Of a stretch of DNA of 64,000 nucleotides, positions 1 to 64,000 are shown piece by piece. Below the pieces are notes generated by a model. The model did no database searches, was not told the origin of the DNA, and saw nothing but the letters and a program-made list of their open reading frames with translations. Origin of the DNA: Agathobacter sp. (lineage in GTDB: Bacteria > Bacillota > Clostridia > Lachnospirales > Lachnospiraceae); NCBI GenBank assembly GCA_022772675.1, contig JALEZW010000046.1:1-64000 (forward strand), given 5' to 3'. Both the position numbers and the translations under genes were made by a program. How positions within the stretch are numbered: position 1 is the first letter of the stretch; each line of letters starts with the position of its first letter.

Positions 1-38
1 TTGTAGCTGACCATGAAATGGTTGGAGGAATGGAGTAA
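1..38 (+). CDS. 3' end of an upstream gene, cut by the window edge
   Basis: A reading frame open from the window edge (first full codon at 3) ends at TAA 36-38. The last residues read V-A-D-H-E-M-V-G-G-M-E. Such a tail would suit an ABC transporter ATPase partnered with the FtsX-type permease remnant downstream, but that is only a guess from context. Confidence 0.3.
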   Translation, partial: VADHEMVGGME

Positions 39-42
39 GAAA

Positions 43-62
43 TCCGGGGTGAAAGCCCCGGA
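43..62 (+). terminator. Strong GC hairpin after the upstream gene
   Basis: TCCGGGG (43-49) pairs with CCCCGGA (56-62) around a 6-base loop, starting five bases after the stop codon at 36-38. No T-run follows, so it may act as a transcript-end stabiliser or attenuator rather than a classical intrinsic terminator. Confidence 0.35.
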
Positions 63-77
63 AGTCGTGACAAAAAG

Positions 78-608
78 ATGAGTGAGTTTGTGACAGCGAG
101 TGAGAGCAGAACTGTGACAGCTCATGGAATTTTTAACAACAATACCGTTCCCCAGGGAAGTGAGGAAAAGGATATCTGGGAGGATATGGGAAGCCGGCTT
201 TTACAGGTGAGAAGGCAGGTGCATGTGCTTTTTCTCGGACAGGGGGAATTGCGCACCCGGCTTTTGAATATTGTGGATGAGACAGAGTTCTTTGTTCGGA
301 AATATGAGAGACCCGGTGTTGTGAAGCGGTGGCTTCAGATTAATCCCAAGCTTTTATATTTTGATAGTTCGTTTCAGTTAATGGAAGAAGATCCCGAGTG
401 TTACAAGCAGATCAGCAGAGGGCTGTCCCGCGTGGAATTGCCGTGTTATCCGGATTCGGAATTGATTGCGAACAGAAAAAAGTATTTTGAGGAAATTCAC
501 AAAAAGTGCGAGGCTGGTAACTTCCGCTATTCAGATGATAGAATTTTTCAGGATGAATTACTGCATACATTGACCTTGGTATTTGAAAATGATTTTAAAG
601 ATTTATGA
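78..608 (+). CDS. Hypothetical protein, 176 aa
   Basis: The product is not recognised. It is a charged, soluble-looking protein with no signal peptide or membrane segment. The centre has a hydrophobic stretch around residues 48-53 (V-H-V-L-F-L) followed by basic and acidic helices, and the C-terminus is acidic. The start at 78 is the first ATG after the stop at 36-38, but no good ribosome binding site precedes it, so the gene may be a fragment like its neighbours: a broken metallophosphoesterase begins 14 bases later and an ABC permease fragment follows. Length and codon pattern make coding likely in origin; present-day function is uncertain. Confidence 0.45.
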   Translation: MSEFVTASESRTVTAHGIFNNNTVPQGSEEKDIWEDMGSRLLQVRRQVHVLFLGQGELRTRLLNIVDETEFFVRKYERPGVVKRWLQINPKLLYFDSSFQLMEEDPECYKQISRGLSRVELPCYPDSELIANRKKYFEEIHKKCEAGNFRYSDDRIFQDELLHTLTLVFENDFKDL

Positions 609-621
609 TACTAAGGGAGGA

Positions 622-1034
622 ATGCGCAATGAAGATAATAAATATCTTCATTGGATGGAAAATCTCCCAAGGTATTATTATGAGGTAAATACAATATTTG
701 TACTTGCTGGAATCGATGAAGAAGAAGGAGATATGTGGGAATGGTGAACCAGTGATGAAATGTTTGTTGGAAAGTACCCTGCCGAAATTGGTAACATTGA
801 GGGCTTGGATATGAAGGTGGTAGCTGGGCATGTAGGTACTGCTGAGATTTCTGGAGATCCAAGATATCACGACATTTATTTCGATGGTGAATCTCATTAT
901 TATATTGATGGCACTGTTTTAGATAGTGGAATTATTCCAGTACTTCTAGTGGATACTGATGAGGATAAATACTACCAGGTGGCCGAAACTGGAAACCATT
1001 TGATATTTCCTTACGATAAAGAAAACAAAAACAA
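622..1034 (+). pseudogene. Metallophosphoesterase remnant with in-frame stop
   Basis: A frame starting at ATG 622 behind AAGGGAGG reads like the C-terminal half of a PP2A-type serine/threonine metallophosphoesterase: an N-terminal LPRYY...TIFV-AGIDEE segment, then a GHVGT motif, IYFDG, HYYIDG and IPVLLVDTD blocks. The TGA at 745-747 lies where the family would carry a glycine codon, so the frame is broken. The usual HAGI histidine is a leucine here (FVLAGI). The N-terminal half with the GDIHG metal site is absent. The reading runs into unrelated permease sequence at about 1035. Family assignment rests on recalled motif order; the broken state is seen directly. Confidence 0.6.
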
Positions 1035-1042
1035 GAGATGTC

Positions 1043-1597
1043 ATGCTGTACGGATTGGAACGATTTCCGCTGGGTGAGTTAGAAGTGTACGAGGGAGAAT
1101 CCGATGTGGAGAAACTGTGGGAGAAGCTTTCCACCGGAAAATATCTTTTGTATGCAGCTCCCGTGGATGACAATGGTAAGGTGGAAACGGAGTGGATCAA
1201 GCATCAGGTGGGCGGTATGCTTACATTGGTAATCGGCATCATCGGTATCCTGAATTTTATCAATTCCATTCTGACCGGAATTGTGACCAGACAGAAGGAA
1301 TTTGCCATGATGGAATCCATCGGTATGACGAAAAAACAGCTTACCCGAATGTTGATCTATGAGGGTCTTTATTATGCGGGAATTACGATCGTGACATCAC
1401 TTGTGATGGGCAGTCTGTTTTCCCTTACCGTGGTTCGGGCATTGTCCGACGGCATGTGGTTCATGAAGTATCATTTTGTGATCGAGCCGATGCTTCTTGT
1501 ATTTCCGGTACTTCTGGTCCTCGGAGTGGTTGTTCCGGTGATTGCCGGCAGCTCCCAGAGGAAAGTAAGCCTGATTGAGAGAATCCGGCAGGATTGA
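1043..1597 (+). pseudogene. C-terminal fragment of an FtsX-type ABC permease
   Basis: About 184 residues match the last part of a MacB/BceB-like FtsX permease: a soluble extracytoplasmic piece (residues 1-58), then three membrane segments (about 60-83, 106-133 and 150-172), with the FtsX-typical QKEFAMMESIGMTKKQL cytoplasmic loop between the first two. Full permeases of this kind are several hundred residues long with an N-terminal membrane segment and a large extracellular domain; all of that is missing. The fragment is joined directly to the phosphoesterase remnant. A short duplicate of its 3' part lies at 4302-4349. Confidence 0.7.
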
Positions 1598-1624
1598 AAA
1601 ACGGACAGAATGTGGAATACTATG

Positions 1625-1658
1625 AAACGAGGGTCAAAAGGTAATTTGACCCTCGTTT
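1625..1658. terminator. Bidirectional intrinsic terminator
   Basis: A perfect 14-bp stem (AAACGAGGGTCAAA 1625-1638 with TTTGACCCTCGTTT 1645-1658) has a 6-base loop. It lies between the permease remnant (plus strand) and the end of the glycosyltransferase gene (minus strand), and the A/T-flanked stem can serve both. Confidence 0.8.
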
Positions 1659-1660
1659 CA

Positions 1661-3049
1661 TCATATGGTTTTTTCAACGATTTTCTTGTAGGTTCTCTTT
1701 TGCATTGCTTTTCCAATAGGATAGGACAGCACCCCGGCGGCAACCCCGATGATCCATACAAAGCGCCAGCTGAGCAACGAACCAAAAAGGATTATCACAG
1801 TAGCAGCGATCAGCCAATAGAGTAGCTGGGTTTTGCCATGCTGTTTATTCATTTCTTCTATGATGTCCCGGCCTTCCGACGGGTGGGGAGCGTTTTCGAT
1901 AAATTCAGCGGCACCCGCAGTTCCGGGACAACTGCGGAAATCTTCGCTGCATTTTTTTGCATTTTCTGCAAAGCTGTCATTGCCAAGTATTTTTTCTACA
2001 GCAGATCTGATATCCGAGGAGGAATCCTTTTGTAACAGGATACCGGCTTTCATATCCGTCACTCTTTTTGCCACAGCACATTGTTCGTTGGTCTGCGGAT
2101 AAAGAATCATAGGGGTAGCCATGTACAGGCTTTCGGAGACACTGTTCATGCCGCAGTGGGTGATAAAAGCATTGGCTTTTGAAAGAACATCCAGCTGATC
2201 TACATAGGGATAGGACTTGATATTGTCCGGCAGTTTTCCCGGAATCTTCTGTTGCATATTCTGCCCACAGGAAATTATGACATCTACATGCAGATCTTTC
2301 AGGGCATCAATGCATTTCCCATAGAAATCAGGCCGGTCGTTGATGATCGTTCCCATGGAAATATAAATGAGCGGACGATCCTTTGTCTTCCGGGGCAGAG
2401 CCTTGGAAAAGACAGATGGCCCCACAAAAGCATAGTGATTAGAAAAGCTTTCTGCATATGGTTGAAAGCTTTTTGATGTATAAACTACGGAATCAGTATT
2501 GTTGTCATTCTGCACGAGAGAAAGAGCATTTTTTACATGATAACCATAGGGCTTTAGCGTCTCAAGCTCCCTGGAAATCTTCGGCAGGCCGAAAATCATA
2601 TCTGCCATCTCTTTCGGGCTGTTTTTCATATACTGCGAGGATAGTTGATTGAAAGCAAAGGTGCTGACAGACACAACCATGGGAACATGATGCTTCCATG
2701 CATTTAATTTGCCCCAGAAGCATACGGAATCCGTGTAGACAACATCCGGCTGAAAGGCAGCAAACTCCTCGCCAAGAAAGCTGTCCATACTTAAGGTGAT
2801 GCGGATATCCTGTATCGTCATTTCCGTGGTGGATATATTTTTCAGCCCGGCTTCTTCCTCAGCGGTCAGCTGGGGCAGAAAACGGTCGCAGGACACAAAC
2901 TCTGCATGGGTGGCTTTAATCTTTTCTTCAAATTCATCAAAAGAATAAAATCGGACCGTGTTTCCCCGCTGAACCAATTCTGCGGCAACAGGAAGCATCG
3001 GGTTGGTATGACCATGAGCGGGAATGCAGAAAAAGGCTATTTTTTTCAA
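1661..3049 (-). CDS. MGT-type glycosyltransferase (GT1, GT-B fold) with C-terminal membrane anchor
   Basis: The 462-residue protein starts with a GT1-like N-terminal Rossmann segment (MKKIAFFCIPAHGHTNPMLP) and has the C-terminal nucleotide-sugar binding signature ITHCGMNSVSESL at about residue 297, with LYPQTNEQ just after. This is the layout of UDP-glycosyltransferases of the macrolide glycosyltransferase family, which move a sugar from UDP-sugar to a small hydrophobic acceptor. Unlike most of that family, the last 60 residues hold two hydrophobic segments (about 411-446) and a basic tail, suggesting membrane attachment and possibly a lipid acceptor. The start overlaps the stop of the AbrB-type gene by 4 bases, so the two are one operon. 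The acceptor cannot be inferred. Confidence 0.85.
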   Translation of the reverse strand: MKKIAFFCIPAHGHTNPMLPVAAELVQRGNTVRFYSFDEFEEKIKATHAEFVSCDRFLPQLTAEEEAGLKNISTTEMTIQDIRITLSMDSFLGEEFAAFQPDVVYTDSVCFWGKLNAWKHHVPMVVSVSTFAFNQLSSQYMKNSPKEMADMIFGLPKISRELETLKPYGYHVKNALSLVQNDNNTDSVVYTSKSFQPYAESFSNHYAFVGPSVFSKALPRKTKDRPLIYISMGTIINDRPDFYGKCIDALKDLHVDVIISCGQNMQQKIPGKLPDNIKSYPYVDQLDVLSKANAFITHCGMNSVSESLYMATPMILYPQTNEQCAVAKRVTDMKAGILLQKDSSSDIRSAVEKILGNDSFAENAKKCSEDFRSCPGTAGAAEFIENAPHPSEGRDIIEEMNKQHGKTQLLYWLIAATVIILFGSLLSWRFVWIIGVAAGVLSYPIGKAMQKRTYKKIVEKTI

Positions 3050-3267
3050 TCGCTGTCACCATCCTTTCCGTTGTTAAAAGCAATGTTGAACAATTCCGCA
3101 AAGGCCCCCTTGGGAGGGATTGCAATCCCACGTTCTTCGTCACCGAGAAGCAGCAGGGTATCTTCCGGTTTAATGTTAAAAATATCACGTGCCTGCTTGG
3201 GGATTACGATCTGTCCCTTCTCACCGACCGTTGCGGTCCAGGCATATTTTCCTTCCGGTGCTGGCAT
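3046..3267 (-). CDS. AbrB/SpoVT-type DNA-binding regulator
   Basis: This 73-residue protein contains a swapped-hairpin AbrB domain: W-T-A-T-V-G-E-K-G-Q-I-V-I-P-K-Q-A-R, then DIF-N-I-K-P-EDTLLLLGDE. The G-Q-I-V-I-P-K-x-x-R pattern is diagnostic for AbrB/MazE-like N-terminal DNA-binding domains. A GGAGGT site lies 7 bases before the ATG. The gene opens a two-gene operon with the glycosyltransferase, so it probably controls that operon. It could instead be a MazE-like antitoxin, but no toxin is adjacent. Confidence 0.85.
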   Translation of the reverse strand: MPAPEGKYAWTATVGEKGQIVIPKQARDIFNIKPEDTLLLLGDEERGIAIPPKGAFAELFNIAFNNGKDGDSD

Positions 3268-3317
3268 TTCTTACCTCCAAAAAGTATGATTTATACAACT
3301 TATTATACTGAAGGGAA

Positions 3318-3412
3318 GCCATAATGTCAAGAAGCCATAGAAACAGCCGCCGATAGTTGACACTCCGGAAAGATTATAGTAGCATACTAATCATATCAAA
3401 AAGGTATGATAT
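3318..3412 (+). repeat. Duplicated promoter block, copy A
   Basis: 95 bp align without gaps with 5863-5957. It contains TTGACA (3357-3362), 17 bases, then TAGCAT (3380-3385) and a degraded form of the downstream dyad (GCATACT ... GGTATGAT). It lies upstream of the deleted gamma-synthase copy and, on the other strand, upstream of the AbrB-type gene. Confidence 0.75.
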
Positions 3413-3444
3413 AATATTAAGATGCAGGATTGCGGGGGGCAAGA

Positions 3445-3934
3445 CATTCGGTGGACAACACCTTTGCGTCTCCCTATAATCAAAGGCCACTGGATTTTGG
3501 GGCAGATTTTCCGGGGGTCTGTCACCTTTCCGATTCGGATGGAACGGATCAACCAGTCGGCCTTAAAAATTGCAAAGTGGCTGGTGAAGAGAGAAAATGT
3601 GACCTTTGTTTTCTACCCGGGACTGGAAAGTAATTCCGGTCATGAATTGGCGAAAAAGCAGATGGGACATGGCTTCGGAGGTGTAATCTCCTTTGGACTG
3701 AATACCGATGATAAAACCGTGGAACATTTCTGTGCAGCATTAAAGGTGGTTACCTTTGCGGTCTCTCTCGGACATGATGAGAGCCTCATTTTTCCGCAGC
3801 CAAGCAACGAGGAACGAATCCATCTGTATCCGGAACAATTCCGGAAGGGATTTATTCGTTTCAGCGTGGGCTTAGAAGATTCTGATGATATTATTGGGGA
3901 TCTGGACCTGGCACTTCGAACAGTAGGATTGTAG
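3445..3934 (+). pseudogene. Cystathionine gamma-synthase-like gene, internal-deletion copy A
   Basis: Compared with copy B (5988-6884), this copy keeps only a piece matching 6541-6606, then jumps to sequence matching 6752 onward. The junction is at a shared GATTTT, as expected of a slippage or short-homology deletion. The first part (SVDNTFASPYNQRPLDFGADF) is in a different frame from the rest, so no working protein results. From about 3505 to 3934 the frame encodes the family C-terminus (IFRGSVTFP...HELAKKQMGHGFGGVISF...FIRFSVGLED), which copy B has lost. The PLP lysine region is deleted. Confidence 0.8.
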
Positions 3935-4034
3935 AAATATGAGCAGGCATCATTTATGCAATACACGCCACCGATATAATCTTGTGACACCTATATCGTT
4001 CATCCCAAAAATCCGGCAATTGATAATGGGATTT

Positions 4035-4164
4035 GTAACTATTCAGAGCCCCTCCACATACATTCGCAAAACCGCACGACAAGTCGTGCTTTCTCGCTGC
4101 TACGCAGCTAATTTTGCTCATATATGTGGGGTGGCTCTATTCGAGCCACCTTACGAATAGTTAC
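4035..4164. repeat. Palindromic repeat element, family 1, copy 1
   Basis: A 130-bp element has perfect 10-bp terminal inverted repeats (GTAACTATTC 4035-4044 and GAATAGTTAC 4155-4164) and several internal hairpins: GCACGAC/GTCGTGC, GCTGC/GCAGC and GTGGCTC/GAGCCAC. A second member with related ends (GTAACTGTTCAGAGCC) is at 16511-16651. It encodes nothing and resembles a MITE or REP-like mobile palindrome. Confidence 0.75.
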
Positions 4165-4301
4165 TGGGATTTTAAAAATGCCTCCATATATGCTTAGTGT
4201 GGTTATATGAGGTAAATTCTGACTGCGGTTTAAAGACCAGAGGTGTTCCGGAAACAGAATCCACATCGTCAGAGATGCCGTAATTATTGTATCTGATAAT
4301 A

Positions 4302-4349
4302 ATGGGCAGTCTGTTTTCCCTTATCGTGGTTCGGGCATTGTCCGGCGGT
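4302..4349 (+). pseudogene. 48-bp relic of the FtsX permease gene
   Basis: The stretch is nearly identical to 1406-1453 of the permease fragment (ATGGGCAGTCTG ... TCGGGCATTG). It is followed at once by TATTAAAAC and a stop-rich region. It shows that the permease locus was once duplicated and almost wholly deleted. Nothing else was recognised between 4165 and 4370. Confidence 0.7.
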
Positions 4350-4370
4350 ATTAAAACAAGTACATAATGA

Positions 4371-4469
4371 TGGAAAAACGGACAGAATCATAGAAATACA
4401 TGTTGGAAAAACGGACAAAAATACATGATTTTATGTTGGAAAAACGGAACGAATGTGGCATACTATGTA
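4371..4469 (+). repeat. Three tandem 33-bp units, core TGGAAAAACGGAC
   Basis: Units start at 4371, 4404 and 4437, exactly 33 bp apart. The first 13-16 bases of each are nearly identical and the rest diverges. A single related sequence follows the permease fragment at about 1597-1622 (GAAAAACGGACAGAATGTGG). The block ends just before the ATPase ribosome binding site, so it could also be a tandem operator. Confidence 0.65.
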
Positions 4470-4482
4470 TAAGGAGGGTGCC

Positions 4483-5835
4483 ATGTACAGAGAGATTGAA
4501 GAAAGAATAGAAAAATTTTTCCAAGGAAATTCCGGGCGGGCTCTTATGATTACGGGGGCCAGACAGGTGGGAAAGACATACATTGTCCGTGAGTTTGCCA
4601 AAAAGAATTTCGAATATGTCATAGAGTTTAATTTCCTGGAAAACCGGGACGCCGGTAATATTTTGCAGCAGGCAAAATCCAGTGAAGATATCCTGCTTAG
4701 GATTTCAGGTCTGACTGATGTTCCGATGGTCCCGGGAAAAACATTGATTTTTTTTGATGAAGTTCAGGAATGCAGGGAATTAGTGACAGCAATTAAGTTT
4801 TTAGTGGAAGAGGGAAGTTATCAGTACATTTTAAGCGGCTCTCTTCTGGGAGTTGAGTTAAAGGATATTCGTTCTGTTCCGGTGGGATATATGCAGATCA
4901 TGGAGATGTATCCCCTTAGTTTTTTTGAGTTTTGCAGGGCGAACAGGGTGTCGGAGCGTGTGTTTAAGCATTTGTCGGAGTGTTTTGAGAGGAGAGAAGA
5001 GATTGACCCTGTCATTCACGAAAAAATGCTGGAGTTGTTTCATTTGTATTTGATGACCGGGGGAATGCCTGCTGCAGTTGCAGCCTATCTTAAGACGAAC
5101 AATCTTAGTTCGGTTTCGGAAATTCAAAAAGGAATTGTGCAGCTTTATATTAAGGACATTGCAAAATATGATCCGAATGATAAGTTATATCTGAAAGAAA
5201 TTTTTGAATTGATTCCCAGTGAACTAAACAGTAAAAATAAACGATTTATTTTGAAAAATCTGAATGAAAATTTTAAATTTTCCAGATACGAAAATAGTTT
5301 TATCTGGTTGAAGGAAGCTGGGGTTGCCCTTCCGGTATATTGTGCACAGGAGCCGGTAATGCCGCTTTTGCTATCGAAATCCACGAATCTGTTTAAGCTT
5401 TTTTCATCAGATGTGGGACTTCTGGCATCCATGTATGCGGATGGAATTCAGTTAAAAATTCTAAATAAGGAAAAAAATATGAACTTTGGTGCAATTTATG
5501 AAAACGCCATTGCTCAGGAGCTAAAGACCCAGGGCTTTGATTTGTACTATTTTCAAAGTAAAAAGCAGGGTGAAATTGATTTCCTCATAGAGTATCATGG
5601 GAAAATTCTGCCGATTGAGGTGAAATCCGGAAAAGCATATACAAGACATCAGGCATTAGACAATGTACTTTCAAATGAACCGTATGGAATTGATGAAGCA
5701 ATCGTATTTTGCAATGAGAATATTCAGATGAAATCCGGAGTGTTTTATTGTCCGGTGTATCTGGCCGGAATGCTTAAGAAGGAAGAACATGCAGAGGATG
5801 TGATTTATTCTCCGGATTTAAGCGCGCTGCAGTAA
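4483..5835 (+). CDS. AAA_14/DUF4143-type ATP-binding protein
   Basis: The 450-residue product has a P-loop near the N-terminus (MITGARQVGKTYIV), a Walker B region (TLIFFDEVQE) and a sensor-like YILSGS motif. A PD-(D/E)XK-like C-terminal part follows: E-N-A-I-A-Q-E-L, then GEIDFLIEY and LPIEVKSGK. This is the usual build of the AAA_14 plus DUF4143 family, common and often mobile in gut anaerobes, with no settled function. ATG 4483 was chosen because AAGGAGGG (4471-4477) precedes it at good distance; an ATG at 4453 has no site. It stands alone between the two gamma-synthase copies. Confidence 0.85.
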   Translation: MYREIEERIEKFFQGNSGRALMITGARQVGKTYIVREFAKKNFEYVIEFNFLENRDAGNILQQAKSSEDILLRISGLTDVPMVPGKTLIFFDEVQECRELVTAIKFLVEEGSYQYILSGSLLGVELKDIRSVPVGYMQIMEMYPLSFFEFCRANRVSERVFKHLSECFERREEIDPVIHEKMLELFHLYLMTGGMPAAVAAYLKTNNLSSVSEIQKGIVQLYIKDIAKYDPNDKLYLKEIFELIPSELNSKNKRFILKNLNENFKFSRYENSFIWLKEAGVALPVYCAQEPVMPLLLSKSTNLFKLFSSDVGLLASMYADGIQLKILNKEKNMNFGAIYENAIAQELKTQGFDLYYFQSKKQGEIDFLIEYHGKILPIEVKSGKAYTRHQALDNVLSNEPYGIDEAIVFCNENIQMKSGVFYCPVYLAGMLKKEEHAEDVIYSPDLSALQ

Positions 5836-5901
5836 ATAACTTTTCAATGAAAGAAAGGTACAGCCATAATGTCAAGATGCCATATAAACAGCCGCCGATA
5901 G

Positions 5902-5930
5902 TTGACACTCCGGAAAAATTATAGTATCAT
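5902..5930 (+). promoter_or_regulatory. Sigma-A promoter of the gamma-synthase-like gene
   Basis: TTGACA (5902-5907), a 17-base spacer, then TATCAT (5925-5930). The -10 box overlaps the left arm of the dyad at 5926-5955. Confidence 0.65.
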
Positions 5931-5955
5931 ACTATTCATACCGAAAAAGTATGAT
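5926..5955. promoter_or_regulatory. Operator-like dyad over the -10 box
   Basis: ATCATACT (5926-5933) and AGTATGAT (5948-5955) form a perfect inverted repeat with a 14-base spacer, overlapping the -10 box and the probable start point. This fits a repressor site. A degraded version is in copy A. The regulator is unknown. Confidence 0.5.
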
Positions 5956-5987
5956 ATTATACGGAGATATACAAGGAGGCGAATAAG

Positions 5988-6992
5988 ATGGCAAGAAAAG
6001 AGAACAGGTTTAAGGATTACGATATCACAACCCAGGCAATACATACAGGAACAGATTACGACAAGGAAACCGGAGCTGTGCGGAGACCCCTTCACATGGC
6101 AAACAGCTACAAGCTGCCGGACGATTTATCCCAGGTGAATTATTCTTCCACAGATCTTCTGATGTATGCCAGAAACGGCAATCCCAACCAGAAGTGGCTG
6201 GAGGAGAAAATCGCCGCCCTTCACGGTGCCGATGATGCAATCGTTCTTGCCAGCGGCGTTGCAGCACTGCATGCCCTGTTCTGGACCCTCCTTAAGAACG
6301 GAGACCGGGTGGTTTATCCCAACGTCAGTTACATGGCGGTATACCGTATGTTTCATGAACTGTTCCCTGAGAAATTCGGAATCGACGCCGTTATGGTGGA
6401 TATGACGGATCTGGATGCCGTGAAGGCTGCCATTACTCCGGGTACCCGACTGGTTCATATAGAGACGCCGGATAACCCCACCAACCGGGTGACGGATATC
6501 GAGGCTCTTGCAAAGATAGCCCATGAAAACGGTGCGATTCTTTCGGTGGACAACACCTTTGCCTCTCCTTATAACCAGAGACCGCTGGACTTTGGTGCGG
6601 ATTTTGTGGTGGAATCTGTGACCAAATATATCAATGGTCATGGCGATGCCCAGGGAGGTGCCATTATCTCCAATGATCTGGAAGAGATGGACCGTATCCG
6701 CTATGAGGCACAGGTCAATGTGGGTTCCGTCATCAGCCCATTCAACGCATGGCAGATTTTCCGGGGCTCCGTCACCTTCCCTCTTCGGATGGAGCGGATC
6801 AACCAGTCCGCATTAAAGATTGCTGAGTGGCTGGAGCAGAGAGAAAACGTGACCTTTGTTTCCTATCCGGGGCTGGAAAGCAATGCAATGCTTATCATCT
6901 GCGTGGTATTTTTGGTGTTGCTTATCGGTGCCGCAGTTGCCTATAAACTGGGTTACCTTGCACCACTTATCAATAATGTAACTAAGAAATAA
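5988..6992 (+). pseudogene. Cystathionine gamma-synthase-like gene, copy B, 3' truncated and fused to foreign sequence
   Basis: Residues 1-299 are a good N-terminal two thirds of a Cys/Met-metabolism PLP enzyme (cystathionine gamma-synthase, gamma-lyase or O-acylhomoserine sulfhydrylase). They include the aspartate motif VDNTFASPYNQRPL and the PLP lysine at about K213 (SVTKYINGHGD). Homology with copy A stops at about 6884. Residues 300-334 come from other DNA: a hydrophobic helix (MLIICVVFLVLLIGAAVAY) and a short tail, which look like the end of a membrane protein of the mobile element. The C-terminal domain is lost, so activity is unlikely. An AAGGAGG site precedes the start. The in-frame fusion may still be translated. 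Confidence 0.75.
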
Positions 6993-7073
6993 TATCTGAC
7001 CTGTTTGGTCGGAGTAATTTTGGCATCAGCCGGATTGCTCCGGCGGTGCCTCAGAAATAAGGAGGACAAACAA

Positions 7074-9452
7074 ATGGGTTTATTTACAGATGGGTTTAAG
7101 GAATTGAAAAAAGCAAGTGAACCACTTTACAAATCCCCTAAATCCATACAGGAAACAATTGAGATTATGGCAGTAGCGGAAAATGGTATCTTCGAAGTGG
7201 CAAGGAACCGTTACAGTAAATGTTATCTGTTTCAGGATATTAATTACACTACTACCAATGAGGATGAGCAGATAGATATCTTTGAGAGATACTGCAAGTT
7301 TCTCAATTCGCTTGACTGTAATTACAAGATTACGGTCAATAACAAGAATAAGAATATGACAGAGCTTCGGGAGAAGGTCATGTTCCCCAAGAAGGGTGAC
7401 GGCTTTGACGAGTACCGTCAGGCATACAACGACATCATTGAGGAGAAGATTCTGGATGGCAGACAGGGGATTGAACAGGAGAGGTATCTTACTCTTACGA
7501 TTGAGAGAAAGAACTTTGAAGAGGCAAAGGCACAGTTTGCCACACTGGAAGCAACAATTCACAAGGCATTTAATGAGCTTGGAACAGAGATTGTTCCTCT
7601 TACGGGTAATCAGAGACTTAAGATTCTCCATGATTTTTACCATTTAGGAAATGAGGAAGATTTTGACTTTGATATTAAGAAGGCAAAGAAGGTGGGAGCT
7701 GACTTTAAGAATGACCTCTGTAATGGGATGATTAAGTTCTTCCCGGACAGCTTTGAGGATGAGAGTAAGTTCTGTAAGGCACTTTTCATCAAGAAGTATC
7801 CAAGCAGCTTATCAGACAGGTTCTTGAATGAGATTACTTCATTACCTGTTCACTCTATTACAAGTATTGATGTAGTACCTGTGCCAAAGGATTTGACAAC
7901 CAAGACATTACAGAAGAAATACCTCGGTATCGAATCTGACATTATCAAACAGCAGAGAGTCCGTAACAAGAACAATGACTTTTCTTCTGAAATCTCTTAT
8001 GCAAAGAGAACGGAGAAAAAGGAAATTGAAGCAATCATGGATGATGTCCGTGAGAATGACCAGTGCCTGTTCTATGTGGGTGTGACTATCATTCTTATGG
8101 CAGATTCCAAGAAAGATCTTGAGAGTATTACGGAAACAGTTGAAACCATTGGAAAGAGAAACAGCTGTACCATTGATGTGCATTATCTGAAACAGAGGGA
8201 AGCACTCAATACAGCACTTCCGATTGGTGTAAGACAGGTGGAAACCATGAGAACCATGCTCACACAGTCCCTTGCGGTGCTTATGCCATTTAATGTTCAG
8301 GAGCTGAATGATGAGGGTGGTGTTTATTATGGTATCAATCAGGTAAGCAAGAATATCAATATCGGAAACCGAAAGAAGCTTATCAATGGAAATGGATTTG
8401 TATTCGGTGTACCGGGTTCAGGAAAATCCTTCTTCTGTAAAGCTGCGATGGGGCAGGTATTTCTTTCTACCGATGATGAAATCATAATTATAGATCCCAT
8501 GAACGAATACTTTGATATTGCGACAACCTATGGCGGCACGGTCATCAATATGTCCACTTACACGGACAACTATGTGAATCCTCTTGCCATGGATGTATGG
8601 AATCTTGACCAGAACGATACAAAGGGCTGGGTAAGGGAAAAAGGTGAGTTCATGCTTGGTCTTTGTGAGCAGTGTATCGGAGACAGTCTCAATTCCCGTC
8701 AGAAGTCCATTATTGACCGATGCGTAAGAAAGATGTATATCGACATTGCAAGAAGCAGAGAGAAGTATATTCCGGTTATGAGTGATTTTTATGATATTCT
8801 TATGGCACAGCCAGAGGAAGAGGCAAAAGAGATTGCCTTATCACTTGAGCTTTTTGTAAATGGTTCACTTAACATTTTTAATCATCAGACAAATGTGGAT
8901 GTGGATAACAGATTCGTAGTATATGGTATCAGAGACCTTGGAACAGAGCTTAGTCCGATTACAATGCTTGTAATGATGGAGTCTATCCAGCAGAGAATTG
9001 TGGAGAATGGAAAGAGGGGTAAGGCAACTTGGCTCTATATTGACGAGTTCCATGTCTTGCTTAATTCCGAGTATTCAGCGAAGTATTTACAGCAGCTTTG
9101 GAAGAAAGTAAGAAAGCAGGGCGGTCTTTGCACAGGCATCACGCAGAATGTCGTGGATCTTCTCCAGAACTACACTGCAACTACAATGCTGGCAAACAGT
9201 GAGTTTGTGGCACTTCTTAAACAGGCGAATACTGATAGTTCAAAGATGGCAGAGGTAATTGGAGTGTCGGATGCACAGCTTAGATTCGTAACAAACAGCC
9301 AGTCCGGTATGGGACTGTTAAAGTGCGGTAATGTGGTTATTCCATTCGATAATCAGATTAGTAAAGATACCAGTCTCTATAAGCTATACAACACAAATTT
9401 ACACGAAATAATCCAAGAACAGAAAGCGAAGGAGAAGCAGAAAAATTCATAG
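7074..9452 (+). CDS. VirB4-like conjugation ATPase
   Basis: The 792-residue protein powers the type IV secretion channel of an integrative conjugative element. It has an N-terminal VirB4/TraC-like domain, Walker A GVPGSGKSFF with K451, a Walker B helix WLYIDEFHVLL at about residue 652, and the downstream LRKQ-type segment (KKVRKQGGLCTGITQNV) of TraG/VirB4 ATPases. ATG 7074 follows GGAGG at 7061-7065; an upstream TTG at 7005 lacks a site. Length is normal for Gram-positive ICE VirB4. The usual neighbours (VirD4, VirB6-like, PrgI-like) are missing upstream because the element ends inside the gamma-synthase gene at about 6885. Confidence 0.9.
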   Translation: MGLFTDGFKELKKASEPLYKSPKSIQETIEIMAVAENGIFEVARNRYSKCYLFQDINYTTTNEDEQIDIFERYCKFLNSLDCNYKITVNNKNKNMTELREKVMFPKKGDGFDEYRQAYNDIIEEKILDGRQGIEQERYLTLTIERKNFEEAKAQFATLEATIHKAFNELGTEIVPLTGNQRLKILHDFYHLGNEEDFDFDIKKAKKVGADFKNDLCNGMIKFFPDSFEDESKFCKALFIKKYPSSLSDRFLNEITSLPVHSITSIDVVPVPKDLTTKTLQKKYLGIESDIIKQQRVRNKNNDFSSEISYAKRTEKKEIEAIMDDVRENDQCLFYVGVTIILMADSKKDLESITETVETIGKRNSCTIDVHYLKQREALNTALPIGVRQVETMRTMLTQSLAVLMPFNVQELNDEGGVYYGINQVSKNINIGNRKKLINGNGFVFGVPGSGKSFFCKAAMGQVFLSTDDEIIIIDPMNEYFDIATTYGGTVINMSTYTDNYVNPLAMDVWNLDQNDTKGWVREKGEFMLGLCEQCIGDSLNSRQKSIIDRCVRKMYIDIARSREKYIPVMSDFYDILMAQPEEEAKEIALSLELFVNGSLNIFNHQTNVDVDNRFVVYGIRDLGTELSPITMLVMMESIQQRIVENGKRGKATWLYIDEFHVLLNSEYSAKYLQQLWKKVRKQGGLCTGITQNVVDLLQNYTATTMLANSEFVALLKQANTDSSKMAEVIGVSDAQLRFVTNSQSGMGLLKCGNVVIPFDNQISKDTSLYKLYNTNLHEIIQEQKAKEKQKNS

Positions 9453-9478
9453 TATAATTGTGACACTTATGGTAAAAT

Positions 9479-9508
9479 CGTATCAGATGTCGAAAGATGT
9501 CTGATACG
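9479..9508 (+). promoter_or_regulatory. Hairpin in the leader of the 9529 gene
   Basis: CGTATCAGA (9479-9487) pairs with TCTGATACG (9500-9508) around a 12-base loop, 20 bases before the start codon and just before the AGAGGAAAGGA ribosome binding site. No T-run follows, so it is more likely a translation or processing element than a terminator. Confidence 0.45.
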
Positions 9509-9528
9509 AAGAGGAAAGGACGAGAAAT

Positions 9529-10053
9529 ATGAACAAAAGTGTCAGTATTATTACGGATTTGGATGGTTCAAAAATAGCCCTTATTAATGATATAAGATTT
9601 AAGTCGAGGAAGGGGATAGATTGGAATGAAGTAGAGCAGTATCTGAAAGAATATATTGGAGAATACTTTGAAATATCCGAAACCTCAGAGAAAATATATA
9701 TCGGTTCTGATTTTCCGGATGAGTTCAGTCATTCAAATGATACAAAGGGATTAAAAGGTGCTAATATGAAAGCGAAGGCAAACATTACGCCTGCTATTGG
9801 TGAACTTATCCAGATTGCTTCTGAAAAGGCACAGTATCCTGATTATAACAATAAACATGGAGCAAAGGCACAATTTGGATGGTATCGTTATAATACAAGA
9901 TTTGGAATACCGGTTTATGATGAAGATGGAAATCTGGAGCGTTATAACATTTTTTCAACAAGAATGCTTGTAAGATGTGATGCAGATGGAAAACTTTATC
10001 TATATGATTTGGTAAGAACAAAAAAAGAAACGAGCAAGCCGCATGAGCAATAG
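9529..10053 (+). CDS. Mobile-element protein, possibly PBECR-type nuclease fold
   Basis: This 174-residue protein is soluble, without signal peptide. The N-terminal half is charged. The C-terminal half (about residues 60-174) contains IYIGSDFPDEF, LKGANMKAKAN, HGAKAQFGWYRYNTRFGIPVYDEDG and a beta-rich end (MLVRCDADGKLYLYDL). This arrangement resembles the PBECR group (phage/ICE proteins with barnase/EndoU/ColicinE5-like folds) found as accessory proteins in mobile elements. The assignment is from recalled pattern, not from catalytic residues, so it is tentative. It lies between the VirB4 gene and another ICE-type small gene, with its own leader hairpin. Confidence 0.5.
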   Translation: MNKSVSIITDLDGSKIALINDIRFKSRKGIDWNEVEQYLKEYIGEYFEISETSEKIYIGSDFPDEFSHSNDTKGLKGANMKAKANITPAIGELIQIASEKAQYPDYNNKHGAKAQFGWYRYNTRFGIPVYDEDGNLERYNIFSTRMLVRCDADGKLYLYDLVRTKKETSKPHEQ

Positions 10054-10146
10054 CTGTACGGTAGTAAACTTCGTTTCTTTCTAACACCTATAATATAGGT
10101 TTATGTATTGTTTGTCAAGAAGAAAATCTTGAAAGGATGTGATTTC

Positions 10147-10386
10147 ATGGCATACAGCCAGCAACTTTGGGACGAAGCAAAAAGAAAATGTAAGCTTGGG
10201 GAAGAAGAAATAAGAATGGCAAAGGAAATGGGTCTTAATCCCAAGAGCCTGATTAAGAATATTCCAAATAAGAGCGAACAATGGAAAGCTCCTGTGAAAG
10301 AATGGATTCACGATATGTATGACAAAAGGCAGGAGAAGTCGAGAAAGAAAGCAGAACGAAAAACAAAAGGAAAAAATAACATTTAA
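10147..10386 (+). CDS. Small basic conserved ICE protein, 79 aa
   Basis: The product is helical and lysine/arginine-rich, without membrane segment. Its middle part (MAKEMGLNPKSLIKNIP, then QWKAPVKEWIHDMY) is of a kind seen repeatedly as a small hypothetical protein next to conjugation genes in Clostridia; function unknown. ATG 10147 was preferred over an upstream start at 10108 because GAAAGGATGTGA lies just before it. The basic tail suggests nucleic-acid contact. It ends just before a terminator. Confidence 0.65.
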   Translation: MAYSQQLWDEAKRKCKLGEEEIRMAKEMGLNPKSLIKNIPNKSEQWKAPVKEWIHDMYDKRQEKSRKKAERKTKGKNNI

Positions 10387-10388
10387 CT

Positions 10389-10427
10389 AAGCCGTTATGG
10401 AGAGTACATCTTCATGGCGGCTTTTTT
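10389..10427 (+). terminator. Intrinsic terminator
   Basis: An 11-bp stem (AAGCCGTTATG with CATGGCGGCTT, two G-U pairs) is followed by a six-T run. It separates the 79-residue protein gene from the NlpC/P60 gene. Confidence 0.7.
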
Positions 10428-10454
10428 GTTGGTATTTGAAAGAAGGTGAGAAAA

Positions 10455-12317
10455 TTGAAAATCAAAAAAGTCGATGACAAGCCTATGGTGATTCATACCA
10501 AGAAGAAAGCAAAGCTTCATACACATGAACCAAAGAAAGCGTCCATCAAAGCTTCCAACATTTATACGGTTGACCGCAGTCCGAAGATTAAAGGGTCGAA
10601 GATTGCAACTACTGAAAACAAGAAGTTTCGGAGAAGTACGATTCATCCGGTTGATAAAGCAAAGAAGGGAATGTTCAGGCAGTACCGGGCAGCATTAAAG
10701 GAATCCAAACAGTCCATTAAGACAAAGAACTCTTCCATTAAGGTGGCAGGAGCAGCCGGGGCACAGACTGCGTTAAGCCAGATGGAAGGCGGTGAGGAAG
10801 TAAAGGATGCGGCAAATATTGCTTATGTTGCAACAAGACCGGTAACGGGGACAGCATCCAAGGGAGCTGAATTGTTCAGGCGAAAGGCACTGGCTGAGAA
10901 AAGAAAGCGGATTAAAAAGGTGGAAGCCGGAAAGAAGCTTGCCAAGAAAACAGCAAAAGAAACTGCTAAGACCGCTGCAAAGGAGGCATCCAAAGAGACT
11001 GCCAAAGCAGCGGCAAAGGAAGGTGCAAAAGTAGCAGCAAAAGTTGGAACCACTGTTGCAGGAACAGCAGCCGGAGCAGAGACAGGTCCGTATGCTCCTC
11101 TGATTGGTATTGCTGTGGGTAAGGCGGTTGGAGATAAGATTGATAAGATGGATGCCCAGAGAAACAGCAGAAACCGAAAGATTAAGTTCTTTCTGGATAA
11201 GATGAAGGCAGAGGGTGAGCAGCAGGATAGTTTTGCAAAACTGGTTAAGGATTTGTTTGTCAACAAAATGGCACTACCCATCAAAAAGATTATGGTTGCA
11301 GTAGGAGGATTTTTGCTGGTACTTGTGTTACTCATTGCGGTAACAGTTCTTCCGGTAGTAGCAGTAATTGCTATTCTCTACAACTCGCCATTTGCTTTCT
11401 TTCTCCCACCACTGGAGTCGGGGGATACGGTCACTACGGTAACAAGTGCCTATGTCTCGGAGTTTAACAGGGATATTAATACTCTGGCAAATGAACACAC
11501 GGGATACGATACCGGGCAGATTGTGTATGTGGATTTTGAAGGGGAAAGTGCAGGAAACTTCAATGATATTGTCACCATCTATATGGTCAAATATGGCGTT
11601 GGGGATACTGCAACCGTTATGAATGATACTTCCAAGAGTAAGCTCAAAGAAGTATTTGACGATATGTGTTCCTACACAACAAGTTCCGGAAGTGAAACCA
11701 CTGAAAATGAGGATGGCTCAACCACTACACAGACTGTATTGTATGTCAATGTGAAGCTTAAAACCTGTTATGACATGATAACGGAATACAATTTCGATTC
11801 GGACCAAATCGAACTGGTTGAGGAAATGATGCGGATGTTTGGCAGTACAAGTGGTGTCACACCGCAATCAGCTCTGACACAGGCAGAGGTGGATGCCATT
11901 TTGCAGGGCATTACAGACCCGACACAGCGAACAGTTGTCTCCTATGCACTGACAAAGGTAGGCTATCCGTACAGTCAGCAGTACAGAGACACAGGCAATT
12001 ATTATGATTGCAGTTCCCTTGCCTACTATTCATGGAAAGCAGCCGGTATTGATATCAGCTACGGTGGAGCAAATACGGCAGCTGCAGAGGCAGAAGGTCT
12101 TGATAGTGCAGGTCATACGGTAGCTTATGCAGATATGCAGCCGGGAGATTTGATTTTCTACAGCTATGAGAGAAATGGCAGATACAAGAATATCAGTCAT
12201 GTGGCTGTGTATGCTGGAAATGGAATGGTGGTAGAAGCAAAGGGTGTTGCTTATGGCGTAACCTACAATGCAGTACCGAATGTGGGAAGCATTGTGCTCA
12301 TTGGCAGACCACAGTAA
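10455..12317 (+). CDS. ICE cell-wall hydrolase with NlpC/P60 domain
   Basis: The 620-residue protein has a basic, alanine/lysine-rich cytoplasmic N-terminus (about 1-275), one long hydrophobic membrane segment (about 279-310), an extracellular spacer and a C-terminal NlpC/P60 cysteine peptidase domain. The catalytic cysteine is C519 (YYDCSSLAYYSW) and the histidine is H582 (ISHVAVYAGNG). Such proteins open peptidoglycan for the conjugation channel. The start is probably TTG 10455, five bases after AAGGTGA; GTG 10446 sits too close to any site. Domain order matches conjugation hydrolases of clostridial ICEs, except that no separate lysozyme-like domain is obvious. Confidence 0.85.
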   Translation: MKIKKVDDKPMVIHTKKKAKLHTHEPKKASIKASNIYTVDRSPKIKGSKIATTENKKFRRSTIHPVDKAKKGMFRQYRAALKESKQSIKTKNSSIKVAGAAGAQTALSQMEGGEEVKDAANIAYVATRPVTGTASKGAELFRRKALAEKRKRIKKVEAGKKLAKKTAKETAKTAAKEASKETAKAAAKEGAKVAAKVGTTVAGTAAGAETGPYAPLIGIAVGKAVGDKIDKMDAQRNSRNRKIKFFLDKMKAEGEQQDSFAKLVKDLFVNKMALPIKKIMVAVGGFLLVLVLLIAVTVLPVVAVIAILYNSPFAFFLPPLESGDTVTTVTSAYVSEFNRDINTLANEHTGYDTGQIVYVDFEGESAGNFNDIVTIYMVKYGVGDTATVMNDTSKSKLKEVFDDMCSYTTSSGSETTENEDGSTTTQTVLYVNVKLKTCYDMITEYNFDSDQIELVEEMMRMFGSTSGVTPQSALTQAEVDAILQGITDPTQRTVVSYALTKVGYPYSQQYRDTGNYYDCSSLAYYSWKAAGIDISYGGANTAAAEAEGLDSAGHTVAYADMQPGDLIFYSYERNGRYKNISHVAVYAGNGMVVEAKGVAYGVTYNAVPNVGSIVLIGRPQ

Positions 12318-12334
12318 AAGAATATTTAAAGATT

Positions 12335-12366
12335 ACATCTGACAGAGCGTATGTTTTGTCAGATGT
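12335..12366 (+). terminator. Hairpin after the NlpC/P60 gene
   Basis: ACATCTGACA (12335-12344) pairs with TGTCAGATGT (12357-12366), followed by TTT. It ends the conjugation transcript just before the small precursor-like gene. Confidence 0.6.
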
Positions 12367-12385
12367 TTTCGGTTAGGATATGAAC

Positions 12386-12508
12386 ATGAAAGATATTTAT
12401 GAAACACCGGAAATGGAAATCGTTGAATTTGAAACAGAAGATGTGATAACAACAAGTGGTGGTGGGGCTATTGATACGCCTTTCGAACCGGCATATCTGT
12501 ATGAGTAA
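12386..12508 (+). CDS. Candidate RiPP precursor peptide, 40 aa
   Basis: This short gene encodes an acidic leader-like part beginning MKDIYETPEMEIVEF and a tail after TTS: three glycines, then AIDTPFEPAYLYE. The Y-x-x-P near the N-terminus (YETP, residues 5-8) is the motif that PqqD-like RRE proteins bind in lasso-peptide leaders. The threonine and serine before the glycines recall the Thr at -2 of lasso leaders, and a Glu lies 8, 9 or 10 residues into the tail depending on which glycine is first. It is isolated by terminators on both sides, as precursor genes often are, and lies upstream of an HprK-like kinase, PqqD-like protein, peptidase, exporter and nucleotidyltransferase. AGGA at 12375-12378 favours ATG 12386 over ATG 12380. 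No processing has been shown. Confidence 0.6.
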   Translation: MKDIYETPEMEIVEFETEDVITTSGGGAIDTPFEPAYLYE

Positions 12509-12524
12509 TCTGTTATGAAAAGCG

Positions 12525-12557
12525 AAAGCGGACACTGATGAAAGGTGTCCGCTTTTT
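12525..12557 (+). terminator. Terminator or attenuator after the precursor gene
   Basis: An 11-bp perfect stem (AAAGCGGACAC 12525-12535 with GTGTCCGCTTT 12545-12555) runs into a five-T run. In RiPP operons a leaky terminator here raises precursor levels over downstream genes. Confidence 0.8.
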
Positions 12558-12573
12558 ACAGGGAGGTATTAGT

Positions 12574-13296
12574 GTGAAAAAAGTAATTTTTATTCTTCTG
12601 GCTGTTATTCTGGTTGTATCATCAAGTGTGCAGACACAGGCTGCAGAACTGCCATTCGTTCCGGATGGAGAGGAAACTACCAGCGAAGTAAAAGATGACA
12701 AACAGGAAACAACAGAAGAAACAAAAAATGAAGTGACTCAAGAGACAAAAGAAGAAACGACTGCCACGAATAATGATTCAACAGATGGAAGCTTGGATAG
12801 TGATGATTCCACCACGAAAAGTGATGATATAGAGCTGCCTGTTGAAGCGGCCGGAGATAACACTCTATTGGCTGTTGATGATGGAATTGTAATTGATAAC
12901 GACAAGAAAGTAACTGTCGATAATGACAAGCATCTTGTAATTGTCGACAAAGATGGAAAGAAAACAGTAATTGACGATTCGCAGGAATACACAGAAACTG
13001 TTAATGAAAACGGACAAACAGTTATCCGCAATGCCCAAAACGAATCTGTTTCCGTATCAGATGATGGAACAGTCACTTTCTTTGATGCGGATGGAAACAG
13101 TGTTAGCAAGGACGTTGATGGTAACGTGATAGAAGCTGCTAAGGAGGGTATAACGGAAGTCACGGCAGAAGCAGCAGCGAATAATACCGGTGACAAAAAC
13201 TACTCAGTGCTTATCTTTGCTGTGACAGGAACCGTAGCCTTACTGCTTATTTCAGTAGCTGCAGTAATACTGGTAAAGAGGAAAAAACGTGGATAA
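12574..13296 (+). CDS. Secreted, membrane-anchored acidic surface protein
   Basis: The 240-residue protein starts at GTG 12574, seven bases after GGGAGGT. It has a signal peptide (hydrophobic core about 4-20, likely cut after QTQA). A low-complexity Glu/Thr/Lys/Asp region (about 25-85) follows, then a set of short beta-like repeats rich in D-x-D-K/G (VIDNDKKVTVDNDKHLVIVDKD and similar), and a C-terminal membrane segment with a basic stop-transfer KRKKRG. There is no LPXTG motif. It overlaps the kinase gene by 8 bases, so it belongs to the same transcript. A role as adhesin, immunity factor or export partner for the cassette product is possible but not indicated by any motif. Confidence 0.75.
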   Translation: MKKVIFILLAVILVVSSSVQTQAAELPFVPDGEETTSEVKDDKQETTEETKNEVTQETKEETTATNNDSTDGSLDSDDSTTKSDDIELPVEAAGDNTLLAVDDGIVIDNDKKVTVDNDKHLVIVDKDGKKTVIDDSQEYTETVNENGQTVIRNAQNESVSVSDDGTVTFFDADGNSVSKDVDGNVIEAAKEGITEVTAEAAANNTGDKNYSVLIFAVTGTVALLLISVAAVILVKRKKRG

Positions 13297-14041
13297 TATT
13301 ATTACAGTTAAAATTGCAGGGAAGATTATAGAAATATCACCACTGTACGACTATATTGCAGAGTACTGTAAATCTTATATAACAGAGGGTATTCCTGATT
13401 TTGTTGTCACGGTAACGCAGTTAGATATTGACTTTGAACGGGACAAGTCTGCCGCAGAAGATAGAAAAGAAGGCATCCCCATCCGCCATTTCACGGACGA
13501 GTATCTGGAAACCCTTGCGGTCTATCGTAAGATTGCGGAGCAGATGATATCTTTTGATACGATTTTGTTTCATAGCTCTGTCATTGCAGTGGATGGATTC
13601 GGCTATCTTTTTACAGCCAAGTCCGGCACAGGCAAGTCCACCCACACAAGAATGTGGCGGGAAACCTTTGGCGACAGAGCTGTTATGGTCAATGATGATA
13701 AGCCACTGCTACGGATAACGAAAGAGGGTGTCACTGCCTATGGGACGCCCTGGGACGGCAAGCACAGACTCAGTACCAATACATCCGTACCGTTAAAGGG
13801 CATCTGTATCATAGAGAGGGCGGCTGATAATCATATCGTAAGGCTTGATACAAAGGAGCAGTTGCGAAGTGCCTACCCGATGATGGTTCAGCAGACACAT
13901 AAGAGCAGTAATCCCGCAAATGCCCGAAGGACAATGGAACTGATAGACAGACTGATGGAAGCTGTGCCAATCTACCGGCTTTCTTGCAACATGGAACCAG
14001 AGGCTGCAAAGGTGGCTTATGAAGGGATGCAGAATGAATAG
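13289..14041 (+). CDS. HprK-like kinase of a RiPP-like cassette
   Basis: The 250-residue protein has a P-loop FTAKSGTGKSTHTRMW with K116, followed by a conserved acidic stretch MVNDDKPLL, as in the HPr kinase/PEP carboxykinase fold. It lacks the N-terminal domain of true HprK and is close in size and motif layout to the standalone kinases of paeninodin-type lasso clusters, which phosphorylate the precursor C-terminus. Here the precursor candidate has serine and threonine only near the glycines and at T-P-F-E, so the target is open. Start GTG 13289 overlaps the surface protein gene. The operon is interrupted downstream by a palindromic element and the AbiE pair. Confidence 0.8.
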   Translation: MDNIITVKIAGKIIEISPLYDYIAEYCKSYITEGIPDFVVTVTQLDIDFERDKSAAEDRKEGIPIRHFTDEYLETLAVYRKIAEQMISFDTILFHSSVIAVDGFGYLFTAKSGTGKSTHTRMWRETFGDRAVMVNDDKPLLRITKEGVTAYGTPWDGKHRLSTNTSVPLKGICIIERAADNHIVRLDTKEQLRSAYPMMVQQTHKSSNPANARRTMELIDRLMEAVPIYRLSCNMEPEAAKVAYEGMQNE

Positions 14042-14066
14042 AAACTTTCATGGATAAAATATTATG

Positions 14067-14222
14067 ATGATACCAGGGGCAAAAGGTCATACGTTTCATG
14101 CTTGCATGAAAAAGTATGACTTTGGGACCCGCCAAAACATGAGAAAGTAGCCCGAATAGGGCGGATTTCGAATGTTTTAGGATTGCGAGAGCACAAAGTG
14201 CGGAGCAATCCGTAGGTATCAT
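14067..14222. repeat. Structured palindromic element, family 2
   Basis: The 156-bp element has 8-bp inverted ends (ATGATACC 14067-14074 and GGTATCAT 14215-14222) and nested hairpins (GTCATAC/GTATGAC, CATGC/GCATG, GGATTGC/GCAATCC). It fills most of the gap between the kinase and AbiE genes. Its left part (GATACCAGGGGCAAAAGGTCA) is echoed at about 26401-26423. Confidence 0.55.
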
Positions 14223-14331
14223 ATTATAGTACGGAGTTTTATTTTCAAAAATATACAGCATAAACATAAAAATGCAGAAAAATATTGAAAATAAAAAATA
14301 CATGTAGTATGATGAACATGGAGGGATTGTT

Positions 14332-14925
14332 ATGCCAAAAATACTTGATTATCAGCTTCCGACTGAGCAAATGCTTTTTACAAAAAAGCAGTTAAATGAG
14401 CTTGGGGTCAGTTTTTATGGAATAAAGAAACTGGTGGAAGCCGGAACTCTTATCAAATTGAATAGCAGTGTATATGAGAATGCAACATACGAAGGTGAAG
14501 AATCTGACTTTTTCTATGTGACAGCATATGCGCCGGATGGGGTAGTCTGTCAGATGAGTGCTGCAAGGTATTATGGACTGACAACCTACTGGCCGGATGC
14601 TGTGGATGTTGCGATTGAAAGACGTAAAAAATTGTCTACAGTACCGGATTTTCCAAGGTTTAATGTTGTGTATTATTCAAAAAAAAGATATGAACTGGGA
14701 ATCGAAACCATTTCAGAGGGAAAGAATGCTTTCCGGATTTATGACATGGAAAAGACGGTTGCAGATATTCTTTTTTATCGGAATAAAGTTGGAATTGAAG
14801 AAACGAAAGAGGTTTTAGTCAATTATCTGGCAAGGAAAGAGAGAAATCTGAATAAGCTCCACCGCTATGCCAAAGAGCTTCGGTGTGAAAAGATACTTAG
14901 CACATATCTGGAGGTGCTCCTGTGA
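14332..14925 (+). CDS. abiEi: AbiEi-type antitoxin / transcriptional regulator
   Basis: The 197-residue protein has the AbiEi layout: an N-terminal winged helix (FTKKQLNELGVSFYGIKKLVEAG), then an A-P-D-G-V-V-C-Q-M-S-A-A-R-Y-Y-G-L segment, and a C-terminal domain with the EKTVADILFYR motif. AbiEi represses its own promoter and counters the AbiEii nucleotidyltransferase in a type IV toxin-antitoxin system that also acts as abortive phage defence. A GGAGGG site precedes the ATG. It overlaps abiEii by 4 bases (GTGA), the normal arrangement. Presence inside a peptide cassette is unusual. Confidence 0.88.
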   Translation: MPKILDYQLPTEQMLFTKKQLNELGVSFYGIKKLVEAGTLIKLNSSVYENATYEGEESDFFYVTAYAPDGVVCQMSAARYYGLTTYWPDAVDVAIERRKKLSTVPDFPRFNVVYYSKKRYELGIETISEGKNAFRIYDMEKTVADILFYRNKVGIEETKEVLVNYLARKERNLNKLHRYAKELRCEKILSTYLEVLL

Positions 14926-15821
14926 GAAATGCAGAGTCGGTAAAAGCAAGATTAAAAAATATAGCAAAAGAAACAGGAAGAACGATGCAGGATGTTTTGA
15001 TTGCTTATGGATTAGAGAGAACCATTATGCGGCTGACAAAGTCAAGCCATGTTGAGAATTTTACATTAAAGGGTGGTATTTTTTTGTATGCACTGATGGA
15101 TGGTGACTTTGCAAGAGCGACTACCGATATTGATTTACTGGCACAGGGTATCAGCAATGACATTGACAAAATGAAAGAGGTGTTTTGTGATATCTTTTCG
15201 GTGAAATTGGATGATCCGCTTTGGTATGACCTCGATTCCTTAAGTGTCAAAAGTATTACCGAATTTAAGGATTACCATGGTGTCAATGTAACGATAGATG
15301 CGTATCTTGACCGTACAAAGATACAGGTTTCTATTGATGTGGGGTTTGGCGATGTTATTTATCCAAAACGGGTTGTGATGGATTTTCCGGTTATATTGAG
15401 TGAAGAAAATCCAAGAGTGTATGCATATTCTTTGAGTTCCAGCATAGCAGAAAAATTTGAGGCGATTGTATCTCTTGGATATGACAATAGCAGATTTAAG
15501 GATTTTTACGATATTTACATTTTATCAGGAAAATATGATATGGATGGTTCCGAGTTAATGGAGGCATGTAAAGAGACATTTGGTCATCGCCATACATCAT
15601 TTGATGATATTGCGGCGTTTGAAGATGATTATGCATCAGATCCGGTCAGACAGTCCCGATGGAAGTCTTTTGCAAAGAAAAAGAAAGTACAGATAGATGT
15701 TACATTAAAAGAAACGATTGAACAGATTAGAGCATTTGTAGAACCAATGGTTGATGCAATAAATTGCAATGAAAAGTTTATGAAAACTTGGAAGCATGAT
15801 TCAAAATCATGGGAGGAATAA
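14922..15821 (+). CDS. abiEii: AbiEii/AbiGii-type nucleotidyltransferase toxin
   Basis: The 299-residue protein carries the nucleotidyltransferase signatures of AbiEii: FTLKGGIFLYAL, then ARATTDIDLLAQG with the DxD pair, YHGVNVTIDAYLD and the helical SSSIAEKFEAIVSLGYDNSRFKDFYDIY block. The family transfers nucleotides to tRNA or other targets to stop growth during infection or antitoxin loss. The start is GTG, overlapping abiEi. The pqqD-like gene starts only 3 bases after its stop, so AbiE and the following cassette genes are probably cotranscribed. Confidence 0.88.
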   Translation: MRNAESVKARLKNIAKETGRTMQDVLIAYGLERTIMRLTKSSHVENFTLKGGIFLYALMDGDFARATTDIDLLAQGISNDIDKMKEVFCDIFSVKLDDPLWYDLDSLSVKSITEFKDYHGVNVTIDAYLDRTKIQVSIDVGFGDVIYPKRVVMDFPVILSEENPRVYAYSLSSSIAEKFEAIVSLGYDNSRFKDFYDIYILSGKYDMDGSELMEACKETFGHRHTSFDDIAAFEDDYASDPVRQSRWKSFAKKKKVQIDVTLKETIEQIRAFVEPMVDAINCNEKFMKTWKHDSKSWEE

Positions 15822-15824
15822 TAC

Positions 15825-16082
15825 ATGAAGCTAAAGGACACCTATATCACCCACGATAGTGATGGAGAACAGATTTTGTTAGACACAAGCAGCTCCTTTG
15901 CGGGACTGATTCGTAACAATAAGACAGCGGCATTTATCGTGGAGTGCTTAAAGGAAGATACCACAGAGGAGAAAATTGTGGAAGCAATGTTTGAAAAGTA
16001 TGATGCACCGACGGATGTACTTGCAAGGGATGTGTCAGAGGTGATAGGAAAGTTAAGGAAAGTTGGAGCTTTAGATGAGTAA
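15825..16082 (+). CDS. PqqD-like RRE protein
   Basis: This 85-residue protein fits the PqqD fold: two N-terminal strands (DTYITHDSDGEQILLDTSS), the FAGLIRNNKTAAFIVECLKED helix and the winged-helix part ending in VIGKLRKVGALDE. PqqD-like proteins bind RiPP leader peptides and present them to enzymes; in lasso clusters the equivalent is B1. It overlaps the next gene by 8 bases, so the pair is probably coupled in translation. It shares a transcript with AbiEii (3-base gap). The Y-x-x-P motif in the 40-residue peptide gives it a plausible ligand. Confidence 0.85.
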   Translation: MKLKDTYITHDSDGEQILLDTSSSFAGLIRNNKTAAFIVECLKEDTTEEKIVEAMFEKYDAPTDVLARDVSEVIGKLRKVGALDE

Positions 16083-16554
16083 GACAACTTACGAAGAATA
16101 TCTCAAACGATATGGAACCCTGATTTATAAAAATACCGGAACCAGTATGCTGCCCCTACTAAAGCAGGGCAGGGATGCTTTTATTGTGAGGGCAGTTGGT
16201 GAGTATGAAACCTGTAAAAAATGGGATGTGGTTCTGTACAAAAGACCACCGGAAAGCTATGTGCTTCACCGGGTGGTGCGGGTACATGATAAAGGCTACG
16301 ATATTCTTGGAGATAACTGTATCGGGATTGAGAGAAATATTCCAAAAGGTGCTGTCATTGGTGTGATGACCGGATTTATACGGAATGGAAAGAAATACCC
16401 GGCAGACAGTACACTTTATAAGTTGTATGTTTTATTCTGGTGCAAGCCATACCGGATTAGGATACTGCTTAAGAAAATATGGCTGAAGTGTTCTCATATA
16501 TTGAGAAAATGTAACTGTTCAGAGCCAAGCAGATTTATCAAAAAAGAGCGATGA
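16075..16554 (+). CDS. S24/S26-like peptidase, S26B (SipW-like) motif set
   Basis: The 159-residue protein contains TGTSMLPLLKQGRDAFIV (nucleophile serine in TSM), WDVVLYKR, YVLHRVVRV and YDILGDNCIG. A histidine in HRVV instead of a lysine is the S26B signal-peptidase pattern. There is no N-terminal membrane anchor; a hydrophobic/basic stretch near residues 121-143 may touch the membrane. In this cassette it is the only protease visible and so the best candidate for leader removal. Residues from about 146 onward are encoded inside a palindromic element (16511-16651), so the C-terminus has been replaced by repeat DNA; the catalytic part is intact. Confidence 0.75.
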   Translation: MSKTTYEEYLKRYGTLIYKNTGTSMLPLLKQGRDAFIVRAVGEYETCKKWDVVLYKRPPESYVLHRVVRVHDKGYDILGDNCIGIERNIPKGAVIGVMTGFIRNGKKYPADSTLYKLYVLFWCKPYRIRILLKKIWLKCSHILRKCNCSEPSRFIKKER

Positions 16555-16651
16555 ATGCTTGCATTCAAGAGCACTTTTTTGTATAAATCTATTTGGCGGA
16601 TACGCCACACCGAGAAAACGACAGTTTTCGAGGTTGGCTCTGAACAGTTAC
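16511..16651. repeat. Palindromic repeat element, family 1, copy 2
   Basis: The 141-bp element has perfect 17-bp terminal inverted repeats (GTAACTGTTCAGAGCCA 16511-16527 and its complement 16635-16651) and internal hairpins. It overlaps the last 44 bases of the S26-like gene and fills the gap before the exporter gene. The ends are related to those at 4035-4164. Confidence 0.85.
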
Positions 16652-16701
16652 GAGAAAGTAATAAAAAATGAATTTGTCTTTACGGCGAAACATAGGCAGG
16701 A

Positions 16702-18384
16702 ATGAATGATATTATGAAAGAGAATAAAAAGGACAATCAGACCACTGCCCTTCGTTACATCAGCGAGGTGGCAGGACGTGGCAAATTGTATATCGTTATT
16801 TTACTGCTGGTGCAGATGGTTCTCGGTATCAGCAGTGTTTTTTATGCCCTTTTGCTTCGTGGTATCATAGATGCTGCCGTAGCCCACGATAAGAACGGGA
16901 TGCTACTTCATATCATTTTATTCTCATCTCTTGTGGTGGGGCAGATTGCCCTTCGGGCAGTGTTACGTTTCTTAGAGGAATTTTCCAAGGCAACTTATGA
17001 GAATGCCTTTAAGAAAAGGCTGTTTCGTGAACTTCTTATGAGAGATTACGGGGAAGTGACAGCTGTTCATTCCGGGGAATGGATGAACCGCCTGACCTCG
17101 GATACGGTGGTGGTAGCGGAAGGACTTTCTACCATTGTTCCGGGAGTGGCAGGAATGATTACCAGAATGGCAGGTGCTCTTGTGGTGATTCTCATGATGG
17201 TGCCGAAGTTTTTCTATATTCTTGTACCGGGTGGTATTCTGCTGGTTCTCCTGACCTATGCTTTCCGCAAGAGATTAAAAAAGCTCCATAAAAGGATGCA
17301 GGAAAAGGATGGCATTGTCCGAATCTTTCTGCAGGAGCATCTGGGAAGTCTGATGATCGTGAAGGCTTTTGAAAGAGAAGAGGAAAGTGTCTTGCAGGCG
17401 GAAAACTTAATGGCAGACCACAAAAAGGCTCGCATGAAGAAGAATCATTTTTCCAATATATGTAACATCGGCTTTGGCGGTGTCATGAATGGAGCGTATG
17501 TACTGGGTGCCGTATATGGAGCCTTTGGAATTTATAACGGAACCATGACCTACGGAATCTTTATGGCGATGTTACAGCTAATCAGCCAGATACAAAATCC
17601 CTTTGCCAATATCACCGGGTATCTGCCTAAGTATTTTGCCATGACAGCCAGTGCCGAAAGACTGATGGAAGGGGAAGAATATAAGCCGGGTAAAAAGAAA
17701 TCCCTGACGGTATCTCAGGTAAAAGACTACTATGAAAACCGATTTGAGGCGCTTTGTATGAACCATGTGGATTTTTCCTATGAGGAAGATAATGAAGTGC
17801 TAAAGGATTATTCTCTTACCGTCCGTAAGGGTGAGTTTGTGGCATTTACCGGAGCTTCCGGCTGTGGCAAGAGTACGGTGCTAAAGCTCTTGTTAGGATT
17901 ATATAAGCCGCAGGCAGGAACGGTTACCCCGGATGAAAGCTATAAAAGGCTTTTTGCCTATGTGCCCCAGGGCAATCACTTAATGAGCGGAACCATACGC
18001 AGTGTGGTGGCATTTGCTGACCTTAAGGAGCAGGAGAATGAGGAGCGGTTAAATAACGCTCTTAATCTAGCCTGTTGTGATTTTGTAAGTGAACTGCCTT
18101 GCGGGGCAGATACAGTGCTTGGAGAACGGGGGCTTGGGTTATCGGAGGGACAGATGCAGAGACTCGCTATCGCAAGGGCAGTCTTTTCAGAAAGTCCGAT
18201 ACTGATTCTTGATGAAGCCACTTCCGCACTGGATGCGGATACCGAGAGAAAAGTGCTTCAGAATATCAGGTCCATGACGGATAAGACCGTCATTATCGTA
18301 ACCCACAGACCGGCGGCTTTGTCGGTATGTGACAGGGAGATACATTTTGGAGAGGAGATGGAACATGCAAAAGGAGATAGATAA
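16702..18384 (+). CDS. ABC exporter (fused TMD-NBD) of the cassette
   Basis: The 560-residue half transporter has about six membrane segments in residues 25-310 and a C-terminal ATPase domain with Walker A TGASGCGKST at about residue 384, a Q-loop, an ABC signature in the divergent form LSEGQMQRLAIARA and Walker B ILILDEATSALD. There is no N-terminal C39 peptidase domain, so the leader must be removed by another protein. Type and position match the exporter (D) gene of lasso and related peptide clusters. The nucleotidyltransferase gene overlaps its end by 20 bases. Confidence 0.9.
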   Translation: MNDIMKENKKDNQTTALRYISEVAGRGKLYIVILLLVQMVLGISSVFYALLLRGIIDAAVAHDKNGMLLHIILFSSLVVGQIALRAVLRFLEEFSKATYENAFKKRLFRELLMRDYGEVTAVHSGEWMNRLTSDTVVVAEGLSTIVPGVAGMITRMAGALVVILMMVPKFFYILVPGGILLVLLTYAFRKRLKKLHKRMQEKDGIVRIFLQEHLGSLMIVKAFEREEESVLQAENLMADHKKARMKKNHFSNICNIGFGGVMNGAYVLGAVYGAFGIYNGTMTYGIFMAMLQLISQIQNPFANITGYLPKYFAMTASAERLMEGEEYKPGKKKSLTVSQVKDYYENRFEALCMNHVDFSYEEDNEVLKDYSLTVRKGEFVAFTGASGCGKSTVLKLLLGLYKPQAGTVTPDESYKRLFAYVPQGNHLMSGTIRSVVAFADLKEQENEERLNNALNLACCDFVSELPCGADTVLGERGLGLSEGQMQRLAIARAVFSESPILILDEATSALDADTERKVLQNIRSMTDKTVIIVTHRPAALSVCDREIHFGEEMEHAKGDR

Positions 18385-19564
18385 GACAGGGGAGGATATG
18401 CTTTATCTTATTACCTGTGCACTCCACAGTAAAACACCGGATAAAGACAAGGTTTGTGGCATGGACCTTGCTGCTCTCTATCGTTATGCCGGACGCCATA
18501 CCCTTGCAGCGATTACCTATGATGCACTGGAACTGCTTGGAGGCAGCACTGGGGATGGACTGCTAGCCATAGCAAAGGATGATACCCTTGTTTCTGTTCT
18601 TACAAAATGGAAGGAGACAAGGGATAAGGCACTACGCAAGAATCTGATGTTAGATGCAGCCAGAAAGAAATTGTTTCAATATATGGATGCAGAGCATATC
18701 TGGCATATGCCCCTGAAGGGTGCGATTTTAAAAGAACTGTACCCGAGACAGGAAATGCGCCAGATGGCAGATAACGATATTCTGTTTGATGCGAATTATG
18801 AAGCGGCTGTAAAGGATTATTTTGTAAGGGAAGGCTATGAAGTGATTTCTTATGCAAAAGGGAATCATGATGTATATGAGAAGGAGCCAGTCTATAATTT
18901 TGAGATGCATACCTCCCTGTTTGGAGAGGCACATAATGAGGTATGGGCAGAATATTATAAGGACATTCAATCAAAACTGATTAAGAGTGATAATTATTGT
19001 CTGTACTCATTTACCGACGAGGATTTTTATATCTATTTTATCGTCCACGCCTTCAAGCACTTTGACGGGTGCGGCACCGGAATCCGCTACTTTGTGGACT
19101 CTTATGTCTATCAGAATGCCAAGGAACTGGACCTGGGCTATATTGAGGGAGAACTGGATAAGTTAGGTGTACTTGCATTTGAAAAGACCTTCCGAAGTAT
19201 TTCCAAGAAGATATTCGGAAAAGGTGAGGATGTAAGTCAGTTAAGCGGGGAAGAATACAGTATGCTTTGCGACAGTATGTTTGCAGGAACCTACGGAAAC
19301 TTACAATCCGGCATTGGCAAAAAGCTTCATAAAATACAGGGGAATGAGGACAGGATAACGAAGAATACGAAAGCGAAATATATCATTGGCAGACTGTTTC
19401 CGCCCATGTCTTATTACAAAGCATATTATCCATTTATATATAAGACTAGAATATTCATACCCTTTTTTGTGATATTCCGAATGGTAAGGGGAGTATTGCA
19501 GCATGGGAAGGAAATGATGAGGGAAATTAGGGTGGTTGTGAAAATTGATCAGGCTGATAATTAG
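18365..19564 (+). CDS. Nucleotidyltransferase family protein (NTP_transf_5 type)
   Basis: The 399-residue protein has the core motif MPLKGAILKELYP...RQMADNDILFD near residues 117-140, the marker of the uncharacterised nucleotidyltransferase family often next to RiPP exporters, including paeninodin-type lasso clusters. The metal-binding acid pair is D-N-D rather than the usual D-x-D-L, still consistent with activity. ATG 18365 was chosen: GGAGATGGA precedes it, and it overlaps the exporter gene end. It closes the cassette and is followed by a terminator. Substrate unknown; modification of the peptide or of a carrier is the likely class of function. Confidence 0.8.
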   Translation: MQKEIDKTGEDMLYLITCALHSKTPDKDKVCGMDLAALYRYAGRHTLAAITYDALELLGGSTGDGLLAIAKDDTLVSVLTKWKETRDKALRKNLMLDAARKKLFQYMDAEHIWHMPLKGAILKELYPRQEMRQMADNDILFDANYEAAVKDYFVREGYEVISYAKGNHDVYEKEPVYNFEMHTSLFGEAHNEVWAEYYKDIQSKLIKSDNYCLYSFTDEDFYIYFIVHAFKHFDGCGTGIRYFVDSYVYQNAKELDLGYIEGELDKLGVLAFEKTFRSISKKIFGKGEDVSQLSGEEYSMLCDSMFAGTYGNLQSGIGKKLHKIQGNEDRITKNTKAKYIIGRLFPPMSYYKAYYPFIYKTRIFIPFFVIFRMVRGVLQHGKEMMREIRVVVKIDQADN

Positions 19565-19593
19565 AAGAGCACCGACCGTAGTCAGTGCTCTTC
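19564..19593. terminator. Bidirectional terminator between cassette and XRE gene
   Basis: GAAGAGCAC (19564-19572) pairs with GTGCTCTTC (19585-19593), with an inner GAC/GTC extension. It overlaps the stop codons of both convergent genes. Confidence 0.65.
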
Positions 19594-19785
19594 CAACATA
19601 AATACATCTTCAACAAGCAGATTGAAGTATGCTGCAATACGGAGCATAAATTCAGCAGATGGAGCCCGTTCCCCACGTTCCACCCTGCCGATGGTTTTTG
19701 TACAGAATCCTGTGGCAGAGGCTAAATCTTCTTGTAGAAGCCCCCGTTCTTCACGAATTGTTTTCAGGTTATTAACGACCGCCAT
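19582..19785 (-). CDS. XRE-family helix-turn-helix regulator, 67 aa
   Basis: Nearly the whole protein is a Cro/C1-type helix-turn-helix: NNLKTIREERGLLQEDLA, then FCTKTIGRVERGERAPS and MLRIAAYFNLLVEDVF. Small XRE proteins of this type act as repressors or antitoxin-like regulators in mobile elements. ATG 19785 follows TAGGTG; a GTG three codons earlier has no space for a site. It is convergent with the peptide cassette, and could control it or the element. Confidence 0.85.
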   Translation of the reverse strand: MAVVNNLKTIREERGLLQEDLASATGFCTKTIGRVERGERAPSAEFMLRIAAYFNLLVEDVFMLEEH

Positions 19786-19859
19786 AGCAAACACCTACTT
19801 TCTGATACTCTTTATGGTAACAAGGATACTTTATAAGCTGTCTATAAAGAAGGACTTGT

Positions 19860-20420
19860 TTATTGTAAGTATTCTTTAATGTCATCCGGATGATTCTTTC
19901 CAACCACTTTTCCAAGAATATCAAAGCGGTCATTCTCACCTACGGGAATAGGAGAGTATTTCTCGTTGAGAGAAATAAGAAATACGCCATTCTTATCATC
20001 CCGCAATTTCTTAATATAAGCCTCTCCGTTAAGATAGAAGATACCAATATCTCCGTTTTCAAGAATATCCTGTTTCAGAACCCAGGCAATCTGCCCATCT
20101 TCAAATTCCGGTTCCATACTGTCACCACTGATTTTTACACCGTAGCTTGCAGATTCAGGTATGATATCCTTCGTAAGCCCGATTGTTTCTTTCGGACCAT
20201 CAACAAGGAAGTTTCCTGTTCCGGCAGACACTGCATTATCATACACATCAATATATCTGCAAAATGGAATAATCTTTGCAGTCTGTTTCTCATATTTTCC
20301 ACTGTCATGCAGCAATCCAATGTAATCCAAAGCCTTTTCCTTACCTTCGTCATTAAGGGAAGAGAGTGGATCTGCCGGATTTACACCAAAAAAAGAAGTG
20401 AGGCGAATCTTCTTGCACAA
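19860..20420 (-). pseudogene. S24-type repressor lacking its DNA-binding head
   Basis: The readable 186 residues contain a LexA/CI-like S24 peptidase domain: VKISGDSMEPEFEDGQIAWV with the serine in GDSM, and GEAYIKKL with the lysine. The first part (FFGVNPADPLSSLNDEGKEKALDYIGLL) is the linker that usually follows an N-terminal helix-turn-helix. That DNA-binding domain is absent: just upstream, the sequence changes at about 20405-20420 into a recombinase remnant on the other strand. The only start is a TTG without a ribosome site. Phage or ICE repressor origin is likely. Confidence 0.75.
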
Positions 20421-20588
20421 AATGAATGTTCAGATATGAAAGAGGAGCTTAGTATTTTGAAGCACCTTGAAATATTTGACAGAGATATACTTGATAAACT
20501 TATCTGTGAAATAAAGATTTATAGTGAGGATGAAATAGAAATAGTCTGGAATACGGAGGATTTTATTTCAAAAATGTTCGACGCATAG
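20403..20588 (+). pseudogene. C-terminal remnant of a large serine recombinase
   Basis: The frame ending at TAG 20586-20588 reads ILKHLEIFDRDILDKLI followed by IKIYSEDEIEIVW and a short tail. This pattern (F-D-R-x-L-x-x-L-V/I ... I-x-V/I-Y-x-x-x-x-I-E-I-x-W) is the typical end of large serine recombinases of clostridial transposons. The catalytic resolvase domain is absent and the start of the fragment meets the truncated repressor. It marks a recombination scar at the right side of the island. Confidence 0.6.
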
Positions 20589-20603
20589 GAAGGAGATGCT
20601 TTG

Positions 20604-21626
20604 ATGGGAAATACAGTAAATAGAATCAGCAAAATGGGCAGTCAGCTGGCTGCCCCGTCAGTAGATACTTATATACATACTCTGTACCGAAATTCTTCCA
20701 TAGTAAATGAAGATACAATAAAGATTATGAAAGAACTGTTTGCAGAGTTGAGAAAAATTAAATCCTGCGGTGATAATGAACGCAGGGAACTTTGGCTTGA
20801 AGTACCCAAAGGAACAATAGCTGACTTTGGAGATTATGAGACAGCAAAAGAATATGGAGATGTTGAAAATTATGAGGAGTTTGAAAGGTGGTGGAAAGAG
20901 GAATACCCCGATGATGTGTACTGGTATCATCTTGTGACGGTAGAAAACGATGGATATATGGCAGTATTTCTCAAAAACCGAATGGTGCTTGAGGTGAATC
21001 TGTTTTTGATGGAAGAACAATATGACCGATTGGGGGATGCAGTCAATCCATTTGTGGAATGGCTGACAGCATCAGTAAAGTGCTGCATTAAACAGATGCA
21101 GGAAGGTACATACAATGAGTATGTAGAGAACCATTTAACACCGGAAAACCGGACTGGTACAATTAGCAGAATTGATTACTGGAGGGCGTTCCCAGAGGTC
21201 AAAGAAAATTATCTGAAAGACTTTTCAAAATCTGATTATGATGAATTTATCAGACTTATGGACGGAGTCAAAGAAATGCCTGAGCCAAATGGAAGGCTGG
21301 AAGCAATGACATCAGGTTTGTTCTTTCGTTGCTGTGCATTGGGATATGAAGCAAATCACTATAAGGGATGCGAATTGTCTCCAAAGGAGCAATATTTGAA
21401 ACATGCCGATGGGCGAGATGAAGGATTGTGTGGCATTGATGAAAACAGTCCGGATGCATTTGAAACATGGTACAATGATCGTATGCGTTCCGGAGGACAT
21501 CCGTGGGAAGTATGCCGGGGAGGAAATTCTACTCATGTTGACCTTTATGTGATGAAGGATGAAAGAGGATATTATTTTTATACAGCAGGTAACGCATGGA
21601 ACAGGCCGGTATTTGACATCAGGTAA
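20604..21626 (+). CDS. Hypothetical protein, 340 aa
   Basis: Not recognised. Soluble and acidic, with no signal peptide. The N-terminal two thirds are helical (RRELWLEVPKGTIADFGDY, FERWWKEEYPDDVYWYHL). The C-terminal third has a compact motif block: DAFETWYNDRMRSGGHPWEVCRGG, then NSTHVDLYV and GYYFYTAGNAWNRP, looking like a small beta domain with conserved His, Cys and Asn. ATG 20604 follows AAGGAGA. It lies between the recombinase remnant and a chromosomal SDR gene, so it may be the last gene of the island. A polymorphic-toxin or immunity-type role is possible; no catalytic site is proven. Confidence 0.65.
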   Translation: MGNTVNRISKMGSQLAAPSVDTYIHTLYRNSSIVNEDTIKIMKELFAELRKIKSCGDNERRELWLEVPKGTIADFGDYETAKEYGDVENYEEFERWWKEEYPDDVYWYHLVTVENDGYMAVFLKNRMVLEVNLFLMEEQYDRLGDAVNPFVEWLTASVKCCIKQMQEGTYNEYVENHLTPENRTGTISRIDYWRAFPEVKENYLKDFSKSDYDEFIRLMDGVKEMPEPNGRLEAMTSGLFFRCCALGYEANHYKGCELSPKEQYLKHADGRDEGLCGIDENSPDAFETWYNDRMRSGGHPWEVCRGGNSTHVDLYVMKDERGYYFYTAGNAWNRPVFDIR

Positions 21627-21685
21627 GAAATGCGCTACACTGACAGTAACTTGTTAATTCTGGTAAGTGTATTAGGAGGGATACT

Positions 21686-22450
21686 ATGGGACGTTTACAG
21701 GACAAAGTTGCGATTGTTACAGGAGGAAACTCCGGTGTAGGAGCTGCTACGGCGTTGCTTTTTGCAAGAGAAGGGGCAAAGGTCGTTATCAGTGCACGCC
21801 GGAAACCACAGCTTGAAGAAGTGGCTGAGAAAATCCGTGAGGCAGGAGGAGAGGTGCTTCCGGTAGTTACGGATATTTCAAAGCCGGAGGATGCAGACAA
21901 TCTGATTTCGAAAACCATTGAGGCTTATGGAAAGGTTGATATTCTGATTAACAGTGCAGGGGTACTGGAGGAAGGGCTTAAGCCAATCGATCGTGTAGAG
22001 GATGCGGATATGGACCGCATCATTGATATCAATACCAAGGGAACGATGTATTGTATGCGCGCTGCAAGCAATCAAATGGCAGCGGCCGGCGGCGGTTCCA
22101 TTGTCAATGTGGCTTCCGTTGCAGGTGTTATGGGCTGCGGAGGGGCGGCATATGTGGCATCAAAGGCTGCAGTTATCGGTATTACACGCCATACGGCACT
22201 TCGATTTGCCGGTACAGGTGTTCGCTGTAACGCAGTTTGTCCGGGAACCATTGTGACACCCATGGTGGCAGGGATGAATCCGGCCAATATGGATGCCGAT
22301 ATGTTTGGACAGATGGCAAAGCACGGGGACTTGAAGGTTCCACCCTGTATGCCGGAAGATGTTGCGAATATTTTGCTGTTCCTTGCATCCGATGAGTCAC
22401 GGGCCATTACCGGCCAGGCAATCGTTTCCGATTTTGGAAGTACCTTGTAG
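21686..22450 (+). CDS. Short-chain dehydrogenase/reductase (classical SDR)
   Basis: The 254-residue protein shows the cofactor motif TGGNSGVGAAT near residue 12, the NSAG motif near 90, catalytic S-Y-K (VASVAG...YVASKAA, Tyr near 156) and the PGTIVTPM loop. An acidic residue is absent and arginine/lysine pairs (SARRKPQ) follow beta-2, suggesting NADP(H) preference. The substrate cannot be told; FabG-like, sugar and steroid dehydrogenases all look like this. A TAGGAGGGA site precedes the ATG. It stands alone and ends at a terminator convergent with rpsT. Confidence 0.88.
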   Translation: MGRLQDKVAIVTGGNSGVGAATALLFAREGAKVVISARRKPQLEEVAEKIREAGGEVLPVVTDISKPEDADNLISKTIEAYGKVDILINSAGVLEEGLKPIDRVEDADMDRIIDINTKGTMYCMRAASNQMAAAGGGSIVNVASVAGVMGCGGAAYVASKAAVIGITRHTALRFAGTGVRCNAVCPGTIVTPMVAGMNPANMDADMFGQMAKHGDLKVPPCMPEDVANILLFLASDESRAITGQAIVSDFGSTL

Positions 22451-22534
22451 AGACAGACAGTAAGATCAAACAGGAATTCTTACGGAAATCCCACTGGCAT
22501 GCTGGCATGAATCAAACAGAAATGTTTACGAAAA

Positions 22535-22568
22535 AATCCCCGCTGGCATGACGGTACCGGTGGGGATT
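22535..22568. terminator. Terminator between the SDR gene and rpsT
   Basis: AATCCCC (22535-22541) pairs with GGGGATT (22562-22568), extended by GCTGG/CCGGT pairs. It is flanked by A-rich DNA on one side and T-rich on the other and can serve both convergent genes. Confidence 0.6.
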
Positions 22569-22587
22569 ATCATATCTATTGTTTCAT

Positions 22588-22851
22588 TTAGGCAATGCCG
22601 TTTACTAACTTTGCTAAACGGGAAACCTTACGAGCTGCATTGTTCTTGTGGTAAACACCCTTAGAGCAGGCACTCTCGATTACGGAAGATGCATTTTTTA
22701 ATGCAGCTTCTGCAGCGGTCTTGTCCTTTGCAGCAACAGCAGCTTCAACCTTCTTAATAGAAGTCTTAACCTCAGAACGGATGGATTTATTTCTTTCCGT
22801 CTTTGTTGCGGTAACTAAAATTCTCTTCTTAGCAGACTTAATGTTAGCCAA
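22588..22851 (-). CDS. rpsT: 30S ribosomal protein S20
   Basis: The 87-residue basic helical protein (ANIKSAKKRILVTATKTERNKS..., ending KNNAARKVSRLAKLVNGIA) is S20, which binds 16S rRNA early in small-subunit assembly. The start is TTG 22851: GGAGGTG lies 6 bases before it, and the mature N-terminus A-N-I-K-S-A-K-K-R follows at once. An upstream in-frame ATG at 22866 overlaps the ribosome site and would add five foreign residues. A TTG start fits the known low-efficiency, self-regulated initiation of rpsT in other bacteria. Divergent from holA, as in many Firmicutes. Confidence 0.95.
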   Translation of the reverse strand: MANIKSAKKRILVTATKTERNKSIRSEVKTSIKKVEAAVAAKDKTAAEAALKNASSVIESACSKGVYHKNNAARKVSRLAKLVNGIA

Positions 22852-22930
22852 TCTGTACACCTCCATATCAAACTGTGATTATTGATGCGGTGAAACAGAC
22901 ACGGACGCTTCATCGCAAACATACTAGAAT

Positions 22931-22959
22931 ATAATATGACAAGTGCCGGTCCGTGTCAA
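22931..22959 (-). promoter_or_regulatory. rpsT promoter
   Basis: On the minus strand TTGACA (22959-22954), exactly 17 bases, then TATTAT (22936-22931), about 80 bases before the TTG start. Confidence 0.8.
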
Positions 22960-22978
22960 GTAAAATTTGAAAAAAGGT

Positions 22979-23007
22979 TTGTAAAAAGAGGACTGCTTGT
23001 ATATAAT
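22979..23007 (+). promoter_or_regulatory. holA promoter, possibly giving a leaderless mRNA
   Basis: TTGTAA (22979-22984), 17 bases, then TATAAT (23002-23007). A start point about 7 bases later falls on the A of ATG 23014, and no ribosome binding site is visible before that ATG. Confidence 0.5.
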
Positions 23008-23013
23008 GAACCT

Positions 23014-24009
23014 ATGAAAACAATAGATGAAGATATCAAAACAGGACAATATAAAAAAGTATATCTCCTGTATGGGGAGGAAAAGTATCTGATCCGCCAG
23101 TACCGGGACAAGCTGGTTAAGGCCTTGTCTACGGAAGGGGATACCATGAATTTTTCTTCCTTTTCCGGGGATGATTTAAATCAGGGTGCAGTGATTGACC
23201 TGGCGGAGACACTGCCTTTTTTTGCAGAACGAAGACTGATCTTAATTGAGGACAGTGGTCTGTTTAAACAGGCAGCGGGCCCTCTGGCAGAGTATGTGGG
23301 AACAGCACCGGAGACCACATATTTTATTTTTGTGGAGCAGGAAGTCGATAAAAAGACAAAGATGTATAAAGAAGTCAAAAAAGCCGGAAGCGTGGTGGAG
23401 TTTCCACGTCAGAAGGATGCCCTGTTGTCCCGCTGGATTGAGGGAAGAATCCGGAAAAACGGGAAAAATATTACAAGGCCTGCCTATGAGCTTTTTGTGA
23501 AAAAGACCGGAAATGATATGGAAAATATCGACAAGGAACTGGAAAAGCTGCTCTGCTATACCATGGACAGGGAATATATTGATGTGGCGGATGTAGAGGC
23601 AATTACCACGGAACAGACAGAAAATAAGATATTTGACATGATTGATGCAGTAGCACAGCACCAGCAGAGAAGGGCCTTGGATCTTTATTATGATCTTTTG
23701 GCTTTAAAGGAGCCGCCCATGCGGATTATGTATCTGATTTCCAGCCAGTTTCAGCGTCTGATGGTGGTGAAATCCATGACAAATCAGGGGTTTGGCAATA
23801 AGGATATTGCTTCAAAAGCCGGCTGTCCGGAGTGGACAGTGCGTAAATACCAGTCCCAGTGCCGGGCTTTTTCCATGGAGCAGTTAAAGCAGGCAATCCG
23901 GGATGGAGTAGAGTATGAGACCGCAGTGAAAACCGGTCATATGAATGATCAGATGGCGGTGGAACTGTTTATTGTGCGCTACAGTAAACCGGAGGAAAAG
24001 AAGACCTGA
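23014..24009 (+). CDS. holA: DNA polymerase III subunit delta
   Basis: The 331-residue protein is the clamp-loader delta subunit. The N-terminus (YLLYGEEKYLIRQYRDKL) and the central block with FFAERRLILIE and TYFIFVEQEVDKKTKMYKEV match the HolA fold. The C-terminal collar domain carries MRIMYLISSQFQRLM and the K-x-H-Y-x-A-K-like helix region WTVRKYQSQCRAFS. It opens the sliding clamp with delta-prime and tau/gamma. ATG 23014 is the family start; an ATG at 22936 lies within the divergent promoter region. It is commonly next to rpsT, as here. Confidence 0.92.
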   Translation: MKTIDEDIKTGQYKKVYLLYGEEKYLIRQYRDKLVKALSTEGDTMNFSSFSGDDLNQGAVIDLAETLPFFAERRLILIEDSGLFKQAAGPLAEYVGTAPETTYFIFVEQEVDKKTKMYKEVKKAGSVVEFPRQKDALLSRWIEGRIRKNGKNITRPAYELFVKKTGNDMENIDKELEKLLCYTMDREYIDVADVEAITTEQTENKIFDMIDAVAQHQQRRALDLYYDLLALKEPPMRIMYLISSQFQRLMVVKSMTNQGFGNKDIASKAGCPEWTVRKYQSQCRAFSMEQLKQAIRDGVEYETAVKTGHMNDQMAVELFIVRYSKPEEKKT

Positions 24010-24170
24010 TATCTGTATAATTTGTGATAAAGTGCAGAAACTATCCCCGAAAATATCATATACTGTGATTATAAATTCTTGTGTTTTAATTGCTTTGGAT
24101 GCTTCTTTAGCAGAAGCGTTTCGTAAGCGTTAAAAAGTTTTGTAATCAATATGAGGGGGGAGGAAGAAAC

Positions 24171-25151
24171 ATGCTGGAAGACGGATATCCGATTCGTACC
24201 GATCTGGCACTGGAGTCACAGGAACGGTTAAAGAAAGACCAGGGAAATATGCGGGGCATCCGTGTGCAGGAGGAAAAGCGTGAAAACGGTGTGACGGTCA
24301 GTACCGTGGTCATTGAGACGGAAAACGCGGCCAAAGCCATGGGGAGACCAAAGGGAACCTATATTACCATTGAGGCACCGGAAATCATTGAGGAAGATGC
24401 CGGCTATCACAGGGATATCTCTATGGAGCTTGCAAAAATTCTTCGTAAGCTTCTGCCGCTGGAAAAGCCGGTGGAGGATCTGAATAAGGGACTGGAAGTT
24501 TCGGTACTGGTAGTGGGTCTGGGAAACCGGGAGGTGACCCCGGATGCTTTGGGCCCCCGGGTGGTGGATAATCTTTTTATCACCCGGCATATTATGAATG
24601 AGTTCGGAAAATATGCTTTCCAGTCGGAGGATGTCAGTAAAATCAGCGGCATCGTTCCGGGAGTCATGGCGCAGACCGGAATGGAGTGTGTAGAGATTTT
24701 ACGAGGAATCGTAGAGGAGACAAAACCGGATTTTCTGATTACAGTGGATGCGCTGGCAGCAAGAAGCATCAAAAGGCTGGGGAGAACCATTCAGCTGACA
24801 GATACGGGAATCACACCGGGCAGTGGAATCGGAAACCACAGAAATGCCATCAATAAAAAGAGTGTCGGGGTACAGGTTATTTCCCTTGGGGTGCCAACGG
24901 TGGTGGATGCGGCTACCATTGTTGCAGATGCCATGTCTGAGCTGGTTTCTGCTCTTTCCCTTTCTGATTTACAGAAACTGGACGAGAGACAGAGGCAGGA
25001 GCTTGCACAGGAGCTTTTATCCCCACAGCTGAACGGACTTTTTGTTACGCCGAAAAACATTGATGATTCCATCAAACAGCTGAGTTATCTGATCTCGGAA
25101 GGATTAAATATTGCCCTCCTTGGGAATAAGGAAAAAATGCAGAACATATAA
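24171..25151 (+). CDS. gpr: GPR endopeptidase (germination protease)
   Basis: The 326-residue protein degrades small acid-soluble spore proteins when spores germinate. It begins with the family region YPIRTDLALESQE and has VVGLGNREVTPDALGPRVV and the ISGIVPGVMAQTGME and FLITVDALAARS blocks of the GPR aspartate-protease fold, with TDTGITPGSGIGNHR and SLGVPTVVDA after them. The zymogen is normally cut near the N-terminus in the forespore. GGGGGGAGG precedes the ATG. Gene order gpr-spoIIP is standard in Firmicutes. The 160 bases upstream are AT-rich; a forespore sigma promoter is expected but none was clear. Confidence 0.95.
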   Translation: MLEDGYPIRTDLALESQERLKKDQGNMRGIRVQEEKRENGVTVSTVVIETENAAKAMGRPKGTYITIEAPEIIEEDAGYHRDISMELAKILRKLLPLEKPVEDLNKGLEVSVLVVGLGNREVTPDALGPRVVDNLFITRHIMNEFGKYAFQSEDVSKISGIVPGVMAQTGMECVEILRGIVEETKPDFLITVDALAARSIKRLGRTIQLTDTGITPGSGIGNHRNAINKKSVGVQVISLGVPTVVDAATIVADAMSELVSALSLSDLQKLDERQRQELAQELLSPQLNGLFVTPKNIDDSIKQLSYLISEGLNIALLGNKEKMQNI

Positions 25152-25171
25152 TTTTCCGAGGTGGTGATAGT

Positions 25172-26386
25172 TTGCGGAGACGGGTGCTTGTTTTTTTGAT
25201 TATGATAGACTTTGTAGTGGTCTGTGGCTTTTTTTACCGGTGGGGCGGCGGACTTGCATATGCTTTGGGACAGAATCTTTCCCTGAAATTCTATAATGGG
25301 GTTTTAAATGTTTATGTTCCGGGGCTCCTGTGTGGGAACCAGGAAGGAATACCGGGAGTCTACAGGGACGTGACGGCATCCGTCTATCCTGCGATTGCCG
25401 AAAACGAGCAGAAGCTGTGGTATGAATCCCAGGAGGAAAATCTTGCCTACTATGAAAATCTTGCAGCAGAGGAAAATGAGCAGGCAAAACAAATGATCGA
25501 AGAAAATAAAAAGGCGGCAGGAGAAAGCGGAAAACAGAAACCCCCAAAAGAAAATCCGGCGGAAAAGAGTGTAAAGCCGAAAGAAGAAACCGCTGCCAGA
25601 AAAGAAGATAATTCCGGGAAGAAAAAAGAAATCAACATAAAAAAGCTGGAGGAATTTGATTATCTGCGGAGGACCTTTTATCAGGTGGACAATACCACAA
25701 CCATCGGGAAGGACCAGCTTAATATTAAGGATTTAATGCAGCCGGATATGACCATTGATTTACATACGAAAGGACCACAGATACTGATCTATCACACCCA
25801 TTCCCAGGAGTGCTACAGTGATTCGAAGGAGGGAGATGAATCCACATCGGTAATTGCTGTGGGGGATTATCTCACCGGGCTTTTGGAGGATGAGGGGTTT
25901 AAGGTTCTGCACCACAAAGGAAAATATGATGTGGGAGACAGAGACCATGCCTATTCCAATGCGGCACCTGCCATTCAGAAAATTTTAAAGGAAAATCCAT
26001 CCATTCAGGTGGTAATCGATCTGCACCGGGATGGAGTAGGAAAAAATACAAGGCTTGTCACGACCCAGAACGGAAAAAAGATGGCAAAAATTATGTTTTT
26101 TAACGGCCTCAGCAGGACAACGGCGGCAGGGGATATTGCTTATCTTAAAAATCCGTATATTTCCGATAATCTGGCATTCTCTTTTCAGATGCAGCTGGCT
26201 GCAGCACAGTATTATCCGGACCTGACAAGGAAAATTTATTTAAAGGGCTATCGTTTTAATATGCATTTCTGCCCCAGAAGCATGCTGGTGGAGGTGGGAG
26301 CCCAGACCAATACCTTTGAGGAGGCAAAAAATTCCATGGAACCTCTTGCCGATTTACTGGCAAAAGTGTTGAAAAATGAGGAGTAA
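25172..26386 (+). CDS. spoIIP: Stage II sporulation protein P
   Basis: The 404-residue protein is a membrane-anchored peptidoglycan amidase/endopeptidase that thins the septum and drives engulfment with SpoIID and SpoIIM. It has an N-terminal membrane segment (about 4-25), a Lys/Glu-rich linker (about 85-160) and a C-terminal SpoIIP amidase domain with ILIYHTHSQECY (Zn histidine, residue about 207), VVIDLHRDG and a late MLVEVGAQTNT glutamate. The start is TTG 25172 after GAGGTGGTGA. It follows gpr by 20 bases. Confidence 0.93.
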   Translation: MRRRVLVFLIMIDFVVVCGFFYRWGGGLAYALGQNLSLKFYNGVLNVYVPGLLCGNQEGIPGVYRDVTASVYPAIAENEQKLWYESQEENLAYYENLAAEENEQAKQMIEENKKAAGESGKQKPPKENPAEKSVKPKEETAARKEDNSGKKKEINIKKLEEFDYLRRTFYQVDNTTTIGKDQLNIKDLMQPDMTIDLHTKGPQILIYHTHSQECYSDSKEGDESTSVIAVGDYLTGLLEDEGFKVLHHKGKYDVGDRDHAYSNAAPAIQKILKENPSIQVVIDLHRDGVGKNTRLVTTQNGKKMAKIMFFNGLSRTTAAGDIAYLKNPYISDNLAFSFQMQLAAAQYYPDLTRKIYLKGYRFNMHFCPRSMLVEVGAQTNTFEEAKNSMEPLADLLAKVLKNEE

Positions 26387-26398
26387 ACAAGGTATAAT
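26369..26398 (+). promoter_or_regulatory. Promoter of the nucleoside salvage operon
   Basis: TTGAAA (26369-26374), 18 bases, then TATAAT (26393-26398), partly within the end of spoIIP. The leader that follows has a partial copy of the GATAC-AGGGGCAAAAGGTCA repeat seen at 14067-14222. Confidence 0.65.
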
Positions 26399-26469
26399 AT
26401 GATACAAGGGTCAAAAGGTCAGAACTTGTTCCTGCTTGCAGGATAAGAAAAAATCAGGGAGGAAAAACG

Positions 26470-27258
26470 ATGGTTGATTATACAGAAGGGTCCGGCAGAC
26501 AGTACCACACAGGAGTCGGACCCGAAGATATCGGGAAATACGTAATTATGCCGGGGGACCCGAAAAGGTGCGCAAAAATTGCAGAATATCTGGATCATGC
26601 AAAACCGGTTGCAGACAGCCGGGAGTTTACGACCTATACGGGGACTCTGGAGGGAGTAAAGGTCAGTGTGACATCCACCGGAATCGGCGGTCCCTCTGCA
26701 GCAATTGCCCTTGAGGAACTGGTAAAGTGTGGGGCCCATACCTTTATCCGTGTAGGAACCTGTGGCGGAATGCAGGAAAATGTAATGGGAGGCGATCTTG
26801 TCATTGCAAATGGAGCCGTCCGTATGGAAGGGACAAGCCGGGAATATGCACCTATTGAGTATCCGGCTGTTGCTGATTTTACGGTAACCAATGCTCTGGT
26901 AAAGGCTGCAGAGCTTCAAAAGTCCCCATACCATGTAGGAGTAGTGCAGTGCAAGGATTCGTTTTTCGGGCAGCATGAGCCGGAAGTGATGCCGGTAAGT
27001 TTCGAGTTGGAGAACAAATGGAAGGCATGGCTTCGAATGGGGTGCCTTGCTTCGGAGATGGAATCGGCGGCTCTTTTTATTGCAGGAAGTTTTCTGCATG
27101 TGCGTGTGGGCTCCTGTTTTCTGGTGATAGCGAATCAGGAGAGGGAAAAAAAAGGACTGGAAAATAAGCAGGTACATGATACATCGGGTGCCATCAGCAC
27201 GGCTGTGGAGGCAGTTCGGATTTTGATTAAGGAGGATGAGGATGGAAGAAAACTTTGA
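26470..27258 (+). CDS. udp: Uridine phosphorylase-like nucleoside phosphorylase
   Basis: The 262-residue PNP/UDP family enzyme splits nucleosides with phosphate to ribose-1-phosphate and a free base. Motifs: [10 protein letters not shown] (phosphate loop), [27 protein letters not shown] and the EMESAALF ribose-binding block near residue 196. Uridine phosphorylase is preferred over purine phosphorylase because of the fit of the VGTCGGM and SFEL segments and the pyrimidine-type partner cdd; specificity is inferred. First of five genes for nucleoside salvage; GGGAGG precedes the ATG. cdd overlaps its 3' end. Confidence 0.85.
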
Positions 27259-27676
27259 AAAATTAATAGAGCTGGCATTAAAGGCAAGAGAAAAATCCTA
27301 TTCCCCTTATTCCCATTTTAAAGTGGGAGCTGCGCTGCTGGCGGAGGATGGCAGTGTTTATAGCGGATGTAATATTGAAAATGCCTCCTATGCGCCAACC
27401 AACTGTGCAGAGAGAACCGCCTTTTTTAAGGCAGTAAGCGAGGGGAAAAGAGAGTTTAAGGCCATTGCTATTGTGGGAGGAATGGCAGGAGAAACAAGTC
27501 TTTCCTACTGTGCGCCCTGTGGGGTGTGCCGGCAGGTTATGATAGAATTCTGTGATCCGGAACGGTTTCAGGTCGTTTTAGCCGGCAATGTGAAGGATTA
27601 CCAGGTTTATACATTAAAAGAACTGCTTCCCATGGGATTTGGACCGGATAACCTGAATGAAACTGGAAAGGAATGA
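27242..27676 (+). CDS. cdd: Cytidine deaminase
   Basis: The 144-residue zinc enzyme converts cytidine or deoxycytidine to uridine or deoxyuridine. It shows [21 protein letters not shown], the catalytic TNCAERTA (zinc Cys and catalytic Glu) and CAPCGVCRQ (two zinc cysteines). This is the short tetrameric type. ATG 27242 is favoured over ATG 27236 because GGAGG (27231-27235) then has 6 bases of spacing. It feeds uridine to the phosphorylase encoded just upstream, with which it overlaps by 17 bases. Confidence 0.95.
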
Positions 27677-28350
27677 GAGAACCGATGAATTTAGATGAGA
27701 ATACAAAAAATATACTGGGCATGGTGGATCATACATTACTGAAGCAGACTGCCACCTGGGAGGAAATTCGTACATTATGTGATGATGCAATCCGCTTTCG
27801 GACGGCATCCGTCTGTATTCCGCCCTGTTATGTAAAGCAGGCAAAGGAGTACGTAAAGGATGCCATGCGTATCTGCACCGTAATCGGTTTTCCAAACGGA
27901 AATGTGACTACGGAAACAAAGGTTTTTGAGACCGGGGATGCGGTAAAAAACGGGGCAGATGAGATTGACATGGTCATCAATATCGGAATGCTGAAGGCAG
28001 GAAATGATGCCTATGTGCTGGATGAAATCAGACAGATTCAGAAAGCCTGTCAGGGAAGAATCTTAAAGGTTATCATTGAGACATGCCTTCTGACAGAGCA
28101 GGAAAAGATAAAAATGTGCGACCTTGTTACCGAGTCGGGAGCTGATTATATCAAGACATCTACCGGTTTTTCCACTGCAGGAGCAACCTTTGAGGATGTA
28201 AAACTGTTTGCAGAGCATGTGGGATCCGGCGTAAAGATCAAGGCGGCAGGAGGAATCTCATCACTTGAGGATGCGGAAAAATTTATAGAACTTGGGGCAG
28301 AGAGACTTGGCACCAGCAGAATCGTTGCAATTGTAAAGAATATAGAGTAG
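27673..28350 (+). CDS. deoC: Deoxyribose-phosphate aldolase
   Basis: This class I aldolase cleaves 2-deoxyribose-5-phosphate to glyceraldehyde-3-phosphate and acetaldehyde. It contains [11 protein letters not shown] at the N-terminus, [12 protein letters not shown] (acid residue), [11 protein letters not shown] and the Schiff-base lysine in YIKTSTGFS, with IKAAGGIS at the phosphate site. A start at 27685 (without MREP) is also possible; both lie near a weak AAAGGA site overlapping the cdd stop. It follows cdd and precedes deoB by a few bases, so the pathway from deoxynucleoside to triose is complete here. Confidence 0.95.
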
Positions 28351-28359
28351 GTGACGGAT

Positions 28360-29559
28360 ATGGACAGAACATTTGACAGAGTGTTTGTAATTGTTTTAGA
28401 TTCCCTGGGAATCGGTGCAATGGCAGATGCTGGGAGGTTCGGGGATGCAGGGGCAGATACCCTGGGGCATATTGCAGAGACGGTGCCCTGTCTTAATATG
28501 CCAAATCTTGTAAAGCTGGGACTTTCTAATTTGAAGCCCTTGCAGCATGTGACACCTGCAGCACAGCCTCTGGGACGCTATATGGCGATGAATGAAGCCA
28601 GTAACGGTAAGGATACCATGACAGGCCACTGGGAAATGATGGGGATAGAGACGAAGAAACCCTTTATCACCTTTACAGAGCACGGATTCCCCAGGGAACT
28701 GATTGGGGAGCTGGAAAAACACTGTGGCAGGAAAATCATTGGAAATAAAGCCGCCAGCGGTACTGTGATTCTGGATGAACTGGGGGAACAGGAAATCAAT
28801 GAGGGAAAGCTGATTGTCTATACTTCTGCGGATTCTGTTTTACAAATCTGCGGAAATGAAGAGACCATGGGACTGGATACCCTGTATCATTACTGCGAGA
28901 TTGCAAGAGAACTGACTATGCGGGATGAGTGGCGCGTGGGACGGGTTATTGCAAGACCCTATGTGGGAAAGAAAAGAGGAGAATTTGTGCGGACCAGCAA
29001 CCGCAGGGATTATGCCTTAAAACCTACCGGCCCCACGGCATTAAATGCCCTGAAAGATGCCGGATTTGATGTGATTTCCGTTGGAAAGATCAGTGATATT
29101 TTTGATGGAGAGGGCATTACGGAAAGCAATCATTCCAAAAGCAGTGTCCATGGAATGGAACAGACCATTGATATAGCCAGAAGAAATTTCACGGGACTGT
29201 GTTTTACAAATCTGGTGGATTTTGATGCCCAGTGGGGACATCGGAGAAATCCAGCAGGGTACGCAGAGGAAATTGAGCGCTTCGATAAAAAGCTGGGGGA
29301 ACTGCTCCCACTTCTTGGACAGAGAGATCTGCTTATCATTACGGCAGACCATGGCAATGATCCAACCTTCACCGGAACTGACCACACCAGGGAACAGGTT
29401 CCGTTTCTTTCCTATTCCCCGGTCATGAAAACGGGGAAAAAACTGGAAAATACAAATACCTTTGCAGTGATTGGAGCAACGATTGCGGAAAATTTTGGTG
29501 TTTCCATGCCGAGGGGAACCATTGGATTCTCTGTTTTAAATGAACTGCTGGAGGAATAA
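28360..29559 (+). CDS. deoB: Phosphopentomutase
   Basis: The 399-residue alkaline-phosphatase-superfamily enzyme moves phosphate between C1 and C5 of ribose or deoxyribose. Motifs: [15 protein letters not shown] (metal Asp), [24 protein letters not shown] (phosphothreonine loop), [13 protein letters not shown] and ITADHGNDP with TDHTREQVP (Mn ligands). ATG 28360 is preferred over GTG 28351 because AGGTG precedes it. It links udp (sugar-1-phosphate) with deoC (5-phosphate). Confidence 0.95.
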
Positions 29560-29608
29560 GATCTTTTTTCATTATAAAAAGATTGCGGAAAGATAAAGGA
29601 GACAGAAC

Positions 29609-30616
29609 ATGAATCGTTTTATTGCACATAACATTCCCAAAATTGAGCTTCACTGTCATCTGGACGGTTCCATGAGTGTGGCACTTACGAAAAAACTTTT
29701 GAAGGAAATGGGGGAGGATTATACCACGGAGGAGCTGACCCATGCACTGACAGCACCCATGGACTGTAAAAGCCTTTCTGAATATCTGAAAAGGTTTGAC
29801 CTGCCCCTTCGATGTCTGCAGACGAAGGAAGGGCTTACGGCAGCCGCCGAGGATCTTGCACTGGCGGCGGCAAAGGAACACGTAGCGTATTTAGAGGTGC
29901 GGTTTGCCCCGTCATTTTCTACGAAACAGGGCTTATCCCTGCGGGAAATCATAGAGAGTGTGGAGGCGGGACTTGCGAAGGCAAGGGCAAAGAAGGATAT
30001 ATTAACCGGGATTATTGTCTGTACCATGCGGGGACTGGATGCTGAAACCAATATCGGGATGCTTAAGACTGCAAGGGAATTTTTAGGAGCAGGCGTGGTG
30101 GGCTGCGATCTGGCAGGGGATGAAAAGTCTTATCCCATGGCAGAATTTCAGGATGTATTTGAAACAGCGAAAAAATATGATTTTCCTTTTACGATTCATG
30201 CGGGAGAATGTGGAAATGCGGAAAATATCCGTATGGCCATCCAGCTTGGTGCAAAGCGGATCGGACACGGCGTTGCCATGAGCGGCAGCGAGGAGTTAAA
30301 AAAACTGTGTGCTGAGAAAAAAATCGGAGTGGAGCTCTGTCCCACCAGCAATCTGCAGACAAAGGCAGTTTCGGATATGAAAGAGTATCCTTTTACGGAG
30401 TTTTATGAAGCGGATATTCCAATGTCCATCAATACAGATAACCGCACGGTAAGTGATACCACCTGTACGGATGAAATCATGCGTCTGGCAGATGCGGGAA
30501 TGCTTAAGGAGGACATGTGTGAGAAAATCTATATGGCCTCTGTTTCTTCTGTTTTTGCAGGAGATGATGTGAAGCAGCAGTTGTGGGGGAAATGGGCCTC
30601 GTTATTCGTCGTGTAA
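29609..30616 (+). CDS. add: Adenosine deaminase
   Basis: The 335-residue metal-dependent hydrolase turns adenosine into inosine. It has KIELHCHLDGSM (zinc histidines), YLEVRFAP, TIHAGECG (His and Glu of the active site), RIGHGVA and SINTDNRTVS (zinc Asp). AAAGGAGA precedes the ATG. It lies 49 bases after deoB and ends the salvage operon, extending it to purines. Confidence 0.92.
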   Translation: MNRFIAHNIPKIELHCHLDGSMSVALTKKLLKEMGEDYTTEELTHALTAPMDCKSLSEYLKRFDLPLRCLQTKEGLTAAAEDLALAAAKEHVAYLEVRFAPSFSTKQGLSLREIIESVEAGLAKARAKKDILTGIIVCTMRGLDAETNIGMLKTAREFLGAGVVGCDLAGDEKSYPMAEFQDVFETAKKYDFPFTIHAGECGNAENIRMAIQLGAKRIGHGVAMSGSEELKKLCAEKKIGVELCPTSNLQTKAVSDMKEYPFTEFYEADIPMSINTDNRTVSDTTCTDEIMRLADAGMLKEDMCEKIYMASVSSVFAGDDVKQQLWGKWASLFVV

Positions 30617-30621
30617 AGACC

Positions 30622-30650
30622 TTGAATTTTTCATCAAATTCATATATACT
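30622..30650 (+). promoter_or_regulatory. Promoter for the small membrane protein and alaS
   Basis: TTGAAT (30622-30627), 17 bases, TATACT (30645-30650). The 73-base leader before the small gene is too short for a T-box and shows none of its conserved parts. Confidence 0.65.
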
Positions 30651-30723
30651 AAATTAGTTAAAGAATGTAATTGGGCATCAGGAAGGTTTTACTGTTCCCG
30701 AAAGGGATTGAGGAGGTAATCAT

Positions 30724-30876
30724 ATGATTAATTTTTTATTATGTGCCGTAAAATATCTGGTTGAGATGGCTGTTTTGCTGGGGGTTGGACTTTTGGGAGC
30801 TTTTGTTGGAATTAAGCTTCGCAAGCATAAGGATGCAAAAACGGCTGCAATGCAGAAGGATACGACAGAAGAATAA
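30724..30876 (+). CDS. Small single-span membrane protein, 50 aa
   Basis: ATG 30724 after TGAGGAGG encodes MINFLLCAVKYLVEMAVLL with a glycine-rich hydrophobic helix to about residue 30, then a basic KLRKHKDAK patch and an acidic tail. One membrane span with a positive cytoplasmic end is predicted. Its stop is 18 bases before alaS and it shares the alaS promoter. Family and role unknown; the strong ribosome site supports real translation. Confidence 0.75.
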   Translation: MINFLLCAVKYLVEMAVLLGVGLLGAFVGIKLRKHKDAKTAAMQKDTTEE

Positions 30877-30894
30877 GTTTGGAGGAACCTGGTA

Positions 30895-33558
30895 ATGAAA
30901 AAGAGTTATGGCGTCAATGAGCTGCGCCGGATGTATCTGGAGTTTTTCGAGAGCAAGGGACATCTTGCCATGAAGAGCTTTTCATTAGTACCACATAATG
31001 ACAACAGTCTGCTTCTTATTAATGCGGGAATGGCACCCCTTAAGCCATATTTTACAGGACAGGAGATTCCGCCGAGAAGACGTGTGACTACCTGCCAGAA
31101 GTGTGTGCGTACCGGTGATATTGAGAATGTTGGAAAGACTGCCCGGCACCTTACATTTTTTGAGATGCTTGGAAACTTCTCCTTTGGCGATTATTTTAAG
31201 CATGAGGCGATTGCCTGGTCCTGGGAATTTCTGACAAAGGTGCTGGGACTTGAGGAAGACCGCTTATATCCTTCAATTTACGGGGAAGACGATGAGGCTT
31301 TCGATATCTGGACGAAAGAGGTTGGCGTGCCGGCAGAGAGGATTACCCGGTTTTACCGTGATCCGGAAACCGGAGAGTGTGATAATTTCTGGGAGCATGG
31401 TGCTGGTCCCTGTGGACCCTGTTCTGAAATCTACTACGACAGAGGTGAAAAATACGGCTGCGGAAAGCCGGACTGTAAGGTGGGATGTGACTGCGACCGC
31501 TTTATGGAGGTATGGAATAACGTATTTACCCAGTTTGAGGGTGACGGAAAGGGTGGATACACGGAGCTTTCCCAGAAGAATATTGATACTGGCATGGGAC
31601 TGGAGCGTCTGGCAGTTGTGATGCAGGATGTGGATTCTGTATTTGATATTGATACGATGAAGGCTATCCGGGATAAAATCTGCGAGATGTCGGGAAAAAG
31701 TTATCAGGTTGACGCTATGGATGATGTATCCATCCGTCTCATTACCGATCATATTCGTTCTGCAACATTTCTGGTGTCTGACGGTGTTATGCCCAGCAAT
31801 GAGGGAAGGGGCTATGTTCTTCGCCGGCTGATCCGCCGTGCCTCCCGTCATGGAAAGATTCTCGGAATCGACGGAATGTTTCTTGCAAAGCTGTCTGAGA
31901 CTGTTATTAATGATAGTAAGGATGGATATCCGGAGCTGGAGGAAAAGAAAGAATTTATCTTTAAGGTACTGACCCAGGAAGAGGAAAAATTTAATAAGAC
32001 CATTGACCAGGGGCTTGCAATTCTCTCAGACTTCATGGATGAGATGAAGAAAAACGGAAAGAAAGAACTTTCCGGTGCCGATACCTTTAAGCTTTACGAT
32101 ACTTACGGATTCCCGGTTGATCTGACAGAGGAAATCTTAGAGGAGCAGGGATTCTCCTATAATGAAGAAGAGTTTAAGGCATGTATGGAGGAACAGAGAC
32201 AGAAGGCGAGAAGTGCCCGTAAGGTAACCAATTATATGGGGGCGGATGCCACGGTTTACGAGCAGATCGATCCCTCCATTACCACAGAATTTGTAGGTTA
32301 CGACCATCTGGAATATACCTCAAAAGTTACTGTTATGACAACGGAGACGGAGATTGTGGAGGCTCTTTCTGACGGAGAAAACGGTACCATTATCGTGGAG
32401 CAGACTCCGTTTTATGCTACCATGGGTGGACAGCAGGGAGATAAGGGACTGATTCGTACACCCGATGGTGTCTTTGAGGTAGAAGATACTATCAAGCTAT
32501 TGGGTGGCAAATATGGACATGTGGGACATATGGTGTCCGGCATGATCCGCACCGGAGAAAATGTAGAACTTTCTGTAGATAAAACGCTTCGGGCAAAGAC
32601 CTGCGCGAACCATTCTGCAACCCACCTGCTGCAGAAAGCACTCCGTGAGGTTCTTGGCACCCACGTAGAACAGGCAGGTTCTTATCAGGACAGCGAGCGT
32701 ACCAGATTTGACTTTACCCACTTTGCGGCAATGACTCCGGAGGAACTTTCGAAAGTTGAGGATCTGGTCAATGAGAAGATTAATGAGGCATTGGATGTCC
32801 GTACCGATATCATGACAGTGGATGAGGCAAAGAAAACCGGTGCCATGGCTCTTTTCGGTGAGAAATACGGCGAAAAGGTCCGTGTAGTTTCCATGGGAGA
32901 TTTCTCCAAAGAGTTCTGTGGAGGAACCCATGTAAAGAATACTGCAGACATTAAGTACTTTAAGATTTTGTCGGAGAGTGGTGTTGCTGCCGGGGTACGT
33001 CGAATTGAGGCCCTGACCGGTGACAATGTGATTGCCTGCTATAAGAAGATGGAAGCAGAGTTTGAGGCGGCAGCAAAGGCTGTAAAGGCAACACCTGCAA
33101 ATCTCTTAGAGCGGTTAGAGCATCTGACTGCGGAACTTAAGGAACTTAAGAGTGAAAATGAATCCTTAAAGAGCAAGGCTGCGAAAGATGCACTGGGCGA
33201 TGTGATGAGCCAGGTTAAGGAAGTAAAGGGCGTGAAACTTCTTGCTGTCAGCGTTTCCGGAGTAGATATGAATGGTCTTCGTGATCTGGGCGACCAGTTG
33301 AAAGGCAAAATCGGGGAAGGCGTTGTTGTGGCTGCCTCTGACTGTGATGGAAAAGTAAACCTGATTGCCATGGCAACAGATGGAGCCATGAAGAAAGGTG
33401 CCCATGCCGGCAATCTGATTAAAGCCATTGCTGCAAAGGTGGGCGGAGGCGGCGGTGGACGTCCGAATATGGCTCAGGCCGGAGGAAAGAATCCGGCTGG
33501 CATTCCGGAGGCTCTTGTTGAGGCAGAGAATGCACTGCTTGCAATGATTAAAGATTAA
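30895..33558 (+). CDS. alaS: Alanyl-tRNA synthetase
   Basis: The 887-residue class II synthetase charges tRNA-Ala. It begins with NELRRMYLEFFESKGH, has motif 2 and 3 regions (VCRTGDIENVG-type, GMGLERLAVV), the editing domain zinc sites HSATHLLQKALREVLG and EFCGGTHVKNTADI, and the C-terminal DHHA1 part ending in GGGGGGRPNMAQAGGK. Length is normal. GGAGG precedes the ATG. A strong terminator follows. Confidence 0.97.
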   Translation: MKKSYGVNELRRMYLEFFESKGHLAMKSFSLVPHNDNSLLLINAGMAPLKPYFTGQEIPPRRRVTTCQKCVRTGDIENVGKTARHLTFFEMLGNFSFGDYFKHEAIAWSWEFLTKVLGLEEDRLYPSIYGEDDEAFDIWTKEVGVPAERITRFYRDPETGECDNFWEHGAGPCGPCSEIYYDRGEKYGCGKPDCKVGCDCDRFMEVWNNVFTQFEGDGKGGYTELSQKNIDTGMGLERLAVVMQDVDSVFDIDTMKAIRDKICEMSGKSYQVDAMDDVSIRLITDHIRSATFLVSDGVMPSNEGRGYVLRRLIRRASRHGKILGIDGMFLAKLSETVINDSKDGYPELEEKKEFIFKVLTQEEEKFNKTIDQGLAILSDFMDEMKKNGKKELSGADTFKLYDTYGFPVDLTEEILEEQGFSYNEEEFKACMEEQRQKARSARKVTNYMGADATVYEQIDPSITTEFVGYDHLEYTSKVTVMTTETEIVEALSDGENGTIIVEQTPFYATMGGQQGDKGLIRTPDGVFEVEDTIKLLGGKYGHVGHMVSGMIRTGENVELSVDKTLRAKTCANHSATHLLQKALREVLGTHVEQAGSYQDSERTRFDFTHFAAMTPEELSKVEDLVNEKINEALDVRTDIMTVDEAKKTGAMALFGEKYGEKVRVVSMGDFSKEFCGGTHVKNTADIKYFKILSESGVAAGVRRIEALTGDNVIACYKKMEAEFEAAAKAVKATPANLLERLEHLTAELKELKSENESLKSKAAKDALGDVMSQVKEVKGVKLLAVSVSGVDMNGLRDLGDQLKGKIGEGVVVAASDCDGKVNLIAMATDGAMKKGAHAGNLIKAIAAKVGGGGGGRPNMAQAGGKNPAGIPEALVEAENALLAMIKD

Positions 33559-33597
33559 ACAAAGTATTGGTAAATTTATTTGCCATACAGACAACGT

Positions 33598-33646
33598 AAA
33601 AAATGACAGGAAAAGACTGCAGAGGGTCTTTATCCTGTCATTTTTT
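33598..33646 (+). terminator. alaS terminator
   Basis: A 14-bp stem (33598-33611 with 33633-33646; core ATGACAGGA/TCCTGTCAT) and an inner AAAGAC/GTCTTT pairing end in a six-T run. Confidence 0.9.
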
Positions 33647-33735
33647 GTTTATTACTGTATAAATGAAAAAAGTGGTAAAAAAATGTTAAAAATAACTAAA
33701 AAAATGTAAAAAATAATGTTATTTATGAAAATATA

Positions 33736-33744
33736 TGATATAAT
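33736..33744 (+). promoter_or_regulatory. Extended -10 promoter of the solute-binding protein gene
   Basis: TGATATAAT (33736-33744) is a full extended -10. The region before it is very A/T-rich (UP-element-like) with no clear -35. It gives a leader of about 130 bases. Confidence 0.6.
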
Positions 33745-33813
33745 AGTAGAAAATCATAGGAGATGGTGATGGGGGGAATTCCAGCATCTGAATCTTGCAA
33801 AATAAAAATTAAA

Positions 33814-33865
33814 CCAGTATAGCTGTTTTTCATTGACCGGAATTTTTTTAGGGCTGCTATACTGG
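33814..33865 (+). promoter_or_regulatory. Leader hairpin before the solute-binding protein gene
   Basis: CCAGTATAGC (33814-33823) pairs perfectly with GCTATACTGG (33856-33865); the stem ends right at the GGAGGAAAGGAG ribosome site. It could gate translation or stabilise the mRNA. No known riboswitch class was recognised. Confidence 0.5.
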
Positions 33866-33882
33866 AGGAAAGGAGAAATTTT

Positions 33883-35154
33883 ATGAAACGAAAGATTCTT
33901 TCGGTATTTCTGACAGGTTTTATGGCTGTTTCCCTGCTTGCAGGCTGTGCCAATGGTGGTGGAAATCAGGGTTCGACCGAGAAACAGGGGGCAGAGGCTG
34001 CAAACACAAAGGGCGGCAAGGTGACACTTAAGGTATGGACGGAGGAAAATACTTTTGAGGCCACAAACCAGATGATTGAAAGTTTTAAGGAGCAGTATAA
34101 GGGACAGGCCGACTTTGAAATTACACTGGAGAAGAATTCGGATGCGGATACAAGAGATAATGTTCTGGCTGATGTGCATAATGCTGCCGATGTGTTTGCT
34201 ATGGCGGATGATCAGGTGGCGCCTCTTGCAGCAGCAGGCGCACTCTATCCGGTGCCGAATGTAGATGAGGTCAAGGCTGAGAATGTTGAGGGATCTGTTG
34301 ACTCTGCAACGATAGATGATGTATTATATGCATATCCGATGACAGCGGATAACGGATATTTCCTGTATTATAATAAAAAATATTATAAGAATTCCGACGT
34401 TGCTACCCTTGATAAGGTGTTAAAAGTGGCGGCGGATAACGGGAAAAAGTTTAGTATGGACTGGTCATCCGGCTGGTATCTGTATTCCTTTTTCGGATGC
34501 ACCGGACTGGATTTTGGAATCAATGATGACAGTGTGACAAACCATTGTGACTGGAATGCAAAGGAAGGAGATATTAAGGGGGTAGATATTGCCCAGGCAA
34601 TGCTTGATATTTCCGCAAGTCCAGCATTTATGAATGCAGCAGATGCAGATTTTGTTTCCGTTATGAAAGACGGGTCGGTAATTGCCGGTGTGAGCGGTGT
34701 CTGGAATTCGGCTGCACTGAAGCAGAGTCTGGGAAATGATCTGGGTGCAGTAAAGCTTCCTACCTATACAGTGGCAGGAAAACAGGTGCAGATGGCATCA
34801 TTCTCAGGGTATAAGCTTTTTGGGGTAAATGCCTACTCCAAGAATCCGGAGTGGGCGGCAAAGCTTGCTGACTGGCTGACCAATGAACAGAACCAGACAC
34901 TCCGTTTTGAGATGAACGGACAGGGCCCGTCCAATATCAAAGCGGCAGATTCAGATAAAATTAAGACGGATGTAGCTATTCAGGCTGTCATGGCTCAGTC
35001 AGAGTTTGGAAAGCTGCAGCGGGTAGGAAACAGTTACTGGGATGCCTGCTCCAGTTATGGTCAGGTTATGGCTTTCGGAAATCCGGACCATATACAATTG
35101 CAGAAGATTATGGATGAACTGGTTAAGGGAATAACAAAATCAGTAGCCGGTTAA
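33883..35154 (+). CDS. Extracellular solute-binding lipoprotein (maltose-binding type)
   Basis: The 423-residue protein has a lipoprotein signal (hydrophobic core, then LLAGC with the lipidated Cys near residue 22), a Gly/Gln/Glu-rich linker and a family 1 solute-binding domain ([57 protein letters not shown]). Such proteins bring sugars to ABC permeases, but no permease or ATPase gene lies nearby. Instead the next gene, 13 bases on, is a chemoreceptor. The protein may therefore be a ligand sensor for chemotaxis, as MBP is for Tar, or it may feed a permease encoded elsewhere. Confidence 0.88.
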
Positions 35155-35167
35155 GGAGGTTTGTAAA

Positions 35168-36907
35168 ATGCAAGAGAAAAACCAAAAAAAATTGAGCACA
35201 AAACTGATTATACTGATTCCGGTACTGATTCTTGGGATATTCAGTGTGGTGTCCAATCTGTTGTCTGTTTCCAGTATTCGGAATATTAATGCAGATGCAG
35301 CAAAGATTGCGGATGAATCCCTGATGAGTATCCGTAAACTTGCAGAAATCCAGAAGGAGACACAGGAAGTTCATACGTTGGGGCTCTCCCATGTTGTGGC
35401 AACAGATTTGTCCTCCATGATTAATCTGGTGGCACAAATCAGGGAAAAGGATGCCCAGCTGGAAAAGAGTATTGATGAATATCAGAAGTATGTGACTTCT
35501 GAGACAAAGAAAAACTATGAGGATCTGAAGAAAAATTATTCTGACCTGAAATATCAGTGTGAAAACCTTCTTGCCTACAGCGCAGCGGGGGATGGCACCC
35601 AGGCCTATGGGCTGGCAAATGGAGATATAAAGAAATATGCTAATGCAATCGGAAGTAATATTGAACAGATGCAGAAGGTAATCAGTGAGGATACCGATGC
35701 CCAGAGAAAAGATCTGACAAGGGCTTATCACAAATCACTGGTGATTTGTGTGATTACAATTTTAATCAGTATCATTTCGCTGGTGGCTACCGTGCTTTGC
35801 GTAATGGGACTTGTGATTGTTCCCCTTTCCAGGACAAATAAGGAGATTAAAGAAATCATAAACGGTATTGATAACCGCGAGGGAGATCTGACACGCCGTG
35901 TCACGATTATGGCCAATCAGGAAGTTGCTTCTGTTGGAAACGGTATCAATTCCTTTATGGGAAAACTTCAGAATATCTTTAAGATGATCAGCAATAATGC
36001 CAGCGAGCTTGAGAGCGTGGTTAATGAGGTACGGGAAAGCGTGCAGACTTCAAACGGAAGTGTATCGGATCTGTCCGCATTAACGGAGGAGCTTTCTGCC
36101 ACTATGCAGGATATTTCCGAGAATGCATCCCGTATCAATGAGAATACAGAGTCTGTTGCAGATGAGGTAAGTGAGATTGCCGAGAAGACATCGGAAATCA
36201 ATCAGTACACTAAGGAAATGAAAGAACATGCAGAGGCAATGGAGTCTGCTGCCCGTGAAAACATGGATACCACCGGTGCCAAGGTGAATGATATTGTTGC
36301 TGTATTAAGTCAGGCTATTGAGGATAGCAACAGTGTGAACCAGGTGGACAGCCTGACGAATGATATTTTAAATATTGCAAGCCAGACGAACCTTCTGGCA
36401 CTGAATGCCTCAATTGAAGCTGCCCGTGCCGGTGACGCAGGAAAAGGCTTTGCGGTGGTTGCAACGGAAATCAGCCAGCTGGCTTCTGCCAGCCAGGAGG
36501 CTGCCAATAATATTCAAAGAATCAATGCAGTTGTTACATCTGCAGTACATAATCTTGCAGAGAATGCAAATGGGCTTGTAGAGTATATGAACGGAAAGAT
36601 TCTTCCGGAATTCCAGAAGTTTGTAGAGTCCGGCAGTGCATACCGTGACAAGGCATCTTTCATTGAAGGTGTGATGGGAGAGTTCAAGGAACGTACAGAT
36701 TCTCTGCAGCAGTCCATGAGTGAGATTGCAGATTCTGTCAACACGATTTCCCATGCTATCGAGGAAGGCGTCAGTGGCGTGGTTTCAACTGCAGACAGTA
36801 CACAGGTGCTTGTCAGTGATATGGACAGGATTTCCAGAAAAATGGATGAGAACTTTGCGATTGCTGACGGGCTGAGAAAAGAGACCTCTATATTTACAAA
36901 ATTGTAA
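35168..36907 (+). CDS. Methyl-accepting chemotaxis protein
   Basis: The 579-residue receptor has a first membrane segment (about 13-33), a helical periplasmic-type sensor domain (about 34-190, four-helix-bundle-like), a second membrane segment (about 196-220), a HAMP region with [11 protein letters not shown], and a long coiled-coil signalling domain. The hairpin tip is [27 protein letters not shown] near residues 400-426. It ends without a CheR-binding pentapeptide. Cotranscribed with the solute-binding lipoprotein; the two could form one sensing unit. AAGGAGG lies just before the ATG. Confidence 0.93.
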
Positions 36908-36928
36908 AATAAAATTTTGTAAAACCTA

Positions 36929-36956
36929 TTGACAAACTCATATATTTTGGTAAAAT
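36929..36956 (+). promoter_or_regulatory. rpsU promoter
   Basis: TTGACA (36929-36934), 16 bases, TGGTAAAAT with -10 TAAAAT (36951-36956) and an extended TG. Confidence 0.75.
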
Positions 36957-37024
36957 GATTGTCAGTGCAATAATAACCTTACAGTTGATGCACAATTTCG
37001 CAACTGGAGGGAGGTTAGGAAAGA

Positions 37025-37201
37025 ATGTCAAGTGTAATCGTTAAAGAAAACGAGACTTTAGATAGCGCATTACGTCGTTTCAAGAGAAACTGTGCTAAGG
37101 CTGGTATTCAGCAGGAGATTCGTAAGAGAGAGCATTACGAGAAGCCAAGCGTAAGACGTAAGAAGAAATCTGAAGCAGCTAGAAAAAGAAAATACAACTA
37201 G
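37025..37201 (+). CDS. rpsU: 30S ribosomal protein S21
   Basis: The 58-residue protein [20 protein letters not shown], continuing to a basic end ([19 protein letters not shown]), is S21, an S20-like late small-subunit protein that helps mRNA binding. GGAGGGAGG precedes the ATG. It has its own promoter and terminator and is therefore a single-gene unit, unlike the rpsU-dnaG arrangement of enteric bacteria. Confidence 0.96.
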
Positions 37202-37209
37202 CGTATGTA

Positions 37210-37241
37210 ACCCCACGAGAGGTCTCGTGGGGTGCTTTTTT
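37210..37241 (+). terminator. rpsU terminator
   Basis: ACCCCACGAG (37210-37219) pairs with CTCGTGGGGT (37224-37233) around a four-base loop, followed by GC and a six-T run. Confidence 0.9.
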
Positions 37242-37261
37242 GGTTATGTACAGAGGATTCT

Positions 37262-37900
37262 TTAATAACCCAGGTCTTCCCCAACAAGAATTACTTTTAT
37301 ACGGTCAGGATTTCCGCTCCGGCGTGTAACAACGATCTGGTTGCAGATACAGTCCGGGCTGAGGCAGTGGGCACAGACACCGGTTGCTGCGCATGGAGTG
37401 TTTTTATTTAAACGGATGCAGTTAGGCGGGGTTGCAGAATTCCGGACACGGCGGATGCCGTCTTCTATGTCCGGTACAACCTTGTTCATTCCGGCAACGA
37501 TTACAACCTGCTCGGGTCCGTAGATTAACGCAGCTACACGGTTTCCGTTTCCGTCAATATTGATCAGTTCACCCTTTACAGTAATTGCATTGGTGCTCAT
37601 ATAATAGGTGTCGGCAGACAGGGCATCATGCATGATTTTTTTTACTTCTTCCGGGGATTTACCGGTGGAGCGGTCATACAATGTGATAGTATTCAGACTC
37701 CGCAGTCCGGAGAGAATCCCGGTTTCCTCGAGAGTCATGGAGCCGCCGAAGGATACACTGGTTCCCTCTTTTGCGAAGGAAAGAGCTTTTTCACAGGCTT
37801 CTTCCTTTGTGGGACAGAAGAAACCTTCTATCTGGCGGGAAGCGAGATTTTTTATGATAGTTTTTGCAACAGTTTCGTAGTATTGCTGTTTAATTGTCAT
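37262..37900 (-). CDS. LUD domain protein (LutC/YkgG-like)
   Basis: The 212-residue protein belongs to the LUD (DUF162) family: GTSVSFGGSMTLEETGI near residue 45, DTYYMSTNAIT, GELINIDGNGNRVAALIYGPEQVV and a cysteine cluster near residue 180 (CAATGVCAHCLSPDCICN). LutC-like members take part in lactate oxidation, but stand-alone clostridial forms like this one are of unknown role; the cysteine cluster suggests a metal or Fe-S site. ATG 37900 follows AAGGAGGT; an upstream start at 37942 has no site. It is divergent from an ABC exporter gene. Confidence 0.85.
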   Translation of the reverse strand: MTIKQQYYETVAKTIIKNLASRQIEGFFCPTKEEACEKALSFAKEGTSVSFGGSMTLEETGILSGLRSLNTITLYDRSTGKSPEEVKKIMHDALSADTYYMSTNAITVKGELINIDGNGNRVAALIYGPEQVVIVAGMNKVVPDIEDGIRRVRNSATPPNCIRLNKNTPCAATGVCAHCLSPDCICNQIVVTRRSGNPDRIKVILVGEDLGY

Positions 37901-37969
37901 AGGGTACCTCCTTATTGAATTCTTCGATGTTATTTTAAGCATAACTCTATTTATGGTATTTCACAAGAT

Positions 37970-38077
37970 GTTCAAAGAAATGTGTCAAGTTTTCGAAGAA
38001 AACTTGACATGCAGCGTCGGTCCATTGCCGAAGGCAATTATTCATGGACCGACGTTCAAAGAAATGTGTCAGGTTTT
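37970..38077. repeat. Direct repeat flanking paired hairpins
   Basis: A 24-base sequence (GTTCAAAGAAATGTGTCAAG...) at 37970-37993 returns with one change at 38054-38077. Between are two perfect hairpins: TGTCAAGTTTTC/GAAAACTTGACA (37983-38009) and CGTCGGTCCAT/ATGGACCGACG (38015-38054). It lies in the leader of the exporter gene and looks like a small inserted palindrome with a target duplication, or a regulatory leader. Confidence 0.55.
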
Positions 38078-38107
38078 TATGGGACAATGTTCCCCAAAGG
38101 TGATAAA

Positions 38108-39838
38108 ATGAAAGATAATTTAAAGAAAATGATCAGCTACTACAAACCATATTTAAAAATATTCTGGGCGGACATGCTGTTTGCGACCCTTTCGGCGGCA
38201 GTGGCGCTGTCCATTCCCCTTGTGGTGCGTTACGTGACATCGACACTCATTTATATGGAGCCACAGGAGATTCTGCGTCGGATAGTCTTTATTGGAGCCG
38301 GCCTGTTCGCTATGCTGGCACTTGACTGCTACAGCCGCTATTTCATTGGAAATTACGGACATGTGATGGGAGCAAAGATGGAATATGACATGCGTGGGGA
38401 AATGTTTTCCCATATGCAGAAGCTGTCCTTTTCCTTTTATGATGATGCAAAGGTAGGGCAGCTCATGAGCAGGATTACATCGGATCTGTTTGATATTACG
38501 GAGCTTCTTCACCATGGACCGGAAAACATTATTCTTTCCGTCTTAAAAATTTCAGGAGCCTTTGTCATTCTCTTAAGTATTAATGGATGGCTTGCGCTGG
38601 CTGCTTTTTTTGTACTGCCTTTTATGTTTGCCTTTGCGTTTTTCCTGAATAAGAAAATGAGGGCTGCTTTTAAGAGAAACCGGGTGAAAATTGCAGATAT
38701 CAATGCTCAGATCGAGGACAGTCTGTCCGGAATCCGCGTGGTCAAATCTTTTGCCAATGAAGAAATTGAGGAGAAAAAATTCCGTGAAGGAAATGACGGA
38801 TTCCTTTCGGCAAAGAAGAACAGTTATCGGTATATGGGCAGCTTTCAGGCGGGAGTCGGAGTGTTTACCATGCTGATTCAGGTGAATGTGATTCTGGCCG
38901 GGACCGTGATGATTGCAAAAGGAATTGTGTCGGTTACAGACCTGGTGACGTTTCTTCTTTATATCAGCGTTTTTACGGAACCGATTAAGACGCTGGTTGA
39001 TTTTACGGAGCAGTTTCAGAATGGTTACACCGGGTTTGAGCGTTTTCAGGAGATTATGAATATCCAGCCGGATATTGCGGATTCTAAGGATGCTGCAGAG
39101 CTTGATAATGTCAAGGGAGAGATTAACTTTGATAATGTTTCTTTCCGTTATGAAGACAACCAGGAGAAGGTGTTAAACCATATTAATCTGAAAGTACCGG
39201 CAGGATCCTACACGGCACTGGTTGGTTCCTCCGGAGCAGGAAAGACAACCCTGTGTTCCCTGATTCCACGCTTTTACGATGTGACCGGTGGCAGAATCCT
39301 GATTGATGGAAAGGATGTCCGGAGCGTGACACTGAAAAGTCTGCGGAATCATATTGGTATGGTTCAGCAGGATGTCTACCTCTTTGCGGGAACGATTTTC
39401 GAAAATATCCGTTATGGAAAGCCGGATGCCACCAGAGAAGAAGTGATTGAGGCGGCAAAGAAAGCAAATGCCCATGAATTTATCATGGCATTTCCGGAGG
39501 GCTATGACACGGATATCGGCCAGCGCGGAATCAAGCTGTCAGGCGGGCAGAAACAGAGACTTTCCATTGCAAGAGTGTTCCTTAAGAATCCGCCCATTCT
39601 GATTTTTGACGAAGCTACTTCGGCACTGGATAATGAGAGTGAGCGTTTTGTTCAGGAATCATTGGAAAAACTTGCGAAAAACCGTACGACCCTGGTGATT
39701 GCTCACAGGCTGACTACGATTCAGAATGCTGAAAACATTCTTGTGCTTACAGAAGAGGGCATTGCGGAATCCGGTACCCATGCAGAGCTGCTGGCTAAGG
39801 GCGGCATTTATGAGAAATTGTATCATATGCATTCGTAA
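38108..39838 (+). CDS. ABC exporter (MsbA/LmrA-like half transporter)
   Basis: The 576-residue protein has six predicted membrane segments in residues 20-300 and a C-terminal ATPase with Walker A VGSSGAGKTTLC, Q-loop GMVQQDVYLFAGT, signature KLSGGQKQRLSIARV and Walker B ILIFDEATSALD, followed by the H-loop IAHRLTT. Substrate (lipid, drug or peptide) unknown. ATG 38108 is chosen because AAAGGTGA precedes it and family proteins start at KKMISYYKPY; the 42 codons upstream lie in a hairpin repeat. It acts as a homodimer or with a partner encoded elsewhere. Confidence 0.92.
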   Translation: MKDNLKKMISYYKPYLKIFWADMLFATLSAAVALSIPLVVRYVTSTLIYMEPQEILRRIVFIGAGLFAMLALDCYSRYFIGNYGHVMGAKMEYDMRGEMFSHMQKLSFSFYDDAKVGQLMSRITSDLFDITELLHHGPENIILSVLKISGAFVILLSINGWLALAAFFVLPFMFAFAFFLNKKMRAAFKRNRVKIADINAQIEDSLSGIRVVKSFANEEIEEKKFREGNDGFLSAKKNSYRYMGSFQAGVGVFTMLIQVNVILAGTVMIAKGIVSVTDLVTFLLYISVFTEPIKTLVDFTEQFQNGYTGFERFQEIMNIQPDIADSKDAAELDNVKGEINFDNVSFRYEDNQEKVLNHINLKVPAGSYTALVGSSGAGKTTLCSLIPRFYDVTGGRILIDGKDVRSVTLKSLRNHIGMVQQDVYLFAGTIFENIRYGKPDATREEVIEAAKKANAHEFIMAFPEGYDTDIGQRGIKLSGGQKQRLSIARVFLKNPPILIFDEATSALDNESERFVQESLEKLAKNRTTLVIAHRLTTIQNAENILVLTEEGIAESGTHAELLAKGGIYEKLYHMHS

Positions 39839-39918
39839 GTCAGGTGTATCGTTTTTGGGGTACTTACATCATGAGATAAGTTCACAGGAAGATTATGGGA
39901 AGTTTATAGGAATTTTAT

Positions 39919-39947
39919 TTGCAAAAATTATCCAATGCGAGTATGAT
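39919..39947 (+). promoter_or_regulatory. Promoter of the CobW-like gene pair
   Basis: TTGCAA (39919-39924), 17 bases, TATGAT (39942-39947), about 70 bases before the first start codon. Confidence 0.65.
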
Positions 39948-40019
39948 AGGAAATTGGATTAAAAGAGTTATCTTTTCATCTTAAAAATAAATTGCAAAAA
40001 TAATAAAGGAGCAGGAAAA

Positions 40020-41207
40020 ATGACAAAAATAGATATTATTTCAGGTTTCTTGGGAGCCGGTAAAACTACATTCATCAAGAAGATGATAGACGAGGCATTT
40101 AAAGGCGAGCAGATCGTACTGATCGAGAATGAATTTGGTGAAGTGGGCATTGATGGTGGATTTTTAAAGGATGCAGGAATCCAGATCACAGAAATGAATT
40201 CCGGCTGTATCTGCTGTTCTCTGGTAGGGGATTTTGGAAAGAACCTGCATGAGGTCATCAGCAAATATCATCCGGACCGTATTTTAATTGAACCATCCGG
40301 AGTAGGCAAACTCTCAGATGTTATGAAGTCTGTGATTGATATCGAGAAGGAAGAGGATGTAAAGTTAAATGCTCTTGTTACTGTGGTAAATGCCCTTAAG
40401 GCAAGCAAGCAGATGAAGGCATTTGGCGAATTCTTTAATAACCAGATTGAATATGCCACTACGGTTATCTTAAGCCGCAGTCAGAATGCATCGCCGGAGC
40501 AGCTGGAGTTTTGTGTGAAGAAGATTCAGGAGCTGAATCCGAATGCTGCAATCATTACAACGGACTGGAATGCCCTTAAGGGTGAGCAGATCTTAAAGGT
40601 AATGGAGGGACAGGATAATCTGGAGATGAAGGCATTGGCGGAGGCACGTCACGCAAAAGATGCCGAAGAACATGAACACGAGCATCACCATCATGACCAT
40701 GAAGATCACGACCATGAAGATCACGACCATGACGATCATGACCACGACCATGACGATCATAACCATGATCACGACGACCACGATCATCATCACGACCATG
40801 ACCACGACCACGACGATCATCATCACGACGACCATGACGAGCATCATCATGATCACGACCACGACGACCATGACCATGACCACGATGAGAACTGCACCTG
40901 TGGCTGCCATGACCATGAGCACCATCACCATCACGCTGATGAGGTATTTACAAGCTGGGGCAAGGAGACACCACACAAGTTTGAACGTGCAAAGATTGAG
41001 GAAATCTTAAAGGGCTTTGTGGATTCTGATACCATTCTCCGTTCCAAGGGAATGGTTGAGTGTGTAGATGGAACCTGGCTTTACTTTGACATGGTTCCGG
41101 GTGAATATGAGATTCGCGAGGGTGAGCCGGACTATACAGGACGTATCGTTGTAATCGGAACAGAAATTCACGAGGACGAGCTCTTAAAGCTGTTCGGAAT
41201 TGACTAA
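40020..41207 (+). CDS. CobW/COG0523 GTPase with long His/Asp-rich metal loop
   Basis: The 395-residue metallochaperone-type GTPase has a P-loop ISGFLGAGKTTFIKK, the ENEFGEVGIDGGFL region, the family metal motif CICC (NSGCICCSL) and the IEPSGVG block. Between GTPase and C-terminal domain, about residues 214-307 are nearly all His, Asp and Glu, built of HDHD/DDHDH runs, with a CTCGC motif near the end. This is far longer than in most relatives and could bind many zinc, nickel or cobalt ions. The C-terminal CobW_C domain follows (ILRSKGMVECVDGTWLYFDM). It is in operon with a second CobW-like gene 17 bases on. Confidence 0.9.
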   Translation: MTKIDIISGFLGAGKTTFIKKMIDEAFKGEQIVLIENEFGEVGIDGGFLKDAGIQITEMNSGCICCSLVGDFGKNLHEVISKYHPDRILIEPSGVGKLSDVMKSVIDIEKEEDVKLNALVTVVNALKASKQMKAFGEFFNNQIEYATTVILSRSQNASPEQLEFCVKKIQELNPNAAIITTDWNALKGEQILKVMEGQDNLEMKALAEARHAKDAEEHEHEHHHHDHEDHDHEDHDHDDHDHDHDDHNHDHDDHDHHHDHDHDHDDHHHDDHDEHHHDHDHDDHDHDHDENCTCGCHDHEHHHHHADEVFTSWGKETPHKFERAKIEEILKGFVDSDTILRSKGMVECVDGTWLYFDMVPGEYEIREGEPDYTGRIVVIGTEIHEDELLKLFGID

Positions 41208-41224
41208 AAGAGAAGGAGAGACAT

Positions 41225-42169
41225 ATGGCACAGGAAATTCCGGTATATGTATTTACAGGGTTTATGGATAGTGGAAAGACCTCACTGGTGGAGGAAACCC
41301 TGTATGAAAATAATTTTGCAGATGGTTCTAAGGGAATCATCATCATGTGCGAGGATGGAGAAAAGGAGTATGACGAGGCAAAGCTTGCAACCGTCAATTT
41401 TAAGCTTGTTTCCATTGAAAATGAAGAGGATTTTACACCGGAGAAGCTTCAGGAGATACAAAATGCGTATCTTCCGGAGCAGGTATTCATAGAATATAAC
41501 GGTACCTGGGGCATGGATAAGCTGTTAGAGGCAAAATTACCGGCTGGCTGGGTGATTGTACAGTCTCTTGCCACCGTGGATTCCACAACCTTTGATCTTT
41601 ATATGAATAATATGCGGGCAATGATGCAGGAACAGGTTTTTTCCAGTGATGTGGTTATTTTTAACCGCACGGATGATGAGACTGACAGAGGACATCTTCG
41701 CCGTACCATTAAGAATATCAATCGGAAAGCACAGATTGTCTATGAGCGCAAGGACGGAACCATTGATGAAAGACCGGAGGAACTTCCCTTTGACATCAAT
41801 CAGGATGTTATTGAACTTTCCGATGCGGACTACGCCATCTGGTATATGGATGCCATGGAAAATTATAAGAAGTATGACGGTAAGAAAGTGAAGTTCCGGG
41901 CCCTTGTTTATAATCCGGACAAGCTTAAGAAGGGTGTTTTTGTACCGGGACGTTTTGCCATGACCTGCTGTATCGAGGACGTGACTTTTATCGGATTTAA
42001 GTGCAAATATGAAAGGGAAGACCGGATTCCTCACAAGTCATGGATTGATATTACAGCAGAGATTCATGTGGAGTTTGCGAAGGAATACAAAGGAAAGGGT
42101 CCGGTACTGTATCCCCTTTGTATTGAGATGGCAGAAAAGCCGGAGGATGAACTGGTTTACTTTTCATAA
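41225..42169 (+). CDS. CobW-like GTPase fused to a TIGR03943/YcgQ-like domain
   Basis: This 314-residue protein has a P-loop VFTGFMDSGKTSLVEE, a shortened CobW core that lacks a CxCC motif (the usual place reads GIIIMCEDGEKEY), and VDSTTFDLYMNNMR. The C-terminal third (VKFRALVYNPDKLKKGVFVPGRFAMTCCIEDVTFIGFKC) resembles the soluble domain of YcgQ/TIGR03943 proteins, which are linked with zinc homeostasis. The CC pair in AMTCCIED may bind metal. Pairing with the His-rich CobW protein suggests a two-step metal transfer. Domain names are from memory of the families. Confidence 0.75.
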   Translation: MAQEIPVYVFTGFMDSGKTSLVEETLYENNFADGSKGIIIMCEDGEKEYDEAKLATVNFKLVSIENEEDFTPEKLQEIQNAYLPEQVFIEYNGTWGMDKLLEAKLPAGWVIVQSLATVDSTTFDLYMNNMRAMMQEQVFSSDVVIFNRTDDETDRGHLRRTIKNINRKAQIVYERKDGTIDERPEELPFDINQDVIELSDADYAIWYMDAMENYKKYDGKKVKFRALVYNPDKLKKGVFVPGRFAMTCCIEDVTFIGFKCKYEREDRIPHKSWIDITAEIHVEFAKEYKGKGPVLYPLCIEMAEKPEDELVYFS

Positions 42170-42205
42170 AAAGTCGTTGCCAATTATGAAAAATTCATAT
42201 ACAAT

Positions 42206-42230
42206 AAAGAGGTGTGTTATGCACCTCTTT
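42206..42230 (+). terminator. Weak terminator-like hairpin before nfnA
   Basis: AAAGAGGTG (42206-42214) pairs with CACCTCTTT (42222-42230) around a 7-base loop, with only a short T-rich tail. It may partly separate the CobW pair from nfnAB. Confidence 0.45.
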
Positions 42231-42294
42231 ACTTGTTGTGGACAGTAGAGATATATCAAATCAAAAGGAAAAGATTACATACAGGAGGCAGTTT

Positions 42295-43185
42295 ATGTAC
42301 CCGATTGTTCGGAAAGAAACATTGGCAGATAATATTATCCTGATGGACATTAAGGCACCGCGTGTAGCGAAAGAGTGTCTGCCGGGACAGTTTATCATTG
42401 CAAAGACAGATGAGGTGGGAGAGCGTATTCCCCTTACCATTTGTGATTATAACAGAGAAAAGGAGACCGTAACCATCGTGGTACAGACGATTGGTGCAGG
42501 TACCGAGCGTATGATGGCTTTGAATGAGGGTGATGCACTGGAGGATTTTGTGGGTCCCTTAGGCTGTCCGTCAGAGCTCTGTCAGGAGAAGAACTTAGAA
42601 GAGACAAAGAAGAAAAATATTGTATTTATTGCAGGAGGTCTGGGAACAGCACCGGTATATCCGCAGGTGAAATGGCTCCATGAGCATGGCATTGATGCCG
42701 ATGTGATCATGGGATCCCGAACGAAAGATCTGCTTTTCTATATTGATGAAATGAAAGCTGTTGCCGGAAACGTATATGTGACAACCGATGACGGAAGCTT
42801 TGGATTCCATGGAAATGGCTGCCAGCAGCTGGAAGCCCTTGTAAATGAGGGAAAGCATTATGATGTCTGCGTTGCTATTGGACCGATGATCATGATGAAA
42901 TTTGTCACGATTCTGACAAAGAAGCTGGAGATTCCGACTATTGTTTCCATGAACCCCATTATGGTAGATGGAACCGGTATGTGCGGCGCCTGCCGTCTGA
43001 TGGTTGGCGGAGAGGTGAAATTCGCCTGTGTAGACGGACCGGAGTTTGATGGACATCTGGTTGACTTTGATCAGGCGATGAAGCGTCAGCAGCAGTATAA
43101 GACTGAGGAAGGGCGTGCAAAGCTTGCATATGAAGAAGGCGACACCCACCATGGTGGCTGTGGTCATTGCGGAGGTGACAAATAA
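42295..43185 (+). CDS. nfnA: NfnA-like ferredoxin-NADP+ reductase subunit alpha
   Basis: The 296-residue flavoprotein of the dihydroorotate dehydrogenase electron-transfer/sulfide dehydrogenase type has an FAD domain (ERIPLTICDYN), an NAD(P) domain (NIVFIAGGLGTAPVYP) and a [2Fe-2S] cysteine region (MCGACRLMVGGEVKFACVDGPEFDG). The C-terminus is Cys/His/Gly-rich (HHGGCGHCGG). With the next gene it forms the electron-bifurcating NADH-dependent ferredoxin:NADP+ oxidoreductase or a GltA-type complex. ATG 42295 follows ACAGGAGG. The stop overlaps the start of the partner. Confidence 0.88.
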   Translation: MYPIVRKETLADNIILMDIKAPRVAKECLPGQFIIAKTDEVGERIPLTICDYNREKETVTIVVQTIGAGTERMMALNEGDALEDFVGPLGCPSELCQEKNLEETKKKNIVFIAGGLGTAPVYPQVKWLHEHGIDADVIMGSRTKDLLFYIDEMKAVAGNVYVTTDDGSFGFHGNGCQQLEALVNEGKHYDVCVAIGPMIMMKFVTILTKKLEIPTIVSMNPIMVDGTGMCGACRLMVGGEVKFACVDGPEFDGHLVDFDQAMKRQQQYKTEEGRAKLAYEEGDTHHGGCGHCGGDK

Positions 43186-44570
43186 TGGAAGGTTTAGTTA
43201 GAGTACCGGTTCGTGAGCAGGAGCCTAAGGTCCGGGCCACGAATTTTGAAGAAGTATGTTACGGATATAATGAGGAGGAAGCTGTTAAAGAGGCTTCCCG
43301 CTGCTTAAATTGTAAGAATGCCCAGTGCATGAAGGGATGTCCGGTTTCTATTAATATTCCGGCATTTATCGCTCAGGTAAAGGAGCGTAATTTCGAGGAG
43401 GCTTATCACATTATCTCGGAATCATCTGCACTTCCGGCAGTCTGTGGCCGTGTATGCCCACAGGAGAGCCAGTGCGAGGGCAAGTGTATCCGTGGTATCA
43501 AGGGCGACCCAATCGCAATCGGAAAACTGGAGCGTTTTGTTGCGGACTGGGCAAGAGAGAACGGAATCAAACCAAAGAAGGCTGAGAAGACAAATGGACA
43601 CAAAGTTGCAGTGATTGGCTCTGGCCCTGCAGGACTTACCTGTGCCGGAGATCTGGCAAAGCTTGGCTATGAAGTTACTATTTTTGAGGCACTTCATAAG
43701 GCCGGTGGTGTGTTAAGCTATGGAATTCCGGAGTTCCGTCTTCCGAAGGACAAGGTAGTGGCAGCAGAGGTTGAAAATGTTAAGGCATTAGGTGTTAAGA
43801 TTGAGACCAATGTGGTCATTGGTAAATCCGTTAAAATTGACGAGCTGATGGCAGAGGAAGGATTTGAAGCTGTATTTATCGGTTCGGGAGCAGGACTTCC
43901 AAGATTTATGGGAATCCCGGGGGAGCAGGCAAACGGAGTGTTCTCTGCCAATGAGTTCTTAACCAGAAACAACCTGATGAAGGCTTTTGAGGATGAATAT
44001 GAGACACCGATTTTCCATGGAAAGAAAGTGGTTGTAGTCGGTGGCGGAAATGTGGCCATGGATGCGGCGAGAACAGCACTTCGTCTTGGGGCTGAAACCC
44101 ATATTGTATACCGTCGTGGTGAGGAAGAACTTCCGGCACGTAAAGAGGAAGTGCACCATGCAAAGGAAGAGGGTATCATCTTTGACCTGCTGCAGAATCC
44201 TACCGAAATTCTGGTGGATGAGAACGGCTGGGTAAAGGGTATCCGCATTATTAAGATGGAGCTGGGAGAGCCGGATGCTTCCGGCAGAAGAAGTCCGGTG
44301 GAGATTCCGGGTTCTGAGTATGAGATGGACTGTGATACGGTAATTATGTCACTGGGTACTTCGCCGAATCCGCTTATTTCCTCTACCACAGAGGGACTTG
44401 ACATTAACCGTCGTAAGTGTATTGTTGCATCTGAGGAAAACGGTCAGACCAGTAAGGCTGCCGTATTTGCCGGTGGCGATGCAGTGACCGGTGCAGCAAC
44501 CGTTATTCTTGCCATGGGTGCTGGAAAGGCTGCTGCCAAGGGAATTCACGATTATTTATCAGCAAAATAA
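43185..44570 (+). CDS. nfnB: NfnB / glutamate synthase small-subunit-like flavoprotein
   Basis: The 461-residue protein starts with an Fe-S region (ASRCLNCKNAQCMKGCPVSINIP; VCGRVCPQESQCEGKCI), then an FAD-binding fold (VAVIGSGPAGLTCAGDLAKLG), an NADPH fold (VVVVGGGNVAMDAARTALRLG) and the terminal FAD motif (AVFAGGDAVTGAATVILAMGAGK). The layout is that of NfnB and of the homotetrameric GltA-type proteins. Adjacent nfnA makes the bifurcating Nfn complex the more likely reading; no glutamate synthase large subunit is nearby. It is followed by a terminator. Confidence 0.9.
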   Translation: MEGLVRVPVREQEPKVRATNFEEVCYGYNEEEAVKEASRCLNCKNAQCMKGCPVSINIPAFIAQVKERNFEEAYHIISESSALPAVCGRVCPQESQCEGKCIRGIKGDPIAIGKLERFVADWARENGIKPKKAEKTNGHKVAVIGSGPAGLTCAGDLAKLGYEVTIFEALHKAGGVLSYGIPEFRLPKDKVVAAEVENVKALGVKIETNVVIGKSVKIDELMAEEGFEAVFIGSGAGLPRFMGIPGEQANGVFSANEFLTRNNLMKAFEDEYETPIFHGKKVVVVGGGNVAMDAARTALRLGAETHIVYRRGEEELPARKEEVHHAKEEGIIFDLLQNPTEILVDENGWVKGIRIIKMELGEPDASGRRSPVEIPGSEYEMDCDTVIMSLGTSPNPLISSTTEGLDINRRKCIVASEENGQTSKAAVFAGGDAVTGAATVILAMGAGKAAAKGIHDYLSAK

Positions 44571-44591
44571 TTTTTTTCAGAAACATAACAG

Positions 44592-44640
44592 AAGAAAGCT
44601 GGATGCTGTCATCAATGGGCAGGTGTCCGGCTTTCTTTTT
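44592..44640 (+). terminator. Terminator after nfnB
   Basis: AAGAAAGCTGGA pairs imperfectly with TCCGGCTTTCTT, followed by a T-run (44636-44641). Confidence 0.75.
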
Positions 44641-44790
44641 TATGCAGTATTCGCAATCCGTTGATTTTCTAAGGAAAATCATGATATTATAAAATCTTTC
44701 GAAAATATTTCTGAAATCAGTAACTTTTCAGATAAAATAGGGTATAATCTTATGTATAAAAAGAATGAAAAGGTACATAAGGCGGAAAAC

Positions 44791-47187
44791 ATGGAACAGG
44801 AAAGCATAGTAAAAATTGAGAGAATAGACGCAGATCCGGAGCAGGGACTTACAAAGGAACAGATCCGAGAGCGTTTTGAACAGCATGCGGATAATTTTAA
44901 AGTGGAATCGTCTACGCTATCCGTTTCTGAAATTGTAAAATCCAATGTATTTACGTATTTTAATCTTGTTTTTTTTATCATAGCAGTTTTGCTTACGATT
45001 GTCGGGGCATGGTCAGATATGATGTTTCTCCCAATTATTGTGGCGAATACCTGCATCGGAATCATTCAGGAGATTCATTCCAAAAAGGTTTTGGATAAAC
45101 TTTCCATCTTAAATGCTCCACAGTCCACGGTTATTCGGGATGGAAAAGAGGAGGAGGTACCGGCAGAAAAGCTGGTATTGGACGATATTGTGGAATTTTC
45201 GGCGGGAAGTCAGATTCCGGCAGATGCTACACTTCTTTCCGGGGAGCTGCAGGTAAATGAATCCCTGATTACAGGGGAGTCTGATGAGATAGAGAAACGA
45301 GAGGGGGATTCCTTGCTTTCCGGAAGTTTTGTAGTCTCGGGAAAAGGGCGTGCGAGACTGGAAAAGGTCGGAAAGGATTCCTATATTTCGAAGCTGACTC
45401 TCCAGGCTACCAAGAGCAAAAAGGGAGAGCAGTCCGAGATGATCCGTGCCCTTAATTATCTGATCATGGTTATGGGCATTATCATTATTCCCATTGGAAT
45501 TGCACTTTTTGTGCAGTCTTTTATTTATAACGAAAATTCATTGCATGACAGTATTACGGGAATGGTGGCAGCTATCATTGGAATGATTCCGGAGGGATTA
45601 TATCTGCTCTCCAGCGTGGCCATGGCGGTCAGTGCCGTCCGTCTGGCACAGAAAAAAGTTTTGATTCATGATATGAAGTGCATTGAGACACTGGCAAGGG
45701 TCAATGTGCTCTGTGTGGACAAGACCGGTACCATTACGGAGCCGGGAATGCATGTCTATGATGCAGCAGTACTGGATGGACTGGACGAAAAAGAAATATT
45801 TACGGTTCTTTCTGATTTTGTCGGGGCTCAGGAAAAAGATAACGCCACGATGGAGGCGTTAAAGGAAAATTTTACTGAGGGAAGCGGAATGCGTGCAAAG
45901 GAGGTATTCTCTTTTTCCTCAGAGACAAAGTATTCCGGAGCTTTGATGGAAAATGGAAAGTCCTATGTGATTGGTGCGCCGGAGTTTGTGCTGCGGAATC
46001 AGTTTGCAGAATATCAGGAGCAGATTTCCACATACAGCAGTAAGGGCTACCGGGTTCTGGTATTTGCAGAATATGAGGGAACATTGGATAGAAAGCCTCT
46101 GACAGAAGCCGTGGTTCCCCTGTGCTTTGTCATGCTTGCCAACCCCATCAGGGAGGGAGCAAGGGAAACCTTTACCTATTTTGCGGAGAATGGCGTGGAT
46201 ATTAAAGTGATTTCCGGAGATAACCCTTTAACTGTCTCTGTGATTGCAACAGAAGCCGGAATCGCAGGGGCAGAGAAGTATGTGGATGCTTCCACCTTAA
46301 AAGAAAAAGAAGATTATGACAGGGCAGTTCGGGAATATACAGTTTTCGGGAGAGTGACTCCAAACCAGAAGCGTATGCTGGTACAGGCGTTAAAAGAACA
46401 AAAAAAGACGGTGGCCATGACCGGAGACGGTGTGAACGATGTGCTTGCTCTTAAGGATGCAGACTGTAGTGTTGCGATGGCATCGGGCAGTGATGCGGCT
46501 TCCAATGTGGCACAGCTGGTGCTTTTGGATTCTGATTTTTCCCATATGCCATCGGTTGTGGCAGAGGGAAGACGGGTTGTCAACAATATTGAGAGAACAG
46601 CATCCCTGTATATTGTTAAAAATATATTTTCCATGCTGCTTGCCATCTTCTCGGTGATTTTGATGTTAGATTATCCACTGGAGCCGTCACAGGTTTCGCT
46701 GATCAGCCTGTTTACCATTGGAATTCCATCCTTTATTCTGGCTCTGGAACCAAACAGGAATCTGATAAAAGGACATTTCCTTACCAATGTGCTGGTACGG
46801 GCACTTCCGGCAGGCCTTACGGATTTTATTGTGGTAAGCGGACTTGTCATATTCTGCCGGGAATTTGAGGTGGATATGGAATGTCTGTCTACTTCCTGCA
46901 CGATTCTTATGGCAATTGTGGGCTTTATGATCCTTTACCGTATTGCAAAGCCCATGAATCCGGGGCATATTATATTAGTGGCAGGGGTGGTTACCGGATG
47001 GCTTTTCTGTATGCTGTTTGCCGGTGGTTTCTTTGGAATCACAACGATTTCCAGACAGTGTGCGATGCTCATGGTTATTTTTGCAGTTATTACGGAACCG
47101 GTGCTTCGTTATCTCAGTCTCATGGTGGAATGGGTTTACGGGAAATGCTGCGCTGTCGCAAAGAGGTTTGCCCGTACCAACGGATAG
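44791..47187 (+). CDS. P-type cation-transporting ATPase
   Basis: The 798-residue protein has the P-type core: TGES near residue 161, catalytic aspartate D310 in CVDKTGT, and TGDGVNDVLALKDAD near residue 545. About ten membrane segments are predicted. The membrane motif GMIPEGLYLLSS, with PEG before the phosphorylation site, is the type seen in the CtpE-like/P2-related group, often Ca2+ or unknown cation; no heavy-metal CPC motif and no N-terminal metal domain. ATG 44791 was chosen because AAGGCGG precedes it and a TATAAT at 44743-44748 would put the transcription start after the upstream ATG 44752. Ion not determined. Confidence 0.88.
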   Translation: MEQESIVKIERIDADPEQGLTKEQIRERFEQHADNFKVESSTLSVSEIVKSNVFTYFNLVFFIIAVLLTIVGAWSDMMFLPIIVANTCIGIIQEIHSKKVLDKLSILNAPQSTVIRDGKEEEVPAEKLVLDDIVEFSAGSQIPADATLLSGELQVNESLITGESDEIEKREGDSLLSGSFVVSGKGRARLEKVGKDSYISKLTLQATKSKKGEQSEMIRALNYLIMVMGIIIIPIGIALFVQSFIYNENSLHDSITGMVAAIIGMIPEGLYLLSSVAMAVSAVRLAQKKVLIHDMKCIETLARVNVLCVDKTGTITEPGMHVYDAAVLDGLDEKEIFTVLSDFVGAQEKDNATMEALKENFTEGSGMRAKEVFSFSSETKYSGALMENGKSYVIGAPEFVLRNQFAEYQEQISTYSSKGYRVLVFAEYEGTLDRKPLTEAVVPLCFVMLANPIREGARETFTYFAENGVDIKVISGDNPLTVSVIATEAGIAGAEKYVDASTLKEKEDYDRAVREYTVFGRVTPNQKRMLVQALKEQKKTVAMTGDGVNDVLALKDADCSVAMASGSDAASNVAQLVLLDSDFSHMPSVVAEGRRVVNNIERTASLYIVKNIFSMLLAIFSVILMLDYPLEPSQVSLISLFTIGIPSFILALEPNRNLIKGHFLTNVLVRALPAGLTDFIVVSGLVIFCREFEVDMECLSTSCTILMAIVGFMILYRIAKPMNPGHIILVAGVVTGWLFCMLFAGGFFGITTISRQCAMLMVIFAVITEPVLRYLSLMVEWVYGKCCAVAKRFARTNG

Positions 47188-47205
47188 CAATTTCACAAGT
47201 ACTTC

Positions 47206-47234
47206 TTGCAAGCCAATATAGAATCGTTTATAAT
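47206..47234 (+). promoter_or_regulatory. Promoter of the DUF5717/DUF5716 operon
   Basis: TTGCAA (47206-47211), 17 bases, TATAAT (47229-47234), 23 bases before the GTG start. Confidence 0.75.
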
Positions 47235-47257
47235 GGAATGAAAAAGTAGGTGTTGGT

Positions 47258-50200
47258 GTGCGTAAACGAATCAGAGAGATTGCCAGAGGCAAATTCGAGT
47301 ACGATCAGCCATCGCTTTCAATTTCAGAAGAGAAACTGTCTTTCACAGTGACAGAGGGGCAGGAATATACCGGCGAGTTTGAAATTTCAAGTACAAATCA
47401 TATACCCGTGAGGGGAGTTGTATATTCCTCCAGTTCGAGGATGGAGTGCCTGACCCCGCAGTTTGAAGGCGAGAGAGTGCGGATCCGTTATCAGTTTCAT
47501 AGCAGAGGTCTTGTAGAAGGCGAAGAAGAGAAGGGTGAGCTTACGATTGTATACAATCAAGGGGTGACCAGCCTTCCTTTTTGTGTGTCTGTTTCCAGGC
47601 TGTATGCGGAAAGTTCTATGGGGCAGATTCGAAGTCTGAATGATTTTGCAGCTCTTGCAAGGGAAAACTGGAAAGAGGCCTATCAGCTTTTTTATCATAA
47701 AAATTTTTCCCACCTGTTTAAAACCAAAGAAATCAGGGAAGAAATGATCTACCGGGGAATTCTTGCGGCAAAGCCGTCTCCACAGAATATGGAGGAATTC
47801 TTAATCGCAGTAGAAAAAAAGAATCCGATCCGGTTTACCCTTTCCGGGGACGACTCAGTGCCGGGAGATATTTTGGAAACCCAGCAGCAGGAAGTGGAAA
47901 TCAGGAAAAGTGAGTGGGGATATATCCGGATTCAGATTGAGACGGATGCAGATTTTATCCGTCTGTCGGATAATCAGATTACTTCCGAGGATTTTTTGGG
48001 CAGTACCTGTTCTTTTAAGTATCTGATTGATTATGACCGTATGCATGCCGGGAATAATTATGCCAGAATCACATTTTCTTCTGTCTATGAGACCAGAGTA
48101 CTGGAAATTTCGGCGCATAAGGGAGAAAAGAAAGTAAGTGAAAAGCACCGGGAACGTATGCAGATCAAAGAATATCAGGCAGGACTGGTGGAACTCTATG
48201 AGGCCTACCGCCTGAAAAAAATCGTGACCGGAGCCTGGTCCAATGAGACGGTGGAAATATTAGACCATCTGCATGCCATGGTGCCGGAGGAACCAATGTA
48301 TGTGCTGATGAAAGCACAGGCACTGCTTATCAACAGACAGCGTCAGGAGGCAGAGTGGATCTTAGACGAGTTTAAGCACACCTTTTCGGACCGGCATTCT
48401 CCGGAGTGGGGCTATTATCTCTATATTCTGACGCTGATGGAGAGAGAACCTGCCTATGTGGACAGGATGACCCACGAGATAGAGTTGATTTTCAGGGAAA
48501 ATCCGGATTCTGCCCTGCTGTTCTGGGTACTTTCCTTTTTAGAGGAGGAGTATTATAACAACAGTGCGCATAAGTTAAGAGCGATTGCCTACTGGGTTAA
48601 AAACGGATGTACCTCCCCCTATCTTTATGTGGAGGCTTATTACATTATCTGGCAGGAGCCTTATCTTATGACCAGCCTTACCGGATTTGAAATCAATATC
48701 TTACGGTGGGCAATCCGCCATCAGGCATTGACCCGGGAGATTGCGGCACAGATCTTTGAGGTGGTAGATTTAAACAGCGGATATGATGAGATTTCCTATC
48801 AATTGATGTGTGAAGCCTATGAAGCGGATGAGACAGAGGAACATCTGGGATTTATCTGCAGCTACCTGATCAGAGCGCAGAGGTTTGATGTCCGGTTCCA
48901 CCACTGGTTCGAGAGTGGAATCGAAAAAAAGTTAAGGATTACAGGGCTGTATGAGGCCTACCTGTTGTCATTGGACGAGCGTGAAATCGGTAAGGTGCCC
49001 AAAATTATCCGGATGTATTTTCAGTATGACAGTAATCTGCCTTACCGAAAAATGGCTATTTTATATAACAATATTATTGCTTCGAAAAAGAGAGAACCGG
49101 AAATATACGAACAGTACCACAAAGTAATGAGCCGCTTTGCCATGGAGCAGATCGAAAAGGAGCATATGGATGACAATCTTGCGGTGGTCTATGAGGATCT
49201 GCTGGATCTGGGGCTCATCAATGAGGAACTGGCGCACCGGCTGTCCGGTATTCTATTTACCCGTAAGCTGATATTGTTCGATAAACGAATGGTACGTGCG
49301 ATTATTTACCAGAAGCAGATGAAAGAACCACAGATCGTACCGATTGTGGACAGGGCAGCTTATTTCCAGCTGTTTTCCGATGAATATGTGATCCTGTTTG
49401 AGGATGAAAGGGGACGCCGGTATGTAAAAAGTGTTTCTTACCGGCTGGAAAGTCTCATGGAGGCGGACCGGTATCTGGATAAGTGCATGGCACTTGCACC
49501 GGATGAGATTCCCTATATTGTATATCACTTTCTGGGAAAGAACAGTTATCTGGATTTTTTGGAGGAGGATGAAGTCTTTTTTGAGCCGGTTTTGTTTTCC
49601 GGAAAGTTAAGTGACCGTTATCAGACTGAAATGGCACTGGAAATTCTGCGCTTTTATCAGGCGAAGAGTGAAGAAACTATGGTTGGGCAGTATCTGGAGA
49701 GGGCGGATTTCTCTGTTATGTCGCAGCCGGTCTGTCAGTATATGCTGGATCTTCTTGTGGACTGGAAAATGTATGACAGGGCATATGAACTGATGCAGAT
49801 TTATGGAATGGATCAGATGGGAGCTGCTGCAAAGGTTACTCTTGCCAGTCACAGGATTGATGAGATATCGGAAGATGAGGAGGATGAGTATCTTATTCTT
49901 TTGTGCGTGGATGCCTTTTCCCATAAGAAATACAATGACAGAATCTTGCAATATCTCAGCCTTTATTATAACGGACCGTCGGAGATGATGATGCGGCTGT
50001 GGAGCGCGGCCAGAAGCTTTGAGTGTAAGACCTTTGAACTTGAGGAACGGATTCTGGTACAGATGCTGTATACAGATGCGGACCTTACCGGACTTTCTGA
50101 AGTGTTTGCTCACTATTACGATTCCGGAGGCCGGGAGCTTGTTGTGCTGGCCTATATCAGTGCCAGTGCACATGCCTATTTCCTTCAGAATAAGGCAGTG

Positions 50201-50803
50201 AGCCGGGACGTGACAGATATCATCCGATACCGTTATCTGCACCATATGGAATTAAATGATGCCTGTAAGCTTGCTTTATTAAAATCTCTTTCTGAGCAGC
50301 CGTTGTCGGATAAAAATTATGAAATTGAGGATGAACTTTTGGCAGAGTATACATGCCGGAATATGAATTTTGCATTTTATAAAAAACTCGATAAGCGTCT
50401 GGTAAAAAAATATCATCTGTATGACAAGGTCTTTTTAGAGTACCGCACCGATCCGAGAAAACATGTGATCCTGCACTACAGCAGGGATGAGGATGGACAG
50501 AATTTTATTCAGGAGGATATGTCGGATATCTACGATGGTATATTTGTGGAGCAGTTTGTACTGTTTTTCGGCGAGGTGGTTCAGTACTATATTACTGAGG
50601 AGTACAAAAATAAGGTGGAATCCACAGAGAGCAGCCGCCTGACCAGCAATGATGTCTATGGGCAGAAGGACGTAAGCCGCTACAATCTGATCAATCAGAT
50701 GCTGATTTCCGGTACTCTGTCAGATGATGAGTCGCTGTTTTACCACATGAAACAGTATGCAGGGCTGGATGAAGTGACAAAGAATGTATTTAAATTGCTT
50801 TGA
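47258..50803 (+). CDS. Very large DUF5717-type protein, 1181 aa
   Basis: No catalytic motif was found. The N-terminal 300 residues look like two beta-sandwich domains (LSFTVTEGQEYTGEFEISSTNHIPVRG; then a second similar block around residues 190-285). The rest is a long helical-repeat region with alternating aromatic and acidic helices, as in TPR or scaffold proteins (VLMKAQALLINRQRQEAEWIL is TPR-like). No signal peptide. It starts at GTG 47258 and opens a tight operon of four (gaps 13, 9 and 3 bases). DUF5717 is the family name I recall for such Lachnospiraceae proteins; function is undescribed. A scaffold role at the envelope is a guess from the membrane-bound last partner. Confidence 0.75.
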   Translation: MRKRIREIARGKFEYDQPSLSISEEKLSFTVTEGQEYTGEFEISSTNHIPVRGVVYSSSSRMECLTPQFEGERVRIRYQFHSRGLVEGEEEKGELTIVYNQGVTSLPFCVSVSRLYAESSMGQIRSLNDFAALARENWKEAYQLFYHKNFSHLFKTKEIREEMIYRGILAAKPSPQNMEEFLIAVEKKNPIRFTLSGDDSVPGDILETQQQEVEIRKSEWGYIRIQIETDADFIRLSDNQITSEDFLGSTCSFKYLIDYDRMHAGNNYARITFSSVYETRVLEISAHKGEKKVSEKHRERMQIKEYQAGLVELYEAYRLKKIVTGAWSNETVEILDHLHAMVPEEPMYVLMKAQALLINRQRQEAEWILDEFKHTFSDRHSPEWGYYLYILTLMEREPAYVDRMTHEIELIFRENPDSALLFWVLSFLEEEYYNNSAHKLRAIAYWVKNGCTSPYLYVEAYYIIWQEPYLMTSLTGFEINILRWAIRHQALTREIAAQIFEVVDLNSGYDEISYQLMCEAYEADETEEHLGFICSYLIRAQRFDVRFHHWFESGIEKKLRITGLYEAYLLSLDEREIGKVPKIIRMYFQYDSNLPYRKMAILYNNIIASKKREPEIYEQYHKVMSRFAMEQIEKEHMDDNLAVVYEDLLDLGLINEELAHRLSGILFTRKLILFDKRMVRAIIYQKQMKEPQIVPIVDRAAYFQLFSDEYVILFEDERGRRYVKSVSYRLESLMEADRYLDKCMALAPDEIPYIVYHFLGKNSYLDFLEEDEVFFEPVLFSGKLSDRYQTEMALEILRFYQAKSEETMVGQYLERADFSVMSQPVCQYMLDLLVDWKMYDRAYELMQIYGMDQMGAAAKVTLASHRIDEISEDEEDEYLILLCVDAFSHKKYNDRILQYLSLYYNGPSEMMMRLWSAARSFECKTFELEERILVQMLYTDADLTGLSEVFAHYYDSGGRELVVLAYISASAHAYFLQNKAVSRDVTDIIRYRYLHHMELNDACKLALLKSLSEQPLSDKNYEIEDELLAEYTCRNMNFAFYKKLDKRLVKKYHLYDKVFLEYRTDPRKHVILHYSRDEDGQNFIQEDMSDIYDGIFVEQFVLFFGEVVQYYITEEYKNKVESTESSRLTSNDVYGQKDVSRYNLINQMLISGTLSDDESLFYHMKQYAGLDEVTKNVFKLL

Positions 50804-50816
50804 TGGGAGATAGAGG

Positions 50817-52043
50817 ATGGATGCAAACAGCTGTTACCTTGGCATTGATTTAAGTGATTCCTATGCCATGGTTAGTTTTTGTCAACCGAATAAAAAAGAG
50901 CCGGAAACCGTCAGTATGATTGCTGGCAGTGAAAAATACCAGATTCCTGCGATTCTTGCCAGAAGAAAAAGTATCGGGATGTGGTATTACGGCGAGGAGG
51001 CGGCAAAGATGGCAAAGACCAGCGAGGTCATCTGTGTGGACTCCCTGCTGCGTCGGGCCATATCAGGCGAAGTCATTACCATTGCAAAGGAAAATTATGA
51101 TGCTGTGGAACTCCTTGCGCTTTTTCTTAAAAAAGTCATGGAGCTTCCCCTTAAATTGGGGAATGCTTCCGCTATTGCGGGAGTGGTACTTACCGTGGAA
51201 CGTCTGACAAAGGAAAATATGGATGTTTTCTGGAAGATTGCCCATCTATTGGAATTAAACCAGGAACGTTTTACGGTGATTGACCATAAGAAAAGTTTTT
51301 ACTACTTTGCCCTGAATCAGGAAAGCTCCCTTTGGACCCATGATGTGTTCCTGTTTTCCTGTGAGAGGGATCTGGTAAGTTATTATGATCTGAAACGGGA
51401 TATAAGGACAAAGCCGCAGCTTGTTTCGATTCATGAACACGGGCGGCAGACACTGGGAGAAAACAGGGATGAAAGCTTTGCGAAGATTCTGACTGAGGCA
51501 CTTAAAAACCGTGTAGTTTCCTCTGCTTATCTTGTGGGAGATGGTTTTGACGGGGATTGGCTTAAACAGTCGCTTACGGTACTCTGCCGAGGAAGACGGG
51601 CATTCTTAGGGAAAAACCTGTTTTCCAAAGGTGCATGCTATGCAGCTTTTTTACGTAATCAGGATGCATGGCCATATGTCTATATGGGTGAAAATGAGAT
51701 GAAGTTTAATCTGAGTCTCAAGGTGAAGGACAAGGGAAAGGTTGCTTTTTTAAATCTCATCAGTGCCGGACAGAACTGGTTTGAGACAAAAAATGAATGT
51801 GAAGTGGTTTTAAACGGGACGCCGCAGATTGATTTCTGGAAACAGCTTCCCAACAGCCGGGAGGCTGAAATTGAAACGGTGGAACTAAATGATTTTCCAA
51901 TGCGTCCGGAGCGAACCACGAGACTGCGCATTTCAGCCAGTCCGGTTTCGGATGATAAAATTGATGTAGAAATCAGGGACATGGGATTTGGAGAATTTTT
52001 CCGTGCCACCGATAAGGTGTGGAAATATACCATTATGATGTAG
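50817..52043 (+). CDS. DUF5716-type protein with actin/Hsp70-like fold
   Basis: The 408-residue protein starts like an actin-ATPase (CYLGIDLSDSYAMVSF, phosphate-1-like), has a QIPAILARRK segment as in DnaK, a GVVLTVERLTKENMDVFW stretch like the HSP70 connection region, and SAYLVGDGFDGDWLKQSL resembling the adenosine motif. The C-terminal 130 residues are beta-rich (like a substrate domain). It is probably an ATP-binding chaperone-like or filament-like protein, though key phosphate-2 residues are not obvious, so ATPase activity is uncertain. Encoded between two repeat-type proteins in the same operon. Confidence 0.7.
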   Translation: MDANSCYLGIDLSDSYAMVSFCQPNKKEPETVSMIAGSEKYQIPAILARRKSIGMWYYGEEAAKMAKTSEVICVDSLLRRAISGEVITIAKENYDAVELLALFLKKVMELPLKLGNASAIAGVVLTVERLTKENMDVFWKIAHLLELNQERFTVIDHKKSFYYFALNQESSLWTHDVFLFSCERDLVSYYDLKRDIRTKPQLVSIHEHGRQTLGENRDESFAKILTEALKNRVVSSAYLVGDGFDGDWLKQSLTVLCRGRRAFLGKNLFSKGACYAAFLRNQDAWPYVYMGENEMKFNLSLKVKDKGKVAFLNLISAGQNWFETKNECEVVLNGTPQIDFWKQLPNSREAEIETVELNDFPMRPERTTRLRISASPVSDDKIDVEIRDMGFGEFFRATDKVWKYTIMM

Positions 52044-52052
52044 GTAAAGTGT

Positions 52053-52892
52053 ATGGGTGAATTATTACTTTGTCATGAAACAATCGCATCAATGCCATAT
52101 TATGCGGAGACAGCAGGAATAAATATCTACTCCATGGAGGAGTTATGCTATTATATTGCCGGCAACTGTTACCTTCTGGATAAGTCCTTTATGAATGAGG
52201 AACTCTGCACCTGGATTGAAAAGCAGATGAAGCGGTATAAGCTTGCTGACCGGTTAAGGAATCTGATGCGAGATTCCGGGAAGCTTTCCGATTTTGTTAT
52301 GGCAATATTAGAGGACTGTGCCTATTGTACCCCACCGGAAATACAAAAGATCCTGACTTCCATCCGGCAGATGGAAGGAAAATCGGATTTTGAGTGTAGT
52401 AAACTTCGGGCAGACCAGCTGGTGAAAAGGGGAAAATATCTGGCAGCAATTTATGAGTATAAGCGTCTTTTGGATGCTCCGGAGTCGAAGAAGGAAAATG
52501 CCCTGATGCGTGGAAATATCTGGCACAATTTAGGAACCGCATATGCACAGCTGTTTCTCTTTGAAGAGGCGGCAGACTGCTATGAGAGGGCATATGAATT
52601 AAACGAATCCGGGGAATCCCTGAGGGAGTGGCTGATGTGCTGCCAATGCATGGGGGACGAGGAAACATTGTCCCGTGTGGCAGAAGAACATCATCTTGAC
52701 AATATGGGAATGCAGGAAATTAAAAATGAGATTTCCATTGCAGGAAAAAGTGAGGAACTGTCAGCCTTTGAATACAGGCTTGAGGAACTGCACAGTCAGA
52801 TGGACGGACCGGGAAAAAAGGAAGCAAGGGCAGAAATCAATGATATTATTTTCCGGTGGAAAGAGGAATATCGAAGGAGCTGCAAGGTATAA
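52053..52892 (+). CDS. TPR-containing protein, 279 aa
   Basis: Soluble and helical. The N-terminal half is a helical domain starting MGELLLCHETIASMPYY and containing FMNEELCTWIEKQMKRYK. The centre has one or two tetratricopeptide repeats (NIWHNLGTAYAQLFLFEEA followed by CYERAYELNE). The C-terminal 70 residues are charged coiled coil. Likely an adaptor binding its operon partners; family unknown. Third gene of the DUF5717/5716 operon. Confidence 0.7.
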   Translation: MGELLLCHETIASMPYYAETAGINIYSMEELCYYIAGNCYLLDKSFMNEELCTWIEKQMKRYKLADRLRNLMRDSGKLSDFVMAILEDCAYCTPPEIQKILTSIRQMEGKSDFECSKLRADQLVKRGKYLAAIYEYKRLLDAPESKKENALMRGNIWHNLGTAYAQLFLFEEAADCYERAYELNESGESLREWLMCCQCMGDEETLSRVAEEHHLDNMGMQEIKNEISIAGKSEELSAFEYRLEELHSQMDGPGKKEARAEINDIIFRWKEEYRRSCKV

Positions 52893-52895
52893 GTT

Positions 52896-54095
52896 ATGAT
52901 ATTTTCAAAGATTTTTCAGAGAAATAAAAAGAAAAAAGAAGAAAAAGAAAGCGATTTTGATTTAAGCCAGTATGCAAAACTTGAGACAGAGGAAATCGTT
53001 CAGGAGCTGAATCAGTCCGATGCGGTTCAGGCAAAAAATTATGTGGTGGATCTGTGCAAACAGATGATTCAGGCATCAAAAGATATTGAGGATAACAGGT
53101 CTGAGTATCAGCTTGTTACGAAATATTTAAATGATATTCAGATTATAGAGGATCTGACAGATGAGGAAAAGAAACCCATTGCAGAATGTGCCTCACATGT
53201 ATGCAAACTGGAAAAGCAGCGTACCGATTATCTTCAGACAGAAAGACGTCTGACGGAATCCCAGTACGCACAGATGCAGGAGGAAGAGGAAAATATTCCA
53301 GGCGTTATCAAACGCCTTAAGGAAAATGAGACGGATCTGGATACCAGTAAACGAAATATGGCAGTGATAGAGGGAAAAAAGCTGGAGTGGTCCATGCAGC
53401 GTTCAGCAGCAGTAAAAAATCAGAAAATTATGCGTACAGCAGCCTGTTATCTGTTTGTGATTTTTCTGACATTTATGGCACTGTGTGGAATCCTTTCCTG
53501 GTATTTTGTCATTGATCTGAAGCTGGTGATGACAATTATTGCCATAGCAGCAGTGCTTGCCGGTGCTTTTATTCTAATCCGTTATCAGGACAGTTCCCAC
53601 TGTGTCAGACAGATGGATGTGAATCGAAATCACGCAATTACCGTGGAAAACCATGTGAAGATCCGTTATGTCAATACGAAAAATGCCGTGGACTATACCT
53701 GCGAAAAATATCATGTCCGCAATGCAAAGGAACTGGAATATTTCTACGGACAGTATCTGGACGAGGCAAGGGAACGGGAAAACTTTAGAAAGACCAGTTC
53801 GGATCTGGAATACTATACCAGGAAGTTATTACAGTATCTGAACAGACTTCGGATGTACGATACCAGAGTGTGGCTGACCCATGCCAATGCCATCGTTGAC
53901 AGCCGGGAGATGGTGGAACTAAAGCATGAGCTGATCAAGCGCAGACAGAAAATCCGCTCCCGTGTGGAGAAGAGTGTGAACAGTATCCGGGAGATGAAGG
54001 GAGAAGCTTATAAAAATTTAAGTAAAATGGGAGATGACGCTTACCAGGTGGAACAGATCTTAAGGAAGATTGAAGAGGTTAGTCCGGTGGCATAG
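52896..54095 (+). CDS. Coiled-coil membrane protein, 399 aa
   Basis: It starts with a lysine-rich segment (QRNKKKKEEKESDF), then a long coiled coil (about 30-165), two adjacent membrane segments (about 178-222, CYLFVIFLTFMALCGIL and VMTIIAIAAVLAGAFILI) and a second long basic coiled coil to the end. Both coiled coils should lie on the same, cytoplasmic side. Last gene of the operon, 3 bases after the TPR gene; it could anchor the other three at the membrane. No known family recognised. Confidence 0.7.
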   Translation: MIFSKIFQRNKKKKEEKESDFDLSQYAKLETEEIVQELNQSDAVQAKNYVVDLCKQMIQASKDIEDNRSEYQLVTKYLNDIQIIEDLTDEEKKPIAECASHVCKLEKQRTDYLQTERRLTESQYAQMQEEEENIPGVIKRLKENETDLDTSKRNMAVIEGKKLEWSMQRSAAVKNQKIMRTAACYLFVIFLTFMALCGILSWYFVIDLKLVMTIIAIAAVLAGAFILIRYQDSSHCVRQMDVNRNHAITVENHVKIRYVNTKNAVDYTCEKYHVRNAKELEYFYGQYLDEARERENFRKTSSDLEYYTRKLLQYLNRLRMYDTRVWLTHANAIVDSREMVELKHELIKRRQKIRSRVEKSVNSIREMKGEAYKNLSKMGDDAYQVEQILRKIEEVSPVA

Positions 54096-54123
54096 CATTT
54101 TCCACCGATTAAGGATATTAACT

Positions 54124-54158
54124 TGAGGTGCGAACCGGATTGGAGCGCACCTCATTTT
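54124..54158. terminator. Terminator after the DUF5717 operon, convergent with cotJC
   Basis: TGAGGTGCG (54124-54132) pairs with CGCACCTCA (54146-54154), followed by TTTTTA. Confidence 0.8.
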
Positions 54159-54166
54159 TACGTTGT

Positions 54167-54775
54167 TTATTTGTTGTTAAAACAGTCAAAATCCGGGTTG
54201 AATGCATAGAAATTACGGCTGTCCAGTTCTTCCTGAACCATTCGCAGAGCCTCCCCGAACCGCTGGAAATGCACGATTTCCCGCTCTCTTAAGAATCGTA
54301 TCGGATCGGCAACTTCCGGGTCTTTTACCACGCGAAGAATATTATCATAGGTTTTTCTGGCTTTCTGTTCTGCAGCAAGATCCTCTACCAGATCCGCAAT
54401 GGCATCACCGCTTGACTGGAATTCACAGGCATTGAAGGGGATTCCTCCCGCCGCCTGGGGCCATACTCCTGCAGTGTGGTCAATATAATATGGAGCAAAA
54501 CCGGCTTTTTCCAATTCCTGTGCAGACAATCCCTTTGTAAGCTGGCGGACAATGGCTCCGATCATCTCGAGATGGGCCAGTTCCTCCGTTCCAATGTCCG
54601 TCAGAAGACCCGCGACTCTCGGATTTGCAGCGGAGAAACGCTGTGAGAGATAACGCATGGAGGCACTGAGCTCACCATCCGGACCACCGTACTGACTGAT
54701 AATATAGGAGGCCAGCTTTGCATTTGGTGTCGAAATGGAAATTGGATACTGTAATCTTTTTTCATAATTCCACAT
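54167..54775 (-). CDS. cotJC: Spore coat protein CotJC (manganese catalase type)
   Basis: The 202-residue four-helix-bundle protein of the Mn-catalase family begins MWNYEKRLQYPISISTPNAK. It shows the di-metal ligands in DIGTEELAHLEMIGA (E-x-x-H) and REREIVHFQRFGE (E-x-x-H), with GGIPFNACEFQSSGDAIADLVEDLAAEQKA between. It is a spore coat component, possibly with catalase activity. Last gene of cotJABC, 3 bases after cotJB. Confidence 0.93.
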   Translation of the reverse strand: MWNYEKRLQYPISISTPNAKLASYIISQYGGPDGELSASMRYLSQRFSAANPRVAGLLTDIGTEELAHLEMIGAIVRQLTKGLSAQELEKAGFAPYYIDHTAGVWPQAAGGIPFNACEFQSSGDAIADLVEDLAAEQKARKTYDNILRVVKDPEVADPIRFLREREIVHFQRFGEALRMVQEELDSRNFYAFNPDFDCFNNK

Positions 54776-54778
54776 AAT

Positions 54779-55054
54779 CTATCTTCCCCCTTCCCATGGC
54801 ATTGGTGCTGTGTTCCAGTCCCAGGAATCCAATGGCTGATTCGGAATCATCCGGAGCGAACCAAACTGTTCCTCGTAGGTATCTTTTGCGGAACGGTAAA
54901 GTTCATTACACTGATTAAAATAGTTGAGTGCTTCCTCATCATCCGGGTGGGTATCCAGATAGAGTGCCATATCAAAAGCACAGAAACCCAGCATGGATAC
55001 CCAGTTAAAAAGCTCATTCCGTGTCATCTGCTGTGGACGGTTTGGTTTGTTCAT
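54779..55054 (-). CDS. cotJB: Spore coat protein CotJB
   Basis: The 91-residue protein has the CotJB signatures LFNWVSMLGFCAFDMALYLDTHP and YEEQFGSLRMIPNQ, ending W-D-W-N-T-A-P-M-P-W-E-G. ATG 55054 follows GGAGGC and overlaps the cotJA stop (ATGA); a start at 55087 lies inside cotJA without a site. Spore coat assembly with CotJA and CotJC. Confidence 0.92.
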   Translation of the reverse strand: MNKPNRPQQMTRNELFNWVSMLGFCAFDMALYLDTHPDDEEALNYFNQCNELYRSAKDTYEEQFGSLRMIPNQPLDSWDWNTAPMPWEGGR

Positions 55055-55248
55055 CGATATCTGCCTCCATTTCCACTCATCATACATTTTGCTGTAAATG
55101 GCATATCCAGTTCCGGAAATATCGTTCCAGCCATAAGTGCCCGTTTGGGGTCATATACCTTGGTAAATTTCTGCCATGGAACATAAGCCATTCCGGGTAC
55201 CTGCCAGCTGCATTCATCCTTTTGCATCATGTTTGGTTTTGAATCCAT
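55051..55248 (-). CDS. cotJA: Spore coat protein CotJA
   Basis: The 65-residue protein contains the CotJA motif MAYVPWQKFTKVYDPKRALMAGTIFPELDMPF. First gene of the coat operon. AAAGGAA lies 8 bases before the ATG. Mother-cell expression is expected. Confidence 0.92.
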   Translation of the reverse strand: MDSKPNMMQKDECSWQVPGMAYVPWQKFTKVYDPKRALMAGTIFPELDMPFTAKCMMSGNGGRYR

Positions 55249-55270
55249 CAGATTATTTTCCTTTCATAGC

Positions 55271-55299
55271 TGCGTATGCTATATGATATGAAATTATGC
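55271..55299 (-). promoter_or_regulatory. Possible sigma-E-type promoter of cotJABC
   Basis: On the minus strand GCATAATT (55299-55292), 13 bases, then CATACGCA (55278-55271). It resembles the sigma-E pattern (KMATATT, 13-15, CATACAMT) and sits 22 bases before the cotJA start. One or two mismatches. Confidence 0.4.
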
Positions 55300-55445
55300 A
55301 TAAAAGGTGAAAACGGATTTGGAATATGCTATACTGTAAATAATTTAGGCTTCCCATACAGATTTCGGCTCAATTTCACGAAACATGTGGGAAGTTTTGT
55401 TAAAAAGCATACAATTTATTAACAGGTAAAGGATGGAAAACAGCT

Positions 55446-55949
55446 ATGGAAATTAAGAGAATGAACGATAAACAGGAAGAAGAATTCATGAATCTGACGC
55501 AGGAACTTTATCAGGAAATGGAAGAAAAGGACAGGTACTGCCCGTTTAATGATGAATTTATCAGTATCTTAAATCCGGAGAATCATTTTATGGTGGGAGC
55601 TTATGAGAATGGAGAATTGATGGGAGGCTTCAGTATCTATTTTCCAATGGAGGAGGACAGTTATTCCAATTATCTGGATACAAAGGTTCCCATTGATACT
55701 GTGGCACAGATGGATAATTGTGCAGTTGCAAAGAAATACCGGGGCAGAAATCTGCAGGAAAAGCTGTGTAAAAGCTGTGAGCAGATCCTGCGGGAGGAAT
55801 ATCCGGAAAGGGTGAACCTGCTTTGTACCGTGCACCCGGATAATCCGGCTTCTTTAAAGAATATGGAGACTTGCGGGTTTCAGGTGGTGAAAGAGGTGGA
55901 GAATATGTATCATGGAAATCCCAGGTATATTTTGCGGAAAAATTTGTAA
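55446..55949 (+). CDS. GNAT family N-acetyltransferase
   Basis: The 167-residue protein is a GCN5-related acetyltransferase. VAQMDNCAVAKKYRGRNLQEKL holds the acetyl-CoA loop in the form KKYRGRNLQEKL (R-x-x-G-x-x replaced by R-G-R-N-L), followed by a CTVHPDNPASLKNMETCGF block, typical of the last two strands. Substrate unknown. It lies alone between the coat operon and the CRISPR locus; its start is preceded by AAAGGATGG. Confidence 0.85.
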   Translation: MEIKRMNDKQEEEFMNLTQELYQEMEEKDRYCPFNDEFISILNPENHFMVGAYENGELMGGFSIYFPMEEDSYSNYLDTKVPIDTVAQMDNCAVAKKYRGRNLQEKLCKSCEQILREEYPERVNLLCTVHPDNPASLKNMETCGFQVVKEVENMYHGNPRYILRKNL

Positions 55950-55974
55950 AGTCCATTTTATTGGACATGAAGTG

Positions 55975-55983
55975 TGATACAAT
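55975..55983 (+). promoter_or_regulatory. Candidate cas9 promoter (extended -10)
   Basis: TGATACAAT (55975-55983) is an extended -10 without a good -35. From here the cas9 mRNA leader would run through the whole tracrRNA gene in antisense. A second TATAAT on the plus strand lies at 56140-56145, but without a well-spaced -35. Confidence 0.4.
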
Positions 55984-56033
55984 AAATAAAAACATGGAAA
56001 ATCTATGACATATTAGAGAAAGGGGGAATAAAC

Positions 56034-56134
56034 AAAAAAACCCTAAGATAGAATCTTAGGATTCATGCACACACTGTGCAACCGGAAAACCGGCGGTTTG
56101 GTAAAAACTTTATTTGAACTCGCAATGTAAATTC
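56034..56134 (-). ncRNA. tracrRNA (antisense to cas9 leader)
   Basis: On the minus strand the transcript from about 56134 begins with an anti-repeat: ATGAATTTACATTG is the exact complement of the first half of the CRISPR repeat apart from one end base, followed by a bulge and GTTCAAAT, which pairs with GTTTGA at the repeat start. Then come a nexus region, a CCGG-TTTT-CCGG-type hairpin, GCACAC/GTGTGC, and a terminator CCTAAGA/TCTTAGG (56060-56042) followed by seven T (56040-56034). The length of about 100 nt is normal for type II-A. Start and end are inferred from the promoter and terminator. Confidence 0.85.
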
Positions 56135-56140
56135 ATTGTT

Positions 56141-56169
56141 ATAATATCACGAAGGAGGATATATGTCAA
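56141..56169 (-). promoter_or_regulatory. tracrRNA promoter
   Basis: On the minus strand TTGACA (56169-56164), exactly 17 bases, TATTAT (56146-56141). The -35 box ends one base before the cas9 ATG at 56171, and the spacer covers the cas9 ribosome site. Confidence 0.8.
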
Positions 56170-56170
56170 G

Positions 56171-59100
56171 ATGAAAAACGAAAATTATTATGTTGGTCTG
56201 GATATGGGAAGTAATTCGGTAGGTTATGCCGTAACAGATGAAAATTATAAGCTTTTGAAGCACAAGGGAGAACCGATGTGGGGCAGCCATGTGTTTGAGG
56301 AGGCGAAATCATCAGAGGAGCGTCGTTCCTTTCGGACAGCCAGAAGAAGAAACGATAGAAAGAAACAGAGAGTTTCACTGGTTACAGATATTTTTGCAGA
56401 TGAAATTGCAAAGGTGGATTCGCGTTTCTTTATCAGAAGACAGGAGAGTGCGCTTTTTCGGGAAGATGTGGATTCAGGAGACAGGTTTATAGTTTTTAAT
56501 GATGAAGAGTTTACGGATCAGGACTTTTACGAACGTTATCCAACAATCCATCATTTGATTTGCGAACTGATGAACGACGAACAGCCACATGATGTCCGGC
56601 TGGTATATCTTGCGTGCGCTTATCTTGTTGCCCACAGGGGACATTTTTTAAATGAAGTAAATAAGGATAACGTTGAGGAAGTACTGGATTTCCATAAGGT
56701 ATATGATAAGTTCCTGGATGTGATGAGGGAGTATGATGAGATTCCGTGGGAATGCGACAGGGATGCATTTCAGGAATTACTAAAGGAAAAAAACACTGTC
56801 ACCAGAAAAAAGGAAAAATTTCAGGCTTTATTGAACAATGGGAAAAAGTTTAAATCAGAAGAAGATGAAAACGTCAGTAAAGATGGCTTGATTCAGCTTT
56901 TAAGCGGTGGAACTTATGACCTTGGAAAACTGTTTCCGGGTTTGGAGCTGGAAGATAAAGTGGCGGTATCTTTTAAGATGGCAGAGGAAGAGTTTATGGA
57001 AGTGCTTTCTCTTTTAGATGATGAGGCAGAAATTCTCTGTGCGCTTCGCAATCTTTATGACTGGGCAACTCTTGCAGATGCGTTAAAGGGTGCAAAAAAC
57101 ATTTCTGAAGCAAAGGTGGAAATTTATAATCAGCACAAGAAAGATTTGGCATATTTAAAGTCATTTATTCGGAAATATAAGCCAGACAAATATAATGAGA
57201 TATTTCGGGATGATTCGGTTGCTGCAAATTATGTTGCATATTCTTATCATACAAAAGATGTTAAGAATTCAAAGAATGTAAAAAAGGGAAAGGCAAAGAA
57301 GGAGGATTTCTGTGACTATATCAGAAAAATTGTCAAGGATGTTCAGGTAGTGTCGGAGGACCAAAAGGATTATGAAGATATGATGTTCCGGCTGTCAACC
57401 TATAGTTTTCTTCCAAAGCAGGTGGACGGTGATAATCGTGTAATTCCATATCAGTTATACTATCACGAATTGAAATCTATTTTGAATCAGGCAAGGAAGT
57501 ATCTTCCCTTCCTGGAGCAAAGAGATGAGGAGGGATATTCGAATATAGATAAAATTCTATCCATTATGGAGTTTCGGGTGCCGTATTATGTGGGACCTCT
57601 CAGAACGGATAACGGTGAGCATGGCTGGATGAAGCGGAAAGCGGAAGGCAAAATCTATCCGTGGAATTTTGAGGACAAGGTTGATTTGGACCAGAGCGAG
57701 CAGGAATTTATTAATCGAATGACAAATAATTGCAGTTATTTGCCGGGAGAGACCGTTCTTCCGAAATATTCCCTGCTTTACAGCAAATTTATGGTACTAA
57801 ATGAAATCAATAACATTAAGATCAATGGTCAGGCAATTCCGGTTTCCGCAAAGCAGGGAATATACGGCCTTTTCCAGAAATACCGGAAGGTGAGTGTGAA
57901 AAAAATCCGGGAATATCTGCAGGCGAATAACCTGTTACATAGTGAAGAGGTATTGTCTGGTATTGATGTCACGATCAAATCGTCCTTGAAATCCTATCAC
58001 GATTTCAAAAGGATGCTGGAAAATGGAATTGTCACAGAAAATCAGGCGGAGGAAATTATTGAGAGACTGACTTACAGCGAGGATAAGAAGCGAATTGTCA
58101 AGTGGATTCATGAAAATTATCCGGATATGAAGGAAGAGGATGTAAAGTATATTTCAAAATTGAATTATCAGGATTTCGGGAGATTGTCTGTAAAATTCTT
58201 GTCAGGGTTACGCGGATGCTGCAAAGAGACAGGGGAATCCTATACCATCATTGGGGCTCTTTGGAATACGAATGATAATTTGATGCAGCTTTTATCAGAT
58301 CAATATACCTTCATGGAGCAGATTGAGAGCTTGAGGGAGGAATATTACCGTGAGCATCCTGCAACATTGGAAAATATGCTGGATGGAATGTATGTCAGCA
58401 ATCTGGTTAAGAGACCGATTTACCGTGCTTTAGATATTTTATCGGATGTACAGAAAGTTTGTGGGCATGCTCCGGATAAAATTTTTATTGAGATGGCAAG
58501 AGGTGATGGGGAGAAGGGAAAACGTACCAAAACCAGGCGCGACCAGATTATGGAACTGTACAAAGCTATGGATAAGGAGGAAGTGCGGGAATTATCCAGC
58601 CAGTTAGAGGGCAGGAGTGATAATGAACTCCAGAGTGAGGTTTTATTTTTATATTTTATGCAGTTGGGAAAATGTGCGTATACCGGTCAAAGTCTGGATA
58701 TAGACAAGTTAAAAACGAATTTATATAACGTGGATCATATATATCCGCAGAGTTATGTAAAGGACGACAGTCTGGACAATAAGGTATTGGTTCTCTCTGA
58801 GGAGAATGCAAAGAAAGGTGATATCGTTCCAATTAACAAAAATATTAGGGAAAAAATGCAGCCTTTTTGGTATATGCTTAAGAAAAACAGATTGATTTCC
58901 GAAGAAAAGTACAATCGGCTGATTCGGAATACCGGCTTTACAGATGAAGAAAAGATGGGCTTTATCAATCGGCAGTTAGTGGAGACGAGACAGTCAACAA
59001 AAGCGGTGGCAACGGTTTTACAGACATTGTATCCGGATACGGAAATTATCTATTCAAAAGCAGGACTTGTATCAGATTTCCGGCGTGAGTTTGGTATGGT

Positions 59101-60229
59101 AAAATGCCGAAGCGTAAATGATCTGCATCATGCGAAGGATGCGTATCTTAATATTGTAGTAGGAAATGTTTATCATTGCCGTTTTACCAAGAAATTCTAT
59201 CTGGAACAGAAATATTCTCTGAAGACCAAAACACTTTTTACACATCCTGTAATGGATGGCGATAAAGTGGTCTGGGAAGGGCAGGATTCCATTGAGAAAG
59301 TTAAGCAAACTATGGAGAAAAATAATATTCATTATACGAAATTTGCTTTTCTGAGAACGGGAGGATTGTTCGACCAGATGCCTTTGAAAGCGGCGGAAGG
59401 TCTGATTCCCAGAAAGAGTGGTCTGGACCCTAAAAAATATGGTGGTTATGCAAAGCCGGCAGCAGTTGGATTTATGCTGGTGAAGTATAAGGATAAGGGA
59501 AAATGGGAAGTTATGCTGATGCCGGTTGAAACAATGGAATTTGATCATATATTTCAAGGTGAGGATGCGACAATTTTATATGCAAGGAAAACACTTGAAA
59601 AAATATGGGGAAGGACAGAGAACCAGATTTCTGATATTACTTTTCCTATAGGAACGCGTATATTAAAAGTGAATACAATTTTGTCTTTTGATGGTTTTAT
59701 GGCTTGTATTTCCGGAAAAATGAGTGGAGGAAAACAAATTGGATTATCATCAATGATGCCATTGATGATAGGACGGAATTGGGAAAAATATGTAAAAAAA
59801 CTGGATTCATTTACAACTAAAAAGGAAAAAAACAAAAAGCTTGTACTGGACGAGCAGTATGATGGAATCTCAAAGAAACAAAATGAAGAGCTTTATAATG
59901 TGCTATCGGAAAAAATAATCGACGGTATTTATAAAGTACCATTTTTTTCACTGGCAGCTGTTTTAGAAGAAGGAAAAGAAAAATTTAATGTATTGTCGTT
60001 GGAGGATCAGGTCAATGCATTGAAATCATTAATTCTTTTACTGAAATGTGGGAGAGCTGGAAGCTGTGATCTTACTTTGATAGGTGGAAAAAGTACGGCT
60101 GGTGTACATTGTATCAGCTCAAAATTAAGTAATTTAAAGAAAAGATTTTCAGATATTCGGATTGAAGACGTTTCACCTTCCGGAATTTTTGAGTCACACT
60201 CCTTTAATTTACTGGATTTGTTATCATGA
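56171..60229 (+). CDS. cas9: Type II-A CRISPR endonuclease Cas9
   Basis: The 1352-residue RNA-guided nuclease has RuvC-I YYVGLDMGSNSVGYAV with D11, an arginine-rich bridge helix (RSFRTARRRNDRKKQRVSLV), a long REC lobe, RuvC-II KIFIEMARG with E774, HNH VDHIYPQSYVKDDSLDNKVL with H856, and RuvC-III HHAKDAYLN with H987 and D990. All catalytic residues of both nuclease domains are present. The C-terminal PAM-interacting part includes KKYGGYAKPAAVGFMLV, like other II-A Cas9s. ATG 56171 follows AAGGAGG by 12 bases; an ATG at 56163 is out of frame and one at 56114 lies within the tracrRNA gene. Size is close to SpCas9. Confidence 0.97.
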   Translation: MKNENYYVGLDMGSNSVGYAVTDENYKLLKHKGEPMWGSHVFEEAKSSEERRSFRTARRRNDRKKQRVSLVTDIFADEIAKVDSRFFIRRQESALFREDVDSGDRFIVFNDEEFTDQDFYERYPTIHHLICELMNDEQPHDVRLVYLACAYLVAHRGHFLNEVNKDNVEEVLDFHKVYDKFLDVMREYDEIPWECDRDAFQELLKEKNTVTRKKEKFQALLNNGKKFKSEEDENVSKDGLIQLLSGGTYDLGKLFPGLELEDKVAVSFKMAEEEFMEVLSLLDDEAEILCALRNLYDWATLADALKGAKNISEAKVEIYNQHKKDLAYLKSFIRKYKPDKYNEIFRDDSVAANYVAYSYHTKDVKNSKNVKKGKAKKEDFCDYIRKIVKDVQVVSEDQKDYEDMMFRLSTYSFLPKQVDGDNRVIPYQLYYHELKSILNQARKYLPFLEQRDEEGYSNIDKILSIMEFRVPYYVGPLRTDNGEHGWMKRKAEGKIYPWNFEDKVDLDQSEQEFINRMTNNCSYLPGETVLPKYSLLYSKFMVLNEINNIKINGQAIPVSAKQGIYGLFQKYRKVSVKKIREYLQANNLLHSEEVLSGIDVTIKSSLKSYHDFKRMLENGIVTENQAEEIIERLTYSEDKKRIVKWIHENYPDMKEEDVKYISKLNYQDFGRLSVKFLSGLRGCCKETGESYTIIGALWNTNDNLMQLLSDQYTFMEQIESLREEYYREHPATLENMLDGMYVSNLVKRPIYRALDILSDVQKVCGHAPDKIFIEMARGDGEKGKRTKTRRDQIMELYKAMDKEEVRELSSQLEGRSDNELQSEVLFLYFMQLGKCAYTGQSLDIDKLKTNLYNVDHIYPQSYVKDDSLDNKVLVLSEENAKKGDIVPINKNIREKMQPFWYMLKKNRLISEEKYNRLIRNTGFTDEEKMGFINRQLVETRQSTKAVATVLQTLYPDTEIIYSKAGLVSDFRREFGMVKCRSVNDLHHAKDAYLNIVVGNVYHCRFTKKFYLEQKYSLKTKTLFTHPVMDGDKVVWEGQDSIEKVKQTMEKNNIHYTKFAFLRTGGLFDQMPLKAAEGLIPRKSGLDPKKYGGYAKPAAVGFMLVKYKDKGKWEVMLMPVETMEFDHIFQGEDATILYARKTLEKIWGRTENQISDITFPIGTRILKVNTILSFDGFMACISGKMSGGKQIGLSSMMPLMIGRNWEKYVKKLDSFTTKKEKNKKLVLDEQYDGISKKQNEELYNVLSEKIIDGIYKVPFFSLAAVLEEGKEKFNVLSLEDQVNALKSLILLLKCGRAGSCDLTLIGGKSTAGVHCISSKLSNLKKRFSDIRIEDVSPSGIFESHSFNLLDLLS

Positions 60230-60250
60230 TTTAAAGTTGAAGGTGAAGGT

Positions 60251-61120
60251 ATGGGGTTTCGTACAATAAAAATTACAAAAAGAGCAAAACTAAATCTGAC
60301 AATGGGATTTCTTGAAATAAGGGGAGAACAGACACTTAAGGTATTTCTTGATGATATTGATATTTTGGTGATTGACAATCCGGCTGTATCAATGACGGCA
60401 ACACTAATGTCGGCTTTGATGAAGAAAAAGATTAAAGTCATTTTCTGCGATGAAAAGAGGAATCCGCAAGGAGAATTGATTCCCTATTATGGCAGTGGGG
60501 ATAGTGCAAGAAAAGTAAAAATGCAGACCACATGGTCTAATTCGGTGAAGGAACGTGTCTGGACTGTGATTGTCCGGGAAAAAATCAGTAACCAGGCGCG
60601 CTTCCTCAGTGAATTGGGAAAGAGTAGGGAAGAAGAACTTTTGGAAAGTTATATAGAAAATCTTTCTGAAGGGGATAAGACCAATCGGGAGGGGCTGGCT
60701 GCAAAGGTGTATTTTAATGCATTGTTTGGCATGGATTTTAAGAGAGATGAGGAGACAACAGTGAATGCAGCATTGAACTATGGATATTCTCTACTTTTGT
60801 CAGCTGTTAACAAGGAAATTTCGTACAATGGTTATATTACACAGCTTGGTTTGTTTCACGATAATATCTATAATCCGTTTAATCTTGCATCAGATTTGAT
60901 GGAACCATTTCGCGTGTTGGTGGATCGCATGGTTTTTGAATCAGAATTTACAAAATTTGAGACAGAGGAAAAACATGTTCTTCTCCATCTTCTGGAAAAA
61001 GAAATTAAGATTGGTGGGAGCAAGCAGGTACTTACCAATGGAATTCGAATTTATGTGAGAAGTGTATTTGACGCATTATGTGATGATAATCCACAGGAGA
61101 TTTTGTTTTATACATTATGA
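60251..61120 (+). CDS. cas1: CRISPR integrase Cas1 (type II)
   Basis: The 289-residue protein inserts new spacers with Cas2. It shows the type II Cas1 blocks: EIRGEQTLKVFLDDIDILVIDN, the NREGLAAKVYFNALFG glutamate, the LGLFHDNIYNPFNLASDLMEPFR histidine and aspartate. GAAGGTGAAGGT precedes the ATG. It overlaps cas2 by 4 bases. Confidence 0.95.
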   Translation: MGFRTIKITKRAKLNLTMGFLEIRGEQTLKVFLDDIDILVIDNPAVSMTATLMSALMKKKIKVIFCDEKRNPQGELIPYYGSGDSARKVKMQTTWSNSVKERVWTVIVREKISNQARFLSELGKSREEELLESYIENLSEGDKTNREGLAAKVYFNALFGMDFKRDEETTVNAALNYGYSLLLSAVNKEISYNGYITQLGLFHDNIYNPFNLASDLMEPFRVLVDRMVFESEFTKFETEEKHVLLHLLEKEIKIGGSKQVLTNGIRIYVRSVFDALCDDNPQEILFYTL

Positions 61121-61437
61121 GTTACAGATATATGAGAGTATTAGTGTTTTTTGATCTTCCGACACTTACCGCAGAGGATCGTAAGAATTACAGAGATTTT
61201 AGGAAAAATTTGTTAAAAAATGGATTTTATATGCTACAGGAGTCAGTATATTGCCGGATGGTGTTAAATCAGTCTGCAGAGAATAATCTCAGACAGGCAT
61301 TAAGAAAGATAAAACCCAAGGATGGTCTGGTTATGGTTTTGTCAGTAACGGAAAAACAGTTTGCTAAAGCGGATATTCTTGTAGGTGAGAAGAAAACAGA
61401 TATTTTAGATACGGATGACAGGATTACAATATTATGA
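61117..61437 (+). CDS. cas2: CRISPR-associated Cas2
   Basis: The 106-residue ferredoxin-fold protein has YMRVLVFFDLPTLTAEDRK (the strand-1 Asp), GFYMLQESVYCRM and the C-terminal VGEKKTDILDTDDRITIL. It bridges two Cas1 dimers in spacer capture. It overlaps cas1 and csn2 by 4 bases each. Confidence 0.95.
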   Translation: MSYRYMRVLVFFDLPTLTAEDRKNYRDFRKNLLKNGFYMLQESVYCRMVLNQSAENNLRQALRKIKPKDGLVMVLSVTEKQFAKADILVGEKKTDILDTDDRITIL

Positions 61438-62099
61438 AGATTGCATATGAGAAGATATCAACAGTAATTGAGATGATTCCAGGACAAATGAATGGTTTAG
61501 TTGTTGAGAATGCCGGAATGCTCTATCAATTGCTTACTGATTTGAAAGAAACTTTGGATGGAAAAGATGCCGGGTTTGTTTTTTCAAAGGAAGATAAGCT
61601 AATAACTGCCTCAAAAACAGTGGAATTGGTTACCGATTTTGTGAATTTTCAGTTTAACAGCAGAACGATTATTTCCAAGATGATAAGCAGTTTAGAGCAG
61701 AGGGCACTTTCTGGAGAATTTTACCTGCAAACACAGGAATTACTGGCTCATATTGAGAATTATATGGATGATCTGACGATGGATATTCCATATGATTTTA
61801 TGTGTGAAAAACAAAACATACAAAGTCTTTTGAAGGGATTGGGAATTACTGTGGCAGATCAGTTTGATACTCTGGAGGAAAAGGTTTTGGCGTATATGGA
61901 CCTTGTTAGAGAGTTTGACAAGAAGGAACTGTTTATTTTCTGGAATTTGAGATGTCTGATTCCCCAGGGGAGGCTGCAACTGATGGTTGATACAGCAATG
62001 CAAAGGGAACATAAAATTTTGTTCATTGACAGCACAGAATATCCGAAATTAAAGCAGGAGAGGAGATTAATCATTGATGAGGATCTTTGTGAGATTTGA
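61434..62099 (+). CDS. csn2: Csn2, type II-A adaptation protein
   Basis: The 221-residue protein has the Csn2 shape: N-terminal strands (VIEMIPGQMNGLVVENAGMLYQLL), a large helical insert, and the end KILFIDSTEYPKLKQERRLIIDEDLCEI. Csn2 forms tetrameric rings around DNA ends and is needed for adaptation. Presence defines subtype II-A. The array begins 116 bases after its stop. Confidence 0.92.
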   Translation: MKIAYEKISTVIEMIPGQMNGLVVENAGMLYQLLTDLKETLDGKDAGFVFSKEDKLITASKTVELVTDFVNFQFNSRTIISKMISSLEQRALSGEFYLQTQELLAHIENYMDDLTMDIPYDFMCEKQNIQSLLKGLGITVADQFDTLEEKVLAYMDLVREFDKKELFIFWNLRCLIPQGRLQLMVDTAMQREHKILFIDSTEYPKLKQERRLIIDEDLCEI

Positions 62100-62215
62100 T
62101 ATAAAATCATAAAACTGGAATATTTGATGGTTTTCAATAAAAAAATATGCTATTATGTAGTTGAGTTTACATGGCAGTTGCAAGCTGTTTTCTCAGACGT
62201 ATTTTTTAATTTGAG
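62100..62215 (+). promoter_or_regulatory. CRISPR leader
   Basis: AT-rich, with an extended -10 TGCTATTAT (62148-62156) that can drive pre-crRNA. Its last seven bases are ATTTGAG (62209-62215), touching the first repeat; this matches the leader-anchoring sequence described for type II-A adaptation. Confidence 0.8.
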
Positions 62216-63944
62216 GTTTGAGAGTAATGTAAATTCATAGGGAATGCAAACATTTCTTCCAAGGGGAGAATATGATTCAGGGTTTGAGAGTAATGTAAAT
62301 TCATAGGGAATGCAAACTGACTAAATTTACACAGCCAAAACATAGAGTTTGAGAGTAATGTAAATTCATAGGGAATGCAAACTTCTTGTTGTTCTTTTAA
62401 AGCAGAACCGGGTTTGAGAGTAATGTAAATTCATAGGGAATGCAAACTTGGCGCATAAAGGACAACCTTTCCCACCGTTTGAGAGTAATGTAAATTCATA
62501 GGGAATGCAAACTGATACATTGATGCCGCACTCCATATTGTGTTTGAGAGTAATGTAAATTCATAGGGAATGCAAACGCATATTCTTCCGGTGCATTTTT
62601 GCAGAGGTTTGAGAGTAATGTAAATTCATAGGGAATGCAAACGAGGACGATTTGATTGAGATTCGTACAATCGTTTGAGAGTAATGTAAATTCATAGGGA
62701 ATGCAAACTATCAACAAATATTTATAGAAAGGAGAATAAGTTTGAGAGTAATGTAAATTCATAGGGAATGCAAACTGTCGAAGAATAGGAGGATGCAATC
62801 ATGAAGTTTGAGAGTAATGTAAATTCATAGGGAATGCAAACATATACTTAATCATCCAGCTATCAGTTTCGTTTGAGAGTAATGTAAATTCATAGGGAAT
62901 GCAAACCTCTTTCTTTCTTAATTGTATGCCAGCCTCGTTTGAGAGTAATGTAAATTCATAGGGAATGCAAACCAGATCCTCCATGCTGCCATACCAATCA
63001 TTGTTTGAGAGTAATGTAAATTCATAGGGAATGCAAACATTATGCACCCCCATTATTTACTGTTAAATGTTTGAGAGTAATGTAAATTCATAGGGAATGC
63101 AAACCCAATGGTTGTAGTAAACGCAAGGGGTAAGGTTTGAGAGTAATGTAAATTCATAGGGAATGCAAACTTGACGAGTATTTAAACGACATTTTAACAG
63201 TTTGAGAGTAATGTAAATTCATAGGGAATGCAAACCTTGCGCAAGTATATAATAAAGACAGTTAAGTTTGAGAGTAATGTAAATTCATAGGGAATGCAAA
63301 CCTATTCTCAATCGGATTGTTGTTAATCAGTGTTTGAGAGTAATGTAAATTCATAGGGAATGCAAACCTGCTGGCTTGGCATTGTGTGGTGCTTTTTGTT
63401 TGAGAGTAATGTAAATTCATAGGGAATGCAAACCGTAAAAGGCGTAGGTTTAAATGATAAAATGTTTGAGAGTAATGTAAATTCATAGGGAATGCAAACT
63501 CAACTCTCTATATTCGCTTGAAAGTTCAGTTTGAGAGTAATGTAAATTCATAGGGAATGCAAACGCTCAAACAAAAGCCAAAAAAAGTTTTTAGTTTGAG
63601 AGTAATGTAAATTCATAGGGAATGCAAACCAGCAGGACTATGACAAAAGCCAATCTGGGGTTTGAGAGTAATGTAAATTCATAGGGAATGCAAACTATAT
63701 TTTTTTGCGCCAAGTGTTTTAAAGTGTTTGAGAGTAATGTAAATTCATAGGGAATGCAAACTGCTGAATATGTGAAGTTTGTGAAAATGTGTTTGAGAGT
63801 AATGTAAATTCATAGGGAATGCAAACTAGCATTTCGTTACGCAAACACCGAAACGGTTTGAGAGTAATGTAAATTCATAGGGAATGCAAACTAGGTTTTC
63901 ACTGTTGCAGCTGCTGAAGCCGTTTGAGAGTAATGTAAATTCAT
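62216..63944 (+). CRISPR. CRISPR array, 27 repeats and 26 spacers
   Basis: The 36-base repeat starts GTTTGAGAGTAATG and ends GGGAATGCAAAC. Repeats start at 62216, 62282, 62347, 62412, 62477, 62542, 62607, 62673, 62740, 62806, 62871, 62937, 63003, 63069, 63135, 63200, 63266, 63332, 63398, 63464, 63529, 63594, 63660, 63726, 63791, 63856 and 63922. Spacers are 29-31 bases. All repeats but the last look identical; the last keeps only its first 23 bases, marking the old end. The orientation (leader next to csn2, repeat start pairing with the tracrRNA) shows transcription on the plus strand. The 56 bases after it hold nothing I recognise. Confidence 0.97.
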
Positions 63945-64000
63945 TGCAGGCAGGTTAGAGCACTATTTCTAAAAGACATAACTATAAAAATATACATTTC

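Follow-up and report, generated by a model that had tools for sequence, protein, structure and literature searches.

What is made by a set of genes that resembles the accessory part of a lasso peptide cluster, has no macrolactam cyclase or B2 protein, and holds a surface-protein gene next to a very small peptide gene? This question is raised by a cassette at positions 12380-19564 of a 64,000-nucleotide stretch of Agathobacter sp. DNA, referred to here as the window. As a sequence-only reading had reported, genes for a peptide, a surface protein, a kinase, a PqqD protein, an S26B peptidase, an ABC transporter without a C39 domain and an NTP_transf_5 protein are all found there on one strand; that reading overlooked an AbiEi/AbiEii pair between kinase and PqqD. 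The features of the cassette are as follows.

12380..12508, + strand: precursor peptide, LppA-like, 42 aa; YETP motif in the leader, conserved Ser26, acidic tail GGGAIDTPFEPAYLYE
12538..13296, + strand: surface protein of 252 aa with a signal peptide, a low-complexity stretch and, at its C-terminus, a membrane/LPXTG-like anchor
12646..12663, + strand: ELPFVP motif, residues 37-42 of the surface protein, near its predicted mature N-terminus
13289..14041, + strand: HprK/PEPCK-fold kinase, LppK-like; H95, K116, D136, D137
14042..15822 (borders approximate), no strand assigned: insertion, absent from locus L245, separating kinase and PqqD
14332..14925, + strand: AbiEi-like antitoxin/regulator of a type IV toxin-antitoxin system; PF13338, 4.8e-4, below cut-off
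14922..15821, + strand: AbiEii-type nucleotidyltransferase toxin; PF08843, 9.9e-38
15825..16082, + strand: PqqD-like RiPP recognition element (RRE), LppB-like; PqqD E 1.7e-13, over cut-off; N32 and D69 conserved
16075..16554, + strand: S26B signal-peptidase-like leader peptidase, LppS-like; S24/H65/D80
16506..16665, no strand assigned: palindromic element with inverted ends of 18 bp, identical in L245
16702..18384, + strand: ABC exporter, MsbA-like, LppD-like; PF00664 and PF00005
18365..19564, + strand: NTP_transf_5 nucleotidyltransferase-like protein, LppN-like; E 2.8e-36

A class of peptides with kinase-dependent (poly)phosphorylation, the linear polyphosphorylated peptides (LPPs), has been described (Popov et al. 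2026, May 2026, PMC13381572). As set out in the text of that paper, their core genes are lppK-B-S-D-N, found in the lppA-K-B-S-D-N clusters of Paenibacillus alginolyticus; one to four phosphates are placed on Ser, LppS together with LppB cuts the leader, clusters hold one to three precursors, the genomes mapped are those of Bacilli, and the biological role of LPPs is called unknown. The window has the same K-B-S-D-N order of kinase, discrete RRE, SpI-like peptidase, MsbA-like exporter and NTP transferase, likewise without a cyclase, and shares with LPPs a YxxP leader, a conserved Ser, and RRE and peptidase residues that match by position. We consider it probable, at about two chances in three, that the cassette is related to the LPP clusters as a divergent clostridial form and that its mature phosphopeptide acts extracellularly with a surface protein, sharing the docking tail of an anchored ‘stalk’ found in related loci. 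A phosphorylated linear peptide, which the sequence-only reading had proposed as one possibility, is the most likely product, judged by homology only. The proposal that this would be a class not yet described is not supported: LPPs share these core genes, and their (poly)phosphorylation depends on the kinase.

The LPP leader consensus given in PMC13381572 is YxxPxVLxHQxIxFETxxS; gut leaders do not have its HQ...FETxxS pattern, and their Tyr-to-Ser spacing is 19 residues compared with 18 in LPPs. Since the full consensus is absent, the cassette is filed as a variant of LPP. Furthermore, unlike in the LPP clusters as described, precursors in gut relatives lie scattered, each type paired with genes for secreted proteins, and there are stalks with matching tails. 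The main text of PMC13381572 contains none of the words Clostridia, lipoprotein, secreted, adhesin, Ruminococcus and orphan, although clostridial members may be among the Bacillota sequences of its supplements; relative to that text, the co-occurrence, scatter, secreted-gene pairing and stalk tails reported below are additions.

The enzyme ORFs of the cassette are full length with their key residues kept. The kinase matches the ScmC model at E 1.7e-6, under the cut-off of that model, and its predicted structure (pLDDT 93.6) resembles those of PEPCK and HprK in Foldseek, where the probability is 1.00 and the TM-scores are modest. H95, K116, D136 and D137, corresponding to the HKDD kinase motif of PMC9266682, are kept in all 22 aligned kinases, that of the window among them, while in a wider set 5 of 16 rows have Gly at D136. 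In the RRE, N32 (0.98 of 126 rows) and D69 (0.92) correspond by position, not from direct alignment with LppB, to N33 and D70, the LppB residues described as holding the leader Pro and Tyr (PMC13381572). The peptidase falls under the cut-off of the signal peptidase I model (E 4.2e-6), and its S24, H65 and D80 are each present in 1.00 of 111 rows; they match the S29/H68/D93 of LppS (PMC13381572) as Ser, His and Asp, with a different spacing to the Asp. No C39 domain was matched in the ABC exporter at 16702-18384.

The closest named relative, L245, has 91.9% DNA identity across window positions 15823-19543, and the gap between kinase and PqqD is 1783 bp in the window compared with 41 bp in L245, so that about 1.74 kb is an insertion in the window. 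Upstream of the cassette, positions 7005-9452 encode a TraG/VirB4-type ATPase and positions 10446-12317 an NlpC/P60 protein, which bear on the earlier description of a putative ‘decayed ICE’. In the window, an AbiE insertion interrupts this version of the cassette, which is located among or next to genes of a mobile element.

A split operon of this type could also be the remains of a paeninodin-type lasso cluster that was transferred to a mobile element, then lost its cyclase and B2 genes, and yields no product. Such clusters (PadeK/ThcoK, PMC9266682) have in common with the window an HprK-type kinase, a PqqD-like B1 and, often, an NTP transferase, and the cassette does appear RiPP-like and akin to them, as the sequence-only reading held, apart from the lack of a cyclase or B2. 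In addition, lasso PqqD models match the window PqqD weakly, at scores under their cut-offs, and the profile of gut RREs ranks lasso RREs (6jx3, E 0.00098; 5v1u, 0.0026; 9x90, 0.032) above LppB (9x8z, 0.31); given this ranking and the differing leader, a place of the cassette within the LPP clade is only tentative. Against decay, the enzyme ORFs are intact, similar gene sets recur in other genomes, and a B2 protein (PF13471) encoded elsewhere, which the earlier account named, along with a cyclase, as a finding that could refute its reading, is over cut-off in 0/34 genomes, with weak sub-threshold matches in 3/34. The search for a cyclase, made in the genome of the window itself, gave one Asn_synthase match, a 647-aa open frame on a different contig. 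Unlike paeninodins, which have a leader W, the gut peptides have Y, with no WxxP motif, and the window peptide has no C-terminal Ser. Pseudomycoidin (PsmK/PsmN, PMC9266682) likewise shares a kinase and a nucleotidyltransferase-like protein with the window, but it is a lasso peptide with Ser at its C-terminus. Overall, a decayed lasso cluster seems very unlikely.

The 42-aa ORF of the window peptide (40 aa from its second ATG) is, as a putative precursor, more than a chance ORF, because used as a single query against 11,557 ORFs it found similar peptides next to related kinases, the best at E 9.6e-9, and a homologue occupies the same slot in L245; later peptide profiles include the window peptide, and its scores against them count as no evidence. 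In the leader alignment, Y is found in 61/65 rows and P in 49/65 (the YxxP motif), and each of the 64 rows that have a residue at the Tyr position shows either Y or F. Ser is conserved in 62/62 rows with a residue at its position (65 aligned). Downstream of it, 12 of 61 tails have no Ser or Thr, so any common kinase target would be that Ser or in the leader.

Peptide and kinase genes occur together in two families of gut Clostridia. In one family (397 genomes, 51 kinase-positive), 24 of the 26 peptide-positive genomes carry the kinase (Fisher p 3e-22), as do 31 of 32 in a second (295 genomes, 47 kinase-positive; p 5e-29); these p values ignore kinship of the genomes, the two samples overlap in some members, and profile A1 was built from peptides of such loci. 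Whole-genome searches highlight that the peptide genes are scattered, one to many per kinase genome. A peptide lies within 5.5 kb of the kinase in 33/79 named kinase loci, and the earlier suggestion that it might always be adjacent holds for only part of them; adjacency is too narrow a test given this scatter. At several loci of the second family, the K-B-S trio has no exporter or NTP_transf_5 gene alongside.

The scattered peptide genes tend to come immediately after a gene for a secreted protein. In the second family, each of the 22 peptides examined (20 regions) is preceded by a gene on the same strand, at a distance of -19 to 59 bp, and 17 of these 22 preceding genes have a predicted signal peptide. 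In the first family, a co-directional gene lies within 350 bp of 51/62 peptide places (11/62 have none), and 28/51 of these neighbours score as secreted, compared with 190/1042 background genes; 23/51 do not. Some partner proteins have a C-terminal domain in common, found by a profile derived from genes upstream of peptides in 13/397 genomes, 12 of them kinase-positive; in named loci, 17 of 19 such proteins are followed by a peptide gene. The window genome has a single peptide and no protein with this domain at E <= 1e-5, and its copy looks isolated in both respects. The earlier reading listed the surface-protein gene correctly, but did not connect genes of this kind with the peptide genes.

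The surface protein of the window, which scores 16.7 bits (cut-off 15.9; E 0.0086) against the LPXTG_anchor model, holds the slot of an anchored low-complexity stalk in related loci. Such stalks were recognized close to the peptide in 26/92 peptide loci, and across 22 loci the stalk end resembles the local peptide tail: the similarity sum is 563, compared with 360 +/- 28 when pairs are permuted, and was reached in 0/20,000 permutations. The own stalk ranked first in 7/22 loci, and 17th, 21st and 22nd in three. ELPFVP is the stalk end in several relatives, and in the window it lies close to the opposite end of a protein whose anchoring differs.

These observations bear on whether the peptides are ordinary secreted effectors, such as a bacteriocin or pheromone, lying beside secreted-protein genes only because the two are regulated together or were duplicated as two-gene units. 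A conserved leader with a variable tail is typical of RiPPs, the distribution is patchy, and co-duplication could spread tail types and partner types alike. The adjacency is nevertheless seen in two families with differing tails and partners, and the tails are closer to the stalk end than in permuted pairs. Many antimicrobial peptides are positively charged, unlike these, where 0/61 tails have a positive net charge. We regard the effector explanation as unlikely, while giving it some weight. The likeness of tails might, in turn, reflect recent partial gene duplication or conversion with no common binding partner. Near-identical pairs would fit this, as in L194 (DEDGWTVIIVKP / DEDGWTTIIVKP) and L278 (DELPWVPA / DELPWIPA). 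Others share a motif only, on proteins without a common leader (L245, TMPEI / ELPEI; L285, VDPFAG / LLDPFE), and with the displaced motif of the window they make duplication a distinctly unlikely explanation.

For the LPP-like cassette acting with surface proteins, the following series of steps is suggested by the predicted functions. The PqqD protein would bind the small peptide by its YxxP leader, and the HprK-type kinase would phosphorylate the conserved Ser where leader and core meet. The S26B peptidase, to which the RRE would present the peptide, would cut off the leader, and the ABC pump would export the linear product. The NTP_transf_5 protein may put a nucleotide or sugar on the phosphate; in this respect, PsmN is reported to attach one or two hexoses to phospho-Ser (PMC9266682). 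Outside the cell, the mature phosphopeptide would work with the surface protein and display a docking tail that the stalk also has; its role, we infer, is in docking together with surface proteins. A more speculative extension, which is unlikely as a whole, is that LPP-like peptides serve as docking tags attached to the wall: once the NTP_transf_5 protein has elaborated the phospho-Ser, this residue would link the peptide to a surface glycan, and the tails of the peptide and of the membrane-anchored stalk would be two kinds of anchor. C-terminal domains of secreted adhesins and glycosidases, every one of them encoded together with a peptide of its own, would bind these tails and so stay on the cell, in a RiPP-built surface display.

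That many peptides of the gut relatives adjoin genes for secreted surface proteins is a hint at what such peptides are for. With scattered precursors paired with secreted-protein genes, and some anchored stalks that copy their tails, the question of the role of LPPs becomes an experiment on binding and localization. If docking is true, gut Clostridia would hold surface enzymes and adhesins without sortase or cohesin.

The window's cassette comprises seven + strand genes, all of which had been named in the sequence-only reading and were recovered by sequence reading and family scans: a peptide precursor with a YxxP leader, a surface protein, an HprK-type kinase, PqqD, an S26 peptidase, an ABC exporter, and NTP_transf_5. 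That reading had missed an AbiEi-like/AbiEii pair that splits the set. The main features of the window are as follows.

3422-3934: C-terminal part of a Cys/Met PLP-enzyme gene; 5988-6992: N-terminal part of such a gene, running on into a short membrane segment; the two parts are separated by other genes
~12380-19564, + strand: the cassette
14042-15822: AbiEi-like/AbiEii pair, separating the kinase from PqqD
16506-16665: palindromic element
56114-62099: large Cas9-like protein, then Cas1-like and Csn2-like ORFs (identified by eye only)

The nearest named relative, L245 (a 5.7-kb MAG contig of 'Eubacteriales bacterium'), is 91.9% identical across 15823-19543, has a kinase-PqqD gap of 41 bp, and lacks the AbiE pair. 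Either the window's lineage gained the pair or that of L245 lost it; with the operon split, insertion is the likelier event. The palindromic element is identical in L245, and 43 bp from one of its ends recur at 88% identity between the surface-protein and peptide genes of Coprococcus catus (L104/L252). The two partial PLP-enzyme genes look like the result of an insertion into, or a duplication of, this gene. The cassette is preceded by genes for a TraG/VirB4-type ATPase and for an NlpC/P60 protein, consistent with a conjugative element. The cassette copy in the window is possibly an orphan.

Clusters for linear polyphosphorylated peptides (LPPs; lppA-K-B-S-D-N) were described in Nat Commun in May 2026 (PMC13381572). 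There, core Ser3 undergoes kinase-dependent mono- to tetraphosphorylation, the SpI-like LppS cleaves the precursor with the RRE protein LppB, LppN has no detectable effect in the test host, and the role of LPPs is given as unknown (PMC13381572). The core gene set and order are identical to those of the window, whereas the leader consensus differs. Judged from the sequences, the window cassette is probably a divergent LPP relative. This homology supports the modified linear peptide proposed earlier; the accompanying claim of an undescribed class has been overtaken by the LPP paper (PMC13381572).

The enzymes are conserved at key positions. The predicted kinase model (pLDDT 93.6) matches PEPCK and HprK structures, and H95/K116/D136/D137 are invariant in 22/22 rows of the near set, the window included; in a wider set, Gly replaces D136 in 5/16 rows. 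Across 126 PqqD rows, N32 is kept in 0.98 and D69 in 0.92, and S24/H65/D80 of S26 are invariant (111/111 rows). Among 65 aligned peptide homologues, Y is present in 61 rows and P in 49, and a Ser is conserved in all 62 rows having a residue at that position. The tails of 61 peptides were measured (one of 62 was not parseable): none carries a net positive charge, 57 lack Cys, and 12 lack Ser/Thr beyond the conserved Ser. By homology with LPP, the leader would be bound, the Ser phosphorylated, the leader removed, and the product exported.

A decayed paeninodin-type lasso cluster with no product would offer another explanation, and a gut RRE profile does score LppB below lasso RREs. No lasso B2 was found over cut-off in the window's own genome or in any of 34 genomes carrying the kinase or peptide, and the single Asn_synthase match in the window's genome lies on a different contig. 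We consider lasso decay quite improbable. A second cluster of this genome (L071, contig C31, ~7866-14261) encodes ABC, S26, NTP_transf_5, PqqD, a Cys-containing YxxP precursor, a kinase, and a radical-SAM-like protein with a CxxxCxxC motif read from the sequence; here the same accessory set appears to accompany a radical-SAM type.

The kinase occurs in 51/397 genomes of the first family, probably Lachnospiraceae (E ≤ 1e-20), and in 47/295 genomes of the order (E ≤ 1e-5). Hosts include C. catus, Ruminococcus flavefaciens, Faecalibacterium prausnitzii, Kandleria vitulina, and Atopobiaceae MAGs. Two of the latter (L317, L318) bear cassette genes, which hints at transfer beyond Clostridia, if the bins are clean. 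A kinase ORF was recovered from 79 of 80 named loci, and within 5.5 kb of these 79 lie PqqD (60), S26 (57), ABC (40), NTP_transf_5 (36), and the peptide (33). No PqqD was recognized in the neighbourhoods of two close kinase relatives (L033, L034; 53% and 49% identity). Loci L047-L062, from the second family of the order, carry a kinase-PqqD-S26 trio amid housekeeping genes with the cassette exporter/NTP_transf_5 not alongside; most of these genomes nonetheless have scattered peptides.

Peptide profile A1, trained on peptides from such loci, matched 26/397 first-family genomes (E ≤ 1e-3), 24 with the kinase; the other two still have cassette-type genes beside the peptide. NTP_transf_5 flanks the peptide at L204, and kinase, PqqD, NTP_transf_5, and S26 at L211. 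Profile A2 matched 32/295 genomes of the order (E ≤ 1e-4), 31 with the kinase; the two samples share some genomes, and the second family is a near-independent test, since all but one of the leaders in A2 (the exception being L066) come from the first family. At these thresholds the peptide was not found in 27/51 and 16/47 kinase-positive genomes, respectively. Matches reach 10 per genome in the first family and 18 in the second (E ≤ 0.01), spread over contigs. Such co-occurrence and gene counts suggest that the machinery would act in trans on scattered peptides.

The peptide genes tend to follow genes for secreted proteins. For the second family, 20 regions were fetched, one per genome and mostly the best match, from >150 matches listed (in G194, a match further from the contig end was used); all 22 peptides begin -19 to 59 bp past a co-directional gene. 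A signal peptide is predicted for the products of 17 such genes, and three of the other five genes extend past the contig end. At 62 first-family places (four duplicate or near-duplicate loci removed), a co-directional gene lies within 350 bp in 51 and further off in nine, while two places are themselves at an edge; 28/51 scored as secreted versus 190/1042 background genes. The remaining places include genes cut by contig ends, kinase genes, and cases, such as the window, where it is the opposite flank that holds the secreted gene. Nine of ten partners scanned have Pfam matches, of varied kinds, and members of several partner groups share C-terminal domains. One such domain, counted only where it lay ≤25 residues from the C-terminus, has a peptide gene after it in 17/19 cases at named loci; its profile was trained on genes preceding peptides, and two of these loci coincide with training loci. 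It occurs in 13/397 genomes (12 kinase-positive, 11 peptide-positive) and was not found in the window's genome (E ≤ 1e-5). Gene adjacency suggests that the peptides may function jointly with surface proteins.

Low-complexity stalk proteins, signal- or TM-anchored and often with a lipobox, lie near the peptide in 26/92 loci (12/57 + 14/35), in several between peptide and kinase. They end in short motifs, e.g. ELPFVP, and similar motifs occur in peptide tails. For 22 loci picked by composition, anchor, and distance, the own-locus tail similarity sum was 563, versus 360 +/- 28 for permuted pairs (0/20,000 reach it) and 327 +/- 16 for shuffled tails (0/2,000). The own stalk ranked first in seven loci (ties in favour), in the top three in 12, and 17, 21, and 22 in three. 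The window was excluded because its protein bears the motif at the opposite terminus: ELPFVP is residues 37-42, close to the predicted mature N-terminus, and the anchor is C-terminal, so that the motif would again mark the membrane-distal end. No second convincing case of this orientation was seen among the loci examined.

This similarity suggests that the tails may dock. A stronger version, in which the peptides are wall-attached docking tags displaying secreted proteins on the cell surface, seems unlikely. The minority of loci with stalks and the low LppB score count slightly against both this reading and the main explanation, and in favour of lasso decay. We favour, with a probability of about 0.7, the explanation as a whole: an LPP-related cassette whose phosphopeptide would act with surface proteins and present a docking tail like that of the stalk.
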